DNA from: Candidatus Petromonas tenebris
GTDB taxonomy: Bacteria > Bacillota > Clostridia > Peptostreptococcales > Caminicellaceae
Direction of reading: 5' to 3'
Assembly: GCA_014236755.1 (NCBI GenBank)
Contig: JACCKY010000004.1
Location: 1-64,000 of the forward strand
Length of the DNA stretch: 64,000 nucleotides
The notes beneath the pieces were generated by a model that was not told the DNA's origin, searched no databases, and saw nothing but the letters and a program-made list of their open reading frames with translations. Of the stretch, positions 1 to 64,000 are shown one piece after another (positions within the stretch are counted from its first letter, which is position 1; every line of letters starts with the position of its first letter). The translations under genes and the position numbers were made by a program.

Positions 1-130
1 GCCCTTTTTATTGGGTGGTAACAGGTAATAAGAGTTAAGAGTTAAAAGATTTAAAAACGGGTTACGGGTGAGCGGCAACCGAATAACGAATAGCGAAAAG
101 CGATTGACCTGAATTTGCTTTGGTGCAACG
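1..130. repeat. Degenerate low-complexity repeat, family R3, copy 1
   Basis: AT-rich non-coding DNA built of short degenerate units such as AACAGGTAATAAGAGTTAAG, followed by a part with AGCGAAAAGCGATTGACCTG. Similar material lies at 21405-21600 and 42990-43115. I see no ORF or transposase. It may continue beyond the left window edge. Confidence 0.5.
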
Positions 131-227
131 ATTTAATTTTTAAAATAGTAATAAATATTATTAGGTTAGAAATACTTTGCAATTGGGTATATTAAAGGAT
201 ATATAAAGATTAGAAGGGTGATCAAAC

Positions 228-944
228 ATGGGATTTTATGAAGAGTTAAGTAAATACTATGACATAGTATTTCCATTTGATGAAAACAAGTTAAATTTCA
301 TGAAAAAAAGGGTCAAGGGAAGAAAGATACTGGATGTAGCTGCGGGAACCGGTAATTATTCAGTTGCACTGGCGAAGTTGGGTTATAGTGTCACGGCAAT
401 AGATTTAGATCAAGAGATGATAGAAAAGATACATAGAAAGAGTAGAGACGAAGGAGTTAAGGTTGAAGCACATCAATTGGATATGAGAGATATAGACCGA
501 TTAAATGAAAATGAATTTAATTTAATATTTTGCATAGGAAACTCATTAGCACACTTGAATGGCACCGCTGAAATAAAAGACGTAATTAAAAAGATGTACA
601 ATCTACTTACTGATGGGGGGAGTATAATTATTCAAACAGTTAACTATGATAGAGTTCTAAAATACGACGTAAAGGAGCTACCTTTAATTGACAGGAAAAA
701 AAGTGGTGTAAAATTTATACGTAACTATGAATTAGAGAATGGAAAGATACTATTTAAAACAAAGCTTATAATAAATAATGATAAAATCTATGAAAACTGT
801 ATAAAATTATATCCTTTAACTAGCAGGGAGCTAACTTATATACTCAATGATTGCGGGTTTAAAAAAGTAGATATTTATGGTGATTTTAATGAAGGAGAGT
901 TTTCTATTAACTCCTTTCCCATGATTGCAGTAGCGTATAAATAA
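228..944 (+). CDS. Class I SAM-dependent methyltransferase
   Basis: A 238-residue protein with a Rossmann-type SAM-binding fold. Motif I is the glycine-rich ILDVAAGTGNYSVALAKLG near residue 35, the acidic residue closing strand 2 is in TAIDLDQEM near residue 58, and an LIFCIGNSLAHL segment follows near residue 100, typical of methyltransferases of the Methyltransf_25 kind. AAGGGTGAT lies before the ATG. It stands alone, ahead of the promoter of the T-box operon. The substrate cannot be read from the sequence; a small molecule is more likely than DNA because no target-recognition or NPPY motif is present. Confidence 0.8.
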   Translation: MGFYEELSKYYDIVFPFDENKLNFMKKRVKGRKILDVAAGTGNYSVALAKLGYSVTAIDLDQEMIEKIHRKSRDEGVKVEAHQLDMRDIDRLNENEFNLIFCIGNSLAHLNGTAEIKDVIKKMYNLLTDGGSIIIQTVNYDRVLKYDVKELPLIDRKKSGVKFIRNYELENGKILFKTKLIINNDKIYENCIKLYPLTSRELTYILNDCGFKKVDIYGDFNEGEFSINSFPMIAVAYK

Positions 945-976
945 TATATTTTATTATTAAATATTTAATAAAAGTG

Positions 977-1005
977 TTGACAAGTGTAAAATTTTATCTT
1001 ATAAT
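977..1005 (+). promoter_or_regulatory. Sigma-A promoter of the aspS-gatCAB operon
   Basis: A perfect TTGACA (977-982) and a perfect TATAAT (1000-1005) are separated by 17 bases. Transcription would start near 1012, just ahead of the T-box leader, so the constitutive promoter is controlled downstream by the riboswitch. Confidence 0.9.
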
Positions 1006-1026
1006 CTATTACAATAAATTAATAAA

Positions 1027-1306
1027 AGAAAGACTATGAAGAGAAGAGTAGGTATGCAAGAGGGCTTAAGCGAGTTGGTGACGGTGGAAGACCAACGCCT
1101 GATGTATATTGAAGAACATCTCTGAGTTTCTAACCAAAATCCTTTATGGAGAGTAGGCTTAGACGGAGCCAAACCGTTATAGATTGGACAGTATCGAATA
1201 TTTATAGTGATATTCCGTACTGATTGAGAGAGCTTTTCAAGCTAAATAGGGTGGTACCGCGAAATATAACCTTTCGTCCCTACAAGGGGATTGAAAGGTT
1301 TTTTTA
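1027..1306 (+). promoter_or_regulatory. T-box riboswitch, specifier region GAAC (Asn AAC / Glu GAA)
   Basis: The leader carries the invariant T-box sequence AGGGTGGTACCGCG (1248-1261). It is followed by a terminator hairpin whose arms AACCTTTC (1268-1275) and GAAAGGTT (1293-1300) precede a T run. The Stem I apical part is visible at 1074-1096 and a GGCT/AGCC stem at 1156-1170. On the 3' side of Stem I the likely specifier loop reads TGAAGAACATC, with AAC at 1115-1117 overlapping GAA at 1114-1116. Uncharged tRNA should stabilise the antiterminator and turn on aspS-gatCAB. An overlapping Asn/Glu specifier has been described for the gatCAB T-box of Clostridium acetobutylicum. The exact specifier register is inferred. 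Confidence 0.92.
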
Positions 1307-1376
1307 TTTGCAAAAAAGAAAAGTTGACATAAATGCTTTCTCATTAGTATGGACAAAATCTTAAGGAGGGATAGTG

Positions 1377-2669
1377 ATGACAAGGACATTTATTTCAGAA
1401 ATCAAAGGTTTAGACAGAAAAGAAGTGATTTTAAAAGGCTGGATTCACAAAATAAAGAGTTTTAAGGATTTTGCCTTTGTTATGCTTAGGGACAAAACAG
1501 GAGTTGTTCAGCTGATAGTAGAAGATGAAGACCTATTAAAGGAACTTAAACTGGAAATGTCCGTTGAAGTAAAGGGACGTGTAGAGGAAAATACAAAGGC
1601 ACCTGGAGGAGTTGAAGTTAAAGCTGATAAGATAACTATAATAGGAAAAAGCTACTATGAACTTCTACCATTTTCAATAAATGGTAGAGATATAAATGCT
1701 TCTTTGGAAAAACAGCTGGATTATAGGACTATAAGTCTTCGCAGACTAGACAGAAGAGCGGTCTTTAGAGTTCAAGAAGAAATAATTGAAGCTTTTAGAA
1801 CCTATTTAAAAAACAATAAATTCTCGGAAATTCATACACCTAAAATTATAGCTACGGAAACTGAAGGCGGTTCAGAAGTATTTACGGTAAACTATTTTGG
1901 CAGAAGAACTTTTTTAGCCCAGAGTCCTCAATTTTATAAACAGATGATGGTAGGTGCAGGATTTGAAAGGGTTTTTGAGATAGGTCATGCTTATAGAGCA
2001 GAGCTTCACAACACATGGAGACACCTTAATGAATATGTAAGCTTAGATGTGGAAATGGGCTTTATAGAAGATGAAAATGATTTAATGGATTTAGAAGAAG
2101 GTTTTGTTAAGTATTTATTTAAACATTTAAATAATACTTGTAAGAAAGAGCTGGAAATGTGCGGTGTAAATCTGGCAAAGGTAGATGATATACCGAGAAT
2201 AAACCTATTAGAAGCCCAGGAAATACTGCTGAAGGAATACGGCAAAAAATCACCGGTGGGAAATATAGATGCAGAGGGAGAAGCTTTATTTTCACAATAT
2301 GTAAAGGAAAAGTATAACAGCGATTTCGTATTTTTAACCAAATATCCGGCATCTAAAAGACCTGTTTATACTATGCCCGATGATAAGCTTGAAGGAATGA
2401 CTAAAAGTTTTGACTTGATATATAAGGGTCTTGAAATTACAACTGGGGGTCAAAGGATACACGACTATGAGATGCTCAAGGATAACATGATTAAATTTGG
2501 ATGTAATCCCGATGATTTTGATTACTATTTGGAAAGCTTTAAATATGGGATGCCTCCCCACGGAGGGTTTGCAATAGGTCTTGAAAGAATTACTATGAAG
2601 ATACTTGATTTAGATAATATTCGGGAAGCAACTCTGTTGCCGAGGGATATAAATAGAGTTACACCATAA
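1377..2669 (+). CDS. aspS2: Non-discriminating aspartyl-tRNA synthetase (archaeal type; Asp-tRNA(Asn) former)
   Basis: Class II synthetase of 430 residues, much shorter than the ~590-residue bacterial AspRS because the GAD insertion is absent; this is the archaeal/eukaryotic form. The N-terminal OB fold binds the anticodon. Motif 2 is visible as FEIGHAYRAELHNTWRHLNE and motif 3 as GGFAIGLERI. H24 (in GWIHK) and P76 (in KAPGG) sit where non-discriminating archaeal-type enzymes carry His and Pro. It would charge tRNA(Asp) and mischarge tRNA(Asn), which the amidotransferase encoded downstream converts to Asn-tRNA(Asn). AGGAGG lies 7 bases before the ATG at 1377; a GTG at 1374 is too close. It is first gene of the T-box operon. 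Confidence 0.92.
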   Translation: MTRTFISEIKGLDRKEVILKGWIHKIKSFKDFAFVMLRDKTGVVQLIVEDEDLLKELKLEMSVEVKGRVEENTKAPGGVEVKADKITIIGKSYYELLPFSINGRDINASLEKQLDYRTISLRRLDRRAVFRVQEEIIEAFRTYLKNNKFSEIHTPKIIATETEGGSEVFTVNYFGRRTFLAQSPQFYKQMMVGAGFERVFEIGHAYRAELHNTWRHLNEYVSLDVEMGFIEDENDLMDLEEGFVKYLFKHLNNTCKKELEMCGVNLAKVDDIPRINLLEAQEILLKEYGKKSPVGNIDAEGEALFSQYVKEKYNSDFVFLTKYPASKRPVYTMPDDKLEGMTKSFDLIYKGLEITTGGQRIHDYEMLKDNMIKFGCNPDDFDYYLESFKYGMPPHGGFAIGLERITMKILDLDNIREATLLPRDINRVTP

Positions 2670-2681
2670 GGAGGAGTTAAA

Positions 2682-2966
2682 ATGAAGATAAATAAAGAGG
2701 AAATAGCCTATATTGCAAAGCTTGCTAAGCTCAGCTTTACAGAGGATGAACTATTGAAGTTTACAAAGGAATTTGAAGATATAATCAACCACTTTGCAAA
2801 TATAGATAAAGAGAATTTGGATGATATAGATATAAATAGCTTTGAAAATTTTGAGTCAGTGCTGAGGAAAGATGAGGTTAAAGTTTTTAAAGATAAAAAG
2901 GAACTTTTTAGAAACGCTAAGAGCATGAGGGAAACCTACGTTGAAATACCTAAAATAATAGAATAG
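2682..2966 (+). CDS. gatC: Asp-tRNA(Asn)/Glu-tRNA(Gln) amidotransferase subunit C
   Basis: A 94-residue protein of normal GatC length. It begins with the family signature (I)AYIAKLAKLSFTEDEL and ends in a helical tail containing a RETYVEIPKIIE segment. GatC wraps around GatA and GatB and stabilises the GatCAB complex. An AGGAGG site follows the aspS stop by a few bases. Its stop codon overlaps the start of the longest gatA reading frame, consistent with one operon. Confidence 0.95.
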   Translation: MKINKEEIAYIAKLAKLSFTEDELLKFTKEFEDIINHFANIDKENLDDIDINSFENFESVLRKDEVKVFKDKKELFRNAKSMRETYVEIPKIIE

Positions 2967-2983
2967 TGACTGGAGGGATAGTG

Positions 2984-4459
2984 TTGAAGATTCATAAAAT
3001 GACTATAGAAGAAATAAAGCAGGGACTGGAAGATAAAAAAATTACCGCTGAAGAGTTAGTTGGTACTTATATAAATAGGATTAAAAAGCTGGATGGAAAG
3101 GTTGGAGCTTTTCTTACATTGCAGGAGGAAGAGGCCCTAAATGCAGCGCAAAAAATAGATGAAAAAATACAAAAAGGATTAGATATAGGACCTTTGGGCG
3201 GCGTACCCGTTGCTATAAAGGATAACATTTGTATGAAGGGAGTAAAGACTACCTGTGCATCTAAAATGTTGGAGGATTTTATACCTCCCTATGATGCCAC
3301 TGTCATTGAAAAGCTAAAGGACGCAGGAGCAGTTATAATAGGAAAGGTAAATATGGATGAATTTGCCATGGGTTCTTCCACAGAAAACTCATACTTTAAA
3401 AAGACCAAAAATCCTTGGGATTTAAGTAAAGTGCCTGGAGGTTCCTCCGGTGGCTCTGCGGCGTCGGTGGCAGCAGGATTTACTCCAATAGCTCTTGGAT
3501 CGGACACGGGAGGGTCCATAAGGCAGCCGGCAGCTTTTTGTGGAACAGTTGGGCTTAAACCTACCTATGGACTTGTATCAAGATACGGACTTATTGCCTT
3601 TGGATCATCTTTAGATCAAATAGGTCCCATTACAAAGACTGTAAAGGATTGTGCTGTTGGACTTTTAGCTATACAGGGGCATGATCCCATGGATAGCACC
3701 AGTGTTCAACATGAAGTAGAAAAGGATTATTTGGACGAGATAGAAAAGGGTGTAAAAGGATTTAAGATTGGAGTTCCCAAGGAGTTTTTCATGGAAGGAT
3801 TAGATAAAGAAATAGGTAGAGCCATAAGAAAATCTATGGAAAGACTTGAAGGAATGGGTGCTGAGGTTGAAGAATTTTCACTGCCTATTGAGGACTCAGG
3901 TCTGTCTGCCTACTATATCATATCCTCGGCTGAAGCAAGTTCAAATCTCGCCAGATACGATGGAGTGAGATACGGCTACAGGAGTAAGGATTTCGATGAT
4001 TTTGAAGAACTTATCGTTAAAACCAGAACAGAGGGATTTGGAAATGAAGTTAAGAGAAGGATAATGCTTGGAACCTACGTTTTATCTTCAGGGTACTATG
4101 ATGCATACTATAAAAAGGCTATGAAGTATAGAAAAAAAATACAGAAAAGCTATAGGGAAGCCTTTGAAAAATATGATCTTATACTTGGACCAACATCTCC
4201 TATACTGCCATTTACAGTAGGAGAAAAGATTAATAATCCATTAGAAATGTACCTGGCAGACATATATACAGTTAATGTAAATCTTGCAGGACTGCCTGCC
4301 ATATCAATGCCCTGCGGTTTCAGTAATACAAAACTACCTATTGGGCTACAGTTGATAGGAGATCACTTTACAGAGAAAAAGCTTCTAAGGGCTGCCTATG
4401 CATTAGAACAAGAGCTTGGAGTATGTAATGAAGTGCCTAGTTTAGGGGAGGAGGAATAA
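2984..4459 (+). CDS. gatA: Asp-tRNA(Asn)/Glu-tRNA(Gln) amidotransferase subunit A
   Basis: Amidase-signature enzyme of 491 residues that hydrolyses glutamine to supply ammonia to GatB. The Ser-cisSer-Lys triad elements are visible as VAIKDNI (Lys), GGSSGGSAA (cis Ser) and GSDTGGSIRQPA (nucleophile). The GGAGGG site at 2972-2977 fits a TTG start at 2984 (6 bases away); GTG 2981 is an alternative, while the frame's first start at 2966 precedes this site. The gene is followed 1 base later by gatB. Confidence 0.94.
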   Translation: MKIHKMTIEEIKQGLEDKKITAEELVGTYINRIKKLDGKVGAFLTLQEEEALNAAQKIDEKIQKGLDIGPLGGVPVAIKDNICMKGVKTTCASKMLEDFIPPYDATVIEKLKDAGAVIIGKVNMDEFAMGSSTENSYFKKTKNPWDLSKVPGGSSGGSAASVAAGFTPIALGSDTGGSIRQPAAFCGTVGLKPTYGLVSRYGLIAFGSSLDQIGPITKTVKDCAVGLLAIQGHDPMDSTSVQHEVEKDYLDEIEKGVKGFKIGVPKEFFMEGLDKEIGRAIRKSMERLEGMGAEVEEFSLPIEDSGLSAYYIISSAEASSNLARYDGVRYGYRSKDFDDFEELIVKTRTEGFGNEVKRRIMLGTYVLSSGYYDAYYKKAMKYRKKIQKSYREAFEKYDLILGPTSPILPFTVGEKINNPLEMYLADIYTVNVNLAGLPAISMPCGFSNTKLPIGLQLIGDHFTEKKLLRAAYALEQELGVCNEVPSLGEEE

Positions 4460-4460
4460 T

Positions 4461-5882
4461 ATGGGATTAGAAACTATAATAGGTTTAGAGATACATGTTG
4501 AACTAGATACGAAATCAAAGATATTTTGTTCATGTTCTACGGAGTTTGGAGCTAAGCCAAATGAAAACACATGTCCTATTTGCATCGGACTACCAGGAAC
4601 TTTACCCGTATTAAACGAAGAGGTAGTAAATCTGGCTATTAAGGCTGGAACTGCCCTTAACTGTAATATAAATATGATAAACAAAACCGACAGGAAAAAC
4701 TACTTTTATCCTGACCTTCCAAAGGCTTATCAGATATCTCAGTATGATATGCCTATATGCACGGGTGGTTGGATAGAGATAGAATCAGGAGGGAAAACCA
4801 AAAAAGTAGGAATTACCAGAATCCATATAGAAGAAGATGCAGGTAAGCTGATACATCTTGAGGATGAGCCCTTTACCCTAGTTGATTACAATAGGACAGG
4901 AGTGCCCCTTATAGAAATAGTTACGGAGCCAGATTTAAGATCGTCTGAAGAAGCGGTAGCCTTTTTAAAAGCCCTTAAATCCATACTGGAATATGCTGAA
5001 ATTTCCGACTGTCGTATGGAACAGGGTTCGTTGAGATGTGATGCAAATATATCCGTAAGAGAAATAGGACAAAAAGACTTTAATACGAAGGTGGAGATTA
5101 AAAACCTTAACTCCTTTAAAGAAGTGGCAAAGGCCCTTGAAAAAGAAGAAAGGAGACAAAAAGAACTGTATAATTTTGGTGAAGGCCACAAAATAAAGCA
5201 GGAAACCAGGAAGTGGGATGCAGGAAAAGGAAGAACTGTATCAATGAGGTCAAAGGAAGATGCCCATGATTATAGATATTTTCCCGAGCCTGACTTGCCG
5301 CCAGTTACAATCAAAGAGGAACTAATTAATAAAATAAAGAAAACTCTGCCAGAATTAGCTTCGGAAAAGGCGAAAAGATTTTCACAAGAATATAAACTAA
5401 ATGAAAAGGATATTGATATTTTAATAAGCAGCAAGGAGATAGCAGACTATTTTGAAACTGTTGTTTCCCTTGGAAGTGAACCTAAGGAAGCTTCTAATTG
5501 GATTACTGTTGAACTTTTAAGAGTTATGAAGCAAACAGAGGTCATTCCCGTAAAAGCAGAGCAGCTCGCAGGATTAATTAAATTAGTTGATAAAGGTACT
5601 ATAAGCCGTTCAGCTGCTAAGGAAGTTTTTGATGAGTTGGTTTCTTCAGATAAGGATCCGGAGGAAATAGTAAAGAAAAGGGGATTGTCACAAATAAGCA
5701 GTTCGGATCAGTTGGAAGAAATAATAGATTCGGTATTAAACCAGAATTCCCAGGCAGTAGAGGACTATAAAAACGGTAAGGGAAAGGCAATAGGATTTTT
5801 GATTGGACAGATAATGAAAGAGACAAAGGGTAAGGCTAATCCTAATATTGCCAGAGAGATTCTACTGGAAAAGCTAAAATAA
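4461..5882 (+). CDS. gatB: Asp-tRNA(Asn)/Glu-tRNA(Gln) amidotransferase subunit B
   Basis: A 473-residue GatB. The N-terminal kinase-like domain opens with TIIGLEIHVELDTKSKIFCS and carries the zinc cysteines (CSCS and CPIC). The C-terminal YqeY-like tail domain ends with AIGFLIGQIMKETKGKANP. GatB phosphorylates the Asp or Glu on the mischarged tRNA and transfers ammonia delivered from GatA. It is last gene of the operon and is followed by a terminator at 5912-5940. Confidence 0.96.
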   Translation: MGLETIIGLEIHVELDTKSKIFCSCSTEFGAKPNENTCPICIGLPGTLPVLNEEVVNLAIKAGTALNCNINMINKTDRKNYFYPDLPKAYQISQYDMPICTGGWIEIESGGKTKKVGITRIHIEEDAGKLIHLEDEPFTLVDYNRTGVPLIEIVTEPDLRSSEEAVAFLKALKSILEYAEISDCRMEQGSLRCDANISVREIGQKDFNTKVEIKNLNSFKEVAKALEKEERRQKELYNFGEGHKIKQETRKWDAGKGRTVSMRSKEDAHDYRYFPEPDLPPVTIKEELINKIKKTLPELASEKAKRFSQEYKLNEKDIDILISSKEIADYFETVVSLGSEPKEASNWITVELLRVMKQTEVIPVKAEQLAGLIKLVDKGTISRSAAKEVFDELVSSDKDPEEIVKKRGLSQISSSDQLEEIIDSVLNQNSQAVEDYKNGKGKAIGFLIGQIMKETKGKANPNIAREILLEKLK

Positions 5883-5911
5883 GAAGGTTAAATTAAAGAG
5901 TATTAAATGAT

Positions 5912-5940
5912 AAAGCAGGCATTGTGCTTGCTTTTGTTTT
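5912..5940 (+). terminator. Rho-independent terminator after gatB
   Basis: A 9-10 bp stem (AAAGCAGGCA with TGCTTGCTTT, 3-base loop) is followed by TGTTTT, 30 bases after the gatB stop. Confidence 0.75.
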
Positions 5941-5942
5941 GC

Positions 5943-6170
5943 TAAGGACCTCAAACATTTTTTGCAAAAAATTGCATGGATTAAACGTGGTGAAGTCAAT
6001 CAGTGTAAAGAATTGAAAACTATTTCCAGTTAAATTTTCGCAAGTATTCAAATGTATTTCTAGATGTTTTGCTTTTAATGATCTAAAAGCATTGACCAAT
6101 TAGTGCTAAGAACTAAGAGCTACGAACTACGAACTGACAAAGCATCGCCAGACGTTTTGTTCTGCTATAA
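5943..6170. repeat. Dispersed ~210-bp non-coding repeat, family R1, copy 1
   Basis: This stretch shares ordered blocks with 24672-24880 and 56316-56531. The blocks are CTCAAACATTTT, a TCCAGTTAAAT-like block, GATGTTTT, AAAAGCATTGACC and TTAGTGCTAAGA, then GAACTA-rich units and a CCAGAC end. All three copies lie directly behind an operon terminator. I see no ORF and do not recognise the family. Confidence 0.7.
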
Positions 6171-6224
6171 AAATGATGAATAATGTGCAAAATAGACTAT
6201 ATACACAAAATTGAGGTGATAGTT

Positions 6225-6899
6225 ATGGTCTATTTAGCATTTAAGGTTTTGATACTATTTACAATGGGTATTACAATTATGAGGTTAATGGGTAAATCTG
6301 CCATAAATCAACTTACTCCTTATGACTTGATGGCAATTATAATCATAGGGACTGTTGTTGCCGAACCATTAATAAGTACGAAGTTAAAACCTACATTGTT
6401 TACACTGCTTATATTAATAATTCTTTATGTTATATATTCAAAGCTTTCACTAAATCAGTTTTTTAATAAACTACTTCTTGGAAGACCAGCCATTTTAATA
6501 AAACACGGTAAAATTATAGAACAAAATATTGAAAAAGAGCATATTTCGTTAATTCAACTGATTTCCATGCTTAGAGTAAGCGGTTATCCTAAGCTTGAGG
6601 ATATAGAGTATGTTATATTGGAGCCTACGGGAGAAATAAGTATAATTCCTAAACCAGAAGTGAGGTCGATAACGGCATCAGACCTTAATATTTCCACTCA
6701 ATACGAGGGACTTCCTATAGGAATAATTATAGACGGAAAGGTGCAAAGACAAAATCTAAAATTAATAAATAAGGACGAGCAGTGGTTAGAGAAAAAACTG
6801 AAAGAAGAGGGCATTAAGGATATAAAAGACGTTATATATGCATATGCTACGGATCAAAGTGATGAAATATTCTGTGATTTAAGAAACAATATCCAATAA
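6225..6899 (+). CDS. DUF421 (YetF-type) membrane protein
   Basis: A 224-residue protein with three predicted membrane helices in the first ~85 residues, followed by the cytoplasmic YetF-type domain. Typical features are the RLMGKSAINQLTPYDL loop after the first helix, GRPAILIKHGKI at the membrane exit, and ISLIQLISMLR followed by VILEPTGEISII. ATG 6225 is chosen because GAGGTGAT lies just upstream; the in-frame start at 6183 adds residues unlike the family. Function of DUF421 proteins is poorly defined; some are linked to spore or envelope stress. It is isolated between two repeat elements. Confidence 0.85.
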   Translation: MVYLAFKVLILFTMGITIMRLMGKSAINQLTPYDLMAIIIIGTVVAEPLISTKLKPTLFTLLILIILYVIYSKLSLNQFFNKLLLGRPAILIKHGKIIEQNIEKEHISLIQLISMLRVSGYPKLEDIEYVILEPTGEISIIPKPEVRSITASDLNISTQYEGLPIGIIIDGKVQRQNLKLINKDEQWLEKKLKEEGIKDIKDVIYAYATDQSDEIFCDLRNNIQ

Positions 6900-6906
6900 G
6901 AATCTT

Positions 6907-7036
6907 TAATTTAACTTGCCTCGCTAGTTCCTTATAGATATCCTTCAATAATCCTCTTTTGGCTCCGTAGAAGAGCTGTTTTAATAGAAAAGATTTAGAG
7001 ATAAAAACAACTCTTCAAAGTTTTTTCAGAGGAAAC
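6907..7036. mobile_element. MITE-like palindromic element, copy a, right arm missing
   Basis: The left end (AATTTAACTTGCCTCGCTAG) is followed by CTTATAGATATCCTTCAATAA, then the inner inverted pair AGAGCTGTTTT and AAAAACAACTCT. It closely matches copy c (41417-41590) up to GAGGAAAC near 7036. There copy c continues with its right arm, but this copy runs into the tetR coding frame. No transposase is encoded, so any mobility must have come from elsewhere. Confidence 0.7.
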
Positions 7037-7638
7037 GAGGAAACAAGGAAGAGTTATTTGAAGCAGCTTTAGATGAATTTACTCAAAAAAGCTATGAAGA
7101 TGCATCCCTTAACAACATATTAAAAAAGGCTGGAATGAGTAAAGGGGCCTTTTACTATCACTTTAAAAATAAAGAAGATTTATATTTTTCCATATTAGAA
7201 GAGGTACATGATGCTGAGCACGAGTTTATAGAAGAGCATATAAAAGAAATAGGAGAAAATATTACTGAAAAAAATTTCTTTGAAATACTGAAAATCTATG
7301 GTGAAGCTGGCTTAGAATTTTCAATAAGACATCCAAAATACTATCATTTAGTACAGCGACTATTAAAGGAAAATGAAAAGATAATCAGAAATTTTATTGA
7401 TAAAAAGTTAAATGAGCATATGGAAGGCTTATTTGAAAAACTAATTTTGGAAGCAATACAAAGAGGAGAATTGAGGAACGATTTTTACCTTGAGTTTATA
7501 AAAAAATTAATCAAAAATTTATTTCAAAACTTTAGTTTTATTTTTTTACAGGATATAGATGAATTTGACTTTGATAAGCTTATAAAAACATACGATGATT
7601 ATATAGATTTCATTGAAAATGGATTGGGTAAAAAGTAA
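7033..7638 (+). pseudogene. TetR/AcrR-family regulator without a start codon
   Basis: The frame reads continuously from 6988 and becomes TetR-like from about 7039. It contains the complete helix-turn-helix (GNKEELFEAALDEF, then LNNILKKAGMSKGAFYYHF, then KNKEDLY), followed by a helical ligand-binding domain. Between the stop at 6985 and the HTH there is no ATG, GTG or TTG. The first usable start is ATG 7135, which gives 167 residues and removes most of the HTH. The 5' end abuts a palindromic repeat that lacks its right arm, so a deletion joined the two. It would have controlled the exporter genes 12 bases downstream. Probably inactive. Confidence 0.75.
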
Positions 7639-7650
7639 AGGGGTGATCAA

Positions 7651-8361
7651 ATGGCCAAAGAGGTGCTGATGAAGGTAAGGGATTTAAGCAAACATTATCA
7701 AATGGGAGAGGTAATAGTAAAGGCTCTGAAGGATGCAACCTTTGAAATAAATGAAGGTGAGTTTGTTGTGATTTTAGGTCCCAGTGGCTCAGGTAAAAGT
7801 ACACTTCTAAACATACTTGGCGGTATGGATAAACCGACAAAAGGGCAGATTTACATGCGAGAAGAAGAGATTACAAAGTATGATGATAAGCAGCTTACAA
7901 AATACAGAAGGGATAAAATAGGATTTGTGTTTCAGTTCTATAATCTTATGGCTAATTTAACAGCCATAGAAAACGTGGAGCTTGCTACGGAGATATGTAA
8001 AAACCCCTTGAATATTGATGAAGTTTTAGAGAATGTAGGTTTAGGCAACAGGAAAAACCATTTTCCATCTCAAATGAGTGGAGGTGAGCAGCAGAGGGTA
8101 GCAATAGCAAGGGCAGTTGCAAAGAACCCCTTACTACTTTTATGTGACGAACCTACAGGAGCACTTGACTATAAAACAGGAATATCTATTCTATCACTGC
8201 TTAGTAAGATAAATAAGGATTATAAAAAGACGGTTATGGTGATAACCCATAATGCTCCTATAGCTAAAATGGCAGACAGGGTGCTAAAGATGAGAAGTGG
8301 AGAAATTATAGATGATTATATGAATGAAAAACCCATAGATCCTGAAGGGATTGAGTGGTAG
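7651..8361 (+). CDS. ABC transporter ATP-binding protein (MacB/LolD type)
   Basis: A 236-residue ATPase of the FtsE/LolD/MacB group. It has the Walker A motif GPSGSGKST, the Q-loop FVFQFYNL, the signature [15 protein letters not shown], Walker [13 protein letters not shown] and the H-loop MVITHN. GGGGTGATC precedes the ATG. The permease gene starts on the base after its stop. With the permease and the adaptor it forms an exporter for drugs, peptides or lipids; the substrate is unknown. Confidence 0.92.
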
Positions 8362-10713
8362 ATGAATAAGTTAAATCTAAGACTTATGAGGCTTATAAAA
8401 AGTTCAAAGGGACAATTTTTAGCCATAATGGCAGTAATCATTGTAGGGCTTTTAGTTTATACTGCTCTTAATATGGCGGTAGTAAATCTGAAAAACACTG
8501 TAGATTATTATTATGATTTGACCAATTTTGCAGATTTATATGTTCAAGTGGTTAAGATCCCTGCAAAGTCAATAAAAGATTTAGAGAGTAAACAGAGTAT
8601 TGTAAAAGCCCAAGGAAGAATAGTATATGATGTACCCTTAAAGGTTGAAGATGAAGATGAAAAGGTAAACGTGAGGGTAATATCGGTACCCGATAGCAGT
8701 GAAAATATTAACTCTCTATATATAGTAGACGGAGAAGCAATAAGTAATAAGGCCAAAGACGCACTGGTTATCGAACAGTTTGCTAAGGCTCGAAATATAA
8801 AGGTAGGGGAAACTATAATTCCACAAATAGGTGGAAAACAGTATGAGCTTACGGTTAGAGGGATTGTTGCAAGTCCTGAATTTGTTTATCTTATGGAGGA
8901 TGAGCAGAGCTTGTTGCCTCAACCGGATAAATTTGGAGTAATCTATGTATCTGACGAATTTGCAAGGCAAAGCTTTGGACTTAATGATGGCCATAATGAG
9001 GTATTGATAAATTTAAAATCAGAGAAAGACATAGATAAAGCAAAGGAAAGATTGGAAGAAGAGTTGGACAAATTTGGAGTAAAGAGGATTATTACAAAAG
9101 AGGAACAGCTAAGTAATAGAATGATTTCAGAAGAGATTAATCAGCTCAAAAATTCATCAAACACTGTACCACTAATTTTCTTAGGAGTCGCCGCCATAAT
9201 ACTTGCGGTTATGATATCCAGAATGGTAAGAAATGATAGGACGTCTATAGGAGTGTTGAAGGCCCTAGGCTATAATAATATTCAGATACTTTTTCATTAT
9301 ATCAAATATTCTCTATTTATAGGTATAATGGGTTCTATTATTGGAACCTTTACGGGAATGATTTTGTCGGGGTATATGACTAAAATGTATATTAGGTTTT
9401 TCAATATTCCCATGCTTCAGGTAAATTTTTATTATAAATATATGTTTTTAGCCGTTTTAATATCAAGTATATTCTGTATATTGGCAGGGCTGTGGGGAGG
9501 TAGAGGAGTCTTAAAGATACTTCCTGCGGAATCAATGAGACCGGAGACACCAAAGGTTGGAAAGAGAATTTTATTAGAACGAATAAATATAATATGGCAA
9601 AGAATAACCTTCAGTTGGAAAATGGTTATAAGAAACATTTTTAGGAGTAAAAAAAGATTTATCTTTATAATCTTAGGTATTGCACTGACCTTTAGTATGA
9701 CTTTTTTAACGATGCATCAATGGGATGCCTTCGCAACCATATTTAATACCCATTATGGCGAATTTCAAAGAATGGATTATAATATTAATTTTAGTAAACC
9801 ATTAAATGATAATGTGGTTAAAGACATACAGCATTTAGTTGAGGCTGAGGAAATTGAAGCCAAAGTAGAATATCCTTTCGAAATAATATACGGGTGGAAA
9901 AGTGAAGTTGTTAATATTATTGGAGTTAAGAGCAAGACGAAATTCTATGGATTTATAAATCAAGAAGGGACAGAAATAGAGTTGCCGAAGGAAGGGATTG
10001 TCTTTTCGGAAAACCTTGCAAAATTTTTAGGAGTTAAAAAGGGAGATAGAGTGAAGATAAAAAGTTTTATTCCAGAGAGAGAAGATGTATACATGGAAGT
10101 TAAAGATATTATTAAACAGAGCCTGGGAATGAATGCTTACATGGATATAGACTATATGACGGATAAGCTTTTGGATAATGAGTTAGCCACTGGAGTATAT
10201 TTAAACTCCAAAGACGATGTAAAAGAAAAACTCGGTAATGTTAAAAATATTTCATCGGTACAATCTCTCGATGATTTAAAAAGCATTTTTCAGCAGTTCT
10301 TACAGTTAAGCATATTTTCTATTGGTATACTGGTTATATTTTCAGGCGTATTAGGCTTCGCAATAGTTTACAATGCTACAACTATGAGCATCAATGAAAG
10401 AAGACTAGAGTTTTCATCTCTCAGGGTTATGGGATTTTCCAAAAAAGAAATATACAGAATTATAACAAAGGAAAATACAATAATGACTGTTTTGGGCATA
10501 TTAATTGGTATGCCAATAGGAAGAATCATGATAAGGTCCGTTGAAGAAGTATTTAGCAATGAACTTTATACATTGCATACTCCAATATCTCTAAAAAGCT
10601 ATATATGGGCATCAGCATTAACTATAATTTTTGTAGCACTTGCCCAATTGTCGACTTTAAGAAAGATAAACAAACTAGACTTCATGGAAGCCCTAAAGAG
10701 TAGGATATCATAG
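8362..10713 (+). CDS. ABC transporter permease with two FtsX domains
   Basis: A 783-residue membrane protein with a helix near residues 17-38, a large extracytoplasmic domain, and a three-helix FtsX block around residues 270-385. A second helix (about 432-452) and another extracytoplasmic domain follow, with a final FtsX block around 655-775 (NATTMSINERRLEFSSLRVMG). The duplicated single-polypeptide layout is typical of Gram-positive MacB-like exporters. It directly follows the ATPase and precedes the adaptor. Confidence 0.9.
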   Translation: MNKLNLRLMRLIKSSKGQFLAIMAVIIVGLLVYTALNMAVVNLKNTVDYYYDLTNFADLYVQVVKIPAKSIKDLESKQSIVKAQGRIVYDVPLKVEDEDEKVNVRVISVPDSSENINSLYIVDGEAISNKAKDALVIEQFAKARNIKVGETIIPQIGGKQYELTVRGIVASPEFVYLMEDEQSLLPQPDKFGVIYVSDEFARQSFGLNDGHNEVLINLKSEKDIDKAKERLEEELDKFGVKRIITKEEQLSNRMISEEINQLKNSSNTVPLIFLGVAAIILAVMISRMVRNDRTSIGVLKALGYNNIQILFHYIKYSLFIGIMGSIIGTFTGMILSGYMTKMYIRFFNIPMLQVNFYYKYMFLAVLISSIFCILAGLWGGRGVLKILPAESMRPETPKVGKRILLERINIIWQRITFSWKMVIRNIFRSKKRFIFIILGIALTFSMTFLTMHQWDAFATIFNTHYGEFQRMDYNINFSKPLNDNVVKDIQHLVEAEEIEAKVEYPFEIIYGWKSEVVNIIGVKSKTKFYGFINQEGTEIELPKEGIVFSENLAKFLGVKKGDRVKIKSFIPEREDVYMEVKDIIKQSLGMNAYMDIDYMTDKLLDNELATGVYLNSKDDVKEKLGNVKNISSVQSLDDLKSIFQQFLQLSIFSIGILVIFSGVLGFAIVYNATTMSINERRLEFSSLRVMGFSKKEIYRIITKENTIMTVLGILIGMPIGRIMIRSVEEVFSNELYTLHTPISLKSYIWASALTIIFVALAQLSTLRKINKLDFMEALKSRIS

Positions 10714-10725
10714 GAGGTGTAAGTG

Positions 10726-11957
10726 GTGAAGAAGAAAATAGTAATTACAGCTATTGTAGTGGTATTAGTTGCAGCTGGTGTTTTCTACAGGATGAATACC
10801 GGAAATATAATGCAGGTAGAAACATATGAAGTCAAAAGGGGAAATGTAAGTAAATATGTGGAAGAGACTGGAACTGTAAAATCAGATAATAAAAGAGAGG
10901 TTACCACTACAGTAAGCGGTAAAATAAAGAAATTAAATGTTCAAGTAGGAGATGTAGTAAAAAGAGGCGATATAATGGCTGAGATGGATTTTGAAACAAT
11001 AGACCTGGAAATCAAAAGTTTAAAAGCCCAGCTTGAAGGTTTAAGGGCTGAATATAAAGAAACGTTAAAACCAGCAGATGAAGAACAGATAGCTAAAGCA
11101 AAGGTCAATATAGATTCTGCAAAACTTGGTCTAGAAGAAGCAAAAAGAAAGCTTGAAAACAATAAAAAACTTTATGATGAGGGAGTTATCAGCTATGAAG
11201 CATATAAGGCCTCGATAGACGCTGTGGTTATTAAAGAAAATTCTTTAGAAATAGCTCAAAAAGAACTCGAGCTTTTACAAAAAGGAATTTCACAAAATGT
11301 AAAAAACAAGTATAAGTATCAGATTGAACAAATGGCATATCAAATAGATATATTAAAAAAAGAAAAAATGATTACTTTGTAAAGGCCCCGATTGATGGAA
11401 TAATAATGGAAATTTCATTAGAAGAAGGCTCTTTTGTTCAGCCGGGAATGGAAATTTTAGAGGTAGGAAATGAAGAAGCCATGTATATAGAGACAGATAT
11501 ATTAGTTAGCGAGATAGGCGGTGTCAAAGAAGGGGCTAAGACCTTAGTGTACAATGAAGATATAGGTATACCCCATATAAAGGGAGAGGTAAGAAAGATT
11601 TATCCAAAGGCCTTCAATAAAGTATCAGACCTAGGAATCGAGCAGAAGAGAGTACGGGTTGAAATAGATATTCCCAATAATGTACCAAAGCTAAAACTAG
11701 GATACGATATGGATGTAAAGATACTAACTCATTTTAAAGAAAACATAATCACTGTACCTGAAAATTCCGTATTTGAATTAGAAGACGGTCAGTATGTGTT
11801 TATAGCTCAGAATGGCAAGGCAGTACTCAGAAGGGTTAAAACAGGAATCGAAGGAGAAGATATGATAGAGATAGTATCAGGAATTAAGGAAGGAGAGAAG
11901 GTAATAATATCCCCCCACAAAGATTTGGAAGAGGGAATGGACATAGAGGAAATATAA
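10726..11957 (+). pseudogene. HlyD/MacA-type efflux adaptor, frameshifted at an A-rich site
   Basis: Two reading frames together make one ~410-residue adaptor. The first (10726-11382) has a membrane anchor, a lipoyl-like half (VSGKIKKLNVQVGDVVKRGD) and a coiled-coil hairpin, and stops early. The second, in the -1 frame, picks up from about 11367 as DYFVKAPIDGIIMEISLEEG and continues through the beta-barrel to 11957. One extra A in the run 11363-11368, or a -1 slip at A7 (11355-11361, correctly phased as A AAA AAA), restores the protein. It could be a mutation, a homopolymer read error or programmed slippage. The start is GTG 10726, 6 bases after AGGAGGTG. Confidence 0.82.
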
Positions 11958-11962
11958 TGATA

Positions 11963-11988
11963 GAAAAAAGGGCGGAATTTCCGCCCTC
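11963..11988 (-). terminator. Terminator of the minus-strand gene 11991-12344
   Basis: Stem AGGGCGGAA/TTCCGCCCT with a run of T on the minus strand (AAAAAA on the plus strand), starting 3 bases after the stop codon. On the plus strand the hairpin may also end the exporter transcript, though no T run follows there. Confidence 0.8.
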
Positions 11989-11990
11989 AA

Positions 11991-12344
11991 TTAATGTAGT
12001 CCTGTTGTTTTCGAATTTTCCACTATCCTTTGATAAAGGGGATTATCTCCCATGTATTTATCAAGATAAGATAGAAGCATTGCCTTGTTGGCACCGGCAT
12101 ATTCAAGCATTTTGTCAGCTACGTGATCTATTACTTCAGATTCTTCACACTCTGAAATTATTTCAAAAATTTCTGCTATATTTTGAGCTATTGGTGAAGC
12201 TGAATCTCCATCGTTGTCTTTATCGGGAACTATATTATTTTCCGCCATGTAAGTTATGGCATCACATAGAATCCAGCCAGTACCTTCAACAGTTTTTAAT
12301 AGGTTATAAAGATGTTTTTGAGTTTTATCCTTATCTATTGTCAT
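11991..12344 (-). CDS. Small acidic protein of unknown function
   Basis: A 117-residue protein with no signal peptide or membrane helix. It is rich in Asp and Glu (for example DKDNDGDSAS and ISECEESEVIDH) and looks all-helical. The start is supported by AAAGGAAG just upstream of the ATG on the minus strand, and a good terminator follows the stop. An overlapping plus-strand ORF (11957-12346) has no such signals and an unnatural composition. I do not recognise the family. Confidence 0.7.
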   Translation of the reverse strand: MTIDKDKTQKHLYNLLKTVEGTGWILCDAITYMAENNIVPDKDNDGDSASPIAQNIAEIFEIISECEESEVIDHVADKMLEYAGANKAMLLSYLDKYMGDNPLYQRIVENSKTTGLH

Positions 12345-12369
12345 AGTATCTTCCTTTCTATATTAAATA

Positions 12370-13119
12370 TTATCTGCCAACAAACATTTGAGTAAAGATT
12401 TTTCCGTACCTTGAGCCTTCCTTTACTCCGATGCCTATGTGGGTAAATTTAGTATTAAGTATATTTTTCCTATGCCCTTCAGAACTCATTAAAGAATCAT
12501 GGGCTCCTTTAACAGTTGAATTTCCAGCAAGATTTTCTCCTGCGTATATATACTTGATACCAAAATTTTTCATCATATCGAAGGGGCTTCCATATGTAGG
12601 CGAATTATGACTGAAATAGTTGTTGTCAATCATATCTTGTGATTTATATCTGGCTACTTCTGTAAGTTTTAAATCCAGCTTTAGTGGAGTTAAGCCTTTT
12701 TTGGAACGTTCAGCATTAACTAATCTAAGCATTTCTTCTTCATTAGGAGTTAGTCCCTTGAGGTTTGCAGTTTGACCTGAAAGATCAGCTTTTTCTACTA
12801 CAGGCTCTACTTCCTTTGGGTCAACGGCTCCAACCTTGCCGTTATCTAAAATAACAATATACCATTTGCCTACCTGACCTGCAACATCCAATTTGGCATC
12901 CTTTTTGACTGTGGTTACAACTGGAAAGTCTGTAGAATTACCATTCCTAATATAGGCTGTATCTTTTAAAACCTTTACTTTTTCAACATCCCCCCTTTGA
13001 AATATTGAGGAAGCTTGAGGATTTAGAGGTTTTTCCTGGGGATTACGGACGCATCCGGAAAATATTAGCAATAGGACAACAAAAGCTAAAATAAATTTTG
13101 CTTGCATAATTTTCTTCAT
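12370..13119 (-). CDS. Lipoprotein with SH3-like and CAP (SCP/YkwD) domains
   Basis: About 249 residues. A lipoprotein signal ends in IFSGC. An SH3b-like domain follows (VKVLKDTAYIRNGNSTDFPV, with GKWYIV), then a CAP domain with NEEEMLRLVNAERSKKGL, the histidine motif NNYFSHNSP and the conserved GENLA and SEGHRKNIL. This layout is common in spore-former YkwD-like secreted proteins thought to act at the cell wall. ATG 13119 is chosen because GAGGTG lies before it; the GTG at 13128 is part of that ribosome-binding site. Confidence 0.88.
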   Translation of the reverse strand: MKKIMQAKFILAFVVLLLIFSGCVRNPQEKPLNPQASSIFQRGDVEKVKVLKDTAYIRNGNSTDFPVVTTVKKDAKLDVAGQVGKWYIVILDNGKVGAVDPKEVEPVVEKADLSGQTANLKGLTPNEEEMLRLVNAERSKKGLTPLKLDLKLTEVARYKSQDMIDNNYFSHNSPTYGSPFDMMKNFGIKYIYAGENLAGNSTVKGAHDSLMSSEGHRKNILNTKFTHIGIGVKEGSRYGKIFTQMFVGR

Positions 13120-13311
13120 AAAAATCACCTCAAGTTATATTATTTCCTGTTATGTAAAAAAAATTATTATATTGAAAAATAACTTGTAATCTTAAGGATT
13201 TGTTTTTTCTAAATCTTTGGCGAAATTAACGTTCTTTTTACTTCAATTCTAAAGTTGGAATCCTGCAAAAAATCACATAACCATCAAAAAAAGTGTGGAG
13301 AGTATCCACAC

Positions 13312-15126
13312 TTATATTTTATATTTTTTAAGCTCTGTTTTTAAGTTGTTAGTTAGGGTCTCTAGCTGATTTACATAGTCTATTAGCTCAGTGATCTTAT
13401 CTGAGTATTCTATTACACTTGCACTCATTTCCTCTGCTGAAGCTGAGTTTTCTTCGGCAATGGCTGCTAAAGAATGAATGTTTTCGAATACTTTAGAGAT
13501 TTTTTTAGTTTCCAGTGCCAGTTTGTCTACTAGCTCTACGATTCCATTGGAGACATTTGTGATTTCATCGGTGGCTTCTTTATTGTCATTTGCCACAGTT
13601 TCAAGGGTCTTGCTGCTCTCTTCAAGCTGATAGAACTGGTTGGTAACTTGCTCTACCATACTGTTTACTTCCATAGTAAAGGCATTTAGATTCTCATTGA
13701 TTACCTTTACAGCGCTTTTAGAATCCTCTGCCAGTTTCCTAATTTCTTCGGCTACAACGGTAAAACCTCTACCCATTTCTCCGGCCCTGGCTGCTTCTAT
13801 AGCAGCATTGAGAGCAAGGAGGTTAGTTTGCTCAGATATTTGTTCAACTGTTATTACTATGTCGATTATGTCTTGAACCTGTTTTGAAAGCTCTTCACCT
13901 TGAGCGTTTACCTTAGAAAAATTATCTCGTACACTTAAAAGCATGTTTGATACATCCTGGAGCTCTTTAAATGATTTTTCTATATTAGATACTGCATTTT
14001 CAAGTTGTTTTTTTCTTATGCTTTCTTCTTCAGCCAAGCTATTTAAATTTTCGATGTTGTCATTGAGAGCATATACTGACTTTTCCGTTTCTTCCGCTTG
14101 GTGAACGGCTCCATTTGCTACTTCCTGAACGGCATTAGATATACCTTCAGAAACCTCTTTCATACTATTGGCTATATTTGAAAAAGTTACTGTGAAGTTA
14201 TGTACATCGTCCATACCACCCTTTAAATATATAAAATCCTTTTTAATAGTATTTTTGATTCTACCAATATCTGCAGTGTATTTTTCAAATTGGTCTCCTG
14301 ATTTGATTTTAACATCCTCAACAAAGTCTAAATCTTCAAGTTTAGAAAGTTCATCTTGTATAGTTTTAAGAGGTGATATCACTGCACTTGAGATAATATA
14401 GGATGCTAAAAAAATTACTCCTGAGAAGATAAGACTTTTAACTAATTCTGATGTCCCACTGTCTATGTAAAAGGTTGCAAATGAAATGAGAGTGATCGGA
14501 ATAGCGATTTTTAAGGAAAGATTCTTTATAAAACCAAAGGACAAAAATTTAGAAAATCTAAAGGTTTTAGATTCAGAAGTATCCTTTTCAAGTTTTATTT
14601 TAACCTTCATATAATGTATTCCATCGTTATAGGTACCCTTATCTATTATATTCCAATCCATTTTTTCATTGAAAAATTTAGCGCTGCCCTCTAAGAGACC
14701 CAGAAAATAGTCGAACATTCCTCGTTTTGATTGATATAGGATTTCTATCTCTTTATGACCTGTTTCCGTTGCAATAAGTCTTGGTGGTTTTGCACCTCTT
14801 ATCATTTTAGTAAGTTGAAGATGAACATCGTCCATCATCATTAGGAAGCCCTTTAGACTGAATCTTTCAAAGTATGATGGAAACCACTTGCTAAAGGTTT
14901 CAATATTTCTTCTTCCTATCTCTCTCCAAATTTCACCGGGATCTTTATTTAATGTCTTTCCAACTTCCTCTACAATGGTTTTCGGTTCACTATCTGGTAT
15001 GTCTTCTAAAGGAGTGATAACTCTATTAGGTTCCCAGCCTACTTTCTTTACAGTACTATCAATAATTTCCTTGCCATATAGATTTTCCAGTGTATTTATC
15101 CAAGTAGATACTACTGTTCCTTTCAT
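13312..15126 (-). CDS. Methyl-accepting chemotaxis protein with N-terminal H-NOX (heme) oxygen/NO sensor
   Basis: A 604-residue receptor. Residues 1-180 form an H-NOX domain with proximal heme ligand H102 (DDVHLQL), P115, and the heme-carboxylate motif Y131-x-S133-x-R135. The distal pocket residues W9, N74 and Y140 are those that hold bound O2 in the C. tengcongensis Tar4 domain, and the numbering matches without gaps. Two membrane helices (about 210-255) and a HAMP-like linker follow. The signalling coiled coil has the invariant hairpin tip [27 protein letters not shown] lies upstream of the ATG. The protein probably steers motility in response to O2, with NO as alternative ligand. Confidence 0.95.
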
Positions 15127-15295
15127 ATGTTAAACCTCCTTTAGTACTTATATATACCCATTATAATACAAAAGTAAAAAAATGTCGTATTTTCTTTTTT
15201 GACTTAGCAAAAAGATTATATATAATAAAAACTTATAAACTATATTGTAACTGTAAATAGATAAAGTTCGATACAAAACAAATTAAGTAAAAATA

Positions 15296-15324
15296 TTGAC
15301 AATATAATGTTCGAAAATTATAAT
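15296..15324 (+). promoter_or_regulatory. Sigma-A promoter of fhs
   Basis: TTGACA (15296-15301), a 17-base spacer and TATAAT (15319-15324), both perfect. The start point would be near 15331, leaving a leader of about 80 bases in which I see no known riboswitch. Confidence 0.88.
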
Positions 15325-15412
15325 GATTACATAGTCTTAATAATTATAGACGCTTTAGAGACGGACAAATAATATAATTATAAAAAACAAATTTAAGGGG
15401 GAATATGGTTTT

Positions 15413-17083
15413 ATGAAGACAGATGTACAAATAGCTCAGGAGGCCAAAATGCTTCCAATAGTGGAGATAGGCGAAAAGCTGGGGCTTAAGGAGGATGATT
15501 TGGAGCTTTATGGGAAATATAAGGCGAAAATTTCCCTTGAGGTCTACGAAGAATTAAAGGATAAAGAAGATGGTAAGCTCATACTAGTTACGGCAATCAA
15601 CCCAACATCAGCTGGAGAAGGAAAGACTACCACAAACGTAGGACTAAGCATGGGGCTCAATGAAATAGGTAAAAAAGCCATTACTACATTAAGAGAACCT
15701 TCCCTCGGACCCTGTTTTGGAATAAAGGGAGGAGCAGCTGGTGGAGGATATGCACAAGTAGTTCCTATGGATGATATTAACCTTCACTTTACAGGTGATA
15801 TTCATGCCATAACTACTGCAAACAACCTTTTGGCGGCACTTATAGATAATCATATACATCAAGGCAATAAATTAGGAATTGACCCAAGAAGAGTGACTTG
15901 GAAAAGAGCCCTTGACATGAATGATAGAGCTCTGAGAAACATAGTAATTGGACTGGGAGGTAGAGGTAACGGAGTGCCTAGAGAAGACGGATTTGATATA
16001 TCCGTTGCTTCAGAAATAATGGCTATACTTTGTTTGGCTACGGGTATGGAAGACCTTAAGAAAAGACTGTCTGACATGATAGTAGGATACACATACAATA
16101 ATGAACCTGTTACGGCAGGACAGCTTGACGCAACGGGAGCTTTGGCCTTGGTGCTTAAGGACGCCATAAAACCTAATCTTGTACAGACCTTGGAAAACAC
16201 ACCTGCAATTATCCATGGAGGTCCCTTTGCAAATATAGCCCATGGATGTAATTCGGTAATGGCAACGAAGATAGCACTGAAGCTTGCAGATTATGTAGTA
16301 ACGGAGGCAGGTTTTGGAGCAGATTTAGGGGCGGAAAAGTTTTTCAATATAAAGTGTAGATATGCAGGATTAAAGCCTGATGCTACAGTTGTAGTAGCAA
16401 CGGTAAGGGCTCTTAAGAATCATGGAGGAGTACCTAAGGATGAACTATCAGAAGAAAATCTGAAGGCACTTGAAAAGGGCTTTGGAAATCTTGAAAAGCA
16501 GATAGAAAACGTTAAAAAGTTTGGAGTGCCAGCGGTAGTTGCAATAAACAGATTTCCAACTGATACCGAAGCAGAGCTTGAATTCATAGAAAATAGATGC
16601 AAAGAGCTAGGAGTGGATGTAGTACTATCAGAGGTATGGGCTAAAGGCGGAAAAGGTGGAACAGATCTTGCTAGAAAGGTAGTGGAGATTGTAGAAAGTG
16701 GAGAGGCTGCCTTTAAACCTTTATATGATCTTGATATGACTATAAAAGAAAAGATTGAGACGGTTGCAAGGGAAATATATGGAGCTGATGGAGTAGAATT
16801 TACTACAAAGGCATTAAAAGAAATAGCAAAATACGAAAAGATCGGACTGGGTAATCTTCCTGTATGTATGGCAAAGACTCAATATTCACTTTCCGATGAT
16901 CCAAAGCTTTTGGGCAGACCTGAAGGCTTTAAGATAACGGTTAAGGAAGTAAGAGCATCCTCTGGAGCAGGATTCTTAGTAGTACTTACTGGAGATATAA
17001 TGACAATGCCAGGACTTCCAAAGGTACCTGCTGCAAATAAGATGGATATACTATCTGATGGAGAGATCATTGGATTGTTCTAA
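15413..17083 (+). CDS. fhs: Formate--tetrahydrofolate ligase
   Basis: A 556-residue enzyme of normal length. It makes 10-formyl-THF from formate, THF and ATP, feeding purine synthesis, the Wood-Ljungdahl methyl branch or purine/glycine fermentation. The P-loop-like [16 protein letters not shown] lies near residue 65, with [18 protein letters not shown] after it and the conserved [12 protein letters not shown] near the C terminus. It stands alone behind its own strong promoter with an AAGGGGGA ribosome-binding site. Confidence 0.97.
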
Positions 17084-17108
17084 ATAAAATGGAAATAATA
17101 TTAGTTAT

Positions 17109-17146
17109 GAGGCCAATGGATAAAAATTCCGTTGGTCTCTAATTTA
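17109..17146 (+). terminator. Probable terminator after fhs
   Basis: GAGGCCAATGG pairs with CCGTTGGTCTC (two G-U pairs) and is followed by TAATTT, 26 bases after the stop. The T run is weak. Confidence 0.55.
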
Positions 17147-17152
17147 CCCAAA

Positions 17153-17318
17153 ATTAACCTGCCTAGTTCCTAGTACTAGTAGCCTATAAGAATCTGGTGC
17201 TGACTCCGATGAAGGACTGTTTTCCTTAATAATCAAAGAACTAAGCTGAAAAAACAGCACTTCAAAGTTGCCTCAGCGGAAACCTTATAGGCTACTTAGT
17301 TTGATTTAATAAAGTTAA
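17153..17318. mobile_element. MITE-like palindromic element, copy b
   Basis: Outer ends ATTAACCTGCCTAG and the inverse of CTAGCAGAAGGTGTTAA-like sequence enclose the inverted pairs AGCCTATAAG/CTTATAGGCT and CTGTTTT/AAAACAG. The central AGCACTTCAAAGTTGCCTC block matches copies a and c. It lies between fhs and the first GlnK-like kinase gene and has no coding capacity. Confidence 0.65.
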
Positions 17319-17473
17319 CTAGCAGAAGGTGTTAAATTAAAGGAAATTTTAATAAAACATCGAATTTGTAAAAGGTGTACATAGTATCAAACTAATAAGT
17401 AAAAATAGACGGTCCTGTTTGCCAAAAAACTTAGAATTTTAACTTTAGATATATTATACGAGGACGTGTTTTT

Positions 17474-18778
17474 ATGATAGATAGAGAAAAGTTTGGGAAG
17501 GTACTCATTGTTGCAGTAGCTACTACTTTGATGGGACAAGTTTATATTAATCCTTTTAATTCTCCTTTTAGACTTTCAATAGGAATAACTATTTTAACAT
17601 TTTTACTATTGAAGTTCCATGATATATCTATAATACTTACTACTTTGTGTACGGCCATATCAGTATTTATCTTCAGATTCAGCATAGATCTATTCCAGAT
17701 ACATGGGAATGCTCCAATAATAGAAATAGCTCTAGAACACTTGCCTTCAGCTGTATTTTATCTTGTATTTGGTATGGCTTTATTTGAACTGCGCATAAGA
17801 AAATACAAAGAACAGCCAATTTATTTTGTATTCTTAGTTGGTATTTCCGATATGGTTTCCAATGTTGCAGAGGCAGCTGCTAGACATGAATTTACTAAGA
17901 CTTCTATAGAGATTATATTGACTAGTTTATTTTTAGCAGGTTTTGCAAGGGCACTTATTGCCTTTATGCTTTACAGTAGCATAAAGGCTTACAACATGCT
18001 TATACTTAAAGAAGAACATGACAAGAGATATAGGAATTTACTACTTTTTACTGCAAATATGAGGGCTGAGGTTTTTTTTCTACAAAAGACTATGCAGGAC
18101 ATAGAGAAGGCTATGGAGAGGTGTTATTCAATATATGCTGACCTTAAAAATAAAGGAGACGATATAGACAAGGAATATGTTGTGAGAATAAAAGAGCGTA
18201 TATTAAATCTTTCTAAGGATATTCATGAGATTAAAAAAGATAATCAAAGGGTGGTATCGGGTATAGAAAGGCTCCTGCCGGAAGTGGAAAAGGATAATAT
18301 AATGAAGTTGTCAACGATTTTTAAGATATTATCCGATAGTACAAAGAGATATGTAGAATCTATTGGAAAGGATATAGAAATATTTACAAATTATTCAGTA
18401 AACCTATCTGTTGAAGAATATTATTCATTAATAACTGTACTAAACAACCTTATTCACAATGCCATTGATGCTATAGACAATGAAGGCTATATAAGCATAT
18501 CTCAATATATAGAAAAAGGATATGTTATATTTCAGATAAGGGATAGCGGGTTAGGGATAAAAAAAGATGATATGAATGTCATATTTGAACCGGGATTTTC
18601 TACTAAATTTAATAAAAAAACGGGGCGTATGTCTACGGGAATAGGCTTAACCCATGTAAAACATATAATAGAAAATCATTATAGTGGAAAAATAAAAGTA
18701 AATTCTGAGATAGGAAAGGGTACGACCTTTACTATTTATATTCCTATAGAAAACATTGTAGAAAAGGAAGGGAAGTAA
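17474..18778 (+). CDS. Sensor histidine kinase, GlnK (YcbA)-like
   Basis: A 434-residue kinase with about six membrane helices in the first ~180 residues, a coiled-coil segment with the phospho-acceptor-like KDIHEIKKDNQRVV (near residue 250), and a GHKL ATPase. The ATPase shows NNLIHNAID (N box), RDSGLGI (G1) and TGIGLTHVKHIIE (G2). In Bacillus this family (GlnK) acts with GlnL to control glutamine uptake. Here the partner regulator starts 1 base after its stop and an amino-acid symporter follows. A diverged paralogue lies at 56706-58001. Confidence 0.87.
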   Translation: MIDREKFGKVLIVAVATTLMGQVYINPFNSPFRLSIGITILTFLLLKFHDISIILTTLCTAISVFIFRFSIDLFQIHGNAPIIEIALEHLPSAVFYLVFGMALFELRIRKYKEQPIYFVFLVGISDMVSNVAEAAARHEFTKTSIEIILTSLFLAGFARALIAFMLYSSIKAYNMLILKEEHDKRYRNLLLFTANMRAEVFFLQKTMQDIEKAMERCYSIYADLKNKGDDIDKEYVVRIKERILNLSKDIHEIKKDNQRVVSGIERLLPEVEKDNIMKLSTIFKILSDSTKRYVESIGKDIEIFTNYSVNLSVEEYYSLITVLNNLIHNAIDAIDNEGYISISQYIEKGYVIFQIRDSGLGIKKDDMNVIFEPGFSTKFNKKTGRMSTGIGLTHVKHIIENHYSGKIKVNSEIGKGTTFTIYIPIENIVEKEGK

Positions 18779-18779
18779 A

Positions 18780-19679
18780 ATGAAACCTGCATTTTATATA
18801 GTCGATGATGATTCCGGAGTTAGACGAATACTGGCTAATATTATAGATGAATACCGTCTCGGGTACGTCATAGGGGAAAACTCCGACGGCAATACTGCAA
18901 TAAATGAAATAATGGAGTTAAAACCAGATATCGCTTTGGTAGATTTATTACTGCCTTCTATGGATGGAATAGAAATAGTAAAAAGTCTTAAGGAAAGTAG
19001 ATGTGAAACCCAGATCATAATGATTTCCCAGGTGACTTCAAAGGAAATGATAGGAGAGGCTTACAAAAATGGAATAGAGTATTATATAAATAAGCCCATA
19101 AATGTGATAGAAGTAGTTTCAATAATAAAAAAAGCTACTGAAAACTTAAGACTTAAACAGGCTCTGTCCTTAATAAGTGGAACATTGAAAAATAATAAGT
19201 ATAGTATGCTTTTACAAGGCGAAGAAAAAAAACGAGACGTTGACTATGTGAAGGAAGAAATATTAAAAATATTTTCTGATTTAGGAATACTTGGAGAAGC
19301 AGGAAGTAACGATCTACTCCACGCTATAGAAATGGTAATTGAAGAAAGAACCAAATTGGGGGTAAAGATTCATAAGTATAAAGTGAGTGAGATCTACAAG
19401 AAATTAAATGAAAGATATAGAAAAGAAAACAAACCTACCGTTTCTATAAAGGCCATAGAACAGAGGATAAGAAGAATCATACAGTCTGCTCTTCAAAACC
19501 TGGCTAGCGTAGGAATAGAGGACTATGGAAGCATAAAATTTGAAAAATATTCCACTTCACTTTTTGATTTTAAGGAAGTAAAAAGAGAAATGGACTATAT
19601 TAGAAAAAAGAGTAAGTATAGAGGGAAAATAAGTGTAAAGAAATTTATAGAAGGAGTAATAACTAATTTAGAGATTTAA
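18780..19679 (+). CDS. Response regulator with YcbB (GlnL-type) output domain
   Basis: A 299-residue regulator. The receiver domain opens with FYIVDDDSG, carries the phospho-Asp in ALVDLLLPSMDG and the conserved Lys in YINKPIN. The C-terminal YcbB-type DNA-binding domain includes KAIEQRIRRIIQSALQNLASVG and ends in the MDYIRKKSK...GKISVKKFIEG block that the second-copy regulator (57982-58890) also has. Likely target is the symporter gene 124 bases downstream. Confidence 0.88.
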   Translation: MKPAFYIVDDDSGVRRILANIIDEYRLGYVIGENSDGNTAINEIMELKPDIALVDLLLPSMDGIEIVKSLKESRCETQIIMISQVTSKEMIGEAYKNGIEYYINKPINVIEVVSIIKKATENLRLKQALSLISGTLKNNKYSMLLQGEEKKRDVDYVKEEILKIFSDLGILGEAGSNDLLHAIEMVIEERTKLGVKIHKYKVSEIYKKLNERYRKENKPTVSIKAIEQRIRRIIQSALQNLASVGIEDYGSIKFEKYSTSLFDFKEVKREMDYIRKKSKYRGKISVKKFIEGVITNLEI

Positions 19680-19803
19680 AAGAAAATAATCATTTGAAAA
19701 TTCTATATACTTCCTGTAGGTTTGAGTAGTTATTTGTAGTAAATCGTAGTCATTAACATATGATAATAAAAAGGTAAATAAAATTTAATAGGAGGTATAT
19801 GAA

Positions 19804-21084
19804 ATGAAGAAAAAGATGGGTCTTACAACCAAGATCTTCATTGGACTTATTACAGGTTTAATTTTTGGACTTATTCTTTATCCAATAAGAGAAAACGTTT
19901 TTGTAAGTAAAGTTTTAATAGGATTTGTATTCCAACTTGGTGGAAAAGCATTTATCAGTGCCATAAAGATGATGGTTGTTCCTTTGGTATTGGTGTCATT
20001 AACATGTGGTGCTGCAGCTATAGGTGATGTTAAAAAACTTGGAAGGGTAGGAGTTAGAACCCTGGCTTTTTATCTTGTAACTACAGCTATAGCAATAACT
20101 CTGGCAATTACTCTTGCAAATATTGTCGCTCCAGGTTTAGGACTGGACTTAGGAACTTTAGATAAAACCGAATATACTATTAAACAGAGTAAGCCCTTTG
20201 TTCAGGTTCTTATAGACATGGTTCCAACAAATCCTATAAAATCTTTGGCTGAAGGTAATATGCTACAGATTATAGTATTTGCACTTTTAATGGGTACAGG
20301 TCTCACTATACTTGGGGACAAGGCCAAAAAGATTAAGGATTTATTTGAAGAAGCAAATACCCTTGTGTTAAAATTAGTTGAGATTGTTATGAAGATGGCT
20401 CCGATAGGTGTATTTTGCCTGATAGCAAGAACGTTTGCAACTCTTGGTTATGAGCCAATGGTACCGTTGGCTAAATATATGATAACAGTATTAGGAGCAT
20501 TAGTAATTCATGCTATAGTTACTTATCAGGGAATGCTATATGCTTTTACAGGACTTAATCCAATTAAATTCTTCAAGAATTTCTCTCCTGCTATGTTAGT
20601 TGCCTTTTCAACTGCAAGTAGTAGCTCTACACTACCAATTACTATTGAGACTGCTGAGAAGAGATTGGGAGTTTCAAAAAATATTGCATCCTTTACATTA
20701 CCGTTAGGTGCTACAATTAATATGGATGGTACGGCAATTATGCAGGGAGTTGCTACAGTATTTATAGCTCAGGTTTATGGTATGTCACTAGGACTACCCC
20801 AGTACTTAACAGTTATATTAACAGCTACTCTTGCGTCAGTAGGTACTGCTGGGGTACCGGGGGTTGGTCTTATAATGCTTTCAATGGTACTTCAGCAAGT
20901 AAATCTACCAGTTGAGGGTATTGCCCTTATTATGGGTATAGACAGGCTACTTGATATGAGTAGAACCGCAATTAACATTACCGGAGATGCGGCATGTAGT
21001 ATGATTATAGCTAAAAAAGAAGGCGAACTGGATGTAGATGTGTTTAATTCAGATAATGAAGATGCAGAGATAGAAGTAGCATAA
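19804..21084 (+). CDS. Dicarboxylate/amino acid:cation symporter (DAACS, GltP/DctA family)
   Basis: A 426-residue transporter with eight membrane helices and two re-entrant hairpins. Hairpin 1 contains the serine-rich FSTASSSSTLPITI and TM7 contains GATINMDGTA, the sodium/substrate signature. TM8 carries DRLLDMSRTAINITGDA; the Arg and Asp/Asn there bind glutamate or aspartate in GltPh-type proteins. Substrate is probably Glu/Asp or a C4-dicarboxylate. It is the transporter of the first GlnK/GlnL-like cassette and ends at a strong terminator. Confidence 0.93.
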   Translation: MKKKMGLTTKIFIGLITGLIFGLILYPIRENVFVSKVLIGFVFQLGGKAFISAIKMMVVPLVLVSLTCGAAAIGDVKKLGRVGVRTLAFYLVTTAIAITLAITLANIVAPGLGLDLGTLDKTEYTIKQSKPFVQVLIDMVPTNPIKSLAEGNMLQIIVFALLMGTGLTILGDKAKKIKDLFEEANTLVLKLVEIVMKMAPIGVFCLIARTFATLGYEPMVPLAKYMITVLGALVIHAIVTYQGMLYAFTGLNPIKFFKNFSPAMLVAFSTASSSSTLPITIETAEKRLGVSKNIASFTLPLGATINMDGTAIMQGVATVFIAQVYGMSLGLPQYLTVILTATLASVGTAGVPGVGLIMLSMVLQQVNLPVEGIALIMGIDRLLDMSRTAINITGDAACSMIIAKKEGELDVDVFNSDNEDAEIEVA

Positions 21085-21102
21085 TTAAATAGTGAAGAAG
21101 AT

Positions 21103-21133
21103 AAAGGCGACCGGTATAGGTCGCCTTTTTTCA
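21103..21133 (+). terminator. Rho-independent terminator after the first symporter
   Basis: AAAGGCGACC pairs with GGTCGCCTTTT around a short loop and is followed by TTTTTT. Confidence 0.9.
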
Positions 21134-21172
21134 AAAAAAGTTTGTAGATTTAGAAGTAGTATGTTAGAATGA

Positions 21173-21396
21173 AGTTGGATAGTATCCTTTAGGAGCTATA
21201 CCGCTGATAATTCATATGAGCAATTAAAACTTAATATGATCTTGTATCTGCTCTGAGCCTTTGCTATGGACCGAGACAGAAGGTATTAATAGGAATATAC
21301 ATACCCTTCTTAACTTATGCTCTGAAGGTTTTTGTTTTTTATATATACCCTTTCTATGTCTAAATGTCTTTTAGGCTTGGAAAGGGTTTTTGCTTT
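21173..21396 (+). ncRNA. Candidate non-coding transcript with two terminator-like hairpins
   Basis: A gene-free stretch with a TAGAAT -10-like box near 21165, several local hairpins (for example GGTATTAATAGGAATATACATACC), and ACCCTTC...GAAGGTTTTTG (to about 21326). A second T-tailed hairpin, ACCCTTTC...GAAAGGGTTTTTG, ends near 21396. It is separated from the symporter by a terminator and from panG by ~270 bases of repeat. I could not match it to 6S, SRP or a riboswitch class. Low confidence. Confidence 0.35.
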
Positions 21397-21404
21397 TTGA
21401 AGGT

Positions 21405-21600
21405 AACAGATGACAGGTTACAGGTAGTAGGGAACAGATAATAGGTAATAAGTAATAGATTACAGCCTATATTAAATTATATGTTCAATCTTAATCTCAA
21501 TCTCAAAGATTGACCTTAGCCGAGTAGAGAGTATCGAAAAGCCAATAGCCATGATTCTAGAGCTTTTGACCCTAATTTTCTTATCCCTATACTAAAAAGA
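21405..21600. repeat. Degenerate low-complexity repeat, family R3, copy 2
   Basis: Units such as GGTAACAGATGACAGGTTAC and AGGTAATAAGTAATAGATTAC are followed by GTATCGAAAAGCCAATAGCC and TTTTGACCCTAATTTTCTT, resembling 1-130 in the same order. No coding capacity. Confidence 0.5.
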
Positions 21601-21670
21601 ATAGATCCTAAAATCTTTTACTTGCGACTTGGAACATAGAACTTGGAACTCAATAAAAGGAGGTGAAAGG

Positions 21671-22540
21671 ATGGAAATAGGATTTATAGGAGCAGGAAAG
21701 GTAGGGACAGCATTTGGGACATACTTGTTTAAGAAAGGCTTTAAAATAGCTGGCTACTACAGTAGAACCCTTAAGTCAGCTGAGCGTGCTGCCGGTATGA
21801 CAAATAGCAGTGCATATGAAAATATTGAAGATTTATCAAAAAATTCAGAGATAATATTCATTACTACTAGTGACGATGAGATTTCTAAGGTTTGTGAGGA
21901 CTTAGTTAGAAAAAATGCTTTAAAAAAAAGTCAGATATTAGTTCATATGAGTGGGGCTTCTTCTTCAAATATTTTAAAACGTGCTAAAGCAAAGGGATGT
22001 TTTATATATTCACTACATCCATTGCAATCCTTTGCAGATATAAGTAAAGCAATAGATGATTTAGAAAATACGGTGTTTAGTATTGAAGGGGATGAGGAAA
22101 GGATAAAAACTATAGAAGATATTCTAAAGGCTACAGGAAACAAGTATTTTAAACTTTCATCAGAGCAGAAAAGCATCTATCATGCTGCCGCCTGTGTGAT
22201 TTCTAACTATTTAGTTACCTTAATGGATTATGGGTTATCCTTATTTGAAGTTATAGGAATAGACAAGGAAGAAGGGTATAGGGCACTATATCCTCTTATA
22301 GAGGGAACTACAAAAAATATTTATAGTTTAGGTACTGAAAAAGCATTAACAGGACCCATAGCTAGAGGCGATACAGGTACAATCAAGAAGCACTTAAATT
22401 CTTTAAAATCAGTAGCTCCTGATAAAATGGATTTCTACAGCATAATGGGAATGATGACAGTAAACTTGGCTTCGAAAAATAAACTTAAAAATATGGAAAA
22501 AATCAAAAATTTACAAAATATTTTAAAAGAGGTGTTATAA
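21671..22540 (+). CDS. panG: Rossmann-like/DUF2520 protein, probable PanG-type ketopantoate reductase
   Basis: A 289-residue protein with an N-terminal NAD(P)-binding motif IGFIGAGKVGTAFG and a C-terminal helical DUF2520 domain (YHAAACVISNYLVTLMDYG, then GPIARGDTGTIKKHL). It is first in a tight panG-panB-panC-panD run; panB starts on the base after its stop. No panE or ilvC is seen here. A DUF2520-type ketopantoate reductase, PanG, is known from Francisella with relatives in Clostridia. It would reduce ketopantoate to pantoate. AAAGGAGGTG precedes ATG 21671. Confidence 0.82.
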   Translation: MEIGFIGAGKVGTAFGTYLFKKGFKIAGYYSRTLKSAERAAGMTNSSAYENIEDLSKNSEIIFITTSDDEISKVCEDLVRKNALKKSQILVHMSGASSSNILKRAKAKGCFIYSLHPLQSFADISKAIDDLENTVFSIEGDEERIKTIEDILKATGNKYFKLSSEQKSIYHAAACVISNYLVTLMDYGLSLFEVIGIDKEEGYRALYPLIEGTTKNIYSLGTEKALTGPIARGDTGTIKKHLNSLKSVAPDKMDFYSIMGMMTVNLASKNKLKNMEKIKNLQNILKEVL

Positions 22541-23377
22541 ATGGCAAATAAAAAATTTACTGTAAGTTCTTTTTTGGAAAGCAAGAAAAAAGGTGAAAAA
22601 ATTTCTATGTTGACAGCGTATGATTATTCTACTGCAAATCTTTTAGATGAAGCTGGTGTAGACAGTTTATTAGTAGGAGATTCTCTTGGAATGGTAATGC
22701 TAGGATATGAAAATACACTTCAGGTAACAGTTGAGGATATGATACATCACTGTAGAGCTGTTGCAAGGGGCGTGAGAAGGGCAATGGTTATAGGAGATAT
22801 GCCGTTTTTGTCTTATCATATAAGTATAGAAGATACCATTAGAAATGCAGGACGAATAATTCAAGAGGGAAATGCCCATGCGGTCAAGCTTGAGGGAGGA
22901 ATAGAAGTATTAGATAAGGTGAAAGCAATTGTAAAAGCTCAGATACCTGTAATGGGACATCTCGGGCTAACCCCTCAGTCGGTAAACATGTTTGGCGGAT
23001 TTAAGGTTCAAGGAAAAAGTGCAGAGCAGGCAAAGAAGATTATTGATGACGCCCTTATGCTTCAAGAGGCAGGAGCTTTTGCAATAGTACTAGAATGTGT
23101 TCCTGAGAAACTGGCAAAAATAGTTACAGAAAAGTTAGATATACCGACTATCGGAATTGGAGCAGGAAAGTATTGTGATGGACAGGTGTTAGTAACTCAA
23201 GATATGCTGGGCATGTATACTAACTTTACTCCTAAATTTGTCAAGAAGTATGCTGACCTATGCGAAGAGATTAGGGGGGCATCACAAAACTATATCAGAG
23301 AAATGAAGGAAGGGAAGTTTCCATCTGACAAACATACATTCAGTATAGATGAGGAAATTCTTGAGAAATTGTATTAA
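22541..23377 (+). CDS. panB: 3-methyl-2-oxobutanoate hydroxymethyltransferase
   Basis: A 278-residue TIM-barrel enzyme that adds a hydroxymethyl group from methylene-THF to 2-oxoisovalerate to give ketopantoate. Visible motifs are [30 protein letters not shown] (Mg/substrate site), [19 protein letters not shown] and IGIGAG. Length is normal. Second gene of the pantothenate operon. Confidence 0.97.
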
Positions 23378-23398
23378 GATGTATTGGAGGCTTTAGAA

Positions 23399-24250
23399 AT
23401 GATAATATTAGATAAAGTGATAGAAGTAAGAAAAGAAATTAAAACTGCAAGTAAAAATGCTAAAACAATTGGGCTTGTTCCTACCATGGGATTTTTGCAT
23501 GATGGACATCTTTCGTTGATAAAAAGGGCCAGAGAAGAAAATGATTTGGTTGTTGTTAGTATATTTGTTAATCCCACTCAATTTGGACCTGGTGAAGATC
23601 TTGAAAGCTATCCGAGAAATTTAGAAAGAGACAGCAGCCTTGCAGAATCAGCAGGGGCAGATATAATATTTGCACCATCGGTGGAGGAGATTTACCCCAA
23701 TGGATATAATACCTATGTTGAAGTAGAGGGTGAGATGACTAAGAAGTTGTGCGGTGCATCCAGACCAGGACACTTTAAAGGAGTAGCTACAGTTGTTTCT
23801 AAACTATTTAATATTATAGCTCCCGATAGAGCATATTTCGGACAGAAGGATGCTCAGCAGGTTGCAGTTATTGAGCAGATAGTAAGAGATCTAAACTTCG
23901 ATATAGAAATAGTTTCCTGTCCCATAGTAAGGGAAAAGGATGGATTAGCTATGAGTTCTAGAAACATATATCTAAATGAGGATGAAAGAAAGGATGCAGT
24001 TATTCTTTCACAGTCTTTGTTTGAAGCTGAAAAAATGATTAAAAATGGTGAAAGAGATCCATTGAAGTTAAAAGAATTCATTATTAAAAATATAAATACC
24101 AAGCCAAACGTTGAAATTGACTATGTTGAGATAGTTAACAGCAAGACCTTAGAAGATGTTAAAGAAATTAAAGGTGATGTGTTAATTGCTTTAGCGGTCA
24201 AAATAGGAAGAGCCAGACTAATAGACAATATATGTATGGAGGTACAATAG
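23399..24250 (+). CDS. panC: Pantothenate synthetase (pantoate--beta-alanine ligase)
   Basis: A 283-residue ligase with the class I nucleotidyl-transferase HIGH-type motif in VPTMGFLHDGHLSLI, the ATP-site segment FGQKDAQQVAVI and the KMSKS-like AMSSRNIYL. It joins pantoate and beta-alanine using ATP. Start ATG 23399 is 8 bases after GGAGG; the earlier in-frame ATG at 23384 overlaps that site. The following panD start is immediately adjacent. Confidence 0.96.
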   Translation: MIILDKVIEVRKEIKTASKNAKTIGLVPTMGFLHDGHLSLIKRAREENDLVVVSIFVNPTQFGPGEDLESYPRNLERDSSLAESAGADIIFAPSVEEIYPNGYNTYVEVEGEMTKKLCGASRPGHFKGVATVVSKLFNIIAPDRAYFGQKDAQQVAVIEQIVRDLNFDIEIVSCPIVREKDGLAMSSRNIYLNEDERKDAVILSQSLFEAEKMIKNGERDPLKLKEFIIKNINTKPNVEIDYVEIVNSKTLEDVKEIKGDVLIALAVKIGRARLIDNICMEVQ

Positions 24251-24634
24251 ATGCTAGTAAATATGTTTAAATCAAAAATTCATAGAGCAACGGTTACTGA
24301 AGCAAATCTAAACTATGTTGGAAGTATAACTTTAGATAAAACTCTAATGGATGCTGCAGGTATCCTGCCAGGGGAAAGAGTTCAAATAGTAAATAATCAT
24401 AACGGAGCCAGACTGGAGACCTATGTAATAGAAGGACCGGCAGACAGCGGAGTAATATGCTTAAATGGTGCTGCTGCAAGATTAGTTCAGCCGGGAGATA
24501 ATATAATAATTATTGCCTACTGCTGGGTAACTGAAGAAGAAGCTAAAGCATTAAAGCCCAAGATAGTCTTTGTGGATGAAAACAATAAAATAGTTGGAAA
24601 GACAGATATGGAGAAACATGGAGAAAAAAGATAA
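24251..24634 (+). CDS. panD: Aspartate 1-decarboxylase proenzyme
   Basis: A 127-residue pyruvoyl-dependent enzyme that makes beta-alanine from aspartate. The self-cleavage site is G24-S25 in [10 protein letters not shown], the same numbering as the E. coli proenzyme, which supports this start. The conserved [12 protein letters not shown] and IIAYCW follow. It completes the pantothenate operon and is followed by a terminator. Confidence 0.97.
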
Positions 24635-24636
24635 AA

Positions 24637-24669
24637 AATGCGGCTTTACCAAAAGTCGCATTTTTTTAT
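24637..24669 (+). terminator. Rho-independent terminator after panD
   Basis: AATGCGGCTTT pairs with AAAGTCGCATT, followed by TTTTT. Confidence 0.88.
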
Positions 24670-24671
24670 AA

Positions 24672-24880
24672 TAAAGGAGCTCAAACATTTTGCTCTAAAA
24701 TGCATAGTCTAAATCTAATAAAATCAATGAACACAAGCATTCAAAAAATATTCCCGGTTAAATATTGACAAGTATTTAACTGATTTTGAGATGTTTTTAT
24801 TTTAATGACCTAAAAGCATTGACCAGTTAGTGCTAAGAGCTACGAACTAGGAACCAAAAAGCGACCCCAGACACTTTTTA
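24672..24880. repeat. Dispersed non-coding repeat, family R1, copy 2
   Basis: It shares the ordered blocks of copy 1: CTCAAACATTTT, GGTTAAAT, CAAGTATTTAA, GATGTTTTT, TTTTAATGACCTAAAAGCA, TTGACCAGTTAGTGCTAAGA and GACCCCAGACA. It fills the gap between the panD terminator and the feoB stop. Confidence 0.7.
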
Positions 24881-26743
24881 TTATATAATAAACTGTGCTA
24901 AAATTCCTGCAGTAAGGAATGAAATTATAAAACTTCCTATCCAAATTAGAGCTGATTCCTGCCAGCTTCTCTCCTTGAATATAACCATTATTGCAGCTAT
25001 ACACGGAACGAATAATGTAATAGCTACTAAAGATACAATAACCTGTGGGCCGTTTAATAGCCCCTGGGCAGCAAGATCATTCAGTCCCGCAGCACCAAAG
25101 TCTCTTCTAACTATACCCATAATAAATGCCTGAGCAACTTTAGGATGTAGCTTGAGGAAACCAACGGTTAAAGGTGCAAGGGCATTGGCGATACTATCTA
25201 GTAAACCTGTAAACTGCATTATAGTAATTAAAAGACCACCTAAAACGAATAGTGGTGAAGCTTCTTTCAAAAACATAAGGGACTTTGTATAAGTTTTTCT
25301 TAAAACATTAGTCAGTCTTGGTAATCTAAGGGGAGGTAAGTCTATCAACAGATCTGTAGATTCACCAGGCATCAATTTATTTAGTAAGGTACCGGTTACT
25401 ACAAATACTGTAAAGATTGTTATAGTGTATATCATAAATGCATTAAACCCTAAAGGAGCAATAAGTCCCATGATAACCCCAAGTTGAGCAGAACAAGGTA
25501 TAGCCAAGCCTAAAAGCATTGTAGCTATAAATTTCTCCCTTTTGGAGCCTAATAGTCTGGTAGTGATAGTTGCCATGGTAACGCAACCAAAACCAAGAAT
25601 CATAGGAATAACTGCACGACCATTTAAGCCTAGTGAAGTAAGCACTCTATCTACTAAAGCAGCTATTCTTGGCAGATACCCTGAGTCCTCCATAAGTGAA
25701 AGAAAGAAATAAAAGCCAACGACCAATGGAAGTAAAAGTCCAAATAAATAAATAGGTACCATTGTAAATAGTCCGAATTCTCCGACCAGTAGCTGTCCTA
25801 TTAAAGTTGAATCATTCAAAAACCTACCTATGGTATTCATTATGAAGTTATAGTAATATTCCCCCATTATAATTTCTTCCGTTACACCAACTACTGTTTG
25901 AGCAACAAAAACTCCTATGGCTTGATACATTAAATATAAGGTGAATAATAGTATAGGGATTCCCGTAAGGGGTTTGAGCATAAATCTGCCAAGTTTAGTT
26001 CTAAAAGCAGCGTTTTTATTTGTTTCAGAGACAACTTTGTCTACTATTTCATCTACTCTAGTTCTTCTAAGCTTATATATATATTCTCTTTTGCCTTCAA
26101 AATCATTTATATTGTGTCTTTCGATTATGTTTTCATCTTCTTCAACTACAAGCAAAGCCTCTGATTCGGTGTTGACCTTATCAATAACCTCATTAATCAT
26201 TTCCTTTATTTCTTTAATTCTATTACCAGGTCTGGCTCTGCCGAGAGCCTTTTTAACCTCAGCTAAACCTTCACCCTTTATGGCCGTTGTTGGTATGACT
26301 TCGACACCCAACTCTTTAGATAGCAAATCTATATCTATCTTTAGACCATTTCGCTTCACATCGTCCATCATGTTTAGGGCTACCACAACGGATTTACCCA
26401 TATCAATAATCTGTTGAGTCAAGAATAAGTCTCTTTCTAAATGTACAGCATCGACTACATTTAAAACCACATCGGAATAGAGTATAATATCCCTTGCAAC
26501 CCTCTCTTCGTCATTAAAAGAGGATACGCCGTAGACACCGGGTGTATCCATAACTACATTATTATTAAGTTTTCCGGTACTGATATCTATGGTAGTACCA
26601 GGGAAGTTAGAAACATCCACGTAAAGACCTGTAAGATAGTTAAAAAACACAGACTTTCCTACGTTGGGATTTCCTGCCAGAACAATTTTTTTTGCATTAT
26701 CCGGTATATCCATTTCCATGGCAGGATTATGACAACAGTTCAT
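24881..26743 (-). CDS. feoB: Ferrous iron transporter B
   Basis: A 620-residue FeoB. The N-terminal G domain has G1 GNPNVGKS (about residues 24-31), G2 PGTTID, G3 DTPGVYG and G4 NMMD. A helical domain and then a membrane part with two Gate motifs follow. The protein begins with an unusual MNCCHNP cysteine pair and ends soon after the last helix. It takes up Fe(II). AGAAGGAGGACG precedes the ATG. It is downstream of feoA, with Fur-like boxes ahead of both. Confidence 0.96.
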   Translation of the reverse strand: MNCCHNPAMEMDIPDNAKKIVLAGNPNVGKSVFFNYLTGLYVDVSNFPGTTIDISTGKLNNNVVMDTPGVYGVSSFNDEERVARDIILYSDVVLNVVDAVHLERDLFLTQQIIDMGKSVVVALNMMDDVKRNGLKIDIDLLSKELGVEVIPTTAIKGEGLAEVKKALGRARPGNRIKEIKEMINEVIDKVNTESEALLVVEEDENIIERHNINDFEGKREYIYKLRRTRVDEIVDKVVSETNKNAAFRTKLGRFMLKPLTGIPILLFTLYLMYQAIGVFVAQTVVGVTEEIIMGEYYYNFIMNTIGRFLNDSTLIGQLLVGEFGLFTMVPIYLFGLLLPLVVGFYFFLSLMEDSGYLPRIAALVDRVLTSLGLNGRAVIPMILGFGCVTMATITTRLLGSKREKFIATMLLGLAIPCSAQLGVIMGLIAPLGFNAFMIYTITIFTVFVVTGTLLNKLMPGESTDLLIDLPPLRLPRLTNVLRKTYTKSLMFLKEASPLFVLGGLLITIMQFTGLLDSIANALAPLTVGFLKLHPKVAQAFIMGIVRRDFGAAGLNDLAAQGLLNGPQVIVSLVAITLFVPCIAAIMVIFKERSWQESALIWIGSFIISFLTAGILAQFII

Positions 26744-26810
26744 GATGCGTCCTCCTTCTGAAACGTTATGTAAGAAGTCAAATAAGTAAAAACTAAATTT
26801 AAAATTAGGA

Positions 26811-27029
26811 TTAAATTAATTTGATTTGAATTTTCTTTGCTAAATTTCTTCCTATAGCAATTTCCTGCATTCTATTTTGTAATATGACTGGACCTGCAGG
26901 TATCTTTTCAGAACATACAAGTTTAGCTCCTTCACATAAACCTAGTCTGATAGCCTGAACTCTAACGTTTGAGTCTGGAATATTTACAATTTCAATTTTC
27001 TGTCCTCTATTTGCAAAATCTAAAGTCAT
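26811..27029 (-). CDS. feoA: Ferrous iron transport protein A
   Basis: A 72-residue SH3-like protein typical of FeoA (RGQKIEIVNIPD, AIRLGLCEGAKLVC, PVILQNRMQEIAIGRNLA). It assists FeoB at the cytoplasmic face. GGAGGGATTT precedes the ATG on the minus strand. First gene of the feo operon. Confidence 0.94.
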   Translation of the reverse strand: MTLDFANRGQKIEIVNIPDSNVRVQAIRLGLCEGAKLVCSEKIPAGPVILQNRMQEIAIGRNLAKKIQIKLI

Positions 27030-27062
27030 ATAAATCCCTCCAAAATATGATATAAAATTTAA

Positions 27063-27077
27063 TAATAATCATTATCA
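27063..27077 (-). promoter_or_regulatory. Fur box 1 of the feo operon
   Basis: On the minus strand this reads TGATAATGATTATTA, 13 of 14 defined positions of the 7-1-7 Fur consensus TGATAATNATTATCA. It lies between the -10 box and feoA, where bound Fur-Fe would block transcription. Confidence 0.82.
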
Positions 27078-27110
27078 ATATCAAGTAAAAAATATATTTC
27101 TTACAAATCA

Positions 27111-27139
27111 ATAATATACCAAATGATAATGAATGTCAA
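27111..27139 (-). promoter_or_regulatory. Promoter of feoAB with overlapping second Fur-like box
   Basis: On the minus strand TTGACA (27139-27134), 17 bases, then TATTAT (27116-27111). The segment 27124-27138 reads TGATAATGAATGTCA on the plus strand, 12 of 14 Fur-consensus positions, and covers the -35 box and spacer. Confidence 0.75.
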
Positions 27140-27154
27140 TATTATATCGAAATA

Positions 27155-27193
27155 AAAAAATATCCTATTTTAAAAATAAATAGGATATTTTTT
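27155..27193. terminator. Bidirectional hairpin between the feo promoter and the small peptide gene
   Basis: AAAAAATATCCTATTT pairs perfectly with AAATAGGATATTTTTT around a 7-base loop, giving a T-tailed hairpin on both strands. The minus-strand small ORF ends inside it. Confidence 0.75.
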
Positions 27194-27326
27194 GTGAATT
27201 TAAATTATGGGATTTAAGAACTAAAGTTTTATCGGAGTTAGTATTAAATGATTTTATCGGCATTGTTGGTAAAACTAGTGCAAAACATAGTATTACAGAT
27301 GATATAAAGAATTTAGATTTTTTCAC
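27165..27326 (-). CDS. Small secreted peptide candidate (53 residues)
   Basis: Starting at GTG 27326, with GGGGGG just upstream, the minus strand encodes 53 residues. A clear signal-peptide-like N terminus (KKSKFFISSVILCFALVLPT) is followed by a short polar tail with many Asn, Ser and Lys. The stop lies within a T-tailed hairpin. No relatives are known to me. It could be a secreted signal or antimicrobial peptide precursor, or a truncated gene for a larger exported protein. Confidence 0.45.
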   Translation of the reverse strand: MKKSKFFISSVILCFALVLPTMPIKSFNTNSDKTLVLKSHNLNSQKISYLFLK

Positions 27327-27598
27327 TCATAATCCCCCCAGTTAAAGATTATTTAAAATATTTATTACATTATTAGTTTTCCACTTTATTATCTTTATAT
27401 GTTGGAAATAGAAGGGGAAATTATAAAATATTGAACAAAATTGAATAATTTAATGGGAAAAGTGGCATTAATAAAGAAAATAAAAAAAAATTAAATATTT
27501 CAAAAAAATTTAGAAGGAATTTATATTTTTTGATAGAATAATATATACCAAGAAGAGGATTAAGACGTTACCACCCTTCTAAAAAATGCTATAGGAAA

Positions 27599-27622
27599 AG
27601 CACCATAAGGTGCTATTTTTTT
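27599..27622. terminator. Hairpin at the end of the small basic gene
   Basis: AGCACC-ATAA-GGTGCT, followed by ATTTTTTT on the plus strand and TTTT on the minus strand. It overlaps the last codon of the gene 27613-27768. Confidence 0.6.
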
Positions 27623-27768
27623 CTTTTTTTCTCTTTAATTTTTTTTTCTATTTCATCACTATAGCTTATATGCTCCTCAGAGAAACTGAGTCCTATACCA
27701 ACTTTTTCTCTATCATAAAAAGTGGGAGTTTTCTTACCTATAATACCTTTTTTACTTTTTCTAGTCAT
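27613..27768 (-). CDS. Small very basic protein (51 residues), function unknown
   Basis: A short minus-strand gene with AGGAGG six bases before ATG 27768. It starts MTRKSKKGIIGKKTPTFYD, has an acidic middle (SFSEEHISYSDEIEK) and ends in a Lys/Arg-rich tail (EKKIKEKKRKK). No membrane segment. The ribosome-binding site, start and terminator position argue that it is real; a 72-residue plus-strand ORF across it has none of these. I do not recognise it. Confidence 0.65.
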   Translation of the reverse strand: MTRKSKKGIIGKKTPTFYDREKVGIGLSFSEEHISYSDEIEKKIKEKKRKK

Positions 27769-27920
27769 TGTAAACCTCCTTTAAAAATTGTAGCTATTAA
27801 AAACCTATCTAGTAGTTATTATAGTTAGTACTTGGCAAAGATATTCTTAAAATGTTTAAATTTAATTAATAATATTATTCATTTCTGTAGTATTATTTTG
27901 CAATTTAGCTTGATATCTTA

Positions 27921-28017
27921 TATTAACCTCTTGTGCTAGTTACTCTAACAGTATAGCTTTAAATATCCTTCAATGTTTCCTCAAGGAACTAGCTAGGCAA
28001 GTTAAATTAAAAATTTA
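27921..28017. mobile_element. MITE-like palindromic element, copy d (short form)
   Basis: Only the two ends remain. The left end TTAACCTCTTGTGCTAGTTA equals the inverted right end of copy c, and the right end AAGGAACTAGCTAGGCAAGT equals the inverted left end of copy a. AAATATCCTTCAATG lies between. This copy best defines the terminal inverted repeats. Confidence 0.65.
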
Positions 28018-28356
28018 AAAATATCTATTTAAACAGTTAATGTTAAAGGTATATACTATATAAAATCTGTATATAAGAAGTATATATAAATAAAAGTAGA
28101 AAACCCTGGGCAAGTGAAATTTTACCATTGAATACGGTAGGTATAGAAAGAGTAGATATTATTAAAAAGGCAATGGGTAAATCAAGAAAAAGTTTTGTCT
28201 TAAAATTTCAAGAGGTCTAATTAACAAGGTTATTATAAGTATAAAAATCATTCTTCCTAACCCATTGCAGAAATATTATTATTCATGTGTATTAACAATT
28301 GTGTTAAAATATACATTAATTAGGCGTAATAAAAAGAATTTTCAAAGGAGGATTAC
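28018..28356. other. Intergenic stretch ahead of the antiporter operon
   Basis: A 339-base AT-rich gap. It holds an inverted pair GCAATGGGTAA (28170-28180) and TTAACCCATTGC-like (28257-28268), and a 38-codon open stretch without a good start (28107-28220). The operon's own ribosome-binding site AAAGGAGG is just before 28357. No clear promoter could be assigned. Confidence 0.4.
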
Positions 28357-28845
28357 ATGAAAAATGTTATAAGGAGCTATAAACTGTTTCTGATACTTAC
28401 AGTTTTCTGGTTTTTATTGACTTTGAATTTCAGCCCGCTAAATCTTATTATGGGCACAATAATTTCCATTGTTGTAACTAGAGCCTCCTATGGAATATTG
28501 TACGATAACAAGGGTTTTATTTTTAAACCTTTAGTAATACTTACACTAATAAAATATTTTTTTAACTTACTTATTGAAATATATAAATCTTCATTTACCT
28601 ATATAGTTAGAATAATCAAAAAAGACTGTGATCCATTTATTGTAGAGATAGAACTGGATGTAACAGATCCCTTAATTATTACAATAATTGCGAATTCTAT
28701 TACCCTGACTCCAGGAACAATTACAGTAGATACAGATAAAAATAAGCTTACAGTTTTAACTTTAAAAAATTGTGAGGACTGTGCAATAATGGTAGAAAAA
28801 GAAATAAAGGAAAGGTTTCAGAAATTTTTTATAGCGAAAGGATGA
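28357..28845 (+). CDS. mnhE: Na+/H+ antiporter subunit E (Mrp/Mnh type)
   Basis: A 162-residue MnhE/MrpE protein. Two N-terminal membrane helices (FLILTVFWFLLTLNF) are followed by a cytoplasmic domain with the family segment ITIIANSITLTPGTITVD. First of eight overlapping or tightly packed genes for a multi-subunit cation/proton antiporter. The stop overlaps the mnhF start by four bases. Confidence 0.9.
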   Translation: MKNVIRSYKLFLILTVFWFLLTLNFSPLNLIMGTIISIVVTRASYGILYDNKGFIFKPLVILTLIKYFFNLLIEIYKSSFTYIVRIIKKDCDPFIVEIELDVTDPLIITIIANSITLTPGTITVDTDKNKLTVLTLKNCEDCAIMVEKEIKERFQKFFIAKG

Positions 28846-29114
28846 AGATTTATATGTTTTTAGTTTTTACAATGTTTTTACTGGTAATTGCTATGTCTAT
28901 AAGTCTAATACGAATGATAATAGGGCCTACAGTATGGGAGAGGCTGCTTGCACTAAATCTAGTTTCAGTTAAAACCATACTGCTTTTATCGGTATACGGA
29001 GTATATAAAGAAAATATTCTTTTGCTTGATATTTCTATTTCCTACGGGATAATAGGCTTTTTAGCAATAACATTACTTTCACGGTTAATCCTAAGAGGGG
29101 GAAGGCAAAAATGA
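28842..29114 (+). CDS. mnhF: Na+/H+ antiporter subunit F
   Basis: A 90-residue protein with three membrane helices and the MnhF signature RMIIGPTVWERLLALNLVS near residue 25. It overlaps both neighbours by four bases (ATGA), indicating translational coupling in the antiporter operon. Confidence 0.9.
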   Translation: MKIYMFLVFTMFLLVIAMSISLIRMIIGPTVWERLLALNLVSVKTILLLSVYGVYKENILLLDISISYGIIGFLAITLLSRLILRGGRQK

Positions 29115-29404
29115 TATATAAGATACTTTTAGTAATATCATGGATATATATAATTTTCGGAATCATAGGTATTTTTAGGTTTTCTAATATGTATTCAAGA
29201 TTGTTAACAAGCAGTAAAATAGATACCGTAGCTGCAATAACCCTTTTGATAGCCTTAATAATAAAATCTGAATTTACAATTTTTTCATTGAGATTATTTT
29301 TAATTCTTTTCTTTATAATGATTACTAATCCAATTAGCAACCATATAATAGTAAGGTCGGCATATTTAAACGGAATATCAGTAAGAAAAGAGGTAAAAAA
29401 ATGA
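29111..29404 (+). CDS. mnhG: Na+/H+ antiporter subunit G
   Basis: A 97-residue protein with three membrane helices. The region GIIGIFRFSNMYSRL corresponds to the MnhG signature (GLxRFPDxYxRLHA-type), followed by ITNPISNHIIVRSAY, also typical. It overlaps mnhF and the next gene by four bases. Confidence 0.86.
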   Translation: MIYKILLVISWIYIIFGIIGIFRFSNMYSRLLTSSKIDTVAAITLLIALIIKSEFTIFSLRLFLILFFIMITNPISNHIIVRSAYLNGISVRKEVKK

Positions 29405-29952
29405 ATGCGATGATAATAGCAGATTCATTACAAATTCTTTTAATAATAATTGCAGCAGTGATAGTAATAAGTAAGGATAATCTGCAAATGGTAGTATTTT
29501 TTGCAGTTTTTTCTTTGGTAACGGCAAGTCTATATTATTTTAATCAGGCACCTGATGTTGCTTTAGCGGAAGTAGCTATTGGAAGTGCAATTATGCCCCT
29601 TATATTTATAATCTCCATATCTAGACAGAGGGAGTTTATAGTCATAAGTCATGTAAATGATGAATTTTTAAGCAACCACACATATAAAATAGGAAAAGGG
29701 TATGAATTATTGAGTGAGTTTACCAGGCATTATGGTTTAAAACTTAAAATTTACAAAAGTGAGCTTGGAAGCCTAAAGGGAATATTTAGAAGTAGAAACG
29801 TAGATCTCATAGTTGAAAAGTGTCCTAGCACCCATAGATATCTTCTGAAAGGCAAGGAAAGCAGCATCCTTATGAATAAACTAGAGCAGATGACGGAGAA
29901 TGAACCATTGATAGAGGTTATTAAGATAAGAGAAGGTGAGACCGATGATTAA
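29401..29952 (+). CDS. MbhD/DUF4040-type antiporter subunit with a soluble tail
   Basis: A 183-residue protein. The first ~75 residues form three helices with the DUF4040 signature FNQAPDVALAEVAIGSAIMP, which corresponds to the C-terminal part of MrpA or to MbhD of membrane-bound hydrogenases. The remaining ~105 residues are soluble, with a segment like a periplasmic-binding-protein-type fragment (YGLKLKIYKSELGSLKG) and no clear family. It supplies part of the missing MrpA. Confidence 0.78.
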   Translation: MNAMIIADSLQILLIIIAAVIVISKDNLQMVVFFAVFSLVTASLYYFNQAPDVALAEVAIGSAIMPLIFIISISRQREFIVISHVNDEFLSNHTYKIGKGYELLSEFTRHYGLKLKIYKSELGSLKGIFRSRNVDLIVEKCPSTHRYLLKGKESSILMNKLEQMTENEPLIEVIKIREGETDD

Positions 29953-30211
29953 AAAAATTGCTTTAGTATTGATGCTAATTGCTATATTGATAACATTTTC
30001 TCTAACGATTCAGGAATCTAAGGAATATCTAGATTGCTTTAGCAAAGATTATTTTGTTTCGAAAACATTTAGGGAAACTGGATCTAAAAATATTGTAACG
30101 GGAATATATCTTGACTACAGACTTTTCGATTCCATATTTGAAGCAGGAATATTGCTCGTAGTTGTGTCAGGAATAATATTTATGTCTAAAAAGGATGAAG
30201 AGGTTCTTTAA
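29945..30211 (+). CDS. MbhE-like antiporter subunit
   Basis: An 88-residue protein with a helix at each end and a loop containing ETGSKNIVTGIYLDYRLFDS, which matches the MbhE/MrpA C-terminal signature (a NxVxxIxxDxRxxDTLxE type). ATG 29945 is preferred over GTG 29936 because the AAGGTGAG ribosome-binding site lies between them. It overlaps the preceding gene by eight bases. Confidence 0.78.
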   Translation: MIKKIALVLMLIAILITFSLTIQESKEYLDCFSKDYFVSKTFRETGSKNIVTGIYLDYRLFDSIFEAGILLVVVSGIIFMSKKDEEVL

Positions 30212-30238
30212 ATATTGATATATGAGGAAGTGATAACT

Positions 30239-30646
30239 TTGAAAACTTCGCGTATTTTGATTTGCATCAGCAGATTACTATACCCTTTCATGCTTTTATT
30301 TGGTTTTTATATAATAATAAATGGCCATACTTCTCCTGGAGGTGGTTTTCAGGGAGGAGCGATATTGGCAACTGCAATACTTATTACATACTTTATCGAC
30401 CCTGATAGGATTACAAACTTGAATTTACTAATTAAAATTGAAAAGGTCTTATTTATTTTAATATTAGTAATTGGCTCCATAAGTTTTTTTACTAAAAATG
30501 TATTTTTTACTAATTTCATATCTATAGAGAGTTCTACTACCTATAAAAAAATATTTTTAATTGCCTTAAATTTTTTTATCGGAATAAAAGTAGCATTAGG
30601 TCTTGTTACAGTGTTCTCAACTTTTATTAAGGAAGGAAGGTCATAG
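30239..30646 (+). CDS. mnhB: Na+/H+ antiporter subunit B
   Basis: A 135-residue protein with four membrane helices and the MnhB signature INGHTSPGGGFQGGAILATA. The TTG at 30239 gives the usual family N terminus (KTSRILICISRLLYPFMLL) behind GAGGAAGTGAT. An in-frame TTG at 30215 would add eight residues. The next gene follows after 3 bases. Confidence 0.88.
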   Translation: MKTSRILICISRLLYPFMLLFGFYIIINGHTSPGGGFQGGAILATAILITYFIDPDRITNLNLLIKIEKVLFILILVIGSISFFTKNVFFTNFISIESSTTYKKIFLIALNFFIGIKVALGLVTVFSTFIKEGRS

Positions 30647-30649
30647 GAT

Positions 30650-30979
30650 ATGAATCCGATATTATCATTTATTGTAGTCCTAATAGGTATATACGGATTA
30701 GCAACAAGTAAAAACATAATAAAATCTATAGTGTGTCTGAACATTACCCAGACAGCTGTAATACTTGTATTTTTAAACTTTGGAGCCTTTCATGGTAGTA
30801 ATATTCCTATACTGATTGATAAAGTTATAGACATGACAGACCCGCTTCCCCAGGCTCTAATGATAACCGCCATAGTTATAGGTGCTGCTATAACAGCTCT
30901 GGCATTAATGCTTAGTATAAAAATATTTCACTATTATGGTACTTTAGACTGGAAAGAGCTAATAGAAAGGGAAGGTTAA
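30650..30979 (+). CDS. mnhC: Na+/H+ antiporter subunit C (NuoK-like)
   Basis: A 109-residue protein with three helices. GIYGLATSKNIIKSIVCLNI and DPLPQALMITAIVIGAAITAL are the hallmark MnhC/NuoK segments, with the conserved Asp-Pro-Leu-Pro-Gln-Ala-Leu. One base separates it from mnhD. Confidence 0.93.
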   Translation: MNPILSFIVVLIGIYGLATSKNIIKSIVCLNITQTAVILVFLNFGAFHGSNIPILIDKVIDMTDPLPQALMITAIVIGAAITALALMLSIKIFHYYGTLDWKELIEREG

Positions 30980-30980
30980 A

Positions 30981-32573
30981 ATGGAATTTATACCTATATA
31001 TTTGATATTTATACCCATAGTAGCTGCTATGATCATATATTTATTCAATAATAAATATGTAAACTATATTATTTTTGTAGCCCAGACTATTATGACTTTT
31101 TTAGCTGTTATATATTATAAAGTATATGATGGACTTGTTGTAGATAAAATGATAGTATTGGGAGGATGGGATAAAAGAATTGGAATAGCATTAAAAAGCG
31201 ATTCCCTGTCTATGTCTTTTATATTTTTATCTATATTTATATGGTGGATTGTAATAATCTACTGTTGGGATAAAAGAAAAACAGATTTTAAATTTCTTTT
31301 TTTTCTTATGTTTCTTCAGGGGACCTTTCTAGGACTGCTGCAAACCAATGACCTGTTTAACTTGTTTATATTCATAGAGATTACTACAATTATATCAACT
31401 ATACTCATTATATATAAAAAGGATGGGTATTCGGTTAGGGCAGGATTTTATTATTTGCTGTTAAATAGTACTGGTATGATCTTTTATTTATTAGGCTTAA
31501 TACTAATATACAACATCTCTGGAACCTTAAATATGGAAGCTACATCCCATAAAATTTCTTTATTGACAGATACATACCCTGTAAAAATGGCATATATATT
31601 TATTATGTCGGCTATAGGAGTAAAATCAGCTTTTTTTCCTGTTTATAACTGGCTTCCAAAAGCCCATGGCGCTGCTCCCTCATCCATATCAGCACTACTT
31701 TCGGGATTGTTGGTAAAAAGTGGTGTATATGCATTTATCAGATTAAATCAAATGTTTAAAATGGAAAGTTTTTATCATTTTTTCTTCTTTTTAGGTTTTT
31801 TTACTGCTATATCAGGAATAATCTTTGCCCTTAGCCAAAAGGATATTAAGCAAATACTTGCATTCCATACTATATCCCAGATAGGTATTATTCTCATGGG
31901 AATAAGCAGCATAGATGAAAAGACCTATGTTGGAGGTTTAATGCACATCTTTAATCATGCAATGTTTAAATCACTATTATTTATGGGAGCTGGAATTATA
32001 ATTAACACTTACGGAATACGGAGAATAACAGATATTAGAGGAGTATTTAAAAAGCTTCCTTATACCTCAATTTTCATGATCATAGGAATGTTGTCAATAA
32101 CAGGAGCTCCTCTTTTTAATGGTTTTGTGAGTAAGACCGTAATAAAATATGGTGTAAAGGGATCAAATATAAAGAGCACAATGCTTTTTATAATAAATTT
32201 GGGAACAAGTATTTCATTTATAAAACTATCTCAAATATTTTTTGGAAACTCCAGAATAAAAAGAAGTCGAAACATAAATGGAAATTTGGCTATGTTTTTG
32301 TTGGCTGTTATGTGCATCATGCTGGGAAATTATTTTATTCCTATAACTAAGGGTTTTTTTGGAGTAGATCTTTCATATGTAAAGGTAATGGATATAGGTA
32401 ATTGGATAAACTATATTATGACCTTGGGGATAGGATATATAGTTTATAAAAAGATTATTGCAAAGGATTATAGCATAATAAAGAAAATAAGACATATAAA
32501 TATCTCTTTTGGAACAACAAACTTTTTGCTGGTAATGTTTATATTTATAATGATACTGTGGAGTAGGTACTAA
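30981..32573 (+). CDS. mnhD: Na+/H+ antiporter subunit D (NuoN/MrpD-like)
   Basis: A 530-residue protein with about 14 membrane helices. The proton channel signature is clear: the Lys in GVKSAFFPVYNWLPKAHGAAP and the second Lys in ALLSGLLVKSGVYAFIR, with FIEITTI carrying the conserved Glu in TM5. It is the only large NuoL/N-like subunit here, since MrpA is absent. Last gene of the antiporter operon. Confidence 0.93.
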   Translation: MEFIPIYLIFIPIVAAMIIYLFNNKYVNYIIFVAQTIMTFLAVIYYKVYDGLVVDKMIVLGGWDKRIGIALKSDSLSMSFIFLSIFIWWIVIIYCWDKRKTDFKFLFFLMFLQGTFLGLLQTNDLFNLFIFIEITTIISTILIIYKKDGYSVRAGFYYLLLNSTGMIFYLLGLILIYNISGTLNMEATSHKISLLTDTYPVKMAYIFIMSAIGVKSAFFPVYNWLPKAHGAAPSSISALLSGLLVKSGVYAFIRLNQMFKMESFYHFFFFLGFFTAISGIIFALSQKDIKQILAFHTISQIGIILMGISSIDEKTYVGGLMHIFNHAMFKSLLFMGAGIIINTYGIRRITDIRGVFKKLPYTSIFMIIGMLSITGAPLFNGFVSKTVIKYGVKGSNIKSTMLFIINLGTSISFIKLSQIFFGNSRIKRSRNINGNLAMFLLAVMCIMLGNYFIPITKGFFGVDLSYVKVMDIGNWINYIMTLGIGYIVYKKIIAKDYSIIKKIRHINISFGTTNFLLVMFIFIMILWSRY

Positions 32574-32635
32574 TATATATTTAATTGATACATCTAAATT
32601 AGATCAGTTATGTGTGTTAAGGGAGGGAGTAAGAT

Positions 32636-33913
32636 ATGAAAATAAATCTAAAAAAAAATATGCCGAATGAAAATAATATTTCAAATAATACAAAATTTTT
32701 AATTATCACTTTTTATGCCTTTTCTCTAGTTATATTCGGTTTTTTGGTCGATACTCCAAAGGAAATTTTTTATGGAATTTATAATATATTAATGCAGCCA
32801 GATACATTAATCACCGATTATATTGGACTTGGAGGAATGGGAGCTGCTTTTGTAAATTCTGGATTGTTAACCTTGATATTCATTTATATGTTATATAAAC
32901 TCAAGATTACTTTTAATGGAACTACAGTGGCTTCATTACTATTGATCATGGGATTTGCTTTTTTTGGGAAAAACCTCTTCAATGTTTGGTTTATAGTAAT
33001 AGGAGTTTATTTATATGCAAAAGTACAAAAAGATAAATTTTCAAAATATATCTATATAGCCCTTTTTGGAACAGCATTAGCCCCAATGGTTACAGAAATA
33101 ATGTTTAGCACGGTTATTCCTATATTTATTAGAGTTCCCTTAGGAGTTTTAGTTGGAATTGCTACGGGATTTATCCTTCCCCCACTGTCCAGTTATTTAC
33201 TAAGAGTTCACCAGGGATTTGACTTATACAATATAGGATTTACAGCTGGTATAATAGGAACGGGATTTGTTTCCATATTTAAGTCCTATGGCTTTCTACC
33301 TAGTCCACGAATGATTTGGACAACAGGAAATAATGTTATTTTGAGCGTATTTTTCTTTTTGCTATTTGTATCTATGATAATAGTTGGTTTTGTATTTAAC
33401 AATAGAACCTTCAAAAATGTAAAAAATATTATGAAGTATCCAGGAAGACTTATTACTGATTTTGTCATTTTAGAAGGCTTTGCACCGACATTAATTAACA
33501 TGGGTATAAATGGTATAATAGCTACACTTTATATATTGCTTGTAAATGGAGAATTGAATGGGCCTACTATTGGAGGAATTTTTACGGTTGTAGGATTTGG
33601 AGCTTTTGGTAAACATCCTAGAAATATTTTGCCTATATTTTTAGGAGTATATCTTGGGTCTTTAACTAAAACATGGTATATAAATGATCCTGCAATTTTA
33701 CTAGCTGCTCTATTTGGAACTGCTTTAGCACCAATAGCCGGAGAGTTTGGGTGGCAATATGGCGTCATAGCTGGATTTATTCATTCTTCGGTAGTATTAA
33801 ATGTTGGAGTTCTCCATGGAGGACTAAATTTATACAATAATGGCTTCGCTGCAGGAATTGTAGCTGCAATTTTAATACCTATAATCGAAGCATTTAGAAA
33901 GGATGAGATTTAG
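32636..33913 (+). CDS. DUF1576 membrane protein with two homologous halves
   Basis: A 425-residue protein with about 10-12 membrane helices. Three signatures occur twice in the same order: FFGKNLFNVWFIVIGVYL and FGKHPRNILPIFLGVYL, ALFGTALAPMVTE and ALFGTALAPIAGE, then GFDLYNIGFTAGIIG and GLNLYNNGFAAGIVA. This duplication suggests a transporter or channel, but no function is known to me for DUF1576. AGGGAGGGAG lies 6 bases before the ATG. The next gene overlaps its stop. Confidence 0.85.
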   Translation: MKINLKKNMPNENNISNNTKFLIITFYAFSLVIFGFLVDTPKEIFYGIYNILMQPDTLITDYIGLGGMGAAFVNSGLLTLIFIYMLYKLKITFNGTTVASLLLIMGFAFFGKNLFNVWFIVIGVYLYAKVQKDKFSKYIYIALFGTALAPMVTEIMFSTVIPIFIRVPLGVLVGIATGFILPPLSSYLLRVHQGFDLYNIGFTAGIIGTGFVSIFKSYGFLPSPRMIWTTGNNVILSVFFFLLFVSMIIVGFVFNNRTFKNVKNIMKYPGRLITDFVILEGFAPTLINMGINGIIATLYILLVNGELNGPTIGGIFTVVGFGAFGKHPRNILPIFLGVYLGSLTKTWYINDPAILLAALFGTALAPIAGEFGWQYGVIAGFIHSSVVLNVGVLHGGLNLYNNGFAAGIVAAILIPIIEAFRKDEI

Positions 33914-34254
33914 TGAAGCATATAAAAAAGAGAATTGCAAAAATAGTAGACGAGTTAGTTACTTATTTCTTTTCCATGGGTGCAACTGATATTAGTATTA
34001 ATGTAAAAGAAGAAAAAGGATTCTTCAAAATAATCCTAGCAACTAATTACTTAAAAAAGGATGAAGAAAAAATAAATAAGTTGATTAAATATTTAAAATG
34101 TGCAAAACAAGAAGAAATGGAAGAATATTACTGGGAACTTACCGGGGATAGTGATGTTGATGAGGAACTTATATTGGTAGGAATGATGACAGATGAAGCT
34201 GAACTAGATATAGAAGAAGATAAAATAGAGGTAAAGTTAATTAGATATAAGTAG
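33913..34254 (+). CDS. Small cytoplasmic protein coupled to the DUF1576 gene
   Basis: A 113-residue protein with a GTG start that shares the last base of the upstream TAG, so it is translationally coupled. It is rich in Lys and Glu, with no membrane helix. The start KKRIAKIVDELVTYFFSMGATDISI and the acidic C-terminal half (EEYYWELTGDSDVDEEL) suggest a small alpha/beta domain. Function unknown; coupling suggests it serves the DUF1576 transporter-like protein. Confidence 0.72.
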   Translation: MKHIKKRIAKIVDELVTYFFSMGATDISINVKEEKGFFKIILATNYLKKDEEKINKLIKYLKCAKQEEMEEYYWELTGDSDVDEELILVGMMTDEAELDIEEDKIEVKLIRYK

Positions 34255-34289
34255 AATGCACTTTGATGTACTAGAAACTTCATATTAAT

Positions 34290-34347
34290 AAATAAAAAGA
34301 GAATTCTTTATATAATGATAAAATGTAAAGAAGAATTCTTTTTTTTT
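34290..34347. terminator. Terminator between the convergent DUF1576 and HAD genes
   Basis: AAAAAGAGAATTCTTTA pairs with TAAAGAAGAATTCTTTTT across a ~20-base loop; T9 follows on the plus strand and T-rich sequence on the minus strand. Confidence 0.75.
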
Positions 34348-34361
34348 ATTTGCATAACTCA

Positions 34362-35087
34362 CTAGAGTATCTCTACATTGCCGTCCAATTTATATATAAC
34401 ATCCTTTCTTTCCACTATTATAGTTATTTTATTTAAAAGTTCAGGGTCCTTTTTTATATTTATAAGCAATTCCTTTGTAGGATTGATTGCTACGGGATGT
34501 CCCGTAAGCTTCAGCATGGATAGATCACCATTTGTATCGCCATAGGCATAACTTTTAGATAAATCTATATTATATTTATCTACAAATTCCATAATGGCCT
34601 TGTGTTTATTTTCGGAATCCCACATCTGAGCAACTTCTCCTGTAAAATTATTGTCATCATCTACTAGATATTGGGTTCCCTTATAGTCCTCAATATTATA
34701 TTTTTCAGCCATTTTCTTTACTAAATAATCAGGGCTTCCAGATATGAAAAAAATTTTATGGTTTTGTGTTTGATGCCATGCAATTTTTGACCTTGTATAT
34801 CTATATACTTTATCTCCCTTTAGATTAATAACCTGATTAGTAATAAAGTCCAACTGATTTTTATTTAAACCCTTTAAGGATTTTATATATATTTCAGCCA
34901 ATTCCAACAGATAGTCGTCGTAGTTTCCCCTTCTTTTTTCCCAGTCATGATAAGTGTGCTTAACATGACTATGCCATAGTGCTGGATCAAGAACTTCATA
35001 TTTTAAAAGTTTTTTAAAGTGTTCAATCATAAGTGAATTTCTATATAAGGTTCCGTCGATATCAAAAAAAGCGGCAACTTCACTCAA
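34362..35087 (-). CDS. HAD-IB family hydrolase (SerB-like)
   Basis: A 241-residue phosphatase-like protein. HAD motif I is FFDIDGTLYRNSL (nucleophile and acid Asp), motif II is FFISGSPDYLVKKMAEKY, motif III has the Lys in ENKHKAI, and motif IV is AYGDTNGDLSML. The helical cap and the IB-type arrangement resemble phosphoserine phosphatase-like enzymes. Many such proteins dephosphorylate small phospho-compounds; the substrate is unknown. The start follows a GGGGGG site. Confidence 0.86.
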   Translation of the reverse strand: MSEVAAFFDIDGTLYRNSLMIEHFKKLLKYEVLDPALWHSHVKHTYHDWEKRRGNYDDYLLELAEIYIKSLKGLNKNQLDFITNQVINLKGDKVYRYTRSKIAWHQTQNHKIFFISGSPDYLVKKMAEKYNIEDYKGTQYLVDDDNNFTGEVAQMWDSENKHKAIMEFVDKYNIDLSKSYAYGDTNGDLSMLKLTGHPVAINPTKELLINIKKDPELLNKITIIVERKDVIYKLDGNVEIL

Positions 35088-35322
35088 GTAAATCCCCCCA
35101 AAAACTAGATTTATTTTATTTTATGCTTTGGGAACAAAATTGATATATATATATATAATACTTATAAGATAAATACAGAATCAAGAGGTTTAAATATATG
35201 TAAAAAATGGTATAAAAATAATATAAACAACAATCCTAAGTTAAATATATATATCCCCTAAATTAGAATATTTAAACATTTATCTAAACTAAGTTTTAAT
35301 TAATATGAAAGGGGTTGAGAAA

Positions 35323-35688
35323 ATGATTTTTCAAACAATAATTTTAGCCATATTGATGACTATGGTAGTGGCTTTTATAATAGAAAATTTTAAATTAAAT
35401 TTTGATCTAAGAAGAGTTCACTATATCAATATAAAAATAAATGATATAATATCTAGGATACTTACTGAAAAGAAATATTTTGATATATTCATAGTAAATG
35501 ATTTAAGAAAAATATTTAATGAACAATTTTTAAATACCAATATTATAGATCAGTACGAACTGTATAAAGTAGATGATTCAAAAATAAAACTAATATACAC
35601 TAAAGGACATATAATAGAAGAACTAGAAATCTTAACGGTAAATGGGGTCATAGAATTAAGGGAAGTAGGAAAAGATTTGGCAGGATGA
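35323..35688 (+). CDS. Membrane-anchored small protein of unknown function
   Basis: A 121-residue protein with one N-terminal helix (TIILAILMTMVVAFII) and an external or cytoplasmic domain of about 95 residues rich in Ile, Lys and Asp. ATG 35323 lies behind AAAGGGG; an in-frame ATG at 35305 overlaps that site. I do not recognise it. Confidence 0.6.
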   Translation: MIFQTIILAILMTMVVAFIIENFKLNFDLRRVHYINIKINDIISRILTEKKYFDIFIVNDLRKIFNEQFLNTNIIDQYELYKVDDSKIKLIYTKGHIIEELEILTVNGVIELREVGKDLAG

Positions 35689-35728
35689 CAAGAAATTGAG
35701 ATATATAAATTTACACAAATTAATACAA

Positions 35729-35867
35729 TATTTGTATGAAAATGTTTTAAAGTATAATGCCAGGGTAAAATAATAATAAGCTAAACCCCTTTTACCATAT
35801 AGAAATATATGTTCCTGTCCTAACATGGAGCCAGTCCACCATATAAAATGGTGGACTGGCTATTTTT
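35729..35867 (+). ncRNA. Candidate short RNA: promoter, hairpin and strong terminator
   Basis: TATAAT (35754-35759), with a TTTGTA-like box 16 bases upstream, precedes about 105 bases without an ORF. A hairpin (GGTAAAA...TTTTACC) is followed by a perfect 14-bp stem AGCCAGTCCACCAT/ATGGTGGACTGGCT and ATTTTTT (35828-35867). The terminator points away from the upstream gene and lies directly at the end of the NUDIX gene, for which it lacks a T run. Promoter strength is uncertain. Confidence 0.45.
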
Positions 35868-36481
35868 TAGCTTTTAAGTATATTTATAAAATTATTTATG
35901 ATTCTAGCAGTCATACCCCATATAACATATTTTTTATACTCATAAAAAATTATCGGATATCTTCCAGTTCGCCAATTATATACTCTCCCATTTTGGATTT
36001 TATGATATGGGAAGTCTTCAGGTACATCTAATTTTGTAGTCACGTAGTATTTATGAGGTTCATTTTTCATGAAGTAGTCTAACGGAACAGTAAAAATTTC
36101 TGCTACCTCGTCATGGCTGAAATTAATATTTTTAAAATCTATGTTTTCAAGTATTCCAACAAAGGGATACAATATCAAATTAAAAGGTGTTATGATATAA
36201 TCAGTACTTCCAATTACTCTTATATTTGATTCATCGATATTTAGTTCCTCACAGGTTTCTCTGATAGACGACTTCATCGGAGTTTCATTTTTTTCTATTC
36301 CACCGCCAGGAAAACATATTTCTCCAGGTTGAGTATTCAATTTTTGTGACCGAATTTCGAAAAGAAGATGAAGTTTGCTATTCCTTTCTATTAAGGGGAT
36401 TAATATAGCAAAACGCTTATATTTACCCTCAGGTTTTGGTTTCCTATCTTCAAATTTTTTATAGATAGTTTTTAAGTTCAT
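35867..36481 (-). CDS. NUDIX hydrolase, CoA pyrophosphatase-like
   Basis: A 204-residue protein. The Nudix box is complete as GGGIEKNETPMKSSIRETCE followed by ELNI. The preceding RNSKLHLLFEIRSQKLNTQP and PGEICFPGG are typical of the CoA diphosphatase group (NudL/YeaB), which hydrolyses CoA to 3',5'-ADP and phosphopantetheine. It stands alone. Confidence 0.88.
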   Translation of the reverse strand: MNLKTIYKKFEDRKPKPEGKYKRFAILIPLIERNSKLHLLFEIRSQKLNTQPGEICFPGGGIEKNETPMKSSIRETCEELNIDESNIRVIGSTDYIITPFNLILYPFVGILENIDFKNINFSHDEVAEIFTVPLDYFMKNEPHKYYVTTKLDVPEDFPYHKIQNGRVYNWRTGRYPIIFYEYKKYVIWGMTARIINNFINILKS

Positions 36482-36595
36482 CCTACCACCTCTGTAAATT
36501 TTCCATAATATTATAGATAACTAACTTTTCAGTTCTAAAGTTGTAACCCTATATATTATAACATTATTGCTTAATAATTTAAAAATGTTACCGTT

Positions 36596-36626
36596 AAAAT
36601 AGTAGTAGCCTATAAGAATCTAATTC
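36596..36626. mobile_element. MITE-like element remnant, copy e
   Basis: AGTAGCCTATAAGAATCT is identical to the left arm of copy b (17179-17196). The rest of the element is missing. Confidence 0.4.
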
Positions 36627-36635
36627 CAATAAATT

Positions 36636-36684
36636 ACAAATCCCCAGTACCTCCTTTCTTAAGCTACTGGGGATTATTTTATAA
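36636..36684 (-). terminator. Terminator after apbE
   Basis: AATCCCCAGTA pairs with TACTGGGGATT around a 15-base loop, with TTTGTAATTT on the minus strand side and ATTTTAT on the plus strand side. Confidence 0.65.
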
Positions 36685-36696
36685 AAAAACACCTTA

Positions 36697-37764
36697 TTAT
36701 TCCATTAATTTAAAACTAGAATCGGTCAACTCAAAATCATTCTTTAACCCTAAAGTAACATACACCTCTGAGTCTTTAGTGATAAATACGGCTTCAGCAC
36801 TATCAAACTTTTCAATAAACTCCAGTCCCTCTTCAAGTCCTAGAGAAAAGACTGAGGTAGATAAGGAATCGGCATCAATGGATTTATCAGCTATTATAGT
36901 TACAGAGACAAGATTATTCTCAACAGGATATCCTGTTTCCGGGTCTAATATATGGTGATAACGCTTACCATCTTTTTCAAAATATCTTTCATATACTCCT
37001 GAAGAAACAACACTTTTATCGATAATGTTTGCTATTCCTACATAATTACCCCTTGGGGCGAAGGGATTTTGTATACCTATCCTCCAGGAATCCCCATTCG
37101 GTTTTTTTCCATGGGCAAAGACATTTCCTCCTAGATTTATTATGGCACTGTCTACATTATTTTCTTTTAAGATTTTTATAGCTTCATCTGCTGCATAGCC
37201 TTTGGCTATACCCCCCAGATCAATAATCATTCCTGTTTTTTTCAACATAACACTTTTTTCTTCTTCATTTAAGATTACATTCTTATAATTTATTAAGGTC
37301 TTTTTTGCATTGATTTCTGCTTCAGAAGGTACCGATGCATATTCGGTGCCTATGTTCCAAAGCTTTACAAGGGGACCAATGGAAATATCAAATCTACCAC
37401 CGGAAAGCTCAGAAAAATATTTTCCCTTTTCAATTACATAAAACGTATCGTCAGAAACCTTAACAAAATCTTGGCCGGCATTTTGGTTTATATCCATAAC
37501 CTCACTATTCTCACTATTTATAGTCATTTTACTTTCTATTTCTCTGAGTCTGTCAAATATTTTGGTAAACACTTCATCCGATGCGTCGTCGTAAAGACTG
37601 ACTGTAACGACGGTACCTAAAAGAAATTCAGTTTTGGAAACGGGCTCAATATTTTCATTACCTTTGTTTTGAACATTATTTTTACTGTTTGAACAAGCTG
37701 AGAATGTTAGTGCAGTTGACAAAATTAATATCAAAATCACTAAAGCTTTGCTATTTCTTGCCAT
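36697..37764 (-). CDS. apbE: FAD:protein FMN transferase, lipoprotein
   Basis: A 355-residue exported lipoprotein (signal ending LTFSAC). It attaches FMN to Thr/Ser of extracytoplasmic flavoproteins. ApbE features are EFLLGTVVTVSLYDDAS, GRFDISIGPLVKLW, DLGGIAKGYAADEAI, NLGGNVFAHG and the Mg-binding IDADSLSTSVFSLG. ATG 37764 lies after GGAGG. The neighbouring upstream gene encodes a protein with two FMN-attachment motifs, its likely substrate. Confidence 0.93.
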   Translation of the reverse strand: MARNSKALVILILILSTALTFSACSNSKNNVQNKGNENIEPVSKTEFLLGTVVTVSLYDDASDEVFTKIFDRLREIESKMTINSENSEVMDINQNAGQDFVKVSDDTFYVIEKGKYFSELSGGRFDISIGPLVKLWNIGTEYASVPSEAEINAKKTLINYKNVILNEEEKSVMLKKTGMIIDLGGIAKGYAADEAIKILKENNVDSAIINLGGNVFAHGKKPNGDSWRIGIQNPFAPRGNYVGIANIIDKSVVSSGVYERYFEKDGKRYHHILDPETGYPVENNLVSVTIIADKSIDADSLSTSVFSLGLEEGLEFIEKFDSAEAVFITKDSEVYVTLGLKNDFELTDSSFKLME

Positions 37765-37824
37765 TATGAAATCCTCCATCTAATGAATATTTCTTGCCTT
37801 ATTATATTAAATTATAACATATAT

Positions 37825-37858
37825 TTAAGGCTTTGGAGATTATTCTCCAAAGCCTTAA
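37825..37858 (-). terminator. Strong hairpin between the FMN-binding lipoprotein gene and apbE
   Basis: A perfect 15-bp stem (TTAAGGCTTTGGAGA/TCTCCAAAGCCTTAA, TTAT loop). On the minus strand it is followed by AAATATATG rather than a clean T run. It may end or attenuate the lipoprotein transcript and keep apbE expression lower. Confidence 0.6.
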
Positions 37859-37902
37859 ATTGTAGATCTATAAAGTTAATAAATTTATACCGATTATGTT
37901 AT

Positions 37903-38799
37903 TTACTTAGCATCTTTTAAAGCTTCTTGAGCTAACTCAAAGAATTCCTTAACGTGGATGGATACACCTGAAATAGCATCAGTATGACCTTCTTCATCTT
38001 TATACTCGATGGCAGTAGGGTCTTGAGTTTCAAGTAGGTATGCCTCAGCCTTAGCAGCTTGCTCATGCCAAGGAGCCTGAGCACCACCCTTTTCTACCAT
38101 AGCATACTCACCTTTTTCAGATACAACATCTTTAGTATCTTCACCTTCTTCAGGAATTCCATCCCAGTCAGCAGCAACGATGTAGCCATTGATTACAGTT
38201 AAGTCGACATAGTACTTCCAACCATTACTGAATTCTTTTGCTTCGGCACGATAATTACCATCTTTGTATTGACCTCTACCAATAGGTCCCTTTTCTAAAG
38301 CTTTTTGAGCTAAATTAAAGAACTCTTTTACGTGGATAGATACACCTGAAATAGCATCAGTATGACCTTCTTCATCTTTATACTCGATAGCAGTAGGGTC
38401 TTGAGTTTTTATCAGATAAGCTTCAGCCTTAGCAGCTTGTTCATGCCAAGGAGCTTGAGCACCACCATTTTCGACCATTGGATAACCGCCATTTTTGGAA
38501 AGAGTTTTCTTGTCAGGACCGCCATTTACATTGGCACCATTCCAGTCGGCTTTGACAATTTTGCCGTCTTTAACTTCAATGGTTACAACGTACTTCCAAC
38601 CATTTTCACTGAAACTATCTTCTTGTGCGAAGTAGATACCATCTTTGTACTTACTGGATTGAGTATCAGATTCTCCTTTTGTATCTGCTGGTTCTTCCTT
38701 AACCTGTTCAACATTAGTAGCAGGTTGATTACCTGCACAACCAGCTAATAATGCAAGTACTAGGACAAAAACCAGACTCAAACTAAAAAATTTCTTCAT
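37903..38799 (-). CDS. Flavinylated lipoprotein with two FMN-binding domains (PplA-like)
   Basis: A 298-residue lipoprotein (lipobox ALLAGC, Cys21). Two tandem FMN-binding domains of ~115 residues are nearly identical in their second halves: each has GGAQAPWHEQAAKAEAYL, QDPTAIEYKDEEGHTDAIS and SGVSIHVKEFF. The D-A-I-S-G-V-S motif is the likely FMN attachment site, with Ser where others have Thr. This is the layout of Listeria PplA, which carries electrons outside the membrane. apbE lies just downstream and ndh2 is divergent upstream. Confidence 0.9.
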   Translation of the reverse strand: MKKFFSLSLVFVLVLALLAGCAGNQPATNVEQVKEEPADTKGESDTQSSKYKDGIYFAQEDSFSENGWKYVVTIEVKDGKIVKADWNGANVNGGPDKKTLSKNGGYPMVENGGAQAPWHEQAAKAEAYLIKTQDPTAIEYKDEEGHTDAISGVSIHVKEFFNLAQKALEKGPIGRGQYKDGNYRAEAKEFSNGWKYYVDLTVINGYIVAADWDGIPEEGEDTKDVVSEKGEYAMVEKGGAQAPWHEQAAKAEAYLLETQDPTAIEYKDEEGHTDAISGVSIHVKEFFELAQEALKDAK

Positions 38800-39348
38800 T
38801 TTAAATGCCCCCTCTTAAAAAATTTGTATATATCAAGCAAGAAATTAGACAGATAGATAATTTCTTGCCTAATAGCTAAAATAAAATTTTAACAAAACAA
38901 GGCATACTTTAGCTTATCAAAAAGTATTTGTTAAAATCTCAAAGCAAGTCCAATTAAGTATGTATAATATCTAATAAAACTAGAAACTTTAATATATTTT
39001 CAAATTTGTTAAATTATTGATTTAACTATTAAATCAATGTTAATTATATGATATAATAGAATTCGTAGCATGTAAAGTATATTATTCCTATAAAATTAAT
39101 TGCCTATATATAAAATTTATCGAAGATAAAAAATTATTATAAATTTCTATTGAAAGAAGTAAATGAAATTTAGTTACAATTATTAAATATTTATCCGAAA
39201 AGAAAGAGAAAATAACACTATATAACAGGAATACTCATCCATATATTTTTAACTGCTAATTAATTGGGTCTATACAATTAAAGTTATAAATAATAAATCT
39301 TTATTATTTAATAAAAAAACATTATATTAGAAATAAGGGGGAAAATCA
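38800..39348. other. Divergent control region between the lipoprotein and ndh2 genes
   Basis: A 549-base gene-free region, very AT-rich, between divergently transcribed genes. It holds the palindrome at 39016-39038, a TATAAT at 39052-39057 on the plus strand, and a TTTGTTAAAAT and a TTAACAAAACAAGGC segment. The plus-strand leader to ndh2 would be ~280 bases; no ORF or known riboswitch was seen. Confidence 0.5.
39016..39038. promoter_or_regulatory. Perfect 23-bp palindrome, candidate operator
   Basis: ATTGATTTAA-CTA-TTAAATCAAT, 10-bp arms with no mismatch. It covers the position of the -35 box for TATAAT 39052-39057, so a bound regulator would repress ndh2. The regulator is unknown; half-sites slightly resemble redox-type (FNR/Rex) sites but the spacing does not fit. 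Confidence 0.5.
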
Positions 39349-41289
39349 ATGGCTAATGAAAAAAATATAGTCATACTTGGTGCAGGATATGCTGGAGTAC
39401 ATGCTGCTAAATTACTGAACAAAAAGTATAAAAAGAGTGATAATATAAAAGTTACGCTTATTGACAAAAACCCGTTTCATACTTTGATGACGGATTTGCA
39501 TGAAATAGCTGGTGCGAGAGTTGAAACTGAGACTGTACAGGTGGAATTAAAGAAGATTTTTAAAGCTAAAAAGGTAGATGTGGTAATTGATGAGATAAAA
39601 GATATAGACTTTAAAAGCCAAAAATTAAGCTCAGAAAACTATACCTATGAATATGATTATTTAATAATAGGTACAGGTGCCGAGCCAACATTTTTTGGTG
39701 TTCCGGGAGCTGCAGAAAATGGTTTCACAATATGGTCCCTTGAAGATGCAGTTAAAATCAGAGAACACGTTGAAAAAATGTTCAGGAAGGCAAGCTTTGA
39801 ACGTAATCCTGAAAAGAGAAAAGAAATGCTTACCTTTGCAGTGGCAGGGGCAGGATTTACTGGTGTAGAAGTTATAGGTGAGCTTGCTGAATGGAGAAAG
39901 AAACTCTGCAGAGAGTATGGCATAGATAAGAAGGATGTAAGAATGATTATAATAGAAGCTATGCCTAATATACTTCCTATATTGGAGGAAGGTCTTCAGG
40001 CTAAAGCTGCAAGACGTATGAAGAAAATGGACATAGAGGTAATAACAGATTCTCCTATAACGGAGGTTAATAAGGACTCAATTTCTTTGAAAGATGGAAC
40101 AAGAATTCCTACTAAAACCCTCATATGGACAGCTGGAGTTCAGGGAAACAGCTTTGTAGCTAAATTAGGTTTAACAATGGGTAAAAGGAATAGAGTTCAG
40201 ACAAATGAATACATGCAGTCTTTAGACTATGAAAATGTGTATCTTGTAGGAGATAATGGTTATTTGGAAGAAGACGGTAAAAGAGGTTATCCTCAAATAG
40301 TTGAGGCAGCACTTCAAACGGCAGAAACTGCAGTTCACAATATAGTTGCCGATATAGAAAAGGGTGACAAGAAGCCTTTTAAATCAAACTTCCACGGCTT
40401 CATGGTTTCTATAGGAAGTAGATATGCGGTGGCCAATGTTGGTGGAATGAAGCTTTCAGGTTTCTTTGCCATGGCAGTAAAGCATATGGTTAATCTTCAT
40501 TATTTATTTGGAGTAGGCGGTTTTGCTTTATGTTGGACTTATATGATGCATGAATTTTTCCACATAAAGGAAAAACGTTCTATACTTGGTGGGCATGTAT
40601 CTAGAAAATCACCAACATTCTGGTTGTTACCTTTAAGAGTCTTTGTAGGATATAAGTGGTTAGAACAGGGACTTCATAAGCTACCAAAGATATTGGAAGA
40701 CCCTTCAAATATTTTCCTTATACCACCACCAGTTAAAAATGTTGCATCTGCAGTAAAAGATGCGGCTGTAAATGCCGTAAGTAGTGCATCACAGGCGGCT
40801 GCAGACGGCGCGGCTAAGGTAGCTCAAGCAGCAGCAGATGCTGCAAGTAGTGCAACACCAGCAGCCGATGGAGCAGCCCAAGCAGCAGAAGCTGCTTCCC
40901 AGTGGGGTGAAGCCTTACCGGTACCTGGTTTTATTGAAAGCATAGTTAAATGGTCTATGGAAACTTTTTTCTATACTCCCGATGGAGGATTCACAGCTTT
41001 AGCGGAGATTTTCCAAGCTGCTATGGTAGTAGGTGAAATAATAGTAGGACTGTGTTTAATAGCAGGTTTATTTACGGTGTTGGCATCAATAGCTTCAGTT
41101 GTAATGGGTATGATGATCTGGACTTCAGGTATGGCACCATATGAAATGCTTTGGTATCTGGCAGCAGGTATTGCTTTGATAGGCGGTGCAGGAAGGGCAT
41201 TTGGACTAGACTATTATGTAATACCTGTAATCAAGAACTGGTGGAAGAAGACCCGATTTGCAAATAAAACCTATTTGTATATAGATTAA
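39349..41289 (+). CDS. ndh2: Type II NADH dehydrogenase with C-terminal membrane (DoxX-like) domain
   Basis: A 646-residue protein. Residues 1-430 form the NDH-2 flavoenzyme, with the FAD motif IVILGAGYAGVHAA, the NAD motif FAVAGAGFTGVEVIGEL and the second FAD segment VYLVGDNG. An Ala-rich linker (about residues 465-525) connects to four C-terminal helices (TFWLLPLRVFVGYKWLEQGLHKL, then 560-630) of DoxX type. Such a membrane extension is found in the Listeria Ndh2 that passes electrons to demethylmenaquinone for extracellular electron transfer. AAGGGGGAAAA precedes the ATG. Confidence 0.92.
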   Translation: MANEKNIVILGAGYAGVHAAKLLNKKYKKSDNIKVTLIDKNPFHTLMTDLHEIAGARVETETVQVELKKIFKAKKVDVVIDEIKDIDFKSQKLSSENYTYEYDYLIIGTGAEPTFFGVPGAAENGFTIWSLEDAVKIREHVEKMFRKASFERNPEKRKEMLTFAVAGAGFTGVEVIGELAEWRKKLCREYGIDKKDVRMIIIEAMPNILPILEEGLQAKAARRMKKMDIEVITDSPITEVNKDSISLKDGTRIPTKTLIWTAGVQGNSFVAKLGLTMGKRNRVQTNEYMQSLDYENVYLVGDNGYLEEDGKRGYPQIVEAALQTAETAVHNIVADIEKGDKKPFKSNFHGFMVSIGSRYAVANVGGMKLSGFFAMAVKHMVNLHYLFGVGGFALCWTYMMHEFFHIKEKRSILGGHVSRKSPTFWLLPLRVFVGYKWLEQGLHKLPKILEDPSNIFLIPPPVKNVASAVKDAAVNAVSSASQAAADGAAKVAQAAADAASSATPAADGAAQAAEAASQWGEALPVPGFIESIVKWSMETFFYTPDGGFTALAEIFQAAMVVGEIIVGLCLIAGLFTVLASIASVVMGMMIWTSGMAPYEMLWYLAAGIALIGGAGRAFGLDYYVIPVIKNWWKKTRFANKTYLYID

Positions 41290-41304
41290 TTAAGCTTCAG
41301 TTTC

Positions 41305-41334
41305 CAAAGTCCTATCTGAAAAGATAGGACTTTG
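41305..41334 (+). terminator. Hairpin after ndh2
   Basis: A perfect 13-bp stem CAAAGTCCTATCT/AGATAGGACTTTG with GAAA loop, 15 bases past the stop. The following AAATTCAATT is not a good T run. Confidence 0.6.
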
Positions 41335-41416
41335 AAATTCAATTATTTAATTTGATAGGTTAAATATGTTCATGTTAAAATTAAGTAATAAAAGTTGTTT
41401 TTCAAATCAATTTATT

Positions 41417-41590
41417 GTGCTAGTTTCTTATGGATATCCTTCAATAATCCTCTTCAGGCTCCGTAGAAGAGCTGTTTAAATTAAAAAGATTTAGAGGTAA
41501 AAACAGCTCTTCAAAGTCGCTTTAGAGGAAACAGTGAAGGATATCTTAAAACTGTACTGTTAGACTAGTACAAGAGGTTAAATCAACATT
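41417..41590. mobile_element. MITE-like palindromic element, copy c (fullest copy)
   Basis: The inverted pairs are GGATATCCTTCA/TGAAGGATATC and AGAAGAGCTGTTT/AAACAGCTCTT. The ends include TTGTGCTAGTT and ACTAGTACAAGAGG. It is about 90% identical to copy a up to GAGGAAAC (41525-41532). Non-coding. It separates ndh2 from the NusG-II gene. Confidence 0.7.
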
Positions 41591-41613
41591 TGTAAAAGAA
41601 ATGAGGCAATAGT

Positions 41614-41994
41614 ATGAAACGGTTAGATATTATAATTATTGTTTTAGTAATTGTTGTATCTTTAGTTTCTATGGGAGTATTCAAGTCAATTTCCAATAAG
41701 CAATATGAAAAAAAATATGCTGAAATTAGCATCGATGGAAAACATTATAAGAGTATTCCATTAAATGACCCTTCATATACGGAAACCCTCACTGTAAAAA
41801 CAGAGCTTGGTACGAATGTAATTAGGATTGAAGATGGCGGAGCCAATATTATCGATGCAGATTGTCCCGATAAAATTTGTGTTAAGGATGGATTTATCAG
41901 TAAGCCAGGAGAGGTTTTAGTTTGTCTGCCTAACAAACTGGTGGTTGAGATAAAGGGGCAAAGACAATCAAATGTAGATGAACTTTCTTACTAA
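41614..41994 (+). CDS. NusG domain II protein (EetA-like)
   Basis: A 126-residue protein with one N-terminal helix (DIIIIVLVIVVSLVSMGVF) and an extracytoplasmic NusG-II domain (GTNVIRIEDGGANIIDADCP, then DKICVKDGFISKPGEVLVCL). The cysteines CPDKIC and VCLP are typical. In Firmicutes this protein sits beside an FMN-binding lipoprotein, NDH-2 and polyprenyl synthase, and in Listeria the equivalent (EetA) is needed for extracellular electron transfer. The usual partner EetB (Gx transporter) is absent here; the polyprenyl synthase follows after 20 bases. Confidence 0.82.
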   Translation: MKRLDIIIIVLVIVVSLVSMGVFKSISNKQYEKKYAEISIDGKHYKSIPLNDPSYTETLTVKTELGTNVIRIEDGGANIIDADCPDKICVKDGFISKPGEVLVCLPNKLVVEIKGQRQSNVDELSY

Positions 41995-42014
41995 AAGATA
42001 TTAAGGGTGATCAA

Positions 42015-42980
42015 ATGAGTAATTTTTGGAATGAATATCCTGATATAAAAAATGAACTTGAAATTGTTAAAAATATAATGAAAGAAAATGTAAAATCTGC
42101 TCACAAAGATATGGAAAAAGCCCTTTTAGACTTGATAGATTCAGGAGGAAAGATGATCCGACCTGCTTTTGTTCTATTATCAGGCAGATTTGGAGAATTT
42201 GACGGGGACAAGCTCTATTCACTTGCTGCAATAGTTGAAATGCTTCATATGGCAACCCTTGTACACGACGATATAGTTGATGATGCCAGATTGAGAAGGG
42301 GAAGTCCGACTATACAGAGCAAATATGGAAAAGATTATGCGGTTTTTATGGGAGACTTTTTATTTGCTAAATGCTTTATGTTATTATCTAATAATACTTC
42401 TATGGAAAGTATTAAAGGTGTTGCAAAGGTAGTTTCAAAAATATGTTTGGGAGAAATTGAACAGTTTTCATCAAGATTTACTCCCAATTTGTCGGTGAAA
42501 AAATATTTAAAAAGAATTGGAGCTAAGACAGCGGCCCTCTTTTCATTAAGCTGTTATATAGGAGCGTCAGAAAGCGGACTAGATGAAAAACAGTGTAAAA
42601 GTCTAGCCAAGGTCGGATATTATATAGGAATGGCCTTTCAAATAATCGACGACATATTAGATTACAACGGAAATCAAGGGTCAGTTGGAAAACCTATTGG
42701 AAACGATTTAAAACAGGGAATATTTACACTACCCCTTATTTATGCACTAAGAAGGGATAATAATACTTTATCAAAAATACTTTGTAAAAATGATTACAGT
42801 GAAGAGGATATAAAGAAAGTAGTTGAAATTACAAGGAAATCTAACGGAATAGAAGAAGCAAGAAGACTAGCAAAAAAATATACCGATAAAGCTTTTAAAC
42901 AGATTTCTGCTCTTCCGGATAATGAAAGCAGGAAAATATTTATGGATGTGGCTAAAAGGCTTTTAAATAGAGAGTACTAA
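42015..42980 (+). CDS. Polyprenyl diphosphate synthase (DmkB/HepT-like)
   Basis: A 321-residue all-helical prenyltransferase that builds the long isoprenoid tail of (demethyl)menaquinone. FARM is LVHDDIVDDARLRRG, SARM is FQIIDDILDY, and GGKMIRPAFVLLSG binds IPP. Its place directly behind the NusG-II gene matches the DmkB position in EET loci. No menA/dmkA is present in the window. Confidence 0.9.
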   Translation: MSNFWNEYPDIKNELEIVKNIMKENVKSAHKDMEKALLDLIDSGGKMIRPAFVLLSGRFGEFDGDKLYSLAAIVEMLHMATLVHDDIVDDARLRRGSPTIQSKYGKDYAVFMGDFLFAKCFMLLSNNTSMESIKGVAKVVSKICLGEIEQFSSRFTPNLSVKKYLKRIGAKTAALFSLSCYIGASESGLDEKQCKSLAKVGYYIGMAFQIIDDILDYNGNQGSVGKPIGNDLKQGIFTLPLIYALRRDNNTLSKILCKNDYSEEDIKKVVEITRKSNGIEEARRLAKKYTDKAFKQISALPDNESRKIFMDVAKRLLNREY

Positions 42981-42989
42981 AATATATAA

Positions 42990-43115
42990 GGTAAAATAGG
43001 TTACAGGAGTTAAGAATTAAGAGTTGAGAATTAAGACTTAGTCATATGGCTTGCGGCTCAAGGCTGAATCCTAGAAACTTTGACCTTGATTTTCTCAACC
43101 TTAGCCTTAACCTCA
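42990..43115. repeat. Degenerate low-complexity repeat, family R3, copy 3
   Basis: AGGTTACAGGAGTTAAGAAT is followed by TTAAGAGTTGAG-like units, then GACCTTGATTTTCTCAACC, in the same order as copies 1 and 2. It sits between two convergent genes. Confidence 0.5.
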
Positions 43116-43142
43116 ACATAAAAATCAGTTTTGCTGATTTTT
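43116..43142 (-). terminator. Hairpin ending the minus-strand TIM-barrel gene
   Basis: AAAAATCAG-TTTTG-CTGATTTTT, which contains the TGA stop of the minus-strand gene and can end both converging transcripts. Confidence 0.65.
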
Positions 43143-43979
43143 CAAAACAGTTTTAATAAATTCTATGTCTTCAAACAGATCATCAAGATAGCTTTTACCG
43201 CAGTAACTTAAAAGAAGTTCAAGATTCAGCACTCCGTCATAATCCTTATTTAATAAAAAATTTAATTGTTCTAAAAAATCTAAATCGCTATCTTTTACAG
43301 GAATATGGGATATGGATTGTTCTAGATTTACACCATGTATATGACTGTATATAATGTTTTGATAAAATTCATCATCATGAGGGATTTTTCCCGGGTAATA
43401 ATTTGTAAAATCATGACACATATCCCAGCATATGCCTAGTTTTGGGCTTTGAAATTCGTTTAATATTATATATATATCGTTTCTGTTATCTCCAATACTC
43501 CTTTCTTCTTCACGCTTTAAAGTTTCTATTGCCAATCTTATTGATATATTTTTCTTTTCGATGAAGTTTAAAAGCCAGTCTAAAAAGGACAAAGTATTAT
43601 AAATACCACCTTTTTTAAACTCAGGCTTTTTATAGTTTGCTCCATGGATCGCAATTACAGGTTTGCTGCAAGTTATATTTTGGATTTTTTCTACAATAGA
43701 AATAAATGACTCATATTTTTGAATAATTGACTTTTTAAGCTCGATAAAATTATTTATTTCATAAAGATAGTCATGGGCAAAATATGGAACATGAAAATTC
43801 ACATCCATATTTAATTCGCTGCAATGTTTTGCAATCATATCATATTTTTTCAAAGATAAAATATTTTCATCGGGACTTATTTCTATACTTGAAACTCCCA
43901 AATTTTTAGTTTTTGCAATAAGAGCTAAGGGCGTTATTTCGCTAAAAACTTTTTCATCGAGGGTAAATCCAATATTCAT
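43125..43979 (-). CDS. Sugar phosphate isomerase/epimerase (AP endonuclease 2-type TIM barrel)
   Basis: A 284-residue TIM-barrel protein. Metal-ligand positions of the family are visible: SSIEISPDE, AIHGANY, RLAIETLKREE (Glu), GICWDMCHDF (Asp, His), YSHIHGVN and LNLELLLSY (Glu). The substrate is unknown; it stands alone. AAAGGAGGCGC precedes the ATG on the minus strand. Confidence 0.8.
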   Translation of the reverse strand: MNIGFTLDEKVFSEITPLALIAKTKNLGVSSIEISPDENILSLKKYDMIAKHCSELNMDVNFHVPYFAHDYLYEINNFIELKKSIIQKYESFISIVEKIQNITCSKPVIAIHGANYKKPEFKKGGIYNTLSFLDWLLNFIEKKNISIRLAIETLKREEERSIGDNRNDIYIILNEFQSPKLGICWDMCHDFTNYYPGKIPHDDEFYQNIIYSHIHGVNLEQSISHIPVKDSDLDFLEQLNFLLNKDYDGVLNLELLLSYCGKSYLDDLFEDIEFIKTVLKNQQN

Positions 43980-44207
43980 AGTGCGCCTCCTTTTTGCTTC
44001 ATATTTATATTGTATTTGTATTGTACAAGACTTCTTAACAGTTTGTCCAATATATTGAATGAAAATTAACGAAAACAGAGGATTCTAAAGTTTAGTTTGA
44101 CTGATCGGGATAGGTAAATGTATAATTGTAAAGGATGGAAAGCATAGAATAGATATATTTGTTGAAAAAAATCAATAATTTAGTTAATATCATAAGGGGC
44201 GATTCGA

Positions 44208-44810
44208 TTGATTTTGATGATAGACAACTACGACTCCTTTACCTATAATTTAGTACAGTATTTAGAATGTTTAAAGGAAGAAGTATTAGTTTATAGAAAT
44301 GATCAAATAAACGTAGAAGAAATTAGAAAGCTTGACCCGGAAATGATCGTATTGTCTCCAGGACCCTGTACTCCCAATGAATCAGGTGTCTGTATAGATA
44401 TAGTTAAAGAGTTTAAAGGGAAAATACCTATTCTTGGAATATGTTTGGGTCATCAAACTATCGGACAGGTTTTTGGGGCTAAAGTTATTAAAGCACTTGA
44501 GCCTGTGCACGGAAAGATTCATCCTATTAAACATACAGATAGAGGAGTATTTAAGGGATTAAACAATCCCCTCAATGTAACCAGATATCATTCCTTAGTT
44601 ATAGAAAAGAACTCTCTTCCCCAGTGTTTTGAGGTAACAGCAGAAACTATGGAAGGAGAAATAATGGGAATACGACATAAAAAATATTTGATGGAAGGGG
44701 TTCAGTTCCATCCTGAGGCCATACTTACTGAAATGGGACTAGAACTTTTAGATAACTTTTTAAAGCAGGCCAAGAAGTTTAGAGGTGAGCAGGTGAAAAA
44801 TAATGAATAA
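44208..44810 (+). CDS. pabA: Aminodeoxychorismate synthase glutamine amidotransferase
   Basis: A 200-residue class I glutamine amidotransferase. DNYDSFTYNLVQYL opens the protein, the nucleophile Cys is in PILGICLGHQTIGQ, and the His-Glu pair in VQFHPEAIL. A TTG start at 44208 fits the AAGGGG site and the usual MIL(L/M)IDNYDS N terminus. It overlaps pabB by eight bases. It can be annotated as TrpG, but the partner is a PabB. Confidence 0.9.
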   Translation: MILMIDNYDSFTYNLVQYLECLKEEVLVYRNDQINVEEIRKLDPEMIVLSPGPCTPNESGVCIDIVKEFKGKIPILGICLGHQTIGQVFGAKVIKALEPVHGKIHPIKHTDRGVFKGLNNPLNVTRYHSLVIEKNSLPQCFEVTAETMEGEIMGIRHKKYLMEGVQFHPEAILTEMGLELLDNFLKQAKKFRGEQVKNNE

Positions 44811-46182
44811 CGTGTTGGTTAAAGAGATAACAACTAAACTGAATAGTTTTGAGCTATATTCAATATTTAAGGATTGCGAATATAGTTTTTTTCTGGACAG
44901 CGCAATGGATTATGAAAAATTGGGACAATATTCCTTTATAGGCTGTAAACCATTTTTGGTTTTTAAAAGCAAAAATGACGATATAACTATAATTGAAAAT
45001 GAAATAGAAAGACATTTCAAGGGAAATCCCTTTGATAAATTAAGGGAATTATTGGCAAAGTATAACATGAACTATAAATCTAAACTGCCCTTTGTTGGAG
45101 GAGCAGTAGGGTATTTAGGTTATGATTTATGCCATCATATCGAGAGACTACCTAGAACTGCAGAGGATGATGTAAATATTCCTGACTGTTATTTGGGATT
45201 TTATGATGGAGTAATTATAGTAGATCACAATAGAAATAAAGTTTACATAGCATCACTAGGAATCAAGGACAGTCCTGAAAAAGTAGTAGAAGATATATGG
45301 TCTCGAATAAAACAAAATGAAGAAAATGGAGTAGATATTAAATTTGAGCACAAAAATAAAGAAACAGATTTTTTATCTAACTTTACCAAAGATGAATATA
45401 TAAATGCTGTAAATAAAGTGAAGGATTATATAAAGGCAGGTGATATATATCAGGCTAATCTTACCCAAAGATTTGAATGTACGCTAGAGGAAAAACCCTA
45501 TGAACTTTACGGAAAGCTTAGAAAAATAAATCCAGCTCCCTTTGCCAGCTTTATTGATTTTGGAGAAGGTCATATAGTTAGCAGCTCACCGGAAAGGTTT
45601 ATAAGGGTAAAGGACAGGCTTATTGAGACCAGACCAATCAAGGGAACAAGACCTAGAGGCAAAACTCTGAAAGAAGACATAAGAAACAAAGAGGAATTAT
45701 TGTCAAGTGAAAAGGACAAGGCAGAACTTCTTATGATAGTAGACCTGGAAAGAAATGATCTGGGAAAAGTATCTAAAACAGGTAGTGTAAAGGTGACAGA
45801 GCTGTTCCATTTAGAAGAATATGCTACGGTATATCACTTAGTCTCTACAGTAATAGGGGAAATGAAGGATGATAAAGATATAATAGATGTAATTACTGCT
45901 TCCTTTCCTGGCGGCTCTATAACGGGAGCTCCTAAAATAAGAGCCATGGAGATTATAGATGAGCTGGAACCTACTCAAAGAAATGTGTATACAGGTTCAA
46001 TAGGGTATATAGGATTTAATGGAGATATGGATCTAAATATAGTTATAAGAACCATAGTTTGTAAGGATAACAAAGCATATTTTCAGGTAGGTGGCGGTAT
46101 AGTATGGGATTCCGATCCACAGATGGAATATGAAGAAACCCTACATAAGGCAAGGGCGTTGATGGAGGTTTTGAGAAGTTAA
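44803..46182 (+). CDS. pabB: Aminodeoxychorismate synthase component I
   Basis: A 459-residue chorismate-utilising enzyme. RPIKGTRPRG carries the catalytic Lys that marks PabB (anthranilate synthase has PIAGT), followed by LLMIVDLERNDLGKV, PGGSITGAPKIRAMEIIDELE and GGGIVWDSDP. With PabA it makes 4-amino-4-deoxychorismate for folate. The lyase pabC is not next to it. A terminator follows. Confidence 0.93.
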   Translation: MNNVLVKEITTKLNSFELYSIFKDCEYSFFLDSAMDYEKLGQYSFIGCKPFLVFKSKNDDITIIENEIERHFKGNPFDKLRELLAKYNMNYKSKLPFVGGAVGYLGYDLCHHIERLPRTAEDDVNIPDCYLGFYDGVIIVDHNRNKVYIASLGIKDSPEKVVEDIWSRIKQNEENGVDIKFEHKNKETDFLSNFTKDEYINAVNKVKDYIKAGDIYQANLTQRFECTLEEKPYELYGKLRKINPAPFASFIDFGEGHIVSSSPERFIRVKDRLIETRPIKGTRPRGKTLKEDIRNKEELLSSEKDKAELLMIVDLERNDLGKVSKTGSVKVTELFHLEEYATVYHLVSTVIGEMKDDKDIIDVITASFPGGSITGAPKIRAMEIIDELEPTQRNVYTGSIGYIGFNGDMDLNIVIRTIVCKDNKAYFQVGGGIVWDSDPQMEYEETLHKARALMEVLRS

Positions 46183-46220
46183 CTCGTTTCAGAATGAAAA
46201 ATATAGAAAATAATTTTTGA

Positions 46221-46251
46221 TTCAGGTGCGTGTAAGTACCTGAATTTTTAT
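46221..46251 (+). terminator. Rho-independent terminator after pabB
   Basis: TTCAGGT(G)...(G)TACCTGAA stem with TTTTTATT tail, 38 bases after the stop. Confidence 0.82.
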
Positions 46252-46352
46252 TTGGCAAATTTATAGTCCTTAGTACTTGAAGAATTTATTAGAGGAAATT
46301 TTGTAACGGTATAGAATATTAAAAATATACTAAATCTTTACGGAGTGAAAAT

Positions 46353-46490
46353 ATGGAAGATAAAATGTATTTTTTAGGACTTCCTTTTAAAACATGGTTG
46401 ATTGTTGGAGGTTTATTTGTATTGTCAGTATTATCTCCTGCAATTACAGCTATTATTTTAAGTCTTAGAAAGGATTCAAAAAATGAATAA
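46353..46490 (+). CDS. Symporter small accessory protein (45 residues)
   Basis: A one-helix protein of 45 residues (GLPFKTWLIVGGLFVLSVLS, then PAITAIILSLRK). It ends eight bases inside the next gene (ATGAATAA), so the two are translationally coupled. Small one-helix proteins of this kind regularly precede sodium:solute symporters in Firmicutes and are believed to assist the transporter. CGGAGTGAAA is the likely ribosome-binding site. Confidence 0.75.
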   Translation: MEDKMYFLGLPFKTWLIVGGLFVLSVLSPAITAIILSLRKDSKNE

Positions 46491-47970
46491 ATCAATAATG
46501 TACTTAGTGTATTTTACTTTATATACCCTTATGTTACTCTGGTTTGGAAAAAGTGGATTTAAAAAGACAAACAATATCAGGGATTTCTTTGTTGCCGAAA
46601 ACAGCCTTGGACTAGCTGCGAGTGTTTTTACGTTTACTGCAACATGGTTCAGTTCCGCATCGATGCAGGGACTTACCGGAACATTGTTTGCCTATGGATA
46701 TTCTGCTGTATTGTACTCTGTTATTGGATGGTTTTTTGGAGCTGCCCTGTTAGTAGTTATGGCGGACAAACTAAAATATTATGATATTTTAACCGTACCG
46801 GAGTATTTCAAATACAGATATGATAGCAAATATATGCAGGCTCTTGGGGGATTAGTAATTGTGCTAAGTTATATTTTTTATATCATAATACAGATAAGAG
46901 GTTTTGGTATTGTTATGTCAGAGCTTTTAGACATACATTATAGCATATCTATATTCTTGGTGTACCTATTTATTGTATATACTACCTTTGGAGGATTGTA
47001 TTCAGTTGCTAAGACAGATGGATTAAATTTTGTCTTAATATTAATAGGGACGGTTTTTGCTACTTTTATGATATTAAAGGATGTAGGAGGAATAACACTT
47101 ATGCATAAAAAGGCCGCAATTATAGCTACAAAACCCTTTCCAAATTTCCCCTATAAAACTATTGAAGGGGGTCTTCTTGACCCCTTTGCTAATGGCCTCC
47201 AACCTCCTATGATTATGATCACAGCCTTTTTTGGATGGGGATTGGGGTTGGCGTCTAACCCTCAATATGCCCTAAGAATAATTTCAGCAAAGAATAAAAA
47301 AGTTTCAATCAAGATGATATGCTTATCTGTATTTATATTATCTATTATATATGTCAATATATTTATAATAGGTATAGGTTCAAGGGTGTTAGCTCCAACG
47401 GTAGAAAATATAAGCTCTGTTGATGAAATATTCCCCTACATTATAAACAATGTAATATATTCTAAATTAAGCGGACTTATTTTAATAAGCATTGCTGCGG
47501 CAGCTATTTCTACTGCCAACTCTCAACTTCTCATACTGGCTAGTGGTTTTAGTTATGATATATATAAAAATTTAATAAATCCAGAAATTGATGAAGAAAA
47601 GTTTTTAAATCTAAATAGATTACTAATATTTATTGCTGGAACGATTTCTCTCATTATGTCAATTAAGCCCCCCAGCAGTTTACTAGTTTTTGGGGCGTAT
47701 ATATGGGGAATATTTTCTGTAACATTTCTAATTCCCTTATATGGAGGGCTATATTGGAAAAAAGCAACAAAGGAAGGAGCTATATATTCCTTTGTCGGAG
47801 GAGCATTAACTATGATTTTATTTTACTTAATAAATAAATATAAGTATCTTTCATTAGATATAAGTATCAATAGAATGATTCACCCTGCATTTCCCGGCTT
47901 TTTAGCATCCTTGATTCTATTTTATGTTATAAGTAAAATTACCTATAAAAAGGAAAGCGATCTAAAATGA
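46483..47970 (+). CDS. Sodium:solute symporter (SSS family)
   Basis: A 495-residue transporter with about 13 membrane helices and the SSS signatures: FFVAENSLGLAASVFTFTATW near the start, GGLYSVAKTDGLNFVLILIG, and SIAAAAISTANSQLLILASG, which carries the Na2-site Ser/Thr. Family substrates include pantothenate, proline and other carboxylates; which one cannot be read here. It overlaps its small partner upstream and the kinase downstream (4 bases). Confidence 0.9.
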   Translation: MNKSIMYLVYFTLYTLMLLWFGKSGFKKTNNIRDFFVAENSLGLAASVFTFTATWFSSASMQGLTGTLFAYGYSAVLYSVIGWFFGAALLVVMADKLKYYDILTVPEYFKYRYDSKYMQALGGLVIVLSYIFYIIIQIRGFGIVMSELLDIHYSISIFLVYLFIVYTTFGGLYSVAKTDGLNFVLILIGTVFATFMILKDVGGITLMHKKAAIIATKPFPNFPYKTIEGGLLDPFANGLQPPMIMITAFFGWGLGLASNPQYALRIISAKNKKVSIKMICLSVFILSIIYVNIFIIGIGSRVLAPTVENISSVDEIFPYIINNVIYSKLSGLILISIAAAAISTANSQLLILASGFSYDIYKNLINPEIDEEKFLNLNRLLIFIAGTISLIMSIKPPSSLLVFGAYIWGIFSVTFLIPLYGGLYWKKATKEGAIYSFVGGALTMILFYLINKYKYLSLDISINRMIHPAFPGFLASLILFYVISKITYKKESDLK

Positions 47971-49754
47971 AGATGGATATTGAAAATAAAATATTAATTC
48001 CATTTCTGATTTTAGTAATATTGCCAATAATTATTTTGGGAATAGTGTCTTACTGGGGTGGATATCAGATATTAGTGAATAACCAGATTGAAAGTTATAC
48101 GACCAGATTAAATGATATAGTATCATTTATTGATATATTAAACGAGCAGGTTGAAAAAAATTTTATTACTCGTGAAGATGCAAAAACAAAAATAATTAAT
48201 CACTCTCAAATAGTAGGAAAGAAGGACCTATTTATAATTGAAGGGAATAAATTAGTTTTTGATAATTTTAATAACAAGACATATTTACCGAAGGAGCTAA
48301 TAAATAAAATCACAGAAAAAAAAGAGGGTACAATCAAAAATAAAGATATAATTGTTATTTTAGATAATTATAATAAATGGGACTGGATCATAGGATATAA
48401 GGTAGCTAAGAATAAATTTACAGAGGATTTACTTGGAATTCAAAAATATACACTTCTTGTTGCAATAATCTTTTTAATATTTTCAGTTGAATCAACTATA
48501 TTAGTTGCTCATAATATTTCAAAACCTATAAGATCTCTGGCAGACAGATGCAACAATATATCCCTTGGAAACTTCAAAGGGAAGATACATATCCAAAGGC
48601 GAGATGAAATAGGTATACTAGCAAATGCATTTAACAACATGCTGGACAAACTTCAGAATAGCACTGATAAACTGATAGAAATGAAAAAGTTCAATGAGGA
48701 TATTCTTAGGAATATTTCTACTGGAATAATTACAACTGATAAAGAAGGAAATATAAAGCTAATTAACGAAGCAGCAATAAAAATATTAGGGTATAAAGTG
48801 AAATGGCCTAACAAATCGGATTATATAATAAAAACTTTATTAAATCAGTTAAAGACTACTATTGACACACAAAGAACAATACATAACATGTATGATTTTA
48901 AAAAAGAAAATAAGAGTAAAATGTATTTAGATGTGACAACTTCATTGCTAAAAACTGAGGAAGGTTATATCAATGGAGCTATCTGTAACTTTAATGATAT
49001 AACCGAGAGGAAAAAAATTGAAAATAGAATGGAAAGGATGAATAGACTAGCTTCTCTAGGACAACTGGCTGCTGGCCTTGCCCATGAAATTAGGAATCCA
49101 TTGGCTGGTATGAAGACAAGTGTACAGGTTTTAAAAAACAGATTAAAAAAAACTGTTTCTGAATCAACATTGGAGTTGTTTAGTGGTATACTTTATGAAA
49201 TAGACAGGTTGAATAATCTAATAACAGAATTATTGGACTTTGCTAAACCTCATTTTCCAAAATGTGAAGTAGTCAATATTATGGAGATACTAAAGAGAGC
49301 CTTAGATTTAACGAGAAAGGCCATGGATGAAAAAAGTATAAAGACTGATATTATGGTAAAGGCTACAGATTTAATAGTCTTTGTTGACAAGGCTCAAATT
49401 GAACAGGTATTTTTAAATATTATAACTAATGCAGTAAGAGCCATGGATTTGCAAGGAACTTTAAATATAATAATCGATGACCATTATGATCAAAAGAATG
49501 ATTTTTTAATCATAGAGTTTAGGGATAATGGCTGCGGAATTAATCAAGAGAATATCGAAAAAATATTTGATCCTTTCTTTACTACTGATTCACAGGGGAC
49601 TGGATTAGGGCTATCAGTTGTTCATAATCTGATAGCAGAGAATAATGGAGAAATCGAAGTGGAGAGCTCTGTAGGCGTAGGAACATCTTTTAAAATAAAA
49701 CTTCCGATGAGTGTAGGTGGACTGTATGAAGAAAAAAATACTTATAATAGATGA
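47967..49754 (+). CDS. Sensor histidine kinase (HAMP-PAS-HisKA-HATPase)
   Basis: A 595-residue kinase with two membrane helices (about 12-32 and 156-180), an extracytoplasmic sensor of ~120 residues, HAMP, a PAS domain (about 245-350), the phospho-His in LAAGLAHEIRNPLAGMKTS and a GHKL ATPase with NIITNAVRAM, DNGCGI and GTGLGLSVVHNL. This is the NtrB-like type that pairs with sigma-54 activators. It overlaps the symporter gene and the regulator gene (29 bases). Confidence 0.9.
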   Translation: MKMDIENKILIPFLILVILPIIILGIVSYWGGYQILVNNQIESYTTRLNDIVSFIDILNEQVEKNFITREDAKTKIINHSQIVGKKDLFIIEGNKLVFDNFNNKTYLPKELINKITEKKEGTIKNKDIIVILDNYNKWDWIIGYKVAKNKFTEDLLGIQKYTLLVAIIFLIFSVESTILVAHNISKPIRSLADRCNNISLGNFKGKIHIQRRDEIGILANAFNNMLDKLQNSTDKLIEMKKFNEDILRNISTGIITTDKEGNIKLINEAAIKILGYKVKWPNKSDYIIKTLLNQLKTTIDTQRTIHNMYDFKKENKSKMYLDVTTSLLKTEEGYINGAICNFNDITERKKIENRMERMNRLASLGQLAAGLAHEIRNPLAGMKTSVQVLKNRLKKTVSESTLELFSGILYEIDRLNNLITELLDFAKPHFPKCEVVNIMEILKRALDLTRKAMDEKSIKTDIMVKATDLIVFVDKAQIEQVFLNIITNAVRAMDLQGTLNIIIDDHYDQKNDFLIIEFRDNGCGINQENIEKIFDPFFTTDSQGTGLGLSVVHNLIAENNGEIEVESSVGVGTSFKIKLPMSVGGLYEEKNTYNR

Positions 49755-51117
49755 TGAAAAAATCATCTGTATGTCTTTAAAAGAAGGACTAACAGATTTG
49801 GGTTATTCGGTAGATACTGCCTTAAATGCGGCAGGAGGGCTTAATAAAGTTATTGGATTTAAGCCCCACGTTATATTTCTTGATATGAGATTATCAGAAG
49901 AAAGCGGACTGGAGCTTATAAAAAAAATTAAGGAAATTGACAAGGATAATGAGGTAGTGATTATGACAGCCTACGGAGATGTAGAAACAGCAGTTACTGC
50001 CATGAAAAATGGTGCATTTGATTATATAAAAAAGCCCTTTGATCTTGAAGAAATAGATATAACTATTTCAAAGGCGTTTGAAAATTTAAATATGAAAAAG
50101 AAGCTTTATTTACTTGAAAAAGAAAAAGAGGTTAACAATGAAAGTATAATAGGAAATCACCCTAGTATGAATGAAATTTTAAAAAAAATAGATATTTTGG
50201 CTGCTAATGATAAAGTAACGGTATTGATAAGAGGAGAAACGGGAACTGGTAAGGAGCTGGTAGCGGAAGCCATACATAAAGGTAGCATCAGGAGAGATGC
50301 ACCTATGCTTAAAATAAATTGTGGAGCAATACCCCAGCAACTTGTAGAGAGTGAATTGTTTGGATTTGAAAAAAATGCCTTTACGGGTGCAAAATCTAGA
50401 AAAAAGGGTCTATTTGAAATTGCTGATGGAGGAACAATTTTTTTAGACGAGATAGGAGAAATTTCTATAGATGTACAGACAAAACTTTTAAGATTTCTCG
50501 AAGAAAGAAAATTTAAAAGAGTAGGCGGCCTTAAGGACATAGAGGTGGATGTTAGGATTATTGCGGCCACAAATAAGGATTTAGAAGAAGCTGTGAAAAC
50601 AAAGGAGTTTAGACAGGATTTATATTACAGGCTAAATGTAGTTCCAATAAATCTGCCGCCCCTTAGAAATAGAGGCACGGATATTCTGTTGCTTGCAGAT
50701 TATTATCTAGATAGTTTTAATAAAAAATTTAATAAAAGCATTAAAGGTTTTACAAAAGAAGCTAAAAATAAACTGCTTGTTTATAGTTGGCCGGGAAATA
50801 TAAGAGAATTGAAAAATATTATTGAGAGAATTGTAATTTTACACAAGAAAAAATATATAGATTTTTATCATATACCAATAGAAATTAATAGTAAGAATGA
50901 GAATAAAAAAATTAATGTAGCCGATAAAGATCATATTGAGAAAAAAATTGTAGCTGGTAATTTTTCGTTAGAAGCTGAATTAGAAAGTATAGAAAGAAAA
51001 TATATAAAAATTGCTTTAGAAAAAACAAATAATAATTATACTCAAGCCTCCAAATTATTAGGGATAAGTAGATTTGCACTAAAAAGAAGGATAGAGAAAT
51101 ATTTTGAAAAACAGTGA
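49726..51117 (+). CDS. NtrC-family sigma-54-dependent response regulator
   Basis: A 463-residue activator. The receiver has ILIIDDEKI, the phospho-Asp in VIFLDMRLSEESGL and the Lys in IKKPFDLEE. The AAA+ domain has Walker A GETGTGKE, the sigma-54 contact loop KNAFTGA (first position Asn instead of Gly), GTIFLDEIGEI and R fingers. A Fis-type HTH (YTQASKLLGISRFALKRRIE) ends the protein. ATG 49726 follows AGGTGG. A consensus sigma-54 promoter 116 bases downstream of the stop, ahead of the Nramp-pxp genes, is its likely target. Confidence 0.92.
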   Translation: MKKKILIIDDEKIICMSLKEGLTDLGYSVDTALNAAGGLNKVIGFKPHVIFLDMRLSEESGLELIKKIKEIDKDNEVVIMTAYGDVETAVTAMKNGAFDYIKKPFDLEEIDITISKAFENLNMKKKLYLLEKEKEVNNESIIGNHPSMNEILKKIDILAANDKVTVLIRGETGTGKELVAEAIHKGSIRRDAPMLKINCGAIPQQLVESELFGFEKNAFTGAKSRKKGLFEIADGGTIFLDEIGEISIDVQTKLLRFLEERKFKRVGGLKDIEVDVRIIAATNKDLEEAVKTKEFRQDLYYRLNVVPINLPPLRNRGTDILLLADYYLDSFNKKFNKSIKGFTKEAKNKLLVYSWPGNIRELKNIIERIVILHKKKYIDFYHIPIEINSKNENKKINVADKDHIEKKIVAGNFSLEAELESIERKYIKIALEKTNNNYTQASKLLGISRFALKRRIEKYFEKQ

Positions 51118-51156
51118 GCGATTTTGCACGTTTGTTGCAAAACCGCTCATTTTTAT
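51116..51156 (+). terminator. Rho-independent terminator after the NtrC-type gene
   Basis: GAGCG-A-TTTTGC pairs with GCAAAA-C-CGCTC around a 9-base loop and is followed by ATTTTTATT. The stem begins within the stop codon. Confidence 0.85.
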
Positions 51157-51232
51157 TGAGCAAAACTGCACAGCTATATGAAATAATATTTTCAAACACA
51201 TGCAAAATACAGAAAATTCATTCAGAAACATA

Positions 51233-51249
51233 TTGGCATACTTCTTGCT
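51233..51249 (+). promoter_or_regulatory. Sigma-54 (-24/-12) promoter of the Nramp-DUF1445-pxp operon
   Basis: TTGGCATACTTCTTGCT matches the consensus TTGGCAC-N5-TTGCW at all key positions, with GG at 51235-51236 and GC at 51247-51248 at the required spacing. Transcription would start near 51260, about 40 bases ahead of the Nramp-like gene. Confidence 0.85.
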
Positions 51250-51299
51250 CTACTTATTATATAAGCAACATAAATAAAAATAATTAAAGGAGGATTTGT

Positions 51300-52538
51300 A
51301 TGGAACAAACAACTAGAAAAAAGAAAGGATTTGTAGAAAAACTTAAAACAATAGGTCCGGCGGCCATTGTTACCGCAGCGTTTATTGGCCCTGGAACGGT
51401 AACAACTTCTTCATTGGCAGGAGCAAACTTTGGTTATGCGCTTATTTGGGCTATGGTATTTTCGATTTTTGCAACAATTGTACTACAGGAGATGTCTGCC
51501 AGATTGGGTATTGTCAGCAGAATGGGACTTGGGGAGGCATTAAGGGAACAATTCGAAAATCCCATTGCAAAATATACAAGCATAATCTTGGTAATATCAG
51601 CCATAGGCATAGGTTGTGCAGCATATGAAACGGGTAACATACTTGGAGGAGCCTTAGGTCTTGAAGCTATAACGGGAATACCGATGAATGTTTGGGGACC
51701 ATTAATGGGAATAGGAGCATTTTTATTACTATATACGGGCAGTTATAAAATTGTTGAGAAAGTTCTTGTTGGACTAGTAGTGCTTATGAGTCTAACGTTT
51801 ATAACTACTGCAGTTATCATATCACCTAATTGGGGAGCAATTATTAAGGGTATGTTTATTCCTTCAATTCCAAAGGGCTCAGTATTTATAGTTATGGCTT
51901 TAGTAGGAACTACTGTTGTTCCATATAATCTTTTTTTACACGCATCGGCTGTACAGGAAAGATGGAAGGACGCTAGTGGGTTAAAGGAATCAAGAAGTGA
52001 TATACTTGTTTCAATAATACTTGGTGGACTTATATCTATATCAATAATCATTACTGCATCTGCTGCATTTTTTGGGACAGGATTAGCAATTAAAAGTGCC
52101 GGCGATATGGCGAAGCAGTTGGAGCCTTTACTGGGCCGGTGGGCAAAATATTTCTTTGCATTTGGGCTATTTTCAGCTGGTTTATCTTCATCTATAACTG
52201 CACCTTTAGCTGCTGCCTATGCTACAGCAGGAGCATTAGGATGGAAAAGAGATTTGAAGGATAAGAAGTTTAAAACAATATGGATGATTGTATTAGCAGT
52301 GGGTATAGTATTTTCAGGAATAGGGCTAAAGCCTATATCAGCTATTATTTTTGCTCAGGCTGCAAATGGTATACTACTTCCTATAGTTGCAATATTCTTA
52401 TTATATGTAATGAATAACAAGCAAAGACTTGGCCAATACGTCAATAGGGGAATTACTAATGTGTTAGGCGGAATAGTTGTACTCGTGGCAATTGGATTGG
52501 GATTAAGAAGCATTCTTAAGGTATTGGGTATAATGTAA
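51300..52538 (+). CDS. Nramp-family transporter lacking the metal-binding motifs
   Basis: A 412-residue Nramp-fold protein with 11 predicted helices. In TM1 the metal-binding D-P-G-N is replaced by G30-P31-G32-T33, and in TM6 the M-P-H-N is replaced by V207-P208-Y209-N210, so all three key side chains of divalent-metal transport are missing. It opens a sigma-54 operon with DUF1445 and 5-oxoprolinase. A role in taking up 5-oxoproline or a related amino acid is inferred from this setting. Automatic annotation as a metal transporter would be doubtful. AAAGGAGG precedes the ATG. Confidence 0.87.
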   Translation: MEQTTRKKKGFVEKLKTIGPAAIVTAAFIGPGTVTTSSLAGANFGYALIWAMVFSIFATIVLQEMSARLGIVSRMGLGEALREQFENPIAKYTSIILVISAIGIGCAAYETGNILGGALGLEAITGIPMNVWGPLMGIGAFLLLYTGSYKIVEKVLVGLVVLMSLTFITTAVIISPNWGAIIKGMFIPSIPKGSVFIVMALVGTTVVPYNLFLHASAVQERWKDASGLKESRSDILVSIILGGLISISIIITASAAFFGTGLAIKSAGDMAKQLEPLLGRWAKYFFAFGLFSAGLSSSITAPLAAAYATAGALGWKRDLKDKKFKTIWMIVLAVGIVFSGIGLKPISAIIFAQAANGILLPIVAIFLLYVMNNKQRLGQYVNRGITNVLGGIVVLVAIGLGLRSILKVLGIM

Positions 52539-52547
52539 AATTCAAAT

Positions 52548-52574
52548 AGCCGGAGGAGGGAAAATCCTCCGGTT
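52548..52574 (+). terminator. Intercistronic hairpin after the Nramp-like gene
   Basis: AGCCGGAGGA pairs with TCCTCCGGTT but no T run follows (ATCCATAAAAAT). It may stabilise the upstream message or partly end it. Confidence 0.5.
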
Positions 52575-52609
52575 ATCCATAAAAATTTAAAAGTAGGAGC
52601 GAGTAAATA

Positions 52610-53401
52610 ATGAAAAATCTTACCTTAGCTAAACCTTTTGAAGTGCGTGAATATATAAGAAAAGGAGAAATTCAAAAACCTACGGCTGGGATGTGTAGAG
52701 GTTATGCTCAGGGAAATCTAGTGGTTTTACCAAAAGAGTTAGCGTATGATTTCTTATTGTTTGCCCAGAGGAATCCTAAACCTTGTCCTGTTTTGGAAGT
52801 TACGGATGTAGGATCTACAGAGTTTAAAACTATTGCACCAGGTTCTAATATAACTACAGATATTCCTAAATATAGGGTTTATAAAAAGGGAATTTTAGAA
52901 GGAGAGTATACGGATATAAAGTCCTTTTGGAAAGAAGACTTTATAGCTTTTATGCTAGGCTGCAGCTTTACTTTTGAGTCAGCTTTAATTGAAGAAGGAA
53001 TTGGAGTAAGACATATAGAATGTGGAAGTAATGTACCTATGTATATTACAAATATAAAATGTAAACCGGCAGGTAAATTTTTTGGACCAATGGTAGTAAG
53101 CATGAGACCTATACCGTTAAATAAAGTAGTTAAGGTAGTTCAGATAACCTCTAGATATCCAGATGTCCATGGAGCTCCGGTACATATAGGTGACCCTGGA
53201 CTGATAGGAATAAAGGACATAGACATACCTGACTTTGGAGATCCAGTGGAAATAAAGGATGATGAAATTCCTGTGTTTTGGGCATGTGGAGTAACGCCTC
53301 AAGCGGTGGCAATGAAAGTAAAGCCGGAAATAATGATTACCCATGCTCCAGGACATATGTTTATTACAGATATAAAAAACCATGAATTGGCAGTATTTTA
53401 A
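52610..53401 (+). CDS. DUF1445 (UPF0317) putative hydro-lyase/D-glutamate cyclase-like protein
   Basis: A 263-residue protein. The family segments GMCRGYAQGNLVVLPKELA, FMLGCSFTFESAL, SRYPDVHGAPVHIGDP, FWACGVTPQ and ITHAPGHMFITD are all present. The same domain is found in mammalian DGLUCY, which converts D-glutamate to 5-oxo-D-proline, although that activity may need its other domain. It lies between the transporter and pxpA, and may supply or equilibrate 5-oxoproline. AGGAGCGAG precedes the ATG. Confidence 0.88.
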   Translation: MKNLTLAKPFEVREYIRKGEIQKPTAGMCRGYAQGNLVVLPKELAYDFLLFAQRNPKPCPVLEVTDVGSTEFKTIAPGSNITTDIPKYRVYKKGILEGEYTDIKSFWKEDFIAFMLGCSFTFESALIEEGIGVRHIECGSNVPMYITNIKCKPAGKFFGPMVVSMRPIPLNKVVKVVQITSRYPDVHGAPVHIGDPGLIGIKDIDIPDFGDPVEIKDDEIPVFWACGVTPQAVAMKVKPEIMITHAPGHMFITDIKNHELAVF

Positions 53402-53426
53402 TTATATACAGATAAACAAATTTTGA

Positions 53427-53530
53427 ATTATTTATAGCCTATGAGAATTCTTCAAGTTGATGTGAAGTGTGTTGTTTAATTTACAAAAATAAGCGAAAAA
53501 ACATATATTGCAAAATTGCTTAGAAGCGAA
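53427..53530. mobile_element. MITE-like element remnant, copy f
   Basis: TTTATAGCCTATGAGAATTC, GTGTTGTTTAATTTAC and AAGCGAAAAAACA align in order with copy b (AGCCTATAAGAATCT, CTGTTTTCC, CTGAAAAAACAGC) but are heavily degenerated. It fills the gap upstream of pxpA. Confidence 0.4.
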
Positions 53531-53552
53531 GGATGGAGAAGGGAGAATGAAA

Positions 53553-54323
53553 ATGTATTCAGTTGATTTGAATTGTGACCTTGGAGAAAGCTTTGGTAGA
53601 TATACTCTTGGAAATGATGAAAGGGTTTTAGACTATGTTACTTCGGTAAATATTGCCTGTGGTTTTCACGCTGGTGATCCTGTAGTCATGGAAAAAACAG
53701 TTAAAATGGCCTTGGAGAAGGGAGTTGCCATAGGAGCCCATCCGGGATATCCCGACCTAATGGGGTTTGGAAGAAGAAATATGGACATTAGTATTGAAGA
53801 AGCAAGGGCGTATATTATTTATCAGGTTGGAGCACTAAAATCCTTTGTAGAAGCATACGGAGGGAAGCTTCAGCATGTAAAACCACATGGAGCATTATAT
53901 AATACAGCTGCAAAGAACTATGAGCTTGCTAGGGCCTTAACAGAAGCTGTATATGATATTGATAGTGAACTTATCTTTGTGGCATTATCAAATTCAATAG
54001 CGGTTAAGGCTGCAAAGGATACAGGTCTTAGAGTTGCCAATGAAGTATTTGCCGACAGAGCATATAATAAGGATGGAACGTTGGTGTCTAGAAAAGTTGA
54101 GGGTTCAGTTATACATGACACCGAGTTATGCAAACATAGGGTTCAGCGTATGATAAAGGAAGGAAAAGTGGCTACTATGTACGGTGAAGATATAGATATA
54201 AAGGCAGACAGTATATGTATTCACGGCGATAATGTCAAGGCACTGGAATTTGCTCAAGGCTTAAGAGAAAGTCTTCTGAAAGAAGAAATAAAACTTGAAC
54301 CCCTAGATGCTAAATACAAATAA
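53553..54323 (+). CDS. pxpA: 5-oxoprolinase subunit A (LamB/YcsF family)
   Basis: A 256-residue PxpA. The opening [17 protein letters not shown], then [37 protein letters not shown] and SICIHGDN are the family signatures, with metal-site His and Asp residues. With PxpB and PxpC it converts 5-oxoproline to glutamate using ATP. ATG 53553 suits the AAGGGAG site and the family N terminus; the upstream in-frame start at 53508 lies in repeat sequence. Confidence 0.94.
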
Positions 54324-54461
54324 TAAATCTTACTCTTTTCTTATTATTTCTATTTATTAGAATTGGAATTGGGTTGTCTATATTAGTGAAAAAAATCAGA
54401 TTTTTATCTGTCACTATGGGTTAGAAGCAATAGTAATTCTTTCAGAAAGGACTGCATATAT

Positions 54462-55208
54462 ATGTACGAAAAATATAGATATTTACCATCAGGAGACAAT
54501 GGAATAATTATAGAGATAGGTAGCAAAATCTCTGAAGAGATAAATGGAAAGGTTAGGGGCTTAACTTTATGTATTGAGAATGAGAAACCGGAAGGAGTTC
54601 TGGAAATAATTCCAACATACACTTCAATCCTCATAATATACGATCCAGTAATTGTATCCTATTATGATTTATTAAAAAAACTGAAAGAAATAGAGAAGAG
54701 AATGAAGGAAATAACTCTTCCAGCTCCAGAGGTAGTTCATATACCTACCTGTTATGGAGGAGAATATGGTATGGATTTGGAGTATGTGGCAGAATATAAT
54801 GAATTAAGGCCTGAAGAAGTTATAAAGATACATAGTGAAAGGCAATATCTCGTTTATATGCTTGGGTTTACTCCCGGATTTCCCTATCTAGGTGGGATGT
54901 CAAAAAAAATTGCTACACCTCGTCTTGAATCTCCAAGGGAGAAAATCCTTGGTGGTTCAGTTGGTATAGCTGGAAACCAAACAGGTATATATCCGATTGA
55001 CAGTCCGGGAGGCTGGAGAATAATAGGCAGAACTCCATTAAATTTTTTTGACCCATCCAAAAATCCACCGGTGCTGTTAAAGGCAGGCCAATATATAAAA
55101 TTTGACCCTATTGACAAGGAAGAATATGAACTAATAAAAAAACAAGTGGAAAGAAAAGAATATACAGTCAAAAAGTCCCGATTGAAAAGGGGTGACTTCA
55201 ATGAGTAG
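54462..55208 (+). CDS. pxpB: 5-oxoprolinase subunit B (KipI family)
   Basis: A 248-residue PxpB with the KipI/allophanate hydrolase subunit 1 signatures YLPSGDNGIIIEIG, HIPTCYGGEYGMDLEYVAEY, YMLGFTPGFPYLGGM and AGNQTGIYPIDSPGGWRIIG. Together with PxpC it forms the ATP-dependent part. The 138-base gap from pxpA contains a small hairpin (CAGAT-TTTT-ATCTG). It overlaps pxpC by eight bases. Confidence 0.94.
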   Translation: MYEKYRYLPSGDNGIIIEIGSKISEEINGKVRGLTLCIENEKPEGVLEIIPTYTSILIIYDPVIVSYYDLLKKLKEIEKRMKEITLPAPEVVHIPTCYGGEYGMDLEYVAEYNELRPEEVIKIHSERQYLVYMLGFTPGFPYLGGMSKKIATPRLESPREKILGGSVGIAGNQTGIYPIDSPGGWRIIGRTPLNFFDPSKNPPVLLKAGQYIKFDPIDKEEYELIKKQVERKEYTVKKSRLKRGDFNE

Positions 55209-56244
55209 CTTAAAAATCATAAATTCTGGACTATTAACTACCATCCAGGATTATGGGAGAGTTGGATACGGTCAGTATGGAGTTCCTGCGGCAGGAGTAA
55301 TGGATAGACTGGCTATGCAATTGGCAAATATTCTTGTAGATAATGACAGGTATGAAGCCGTGCTTGAAATGACCATGATGGGACTAAGCTTTAAAGCAGA
55401 TGGGAATATGGCTATTGCCATAACTGGAGCTGATATGTTTCCAACTGTAAATGGAAAGAAAGTTAATCTGTATGAAACTATATACTTAAATAATGGTGAT
55501 ATATTAGAATGCTCTTATGCCCAAAGTGGCTGCAGAGCTTATTTAGCTGTAGCTGGAGGTTTTGATCTTCCGAAGGTTATGGGAAGTAAATCCACATATT
55601 TAAGGGGCAAAATAGGGGGATTAAATGGGAATAAGATTCAAAAAGGTGATATATTAAAAATAAATCCTAAGAACGGTAAGGAATATTTTGGGATTAGGAA
55701 AATTCCTGAGGATATGATACCTAGATACAAAAATGAAATTACGGCTAGAGTCATATTAGGACCAGAGGTTGATTATTTTACTAAGAACGGGATGGAAACT
55801 TTTCTTAGTAGCGAATATGTTTTAACTGATCAATGTGACAGAATGGGATATAGACTTGAGGGACCAAGAATTGAACATGAAAAGGGATCAGATATTATTT
55901 CAAATGGAATAAATTTCGGTGCAATTCAGATTCCCGGTCATGGATGCCCTATTATTATGATGGCAGATAGACAGACTACTGGGGGTTATACAAAAATAGC
56001 AAACGTAATAACAGTAGATTTACCCTTTCTAGCTCAATTAAAACCGGGAGATAGGGTTAAATTTGAAAAAATAGATATTGAAGAAGCCCAAAACTTGATA
56101 AAAAAGCAGGAAAAGAACTTATTGAATCTGATAAATGATTTTAAGACGAGTCTTATTAATACAGTAGGGACAATGAGAAATTTCAAAATAAATGTTAATG
56201 GCAAAAAATACAATTTATCCGTCCAAGAAATAAAAGAATCATAA
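55201..56244 (+). CDS. pxpC: 5-oxoprolinase subunit C (KipA family) with an extra C-terminal tail
   Basis: A 347-residue PxpC/KipA. It begins IINSGLLTTIQDYGRVGYGQ and shows GVPAAGVMDRLAMQLAN, AGGFD, SDRMGYRL-type (CDRMGYRLEGP) and GHGCPIIMMADRQTTGGY. It is longer than the ~310-residue E. coli protein. The last ~20 residues (MRNFKINVNGKKYNLSVQEI) look like the first strands of a biotin-carrier protein, cut short. ATG 55201 follows AAGGGGTG; last gene of the operon. Confidence 0.93.
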   Translation: MSSLKIINSGLLTTIQDYGRVGYGQYGVPAAGVMDRLAMQLANILVDNDRYEAVLEMTMMGLSFKADGNMAIAITGADMFPTVNGKKVNLYETIYLNNGDILECSYAQSGCRAYLAVAGGFDLPKVMGSKSTYLRGKIGGLNGNKIQKGDILKINPKNGKEYFGIRKIPEDMIPRYKNEITARVILGPEVDYFTKNGMETFLSSEYVLTDQCDRMGYRLEGPRIEHEKGSDIISNGINFGAIQIPGHGCPIIMMADRQTTGGYTKIANVITVDLPFLAQLKPGDRVKFEKIDIEEAQNLIKKQEKNLLNLINDFKTSLINTVGTMRNFKINVNGKKYNLSVQEIKES

Positions 56245-56273
56245 TTTTTAGGCCTTGGATTTCAACTTACCTT

Positions 56274-56313
56274 CCCTTTATGGAGTACTTACCCGTAAAG
56301 GGATTTTATTTTT
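56274..56313 (+). terminator. Terminator after pxpC
   Basis: CCCTTTA...TAAAGGG stem with a 15-base loop, followed by ATTTTATTTTT. Confidence 0.75.
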
Positions 56314-56315
56314 GC

Positions 56316-56531
56316 ATAGGAATTCAAACATTTTTTGAAAAAAATTGCAGGTATAAAGCAAAGTAAATTCAAGCCATGCAAGAAATTACAAACTTTTACC
56401 AGTTAAATATTAAAAAGGCTAACAGCTAACTGCTGACCGCTTATGGCAAAAAGGTGACGGGCCGCAAGAAAGACCCTAAAGAACGACTAGGATTTGCCAA
56501 GAGCCAAGAGCTAAGAACTAAGAGCTAATCA
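56316..56531. repeat. Dispersed non-coding repeat, family R1, copy 3 (diverged)
   Basis: It starts with ATTCAAACATTTTTTGAAAA, then has CCAGTTAAATATT and ends with AAGAGCTAAGAACTAAGAGC. The middle is replaced by a more GC-rich piece (GGTGACGGGCCGCAAGAAAG). Again just behind an operon terminator. Confidence 0.55.
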
Positions 56532-56705
56532 GATAGATTTTTTATTGGCTTGCTCGTTTTGAATATATTAATTAAAAAATGTTCAAAAAATATGATATTA
56601 TTAAAAGAAATAATAATAAATAATCTGATTTTTTAGAAAATGGTCATCTATTATTACTATCTTAATAAGTTTGGTTGTGAAATTCTAAATATGGGAGTAA
56701 GAAAA

Positions 56706-58001
56706 TTGAAAATAGATAGAAAAAAGATAGAAAGTATTATTGCAATATGTATAATAACAGTATTTAATGGACAGATATATATTAATCCTTTTTCCTTATG
56801 GTTTCGTTTTTCTTTTGCAGTTGTAGTTTTGCCGTTGCTACTTATATATTTTAAAAATGTGTCTGTGATAACTACAAGTTTTATTGTTGGATTTTGCATG
56901 GCCTTTTTTCGATCCTTTGTTTTTTATTTTTCTAATGATTCAATGACGTATTCTAATATAATTGTACAGTTTATTCCGGTTTCATCATTTTATATAGTTT
57001 ACGGTATTTTATTTAGTATTTTTAATATAAGAAAAAAAGTAGATAATCCCGTAAACTTTATACTACTTTTATGGATATGCGATAGTATTGGAAATATAGT
57101 AGAGGCAGCCATAAGAAATATTATGGAAAAATTCCCCTTTGAAAATGCAGTACTTGTAATTATTTTAATAGGTTTTATTAGATCTATAGTGATATATATT
57201 GTATATTATATGATATGTTACTACAAAAAAAGATATGAAAGGGAACAAAGTGAAAACAAATATAGAGAATTATTATTTTTTGTTTCTAAATTAAAAACAG
57301 AACTGTTTTTTCTTAAAAAATCAATAAACGATATTGAAGATACTATGGAAAAATCATATGATTTATATGAAAAGATTGAGAATAGCAAATTGAAGGATGA
57401 AGCACTTAATATTGCAAAAAATATTCATGAAATAAAAAAAGATTATCAAAGAGTAGTGACAGGAATGAGCAAAACACTGCAAAATGTAAACAAATTGAGG
57501 AAATTCAAAATTTCAGAGATATTTAAAATAATTGAAGCAAATACTTGTAAATTAATTGATGAATCTAACAAAAAAATAATTCTCAAATTTAATGTAATTG
57601 ATGATTTTTATACAAAAGAAATTTATCCCCTTATTTCAGTATTAAATAATTTTATCATTAACTCTTTAGAAGCAATAGAAAATTATGGTGAAATAATTAT
57701 TGATGTAAAGATTAATGGAGAATATGCTATTTTTTCTGTTACAGATAATGGCATAGGTATTCAGGAAGAGGATACATATTTAATATTTGAAGCGGGCTTT
57801 TCTACCAAGATTGACTATAAAACAGGAAAGGTTTCCAGTGGTTTAGGTCTTTCCCATGCTAAAAATATAGTTGAACAACATTTTGATGGAGTAATAAAAT
57901 ATTGTAGCCAATATAAAGAACTTACAAAATTTGAAATAACGATTCCATGTAGTAAAATTGTTTTCAAGGGGGGAAAAACAATTGAATTTTTACATAGTTG
58001 A
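56706..58001 (+). CDS. Sensor histidine kinase, GlnK (YcbA)-like, second copy
   Basis: About 431 residues with the same plan as 17474-18778. Six N-terminal helices are followed by a helix with NIHEIKKDYQRVVTGM and a GHKL ATPase with NNFIINSLEA, TDNGIGI and SGLGLSHAKNIVE. Shared N-terminal wording (GQ-YINPF) shows paralogy. TTG 56706, eight bases behind GGGAG, aligns best with the first copy; ATG 56691 and 56640 are alternatives. It overlaps the regulator gene. Confidence 0.85.
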   Translation: MKIDRKKIESIIAICIITVFNGQIYINPFSLWFRFSFAVVVLPLLLIYFKNVSVITTSFIVGFCMAFFRSFVFYFSNDSMTYSNIIVQFIPVSSFYIVYGILFSIFNIRKKVDNPVNFILLLWICDSIGNIVEAAIRNIMEKFPFENAVLVIILIGFIRSIVIYIVYYMICYYKKRYEREQSENKYRELLFFVSKLKTELFFLKKSINDIEDTMEKSYDLYEKIENSKLKDEALNIAKNIHEIKKDYQRVVTGMSKTLQNVNKLRKFKISEIFKIIEANTCKLIDESNKKIILKFNVIDDFYTKEIYPLISVLNNFIINSLEAIENYGEIIIDVKINGEYAIFSVTDNGIGIQEEDTYLIFEAGFSTKIDYKTGKVSSGLGLSHAKNIVEQHFDGVIKYCSQYKELTKFEITIPCSKIVFKGGKTIEFLHS

Positions 58002-58890
58002 CGATGATAAAGTTATAGTAAATTTATTAAAGAAAATAATACTTCAAAATAATCTTGGCGATGTAATAGGCATGTCATTTAGCGGGCAGGAAGCTTTAAA
58101 AGAAATACCAAGGCTAAAACCCGATATAGTTCTTATTGATTTACTTCTTCCTGAAATAGATGGAATAAATATTGTTTCTAGAATAAAGTCTGAAGAGTTA
58201 AATATAAATCCATATTTTATAATGATATCTCAAGTAACTGCTAAAAATATGATATCTAAATCATATGAAAAAGGTATTGAGTTTTTTATACATAAACCTA
58301 TAAATGCAATAGAAGTAATTTCTGTAATAAATAAAGTCAAGGAAATTATATTTATGTCTAAAATCATTAAATCCTTTGACAGTGCATTTAAAATGATGAA
58401 TGAGTATCAAAATATTATTGGACGAAGTGAAATAGTTTTAAAAAAAGATCTATTTAAAACACGTATAAATAACTTGTTTGCAAAGCTAGGAATACTTGGA
58501 GAAGCAGGGACAAAGGATATATTAGAGATGCTCTTAATAATTGATGAATTACAAAACGATAATGAAAGATTTAATAAAAAATACAAGCTTTCTCAAATTT
58601 ATAGCCGATTAAATAATAGATATATAAATGAATACAAAATTGATTCTAATATATGGGCGATTGAGCAAAGAGTAAGAAGGGCTATCAACAAGGCTTTAAA
58701 TAATATAGCCAGTTTGGGAATTGAGGATTATGGAAATGAAATTTATACAATGTTTTGTAGTACCCTGTTTGATTTTCAAGAAGTAAGAAAACAGATGGAC
58801 TATATTAGAAAAAAATCAAAAACGAGTGGAAAAATCAGTGTAAAGAAATTTCTCGAAGGAATTTTAGTGTTTATAAGGACGGAGTTTTAA
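57982..58890 (+). CDS. Response regulator with YcbB (GlnL-type) output domain, second copy
   Basis: A 302-residue regulator paralogous to 18780-19679. The receiver has FYIVDDDKV, the Asp in VLIDLLLPEIDG and the Lys in FIHKPIN; the YcbB domain has WAIEQRVRRAINKALNNIAS and MDYIRKKSKTSGKISVKKF. TTG 57982 behind AAGGGGGG matches the start of its paralogue. Its gene overlaps the kinase gene by 20 bases. Likely targets are the symporter and racemase genes downstream. Confidence 0.87.
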   Translation: MNFYIVDDDKVIVNLLKKIILQNNLGDVIGMSFSGQEALKEIPRLKPDIVLIDLLLPEIDGINIVSRIKSEELNINPYFIMISQVTAKNMISKSYEKGIEFFIHKPINAIEVISVINKVKEIIFMSKIIKSFDSAFKMMNEYQNIIGRSEIVLKKDLFKTRINNLFAKLGILGEAGTKDILEMLLIIDELQNDNERFNKKYKLSQIYSRLNNRYINEYKIDSNIWAIEQRVRRAINKALNNIASLGIEDYGNEIYTMFCSTLFDFQEVRKQMDYIRKKSKTSGKISVKKFLEGILVFIRTEF

Positions 58891-58946
58891 AAACTGTTTC
58901 AATATTTATTGAATCTAAATTACTGATAAGCATAGTAATTTTTTTA

Positions 58947-59072
58947 TCTCACTTGTTATAATAATCCCACTTCTGGAAGTGGGAGATAGAGTAAGGAAGT
59001 TAGATAAAGTTTCACAATAATTTAGTAGGAGATAAAAAACCCCTACCAAATTGTTCAACTTTTATGCATTGA
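58947..59072 (+). repeat. Duplicated structured leader, copy A (ahead of the second symporter)
   Basis: About 125 bases repeated at 60445-60567. The unit begins TCTCACTTG with a TATAAT, then hairpin CCCACTTCT/AGAAGTGGG-like (58966-58983) and a 56-base core starting AGATAGAGTAAGGAAG identical in both copies. A second hairpin, AATTTAGTAG with CTACCAAATT, and ATTGTTCAA follow. Compensating changes in the hairpin arms suggest a functional RNA or protein site. Confidence 0.75.
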
Positions 59073-59177
59073 TATTTTATAAAATTCTGAATTCAACAAG
59101 TTTTTTTATGTCTGATATTGTCTGTTGTAGTCTTTCATCATTTAGTATTTAAATATATTTTATGAGGAGGGATTTAT

Positions 59178-60404
59178 GTGAAATTAACAACTAAAATTTT
59201 ACTTGGGCTTGTAGCGGGGGTTATAGTTGGGTTATTATTAGGTTCTGCCCCAGAAATTGCTACTACCTACATTAAACCAATTGGTGGACTATTTATTAAT
59301 TTAATTAAAATGATAATAGTTCCTCTTGTATTGTCGTCACTTATAGTAGGAGCATCTAGTGTTGGAGATATAAAAACTTTAGGACGAATTGGCGGTAAGA
59401 CAATTGCATACTACCTCCTAACCACAGCGTTTGCAGTTACAATTGGTTTGCTTCTAGGAAATTTTTTTCAAGCGGGAGTTGGACTTGAAGTGCCAATGTC
59501 TGCTGAGGTAACTGCAAAAGAGGCACCCTCATTAATAGAAACACTTCTTAACATAGTTCCTAGAAATCCTATCAAAGGTTTAGTAGATGGAAACATGCTA
59601 CAAATAATTACCTTTGCATTATTTTTAGGCATAGGTGCAACTACATTGCCTGATGAAAAAGCTAAACCATTTATAAATTTTTTTGATAGTTTAGCTGAAG
59701 TTATGTATAAAATAACATCGATAATCATGGAATTTGCACCCTACGGAGTTTTCGGATTAATAACACCGGTTGTGGCTACAAATGGTCCATCTGTACTAAT
59801 ACCTCTTATAAAGGTAGTTGCAGCTGTTTATATAGGATGTATACTTCATGCATCAATCGTATATTCCTCTGCTGTTAAACTGATAGCTAAAATAAGCCCT
59901 ATAAAATTTTTCAAAGGTATACTTCCGGCTGCTGTTACAGCCTTTAGTACTTCAAGTAGTTCCGGAACATTACCTGTAACTATTAAATCTGTTAAGGAAA
60001 ATATTGGTGTCTCTGATAAAGTAGCAAGTTTTGTTTTACCATTAGGAGCAACAATAAATATGGATGGTACCGCCCTTTATCAAGGGGTATGTGCATTATT
60101 TGTAGCACAGGTATATGGCATAGATCTAACTATGGGCCAAATGGCAACAATTGTACTTACTGCAACTTTAGGTTCGATAGGTACTGCTGGAGTACCAGGA
60201 GCTGGTCTTATAATGTTATCAATTGTATTAAAATCTGTTGGACTTCCACTTGAAGGTATTGCACTTATAGCAGGTATTGATAGGGTATTAGATATGGCTA
60301 GAACTTCAATAAACGTTATCGGAGATGCCTCTGCAGCTACAATTGTTGCAGCAACTGAAAATGAGCTAAATATTAGCAACCAATTCAATGTAGTAGAAGA
60401 ATAA
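59178..60404 (+). CDS. Dicarboxylate/amino acid:cation symporter, second copy
   Basis: A 408-residue DAACS transporter, paralogous to 19804-21084. Hairpin 1 is FSTSSSSGTLPVTI, TM7 has GATINMDGTA and TM8 DRVLDMARTSINVIGDA. GTG start behind GAGGAGGG. It is the transporter of the second cassette and precedes an Asp/Glu racemase, so glutamate or aspartate (perhaps either enantiomer) is a likely substrate. Confidence 0.92.
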   Translation: MKLTTKILLGLVAGVIVGLLLGSAPEIATTYIKPIGGLFINLIKMIIVPLVLSSLIVGASSVGDIKTLGRIGGKTIAYYLLTTAFAVTIGLLLGNFFQAGVGLEVPMSAEVTAKEAPSLIETLLNIVPRNPIKGLVDGNMLQIITFALFLGIGATTLPDEKAKPFINFFDSLAEVMYKITSIIMEFAPYGVFGLITPVVATNGPSVLIPLIKVVAAVYIGCILHASIVYSSAVKLIAKISPIKFFKGILPAAVTAFSTSSSSGTLPVTIKSVKENIGVSDKVASFVLPLGATINMDGTALYQGVCALFVAQVYGIDLTMGQMATIVLTATLGSIGTAGVPGAGLIMLSIVLKSVGLPLEGIALIAGIDRVLDMARTSINVIGDASAATIVAATENELNISNQFNVVEE

Positions 60405-60444
60405 ATGTATAAATAAGTATTAAAATAATTAAGGTTCCGTTTTG

Positions 60445-60567
60445 TCTCACTTGATTATAATACTTCCACTTCTAGAAGTGGAAGATAGAGTAAGGAAGTT
60501 AGATAAAGTTTCACAATAATTTAGTAGGAGATAAAAAAACTACTACTAAATTGTTCAATTTTTATAT
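60445..60567 (+). repeat. Duplicated structured leader, copy B (ahead of the racemase)
   Basis: Second copy of the 58947-59072 unit. Its first hairpin reads CTTCCACTTC-TAGAAGTGGAAG (60463-60484) and the last one AATTTAGTAG...CTACTACTAAATT; both stay paired although bases differ from copy A. It lies directly ahead of the racemase ribosome-binding site. Confidence 0.75.
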
Positions 60568-60583
60568 TAGGAGGAGGAAATCT

Positions 60584-61276
60584 GTGAAAAAGACTTTAGG
60601 AGTATTAGGTGGGATGGGACCTCTTGCAACGGTCTACTTTTTTGAAAAGGTAGTATTAAATACCGATGCAAACTGTGACCAGGAACATATACACATAATT
60701 ATTGAGAATAATACAAACATACCTGATAGGACTTCGTATCTACTTGGAAAAGGAGATGATCCTGTTCCAGAACTGATAAGAACTGCTAAAAATTTGGAAA
60801 AACTAGGAGCAGAATATTTAGCAATGCCTTGTAATACTGCTCACTATTTTTATGATGACATAGTAAGAGAAGTAAATATCCCTTTTTTAAATATGATTGA
60901 GGAAACACTTAAATATATTAAAGAAAAATATAAGGAAGAAAAGAAAATCGGCTTACTTGCTACAGATGGTACTCGAAAAATGGGAGTATATGATAGATAT
61001 TTTAAAGGTTCAGGGATTGAATTAATTGCTCCTGAAGGTAAATATCAGAAAAATATAATGGACTTCATATATCGAATTAAATCAGATCTTAGAGCTGCAA
61101 AAATTGACGGCTTTAATGAAACGGTTCAATTCCTTAAAAATCAGGGAGTTAATGTGTTTGTACTCGGTTGCACTGAACTGTCATCAGCTTATTACCATTT
61201 TAATATAAAAGGTAGCTTTATAGACCCTATGGAGATTTTAGCTAAGAAATGTATAAACTTTGCATTTGAGAAATAG
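60584..61276 (+). CDS. Aspartate/glutamate racemase family protein
   Basis: A 230-residue PLP-independent racemase. GVLGGMGPLATVYF opens the protein, and the two catalytic cysteines sit in MPCNTAHYF and LGCTELSSAY. GTG 60584 is chosen because AGGAGGAGG lies just upstream. It interconverts L- and D-Asp or L- and D-Glu. Position behind the symporter suggests use of imported D- or L-amino acids. Confidence 0.88.
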   Translation: MKKTLGVLGGMGPLATVYFFEKVVLNTDANCDQEHIHIIIENNTNIPDRTSYLLGKGDDPVPELIRTAKNLEKLGAEYLAMPCNTAHYFYDDIVREVNIPFLNMIEETLKYIKEKYKEEKKIGLLATDGTRKMGVYDRYFKGSGIELIAPEGKYQKNIMDFIYRIKSDLRAAKIDGFNETVQFLKNQGVNVFVLGCTELSSAYYHFNIKGSFIDPMEILAKKCINFAFEK

Positions 61277-61296
61277 AATTTATTGTTTTATCAGAA

Positions 61297-61365
61297 AACC
61301 CCTTAAGGTAGATTTTAATAGATTTTTATATTATCTACTTTAAGGGGTTAAGTTGAATTTTTTAC
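61297..61365. terminator. Terminator between racemase and aminotransferase genes
   Basis: A 17-bp stem (AACCCCTTAAGGTAGAT/ATCTACTTTAAGGGGTT) with one mismatch, a long AT loop, and TTGAATTTTTT on the plus strand. It serves two converging transcripts. Confidence 0.78.
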
Positions 61366-61392
61366 TTTTTTTAAATATTTATCTCATTTTAC

Positions 61393-62580
61393 CTAACTAA
61401 CTGCATCTTCTATTCTTTTTAAGCCCTCTTCAATATTATCAAGGGAAGTAGCATAAGAAAGTCTAATATAATTATCAGCTCCGAAGCCTGATCCAGGGAT
61501 AACTGCTACCTTAGCAGTATCTAGTAGATACTTGGCAAAGTCCATGGAGCTATTAATGTTAAAGCCATTAATAGTTTTGCCGATGTATTTAGATATATTA
61601 ACCATTACATAAAAGGCACCCTTGGGCATTTTACAGGATAAATCCTTCATTGAATTAATTTTTCCTACCATAAATTTTCTTCTTTCATCAAAGGCCTTGA
61701 CCATTTCATTAATAGGTTCCTGATCACCTTCTAAGGCTTTAATGCTGGCGTATTGAGCAATCGTATTAGGATTAGAAGTAGCATGACTTTGAATATTTGT
61801 TACAATGTTTACAATTTCCTTATCAGCAGCCAAATAACCTATTCTCCAACCAGTCATTGCGTAGGCCTTAGACATACCGTTTATAACTATTGTTAGCTTT
61901 TTAATTTCATCTCCAAGGGAAGCAATGCTCACATGCTTTCCTTCATAAATCAATTTTTCATAAATCTCATCGGATATAACAAAAATATTATGTTTAACTG
62001 CTATTTCAGCAATTTCCTTTAATTCCTTTTCAGTATAAACAGTACCGGTTGGATTGTTGGGACTGTTTAAAATAATTGCTTTAGTGTTAGCATTTATAGC
62101 TGCTGTTAAATTTTCTATATCATACTTGAAGGCATCTTCTTCTGTAGTTTCAACAAAGACAGGTTTTGCATCCGCCATTTTAACCATTTCAGGATAGCTG
62201 ACCCAGTAGGGTATCGGAATAATCACTTCATCTCCAGGGTTACATATGGCTTGGAGTGCATTAAATAGAGAATGCTTAGCTCCATTTGAAACCACAATGT
62301 TTTCAGGGGAATACTCCAGACTATTGTCCTTTTGTAATTTATTACAAATTGCCTGCTTAAGCTGAGGCAAACCCGATGAAGCAGTATAACCCGTAAGCCC
62401 TTTTTCAATTACTTCCATGGCGGCCTTCCTAACATGCTCCGGAGTATTAAAATCAGGTTCACCGGCACCAAAACTTACTACGTCTATTCCATCTGATTGC
62501 ATCTGTTTTGCTGTAGCAGTAATAGCTAATGTTACCGATGGGGATATAGTCATATTCTTTTTGGATAGACAGATATTCAT
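61393..62580 (-). CDS. Class I aminotransferase, probable aspartate aminotransferase
   Basis: A 395-residue fold type I PLP enzyme of the thermophilic-type AspAT group (Igamma). The motifs are NSPNNPTGTVY, ISDEIYEKLIYEG, the PLP lysine in GMSKAYAMTGWRIGYLA, and SGFGADNYIRLSYA with the carboxylate-binding Arg. ATG 62580 follows AAAGGAG. It lies downstream of the oadA-type gene; aspartate to oxaloacetate, then decarboxylation, would be a sensible pair. Confidence 0.88.
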   Translation of the reverse strand: MNICLSKKNMTISPSVTLAITATAKQMQSDGIDVVSFGAGEPDFNTPEHVRKAAMEVIEKGLTGYTASSGLPQLKQAICNKLQKDNSLEYSPENIVVSNGAKHSLFNALQAICNPGDEVIIPIPYWVSYPEMVKMADAKPVFVETTEEDAFKYDIENLTAAINANTKAIILNSPNNPTGTVYTEKELKEIAEIAVKHNIFVISDEIYEKLIYEGKHVSIASLGDEIKKLTIVINGMSKAYAMTGWRIGYLAADKEIVNIVTNIQSHATSNPNTIAQYASIKALEGDQEPINEMVKAFDERRKFMVGKINSMKDLSCKMPKGAFYVMVNISKYIGKTINGFNINSSMDFAKYLLDTAKVAVIPGSGFGADNYIRLSYATSLDNIEEGLKRIEDAVS

Positions 62581-62659
62581 AATACCAACTCCTTTCATTT
62601 TCAATTACCTTTAATTAATAGTTTACTTCTTTAATAATATCATATTTATAAGTCGATTA

Positions 62660-64000
62660 TTATACTGCATAAACTTTTTGTTCAAAATTTACGCAGTGAC
62701 TATCTATTTTATACTTTTCAGCACGTCTATACTTAAAGAAGTCTAAAGCTACCTGAGGGAATAGTGCATAGGATAATACGTCTTCTTCTTGTTCTAAGTA
62801 CTCTTTTATCTCATTTCTTAAGGAGTTGAGCTGAGGCTTAATTAAATCTGCCGGTCTGCACGTAATAATTTCTTCATCCCCAATTATCTTTTCAACTATC
62901 TCTTGCTTAATAGGTACCGTAGGTTTTCCGTACATTCCCTTTACATAGGCCTTTATTTCCTTTGGAACCATCTTATATCTTTCTCCAGTTATCACATTAA
63001 GAACAGCCTGTGTTCCTACCATCTGACTAGTTGGTGTAACTAGAGGAGGATAGCCAAGATCTTCTCTAACCTTTGGTACTTCCTTTAATACTTCATCGAA
63101 TTTATCTAAGGCATTTTGCAGTTTCAATTGGGAAACTAGGTTTGAAAGCATTCCTCCCGGTACCTGATAAATCAATGTATTTATATTTACACCTAGTACT
63201 TTAGGGTTTAACAATCCACTTTCTAGACTCTTTTCTCTTATGGGGTTAAAGTATTCAGCAATTTCATTTAATTTATCAATTTTAAGCCCGGTATCGTACT
63301 CAGTATTTTGCAGAGTTGCTACAAGTGGTTCCGTTGGCGGCTGAGATGTTCCCTGAGAAAAGGGTGATATAGCCGTATCTATTATGTCTACTCCAGCCTC
63401 GATGGCTTTTAAATAAGTCATACTAGCTAAACCGCTGGTGGCGTGGGAATGAAGTTCCAAAGGAACTTTAACTGCCTTTTTTAAAGCTGATACTAACTCG
63501 TAGGCATAATATGGAGTTAAAAGACCAGACATATCCTTTATGCATATAGAATCAGCTCCCATGCTTTCCATTTCTTTGGCTAATTTTACATAGGTTTCTG
63601 TAGTATGGACCGGACTTATTGTATAGGAGATTGCAGCTTGGGCGTGAGCTCCTTCTTTCTTAGTGGTTTCCAAGGCAACTCTTAGGTTTCGAACGTCATT
63701 TAATGCATCGAAAATTCTTATTATGTCAATTCCATTTGCAACTGCTCTTTTGACAAATTCTATTACTACATCATCAGCATAGTGTTTGTAGCCTAAAATA
63801 TTTTGTCCTCGTAAAAGCATTTGTAAATTAGTTTTTTTAATTTTTTTTCTAATAGTTCTTAGTCTTTCCCATGGGTCTTCGTTTAGAAATCTTAAGGAAG
63901 CATCAAAGGTTGCTCCACCCCACATTTCTAGAGAATGGTATCCAACCTCATCTAATTTTGGCAGAATAGGTATCATTTCTTCAGTTGTCATTCGGGTAGC
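62660..64000 (-). CDS. oadA: Oxaloacetate decarboxylase/pyruvate carboxylase-type carboxytransferase, cut by the window edge
   Basis: The C-terminal ~446 residues of a biotin-dependent carboxytransferase alpha subunit. Visible are WGGATFDASLRFLNEDPWER, the biotin-carboxyl lysine region DSICIKDMSGLL, ELHSHATSGLA (metal His pair) and the conserved-domain tail. The N-terminal (DTTLRDAHQS) part lies beyond 64000. It stops without a biotin-attachment domain, so a separate carrier protein is expected. It may decarboxylate oxaloacetate to pyruvate with a membrane sodium pump. Confidence 0.88.
   Translation of the reverse strand, partial: ATRMTTEEMIPILPKLDEVGYHSLEMWGGATFDASLRFLNEDPWERLRTIRKKIKKTNLQMLLRGQNILGYKHYADDVVIEFVKRAVANGIDIIRIFDALNDVRNLRVALETTKKEGAHAQAAISYTISPVHTTETYVKLAKEMESMGADSICIKDMSGLLTPYYAYELVSALKKAVKVPLELHSHATSGLASMTYLKAIEAGVDIIDTAISPFSQGTSQPPTEPLVATLQNTEYDTGLKIDKLNEIAEYFNPIREKSLESGLLNPKVLGVNINTLIYQVPGGMLSNLVSQLKLQNALDKFDEVLKEVPKVREDLGYPPLVTPTSQMVGTQAVLNVITGERYKMVPKEIKAYVKGMYGKPTVPIKQEIVEKIIGDEEIITCRPADLIKPQLNSLRNEIKEYLEQEEDVLSYALFPQVALDFFKYRRAEKYKIDSHCVNFEQKVYAV

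Follow-up and report, generated by a model that had tools for sequence, protein, structure and literature searches.

The closest described counterpart of the locus examined here is the flavin-based extracellular electron transfer (FLEET) locus of Listeria monocytogenes, which encodes FmnB, PplA, Ndh2, EetA, EetB, FmnA, DmkA and DmkB. According to an excerpt of PMC9973259, flavinylation of Listeria PplA needs EetB and FmnA unless FAD is added, the data suggest that EcfT cannot substitute for FmnA in export, and deletion of eetA has no EET phenotype. Lactiplantibacillus plantarum carries FLEET genes without a complete DHNA pathway. DHNA-dependent EET has been published for a bacterium lacking such a complete pathway (excerpt of PMC8837199), and L. 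plantarum without dmkA or dmkB still performs EET when quinone is added (excerpt of PMC10746273), so that a DMK pool may be dispensable. A third point of comparison is provided by clostridial loci from genome G002 (L036), Oceanirhabdus (L094), Vallitalea (L118) and Clostridium UBA701 (L125), which share with our genome an NDH-2 family and a clade of SsuA-like binding proteins.

We analyzed a window of 64,000 nucleotides (the whole stretch of DNA under study) from Candidatus Petromonas tenebris, in which the identification of positions 36697-42980 as a FLEET locus is well supported by predicted domains and gene content (Table 1). The first-pass annotation had placed here apbE, a lipoprotein with two FMN motifs, a tailed NDH-2, a NusG-II (EetA) protein and a polyprenyl synthase, split into two divergent gene sets; Pfam matches and intact ORFs confirm all five genes, and the ORF strands confirm the split. 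As in Listeria, the locus combines an ApbE-type flavin transferase, a PplA-type lipoprotein, a tailed NDH-2, EetA and DmkB. It differs from the Listeria locus in its two divergent sets, in an unlinked dmkA and in the absence of a dedicated eetB and fmnA, and nothing in the genome exceeds the cut-off for MenD or MqnA/MqnD. It represents a further lineage with FLEET genes, and shows that eetB, fmnA and dmkA can be absent from the cluster.

Table 1. Features of the locus, in window coordinates
Feature	Position	Strand	Basis
apbE/fmnB-like FAD:protein FMN transferase, 360 aa, lipoprotein-like N-terminus	36697..37779	-	PF02424, 320 bits
pplA-like lipoprotein, 298 aa, lipobox LAGC (by eye), two FMN-binding repeats	37903..38799	-	FMN_bind PF04205, 27.9 bits (cut-off 22)
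Second flavinylation motif, D274-AISGV-S280	37960..37980	-	motif scan
First flavinylation motif, D148-AISGV-S154, variant SGVS	38338..38358	-	motif scan
Divergent intergenic region, presumably both promoters	38800..39348	.	position only
ndh2, type II NADH dehydrogenase, Ala-rich segment and DoxX/DoxD-like membrane tail, 646 aa	39349..41289	+	Pyr_redox_2 PF07992, 150 bits
Palindromic interspersed repeat between ndh2 and eetA	41408..41581 (boundaries approximate, by eye)	.	alignment and fold
eetA, NusG domain II protein, 126 aa	41614..41994	+	NusG_II PF07009, 121.7 bits
dmkB-like polyprenyl diphosphate synthase, 321 aa	42015..42980	+	polyprenyl_synt PF00348, 238.7 bits

The best PDB match of ApbE is 7esa (363 bits, the next reaching 203), which we take to be Listeria FmnB. 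Its presumed substrate, PplA, matches 2kzx over residues 52-170 (E 2.8e-50); in NCBIfam its top hit, NF041941 ('EET flavoprotein PplA'), scores 69.6 bits, far under the cut-off of 325. Both DAISGVS motifs are variants of the canonical flavinylation motif, and SGVS is the commonest form in our PplA set (62 of 91 motif matches, in a scan that tolerated two or three residues after the D and left 5 of 61 PplA-like ORFs without a motif). In the PplA proteins of five relatives (47-70% identity), both motifs are retained in four and only the second in L039. SGVS deviates from the canonical D-x-x-[ST]-G-A-[ST]; in a fumarate reductase, an excerpt of PMC12052999 reports that Ala-to-Val in the motif approximately halves flavinylation and that Thr-to-Ser cuts it by 10 to 55%.

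In the opposite gene set, the NDH-2 domain extends to about residue 396 (residues 5-396 match 4nwz, E 6e-77) and is followed by a tail that aligns in 10 sequences, our own and nine relatives; the C-terminal DoxD match (PF04173) scores 19.6 bits, slightly below its cut-off of 22.7. DmkB matches TIGR02748 HepT at 311.9 bits, below the cut-off of 456.6. We reject a known RNA at the locus: the only Rfam hits, a T-box and a pan motif, lie elsewhere in the window, and the structured sequence that separates ndh2 from eetA is a genome-wide repeat, whose 42 matches in the genome fall at 40 distinct places (scored: 40 of 150 candidates). Promoter-like matches over 36400-43300 are not commoner than in shuffled sequence (32 against 28.6 expected), and a terminator scan of the locus region found 7 against 4.1 expected.

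A tailed NDH-2 orthologue (E below 1e-140) occurs in 9 of the 59 other genomes in our search of relatives, and the clusters around it contain dmkB in all nine, apbE in seven and pplA in five, under our own thresholds. The neighbourhood of the tailed NDH-2 is likewise conserved in 80 named loci, which we surveyed with self-built HMMs and thresholds, some HMMs coming from a single sequence. EetA is short and can be missed; 25 of these loci are shorter than 21 kb, and L159 and L038 (both on contigs of 79,304 bases) look like one genome. The E threshold of a Fisher table compiled in this analysis was chosen once the hits were known. DmkB lies within the span of 72 of the 80. The divergent layout is ordinary and common among relatives, with apbE/pplA divergent in 12 of the 80 (counted by eye).

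The first-pass annotation had called the locus a reduced form lacking eetB, dmkA and fmnA, and had proposed a genome search for eetB, menA/dmkA and a flavin exporter. Candidates for all three lie on other contigs, and the genes are thus truly absent from the cluster, although 'reduced' fits only in part. For dmkA the reduction is one of linkage, since a DmkA-type DHNA prenyltransferase is present on contig C110 (NF004752, 391.9 bits, cut-off 289; NF009926, 329 bits, cut-off 316), and the genome thereby contains both DmkB and DmkA. The single EetB-family gene (PF07456) adjoins sdaA on contig C43. In a tree of 29 of 64 EetB matches plus our own copy (a row labelled 'EET' by our own naming), with weak deep forks and flagged long branches, it clusters at 99/92 support with the copies from four genomes of its family, and sdaA neighbours three of these. 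Among them are the copies from G003 and G004, genomes in which the best NDH-2 match reaches only E 3.0e-12 and 7.6e-10, respectively. Tree and synteny exclude the C43 gene as a relocated EET copy: it belongs to a family-wide lineage, and the dedicated eetB has been lost. The two ECF-T genes (PF02361, on C74 and C94) lie, as read from ORFs, in an EcfA-EcfA'-EcfT-like operon and a cobalt-type operon, so that the PF02361 search of the genome recognised no dedicated fmnA.

Such losses could mean that the locus is a decaying remnant, deprived of eetB and fmnA, in which flavinylation fails and no useful EET takes place. The repeat inserted between ndh2 and eetA would fit this picture, as would variation within the family: the G002 locus yielded no eetA, and in G001 (85% complete, on a 6.8-kb contig) both eetA and eetB are missing from the stretch between ndh2 and dmkB. 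We nevertheless hold decay to be quite improbable, given five intact ORFs, the retention of both PplA motifs in four of the five relatives compared, and the fact that 42 of the 80 named loci have no eetB inside their span, which makes eetB linkage neither required nor class-defining.

The supply of the quinone head group is a distinct matter. The first-pass annotation would have been contradicted by a genome with no quinone pathway together with membranes holding no flavinylated lipoprotein. Of a quinone pathway, half is found: the prenylation genes are present, and no naphthoate-forming gene scores above cut-off. To our knowledge, either known pathway requires MenD or MqnA/MqnD. No PF02621 (MqnA/MqnD) match exists in our genome, which is 99.95% complete, and eight of 11 genomes searched have none. 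Matches in the other three (G002, G023, G029) were rejected as MqnA/MqnD: the ORFs read as lipoprotein-like, beside permease-like and ATPase-like ORFs, and the proteins look like ABC binding proteins. No MenD exceeded the cut-off in any of the 11 genomes, in a search in which 7 of 14 controls did exceed it. Some proteins resemble MenD or MenB but score below cut-off. These results suggest that the cell probably does not synthesise the naphthoate head group and instead imports or scavenges it, as L. plantarum, with its incomplete DHNA pathway, probably depends on outside naphthoates. De novo synthesis by an unrecognised route, with import unneeded, seems unlikely to us in so complete a genome without MenD or MqnA/MqnD above cut-off; it gains some room from the scope of the searches (PF02621 and MenD in 11 genomes, MenB in our genome alone) and from a MenB-like protein at 159.8 bits against a cut-off of 342.7.

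Taken at the level of predicted functions, the locus likely encodes a FLEET chain in which a PplA flavinylated by ApbE is fed by NDH-2 through a (demethyl)menaquinone, with FAD delivered by another EetB homologue and naphthoate imported. NADH would reduce NDH-2, held at the membrane by its tail; NDH-2 would reduce the quinone, and electrons would pass to the FMN on PplA and finally to extracellular acceptors, Fe(III) for example. Both SGVS serines would receive FMN from ApbE, and the FAD required would probably leave the cell through the other EetB homologue of the family (C43), working with general ECF subunits. DmkB would supply the polyprenyl tail, which the unlinked DmkA would couple to a naphthoate probably imported as a precursor, the cell being seemingly unable to build the quinone itself. 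Several observations weigh against this chain: the Listeria results cited above, given that both dedicated genes are absent here and that the retained eetA is the one whose deletion has no EET phenotype there; the SGVS variant; EET by L. plantarum without dmkA or dmkB; and the MenD-like and MenB-like matches below cut-off. The locus might instead feed another extracytosolic flavin-dependent enzyme, such as a fumarate reductase, or balance redox through soluble shuttles rather than reduce minerals. There are precedents for flavinylated reductases outside the cytosol that depend on electron transfer components encoded elsewhere (excerpt of PMC8238504). We give this version a low probability, since the matches listed by an FMN_bind (PF04205) search of the genome were limited to an RnfG-like protein and a lipoprotein of 178 aa; that search missed the PplA of the window and is therefore not exhaustive, and absences from a first look at the genome may be incomplete.

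For the import step of the FLEET chain, sequence, gene neighbourhood and clade point to a candidate transporter that would take up soluble quinone precursors. Outside the window, on another contig (C22) than the locus, genes for an SsuA-like ABC importer adjoin a second MenA-like prenyltransferase, an arrangement that distinguishes our genome from L. plantarum. In relatives, the same binding-protein clade is linked to MqnL/MqnP/UbiX-like genes, often within the FLEET locus; the clostridial loci cited above, in contrast to our genome, have the transporter in the locus with an MqnP-like prenyltransferase. The MqnL, MqnP and UbiX HMMs were each built from one G002 sequence, so that 'MqnL' and 'MqnP' elsewhere denote resemblance to these, and G002's own MqnP scores 300 bits, short of the 430 bits at which the cut-offs of the MqnP models lie. 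The binding-protein tree used hand-chosen rows with outsiders selected for low score, whose outside position is therefore expected.

The L094 binding protein is 13-15% identical to PqqT and SsuA/TauA and shares their fold (PqqT 9ooz: Z 27.4, rmsd 2.8, 275 aligned; SsuA 2x26: Z 28.3, rmsd 2.6, 275 aligned). Many SsuA-type proteins match it almost equally, and proteins that bind sulfonate, nitrate or bicarbonate give similar scores, so that the fold does not reveal the ligand. Tentatively, and with rather less confidence than in the chain itself, we propose that FLEET bacteria unable to make the head group carry a dedicated ABC importer of naphthoate precursors from this one SsuA-like clade. It would be paired with a MenA-like gene in our genome and G053 (DHNA), and with MqnL/MqnP-like genes in G002, G044, Oceanirhabdus, Vallitalea and Clostridium (1,4-dihydroxy-6-naphthoate). 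Among the matches listed in the open-licence literature, we found no EET-linked UbiD/UbiX/ABC module or DHNA importer. Transporters for quinone cross-feeding are described as still to be annotated (excerpt of PMC4746308), and the path by which L. plantarum incorporates quinone as unidentified (excerpt of PMC10746273). The proposed system may be this missing importer; if the linked ABC transporter does import quinone precursors, it offers a testable gene for quinone cross-feeding.

The window holds a real locus for flavin-based extracellular electron transfer (FLEET), well inside the known class. The five genes that the first-pass annotation had placed there are all present as intact ORFs, each with Pfam support. 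The top solved relative of the ApbE is 7esa (363 bits vs 203 for the runner-up), the first repeat of the PplA-like lipoprotein matches the solved structure 2kzx (E 2.8e-50), and residues 5-396 of the NDH-2 align with 4nwz, followed by a segment rich in Ala and a DoxX/DoxD-like tail, the latter alignable in nine relatives. The hairpins 3' of pplA and ndh2 may split transcription between pplA and apbE and between ndh2 and eetA-dmkB.

Features of the window and of other loci discussed in the text
Feature	Location	Position	Strand	Remark
T-box leader	window	1027-1284
pan motif RNA	window	21176-21283
DUF1576 protein	window	32636-33913		401.7 bits
ApbE	window	36697-37779	-	intact ORF, Pfam-supported
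Hairpin 3' of pplA	window	37823-37860		strong; terminator scan listing
PplA-like lipoprotein	window	37903-38799	-	intact ORF, Pfam-supported
NDH-2	window	39349-41289	+	intact ORF, Pfam-supported
Hairpin 3' of ndh2	window	41290-41330		strong; seen in sequence
Palindromic repeat	window	41408-41581; 6923-7036		~175 bp, near-inverted ends
EetA	window	41614-41994	+	intact ORF, Pfam-supported
DmkB	window	42015-42980	+	intact ORF, Pfam-supported
Short ORF reading like part of TRAP permease	L046 (C22)	111-743
Short UbiD-family ORF	L046 (C22)	799-1398		199 aa; profile match in two separate stretches
Importer genes and divergent prenyltransferase	L046 (C22)	4516-8055
FMN-binding lipoprotein-like ORF	L005 (C77)	575-1111		178 aa; SGAT motif

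Nine of 59 further genomes carry orthologues of the tailed NDH-2 (E below 1e-140); the NDH-2 of G029 is tailless (E 2.3e-60). A GTDB scan confirmed at least 566 loci, the best 80 of which were analysed as named loci; Anaeromonas (Tissierellales, Thermohalobacteraceae) ranks first among the matches listed, at 62% identity, which suggests that the bacterium studied here probably belongs to the same order. Among these best 80 of at least 566, the span includes DmkB in 72, PplA in 53, EetB in 38, EetA in 34, ApbE in 26 and DmkA in 19. The split into two divergent sets is real but not unusual: apbE and/or pplA adjoin ndh2 divergently in 12 of the 80 by eye (for example L089, L125 and L167), and the layout is therefore ordinary. 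EetA without EetB in the span is rare, being found in the window and in one of the 80 (L146).

Both repeats of the window PplA carry D-A-I-S-G-V-S, whereas a passage of PMC12052999 gives the flavinylation consensus as D-x-x-[ST]-G-A-[ST]; in another protein, according to that review, an Ala-to-Val change leaves flavinylation at about 50%. Valine at this position is common in the PplA class: the 91 hits comprise SGVS (62), SGVT (11), TGAT (9), TGVS (6), SGAT (2) and TGIS (1), the motif being absent from 5 of the 61 PplA-like ORFs listed. The ApbE of the locus thus probably accepts the Val motif.

This is a FLEET locus without dedicated FAD-export subunits. For Listeria, passages of PMC9973259 describe EetB as the FAD-binding subunit of a flavin exporter and report that deleting eetA caused no change in EET. 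The description of eetB, dmkA and fmnA as missing holds for the cluster; across the genome, dmkA is present, whereas no dedicated eetB or fmnA was recognised. A single EetB-family gene (PF07456) lies on contig C43, and 58 of 60 genomes, this one included, have at least one, with or without this NDH-2. In a 73-row tree whose deeper forks are weak, the C43 protein clusters with copies from relatives G001, G002 (second copy), G003 and G004 (support 99/92), and the copy in the G002 FLEET locus falls apart from them. The family copy adjoins sdaA here and in G002, G003 and G004; in G001 another neighbour alone is visible. Tree placement and synteny argue that the dedicated eetB has been lost and a family-wide homologue retained. 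DmkA is encoded on C110, over two NCBIfam cut-offs (NF004752, 391.9 bits, cut-off 289; NF009926, 329, cut-off 316), and two ECF-T genes lie outside the cluster in contexts that read, from their ORFs, as general EcfA-EcfA'-EcfT-like and cobalt-type. The genome also has Rnf-like genes, including an RnfG-like protein with an SGAT motif (PF04205 match; other Rnf names follow ORF reading), so the cell presumably has a way to flavinylate proteins outside the cytosol.

Quinone supply apparently depends on outside precursors. Pathway tests covered PF02621 (MqnA/MqnD family) and MenD in 11 genomes, this one included, and MenB in this one. PF02621 had no match in this genome and matched in 3 of the 11; the matching lipoprotein-like ORFs (L210, L211, L212; three genomes with an NDH-2 of this kind) resemble substrate-binding lipoproteins beside permease and ATPase ORFs, and were rejected as MqnA/MqnD. 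MenD exceeded its cut-off in 0 of 11 genomes (8 had weaker matches) and in 7 of 14 controls. The best MenB match here, 159.8 bits against a cut-off of 342.7, is probably another crotonase. A passage of PMC8837199 describes EET with added DHNA in L. plantarum, whose DHNA pathway is incomplete.

We infer both the electron-transfer mechanism and precursor import, and the strongest case for a test is a candidate importer of quinone precursors. On C22, genes for an SsuA-like binding protein, an ATPase and a permease diverge from a second MenA-like prenyltransferase gene (best NF004751, 119 bits, under the cut-off of 264); G053 has the same divergent order, its binding protein 53% identical. The nearby UbiD-family and TRAP-like ORFs may be what is left of an aromatic-acid system. 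G044 has the gene order MqnL-MqnP-binding protein-ATPase-permease, and the G002 FLEET locus combines binding protein, NDH-2, EetB, DmkB, MqnL (TIGR03701, 651 bits against a cut-off of 495.9), an MqnP-like UbiA protein (passing the TIGR01475 cut-off but not those for MqnP), UbiX and both ABC genes. An MqnL-like gene lies in the span of 10 of the best 80 of at least 566 loci, and in 8 of these 10, some of them truncated at a contig end, it is accompanied by the binding protein, the ABC ATPase or both (L093, L094, L109, L118, L125, L154, L159, L165); the ORF listings of the other two, Brevibacillus L124 and Paenibacillus L148, have neither. In G011 and G022 the ABC pair adjoins MqnP/MqnL, with a lone binding protein elsewhere. 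In a tree of 24 hand-chosen rows, a single clade (support 99/99) unites 14 binding proteins, all 10 prenyltransferase-linked ones and four others; the 10 rows outside are weak hits and PF02621-type proteins. Across the 59 other genomes, 6 have NDH-2 (tailless G029 counted) and binding protein (E below 1e-20), 4 NDH-2 only, one binding protein only (G058) and 48 neither (Fisher p 3e-5, with a post hoc threshold and kinship uncorrected).

Modelled with AlphaFold2 (pLDDT 87.1, pTM 0.81), the L094 binding protein has an SsuA/TauA/PqqT-type fold (3un6, Z 29.0; SsuA 2x26, Z 28.3; PqqT 9ooz, Z 27.4), with MqnD 2czl next (Z 19.5). PQQ, the ligand of PqqT, is a carboxylated quinone; PqqT offers a quinone-binding precedent for this modelled fold, but not a specific one. 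Among the openly licensed papers listed, we found no description of EET- or quinone-linked ABC import, though one may still exist. Passages of PMC4746308 predict importers of soluble quinone precursors, yet to be annotated, and of PMC10746273 leave the L. plantarum quinone incorporation route unidentified.

The palindromic repeat matches nothing in Rfam at the gathering threshold and resembles a MITE or REP-type element: its 42 matches (40 of 150 candidates scored) fall at 40 distinct places in the genome, a lower bound.

Follow-up and report, generated by a model that had tools for sequence, protein, structure and literature searches.

A ligand-less Nramp-fold protein encoded with 5-oxoprolinase genes in Candidatus Petromonas tenebris is a probable 5-oxoproline importer

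The Nramp-fold protein encoded at positions 51300 to 52538 of the window, the whole 64,000-nucleotide stretch of Candidatus Petromonas tenebris DNA analysed here, has lost the metal-binding residues of its family. Its sequence and gene context make it likely that this protein takes up 5-oxoproline, in the L and possibly the D form, or a very similar lactam acid, by secondary active transport. 5-Oxoproline, rather than manganese, is the most likely cargo because the metal residues are lost and because 5-oxoproline-degrading enzymes adjoin the gene in very different microbes. The preliminary description had proposed this cargo, and gene context now argues for it through a pxp linkage specific to the clade and two replacements of the neighbouring enzyme. 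The window group appears uncharacterised so far. With respect to the literature searched, assigning it a cargo from gene context and the enzyme-replacement argument are new, as are a proposed switch in TM3 and the observation that MntG and MumT lack the ligand motifs. The genes and motifs concerned are the following:

46353..46490, forward strand: single-helix ORF of 45 residues that extends into the beginning of the SSS symporter gene (translation), possibly a small accessory symporter subunit
46483..47970, forward strand: SSS-family sodium:solute symporter (PF00474, 178 bits; TIGR00813, 170.9 bits, under the model cut-off)
47967..49754, forward strand: sensor histidine kinase with HAMP, PAS, HisKA and HATPase domains (Pfam; nearest named model AtoS, under cut-off)
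49717..51117, forward strand: sigma-54-dependent response regulator with receiver, AAA+ and Fis-type HTH domains (PF00158, 238 bits; PF00072; PF02954)
51117..51149, forward strand: 14-bp inverted repeat GAGCGATTTTGCA..TGCAAAACCGCTC (sequence)
51234..51249, forward strand: sigma-54 (-24/-12) promoter motif TGGCATACTTCTTGCT, upstream of the Nramp-like gene (exact match)
51300..52538, forward strand: Nramp-fold transporter without metal ligands, 412 residues (Pfam match, AlphaFold2 model, structure matches)
51387..51398, forward strand: TM1 break G30-P-G-T33, replacing DPGN (alignments)
51624..51638, forward strand: TM3 stretch Y109-E-T-G-N113, with N113 in place of a conserved Glu, E134 of DraNramp (alignments)
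51918..51929, forward strand: TM6 break V207-P-Y209-N, replacing MPH (alignments)
52610..53401, forward strand: D-glutamate-cyclase family protein (PF07286, 231.5 bits; NF003969, 425 bits; NCBIfam 'putative hydro-lyase', YcsI/MumU)
53508..54323, forward strand: pxpA (LamB/YcsF), 5-oxoprolinase subunit (PF03746, 345 bits; NF003814)
54462..55208, forward strand: pxpB, 5-oxoprolinase subunit (TIGR00370, 220.7 bits, above cut-off)
55192..56244, forward strand: pxpC, 5-oxoprolinase subunit, overlapping pxpB (TIGR00724, 333 bits, above cut-off)

The ORF at 51300-52538, which has an ATG start and an AGGAGG ribosome-binding site, is the only Nramp-family gene of the window genome. Its product matches the Pfam Nramp model PF01566 with 361 bits (cut-off 29.8) over model positions 1-356 of 357. 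The AlphaFold2 model has 11 transmembrane segments (pLDDT 94.6, pTM 0.93) with TM1 and TM6 broken at the GPGT and VPY motifs, and its best solved matches are DraNramp, BfraNramp and EleNRMT (TM-scores of 0.81-0.86 for DraNramp and EleNRMT). TM1 reads A-F-I-G30-P-G-T33-V and TM6 reads G-T204-T-V-V207-P-Y209-N-L. Alignment to DraNramp pairs D56 with G30 and N59 with T33 in TM1, E134 with N113 in TM3, and A227 with T204, M230 with V207 and H232 with Y209 in TM6; the TM10 glutamine (Q353) and H214 alone are retained. In every one of the 57 pxp-linked clade members that cover this part the TM1 motif is GPGT, and VVPYN (or VVGYN) hardly varies across them, while the canonical homologues have D, N, M and H in 22 of 22, which rules out chance or sequencing error as the origin of the ligand loss. 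Replacement of the ligands in TM1, TM3 and TM6, together with the confident 11-helix model, thus indicates that the predicted Nramp fold is retained and the metal site gone, in agreement with the preliminary description. The change of D-P-G-N to G-P-G-T that it reported is confirmed. Its change of M-P-H-N to V-P-Y-N is real for MPH to VPY; the canonical motif is properly MPH because the fourth letter varies (V, N or A) among canonical members.

Downstream on the same strand, the Nramp-like gene is followed by PF07286, LamB_YcsF, CT_C_D and CT_A_B in this order. Matches to Pfam, TIGR and NCBIfam models identify pxpABC, which code for the ATP-dependent 5-oxoprolinase, so that the operon for 5-oxoproline breakdown announced earlier is borne out. 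Translation of pxpA may in fact begin at the ATG at 53547 or at 53553. PxpC ends (window positions 56178-56244) in FKINVNGKKYNLSVQEI, which looks like the beginning of a biotin carrier domain cut short by a stop codon. The single exact sigma-54 promoter match in the 64 kb lies at 51234-51249, between the regulator gene and the Nramp-like gene. The inverted repeat at 51117..51149 could be the terminator of the regulator gene and/or an enhancer site for the regulator. In 7 of the 8 loci that possess the symporter-kinase-regulator module, or closely match loci possessing it, a sigma-54 site lies ahead of nramp or pxp genes, compared with 1 of the 16 loci lacking the module (Fisher p 0.0002). Because the sigma-54 site tracks this module across loci, the transporter and the oxoprolinase are probably induced together. 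The inducer of the operon is presumably the substrate.

The preliminary description had proposed a survey of pxp neighbours and a phylogeny with canonical Nramps and NRMTs; both were run. The survey covered 249 genomes of the phylum, with 109 Nramp-family matches and 81 pxpB loci, linkage being defined as a position within 10 kb of pxpB. GPGT/VPYN genes adjoin pxpB in 8 of 8 cases versus 0 of 70 for the other Nramp genes above 200 bits (Fisher p 4e-11, loci taken as independent). An Nramp-family gene is carried by 29 of the 81 pxpB loci; it is of the GPGT/VPYN type in 8 and belongs to a second group lacking the ligands, described below, in 21. Scanning of named genomes yielded 586 relatives, the best 80 of which were taken for neighbourhoods and span Bacteroidota, Bacillota, Pseudomonadota, Actinomycetota and haloarchaea; a pxp gene lies within 10 kb in 48 of these best 80. 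Surveys of Gammaproteobacteria and Actinomycetes gave few members of the GPGT/VPY group. Among all fetched loci, an oxoprolinase is found within 8 kb of 69 of the 107 GPGT-class genes (56 pxp, 13 HyuAB/OPLAH) and of none of the 22 canonical and 10 NRMT genes; since the named sample is heavy in Flavobacteriaceae and near relatives, these counts do not represent independent events. The cargo differs within the GPGT-class clade, since 16 of the 107 genes adjoin an arginase-family gene and in 22, some at contig ends, neither an oxoprolinase nor an arginase-family gene is recognised nearby. A subgroup (L158-L162, L101) reads TTVVTYN in TM6, with no recognised enzyme neighbour. At L039 (8760-10031, reverse strand) a GTGT/VPYN relative has no oxoprolinase linkage and is directly followed by a DUF6282 gene.

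The GPGT-class clade is monophyletic on the tree (support 95, 77 rows) and comprises Bacteria and haloarchaea, with canonical Nramps (support 100) and NRMTs (support 100) falling outside it. In haloarchaea the Nramp-like gene is immediately followed, in the same direction, by HyuA and then HyuB, as the annotations of Haloarcula marismortui and Halocatena marina show, and Haloarcula has a glutamate dehydrogenase gene nearby. In two Bacteroidetes the downstream gene, of the same direction, codes for a single 1252-residue OPLAH-type protein with HyuAB domains. The HyuAB/OPLAH enzymes belong to Pfam families other than those of PxpABC, and the tree indicates that their linkage arose twice inside the clade. 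They are named here oxoprolinase-type enzymes, putative 5-oxoprolinases, because family models fail to separate 5-oxoprolinase from related lactamases. Conservation of the transporter while the enzyme was swapped points to a shared substrate as the link between them.

A Bacilli subclade (17 rows, support 100) has an arginase-family gene in place of the oxoprolinase, at loci that include L098, L103, L106 and L165-L174. Among solved structures this neighbour is best matched by 7esr/7oi1, whose deposited name is 'probable agmatinase 2' and which we take to be the guanidine hydrolase Sll1077 of Synechocystis. The window protein shares 54% identity with this branch of its own clade. In TM3 the arginase-linked proteins have Asp113 (16/16) and Ile or Met110 (16/16), while 70 of 71 oxoprolinase-linked members have Asn113 and 70 of 71 have Glu or Gln110. 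These sequence patterns suggest that the cargo is cationic and that specificity was switched in TM3, possibly in a single event because the change is confined to one clade. At least nine arginase-linked genomes also have a gene of the second ligand-less group, which is pxp-adjacent in the three that were read (L205, L206, L207). An Rfam search of seven loci, run to check the guanidino cargo by another route, gave no guanidine riboswitch near the arginase-linked genes.

The second pxp-linked group (L069, L070, L180-L192, L202-L211) is very divergent, reads IGPGF, FNIGN and GGTVGGY, and gives no phmmer matches to PDB sequences; its position in the tree is a long branch that is not trusted. YcsG very probably belongs to it because a protein of this type is encoded at L202, from a Bacilli genome in which the genes are ordered as in B. 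subtilis (pxpA-ycsG-ycsI-pxpB-pxpC-IclR-lipase). Simple orthology of the window protein to YcsG/PxpT is rejected, as the YcsG-order proteins form a separate group with about 22% identity to it; the YcsG and window models share 21%. PxpT of C. glutamicum (cg1142) is placed in the second group on account of its 50% identity to YcsG (PMC13274462). Its in-frame deletion abolishes growth on 5-oxoproline, a defect that is complemented, and leaves growth on glucose unaffected; its authors do not exclude metal transport (PMC13274462). Another report implicates ycsG as well in growth on 5-oxoproline, with a polarity caveat (PMC10448178). Over-expression of YcsG (MntG) raises cell Mn in B. subtilis, where a mntH mntA ycsG triple mutant was unobtainable (PMC10448178), and deletion of mumT lowers Mn in A. 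baumannii (PMC5050338). The A. baumannii record has the order LysR, Nramp-like protein, pxpA, D-glutamate-cyclase family, a PxpC-matching protein of sufficient length for a PxpB-PxpC fusion, and lastly a biotin-carboxylase-like gene; the mumR-mumTLUHC locus has been published with this gene order (PMC5050338). Its Nramp-like protein, taken as MumT, reads GPGF, VGN and GGY. MntG and MumT are thus both without metal ligands, the second-group motifs replacing them; their Mn phenotypes are real data that may be indirect or reflect an unknown site. Biotin carboxylase and biotin-carrier genes are found beside the Nramp-like gene at L212 (Moraxella osloensis plasmid pNP7-5) and at L215, whose Nramp-like protein is without Nramp metal ligands, and such genes in pxp clusters suggest a version of the pathway that includes a carboxylation. 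PxpT supplies the strongest experimental support for 5-oxoproline as cargo; the group it belongs to is only about 22% identical to the window protein.

Metal import through the canonical site is rejected on residues, since DPGN, MPH and the TM3 Glu are absent. Membership of the NRMTs is likewise rejected, the protein having G30-P-G-T33 in place of DxxG in TM1 and T204-T-V-V207 in place of TxxA/T in TM6, and the tree separating the NRMTs (100). Import of Mn2+/Mg2+ via another site, supplying cofactor to metal-using oxoprolinases or arginase-family hydrolases, would account for the Mn phenotypes of the pxp-linked relatives YcsG (PMC10448178) and MumT (PMC5050338); it also agrees with the transport of Mn2+ by EcoDMT with its site mutated towards NRMT (PMC8806188) and with the absence of canonical MntH from the window genome. 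We find this unlikely, as none of Asp, Asn, Met, His and the TM3 Glu remains, whereas NRMT sites retain the Asp and loss of the Asp or of the TM3 Glu abolishes metal transport by BfraNramp (PMC12873925). Moreover, PxpT deletion is harmless for growth on glucose (PMC13274462), and the window genome has another candidate metal route in the form of one ZnuA-type metal-binding ABC component.

The SSS symporter could instead carry 5-oxoproline, leaving to the Nramp-like protein the transport of D-glutamate, 5-oxo-D-proline or pyroglutamyl peptides, or export of a product. Recurrence of the SSS, kinase and regulator genes with pxp (L032, L034, L037, L070, L095, L191) and the D-glutamate-cyclase-family gene in the operon fit such a division of labour. 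It is nevertheless unlikely, because among the best 80 of 586 relatives the SSS gene is found in 1 and the D-glutamate-cyclase gene in 2, against pxp in 48, and because haloarchaeal/OPLAH loci have the Nramp-like gene directly 5' of the oxoprolinase with no SSS match. Positioning of the Nramp-like gene between the kinase and regulator genes at L034 and L037 could reflect a transport-dead sensor (transceptor) of the two-component system; this is scarcely credible given that such kinase and regulator genes are missing from most linked loci and that the helix breaks relevant to transport are conserved.

We favour import of 5-oxoproline, which could proceed as follows. The LeuT/Nramp fold would accommodate an organic solute at the position of the Nramp metal site, in a polar but uncharged pocket that the broken TM1 (GPGT), TM3 (N113) and TM6 (T204-T-V-V-P-Y209-N) would form around the lactam and carboxylate groups. 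Candidate contacts to 5-oxoproline are the TM1 break with its lining of glycines, N113, T204-T205 and Y209. Import would follow a LeuT-type rocking-bundle movement, presumably coupled to H+ or Na+, and PxpABC would then open the imported 5-oxoproline to L-glutamate with expenditure of ATP. The SSS protein, the histidine kinase and the sigma-54 activator probably sense the substrate, and the activated regulator would switch on the nramp-DGC-pxpABC operon at the promoter at 51234.

A role in 5-oxoproline uptake is not new in principle, as the distant pxp-linked YcsG and PxpT are already implicated in it. The preliminary description considered this role unusual for the Nramp family; it is less new than supposed, PxpT being already needed on 5-oxoproline (PMC13274462). 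A broader reading is that the ligand-less Nramp branches are organic-solute carriers, the deeply diverged GPGT/VPY and GPGF/GGY groups both serving 5-oxoproline and the guanidino subclade having arisen by TM3 changes of E/Q110 to Ile/Met and of N113 to Asp, metal transport being one derived use of the fold. MntG (YcsG) and MumT would then be 5-oxoproline carriers with indirect Mn phenotypes, and the 'manganese and urea' operon of A. baumannii would be a 5-oxoprolinase operon. We put this forward tentatively, its guanidino and MntG/MumT corollaries included, as possible rather than probable. The database label of these proteins is 'divalent metal transporter', on which metal-homeostasis studies have relied. 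If they are 5-oxoproline carriers, some of the Nramp family would have to be annotated anew, and an importer would be assigned to a nutrient route that is widespread in Bacteria and haloarchaea. How a metal site and an organic-acid site are exchanged within one fold could then also be studied in this family, because a few positions of TM1, TM3 and TM6 track the neighbouring enzyme.

Comparison with known systems places the window protein closest in context to PxpT, YcsG (MntG) and C. difficile PxpG, which also have the PF01566 fold, are encoded with pxpABC and are devoid of DPGN/MPH. They have in common with it GPG in TM1, G-N in TM3, Tyr in TM6 and N-G in TM10; the PxpT/YcsG group reads GPGF in TM1 and GGTVGGY in TM6, whereas the window protein has GPGT and GTTVVPY. 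Ligand-less Nramp relatives are termed 'orphan outgroup' or 'Nramp-related' groups in two papers (PMC9606685, PMC12873925). The BfraNramp preprint presents Nramp-related groups as mostly uncharacterised, save NRMT and the MntG group (PMC12873925), and the accessible sections of that preprint and of Cellier's paper assign no cargo or operon to the 'orphan outgroup' or G-motif groups (PMC10606218, PMC12873925). The Slc11 'orphan outgroup' of Cellier has Y and N in TM3, V and Y in TM6 and an Ala to Thr change in TM6 (PMC10606218), corresponding to Y109, N113, V207, Y209 and T204 of the window protein. The window clade has three invariant Gly in TM3 (105, 112, 116) and the outgroup is described with four, a comparison made by description only. 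NRMTs (EleNRMT, 7qia) resemble the window protein in fold (TM-score 0.86, 30% identity) and in the absence of both Met and His, but they keep the TM1 Asp and the TM3 Glu/Asp (10/10), have no oxoprolinase linkage and form a separate clade. Canonical Nramp/MntH proteins (DraNramp, BfraNramp) share the fold and the TM10 Gln; unlike the window protein they possess the metal and proton residues, belong to a separate clade and were never seen linked to pxp in the surveys. Outside the Nramp family, the top solved match by E-value is Mhp1 (4d1a), a member of another family with a TM-score of 0.62, in the usual LeuT-fold range. Mhp1 is a hydantoin transporter and carries a five-membered cyclic amide.
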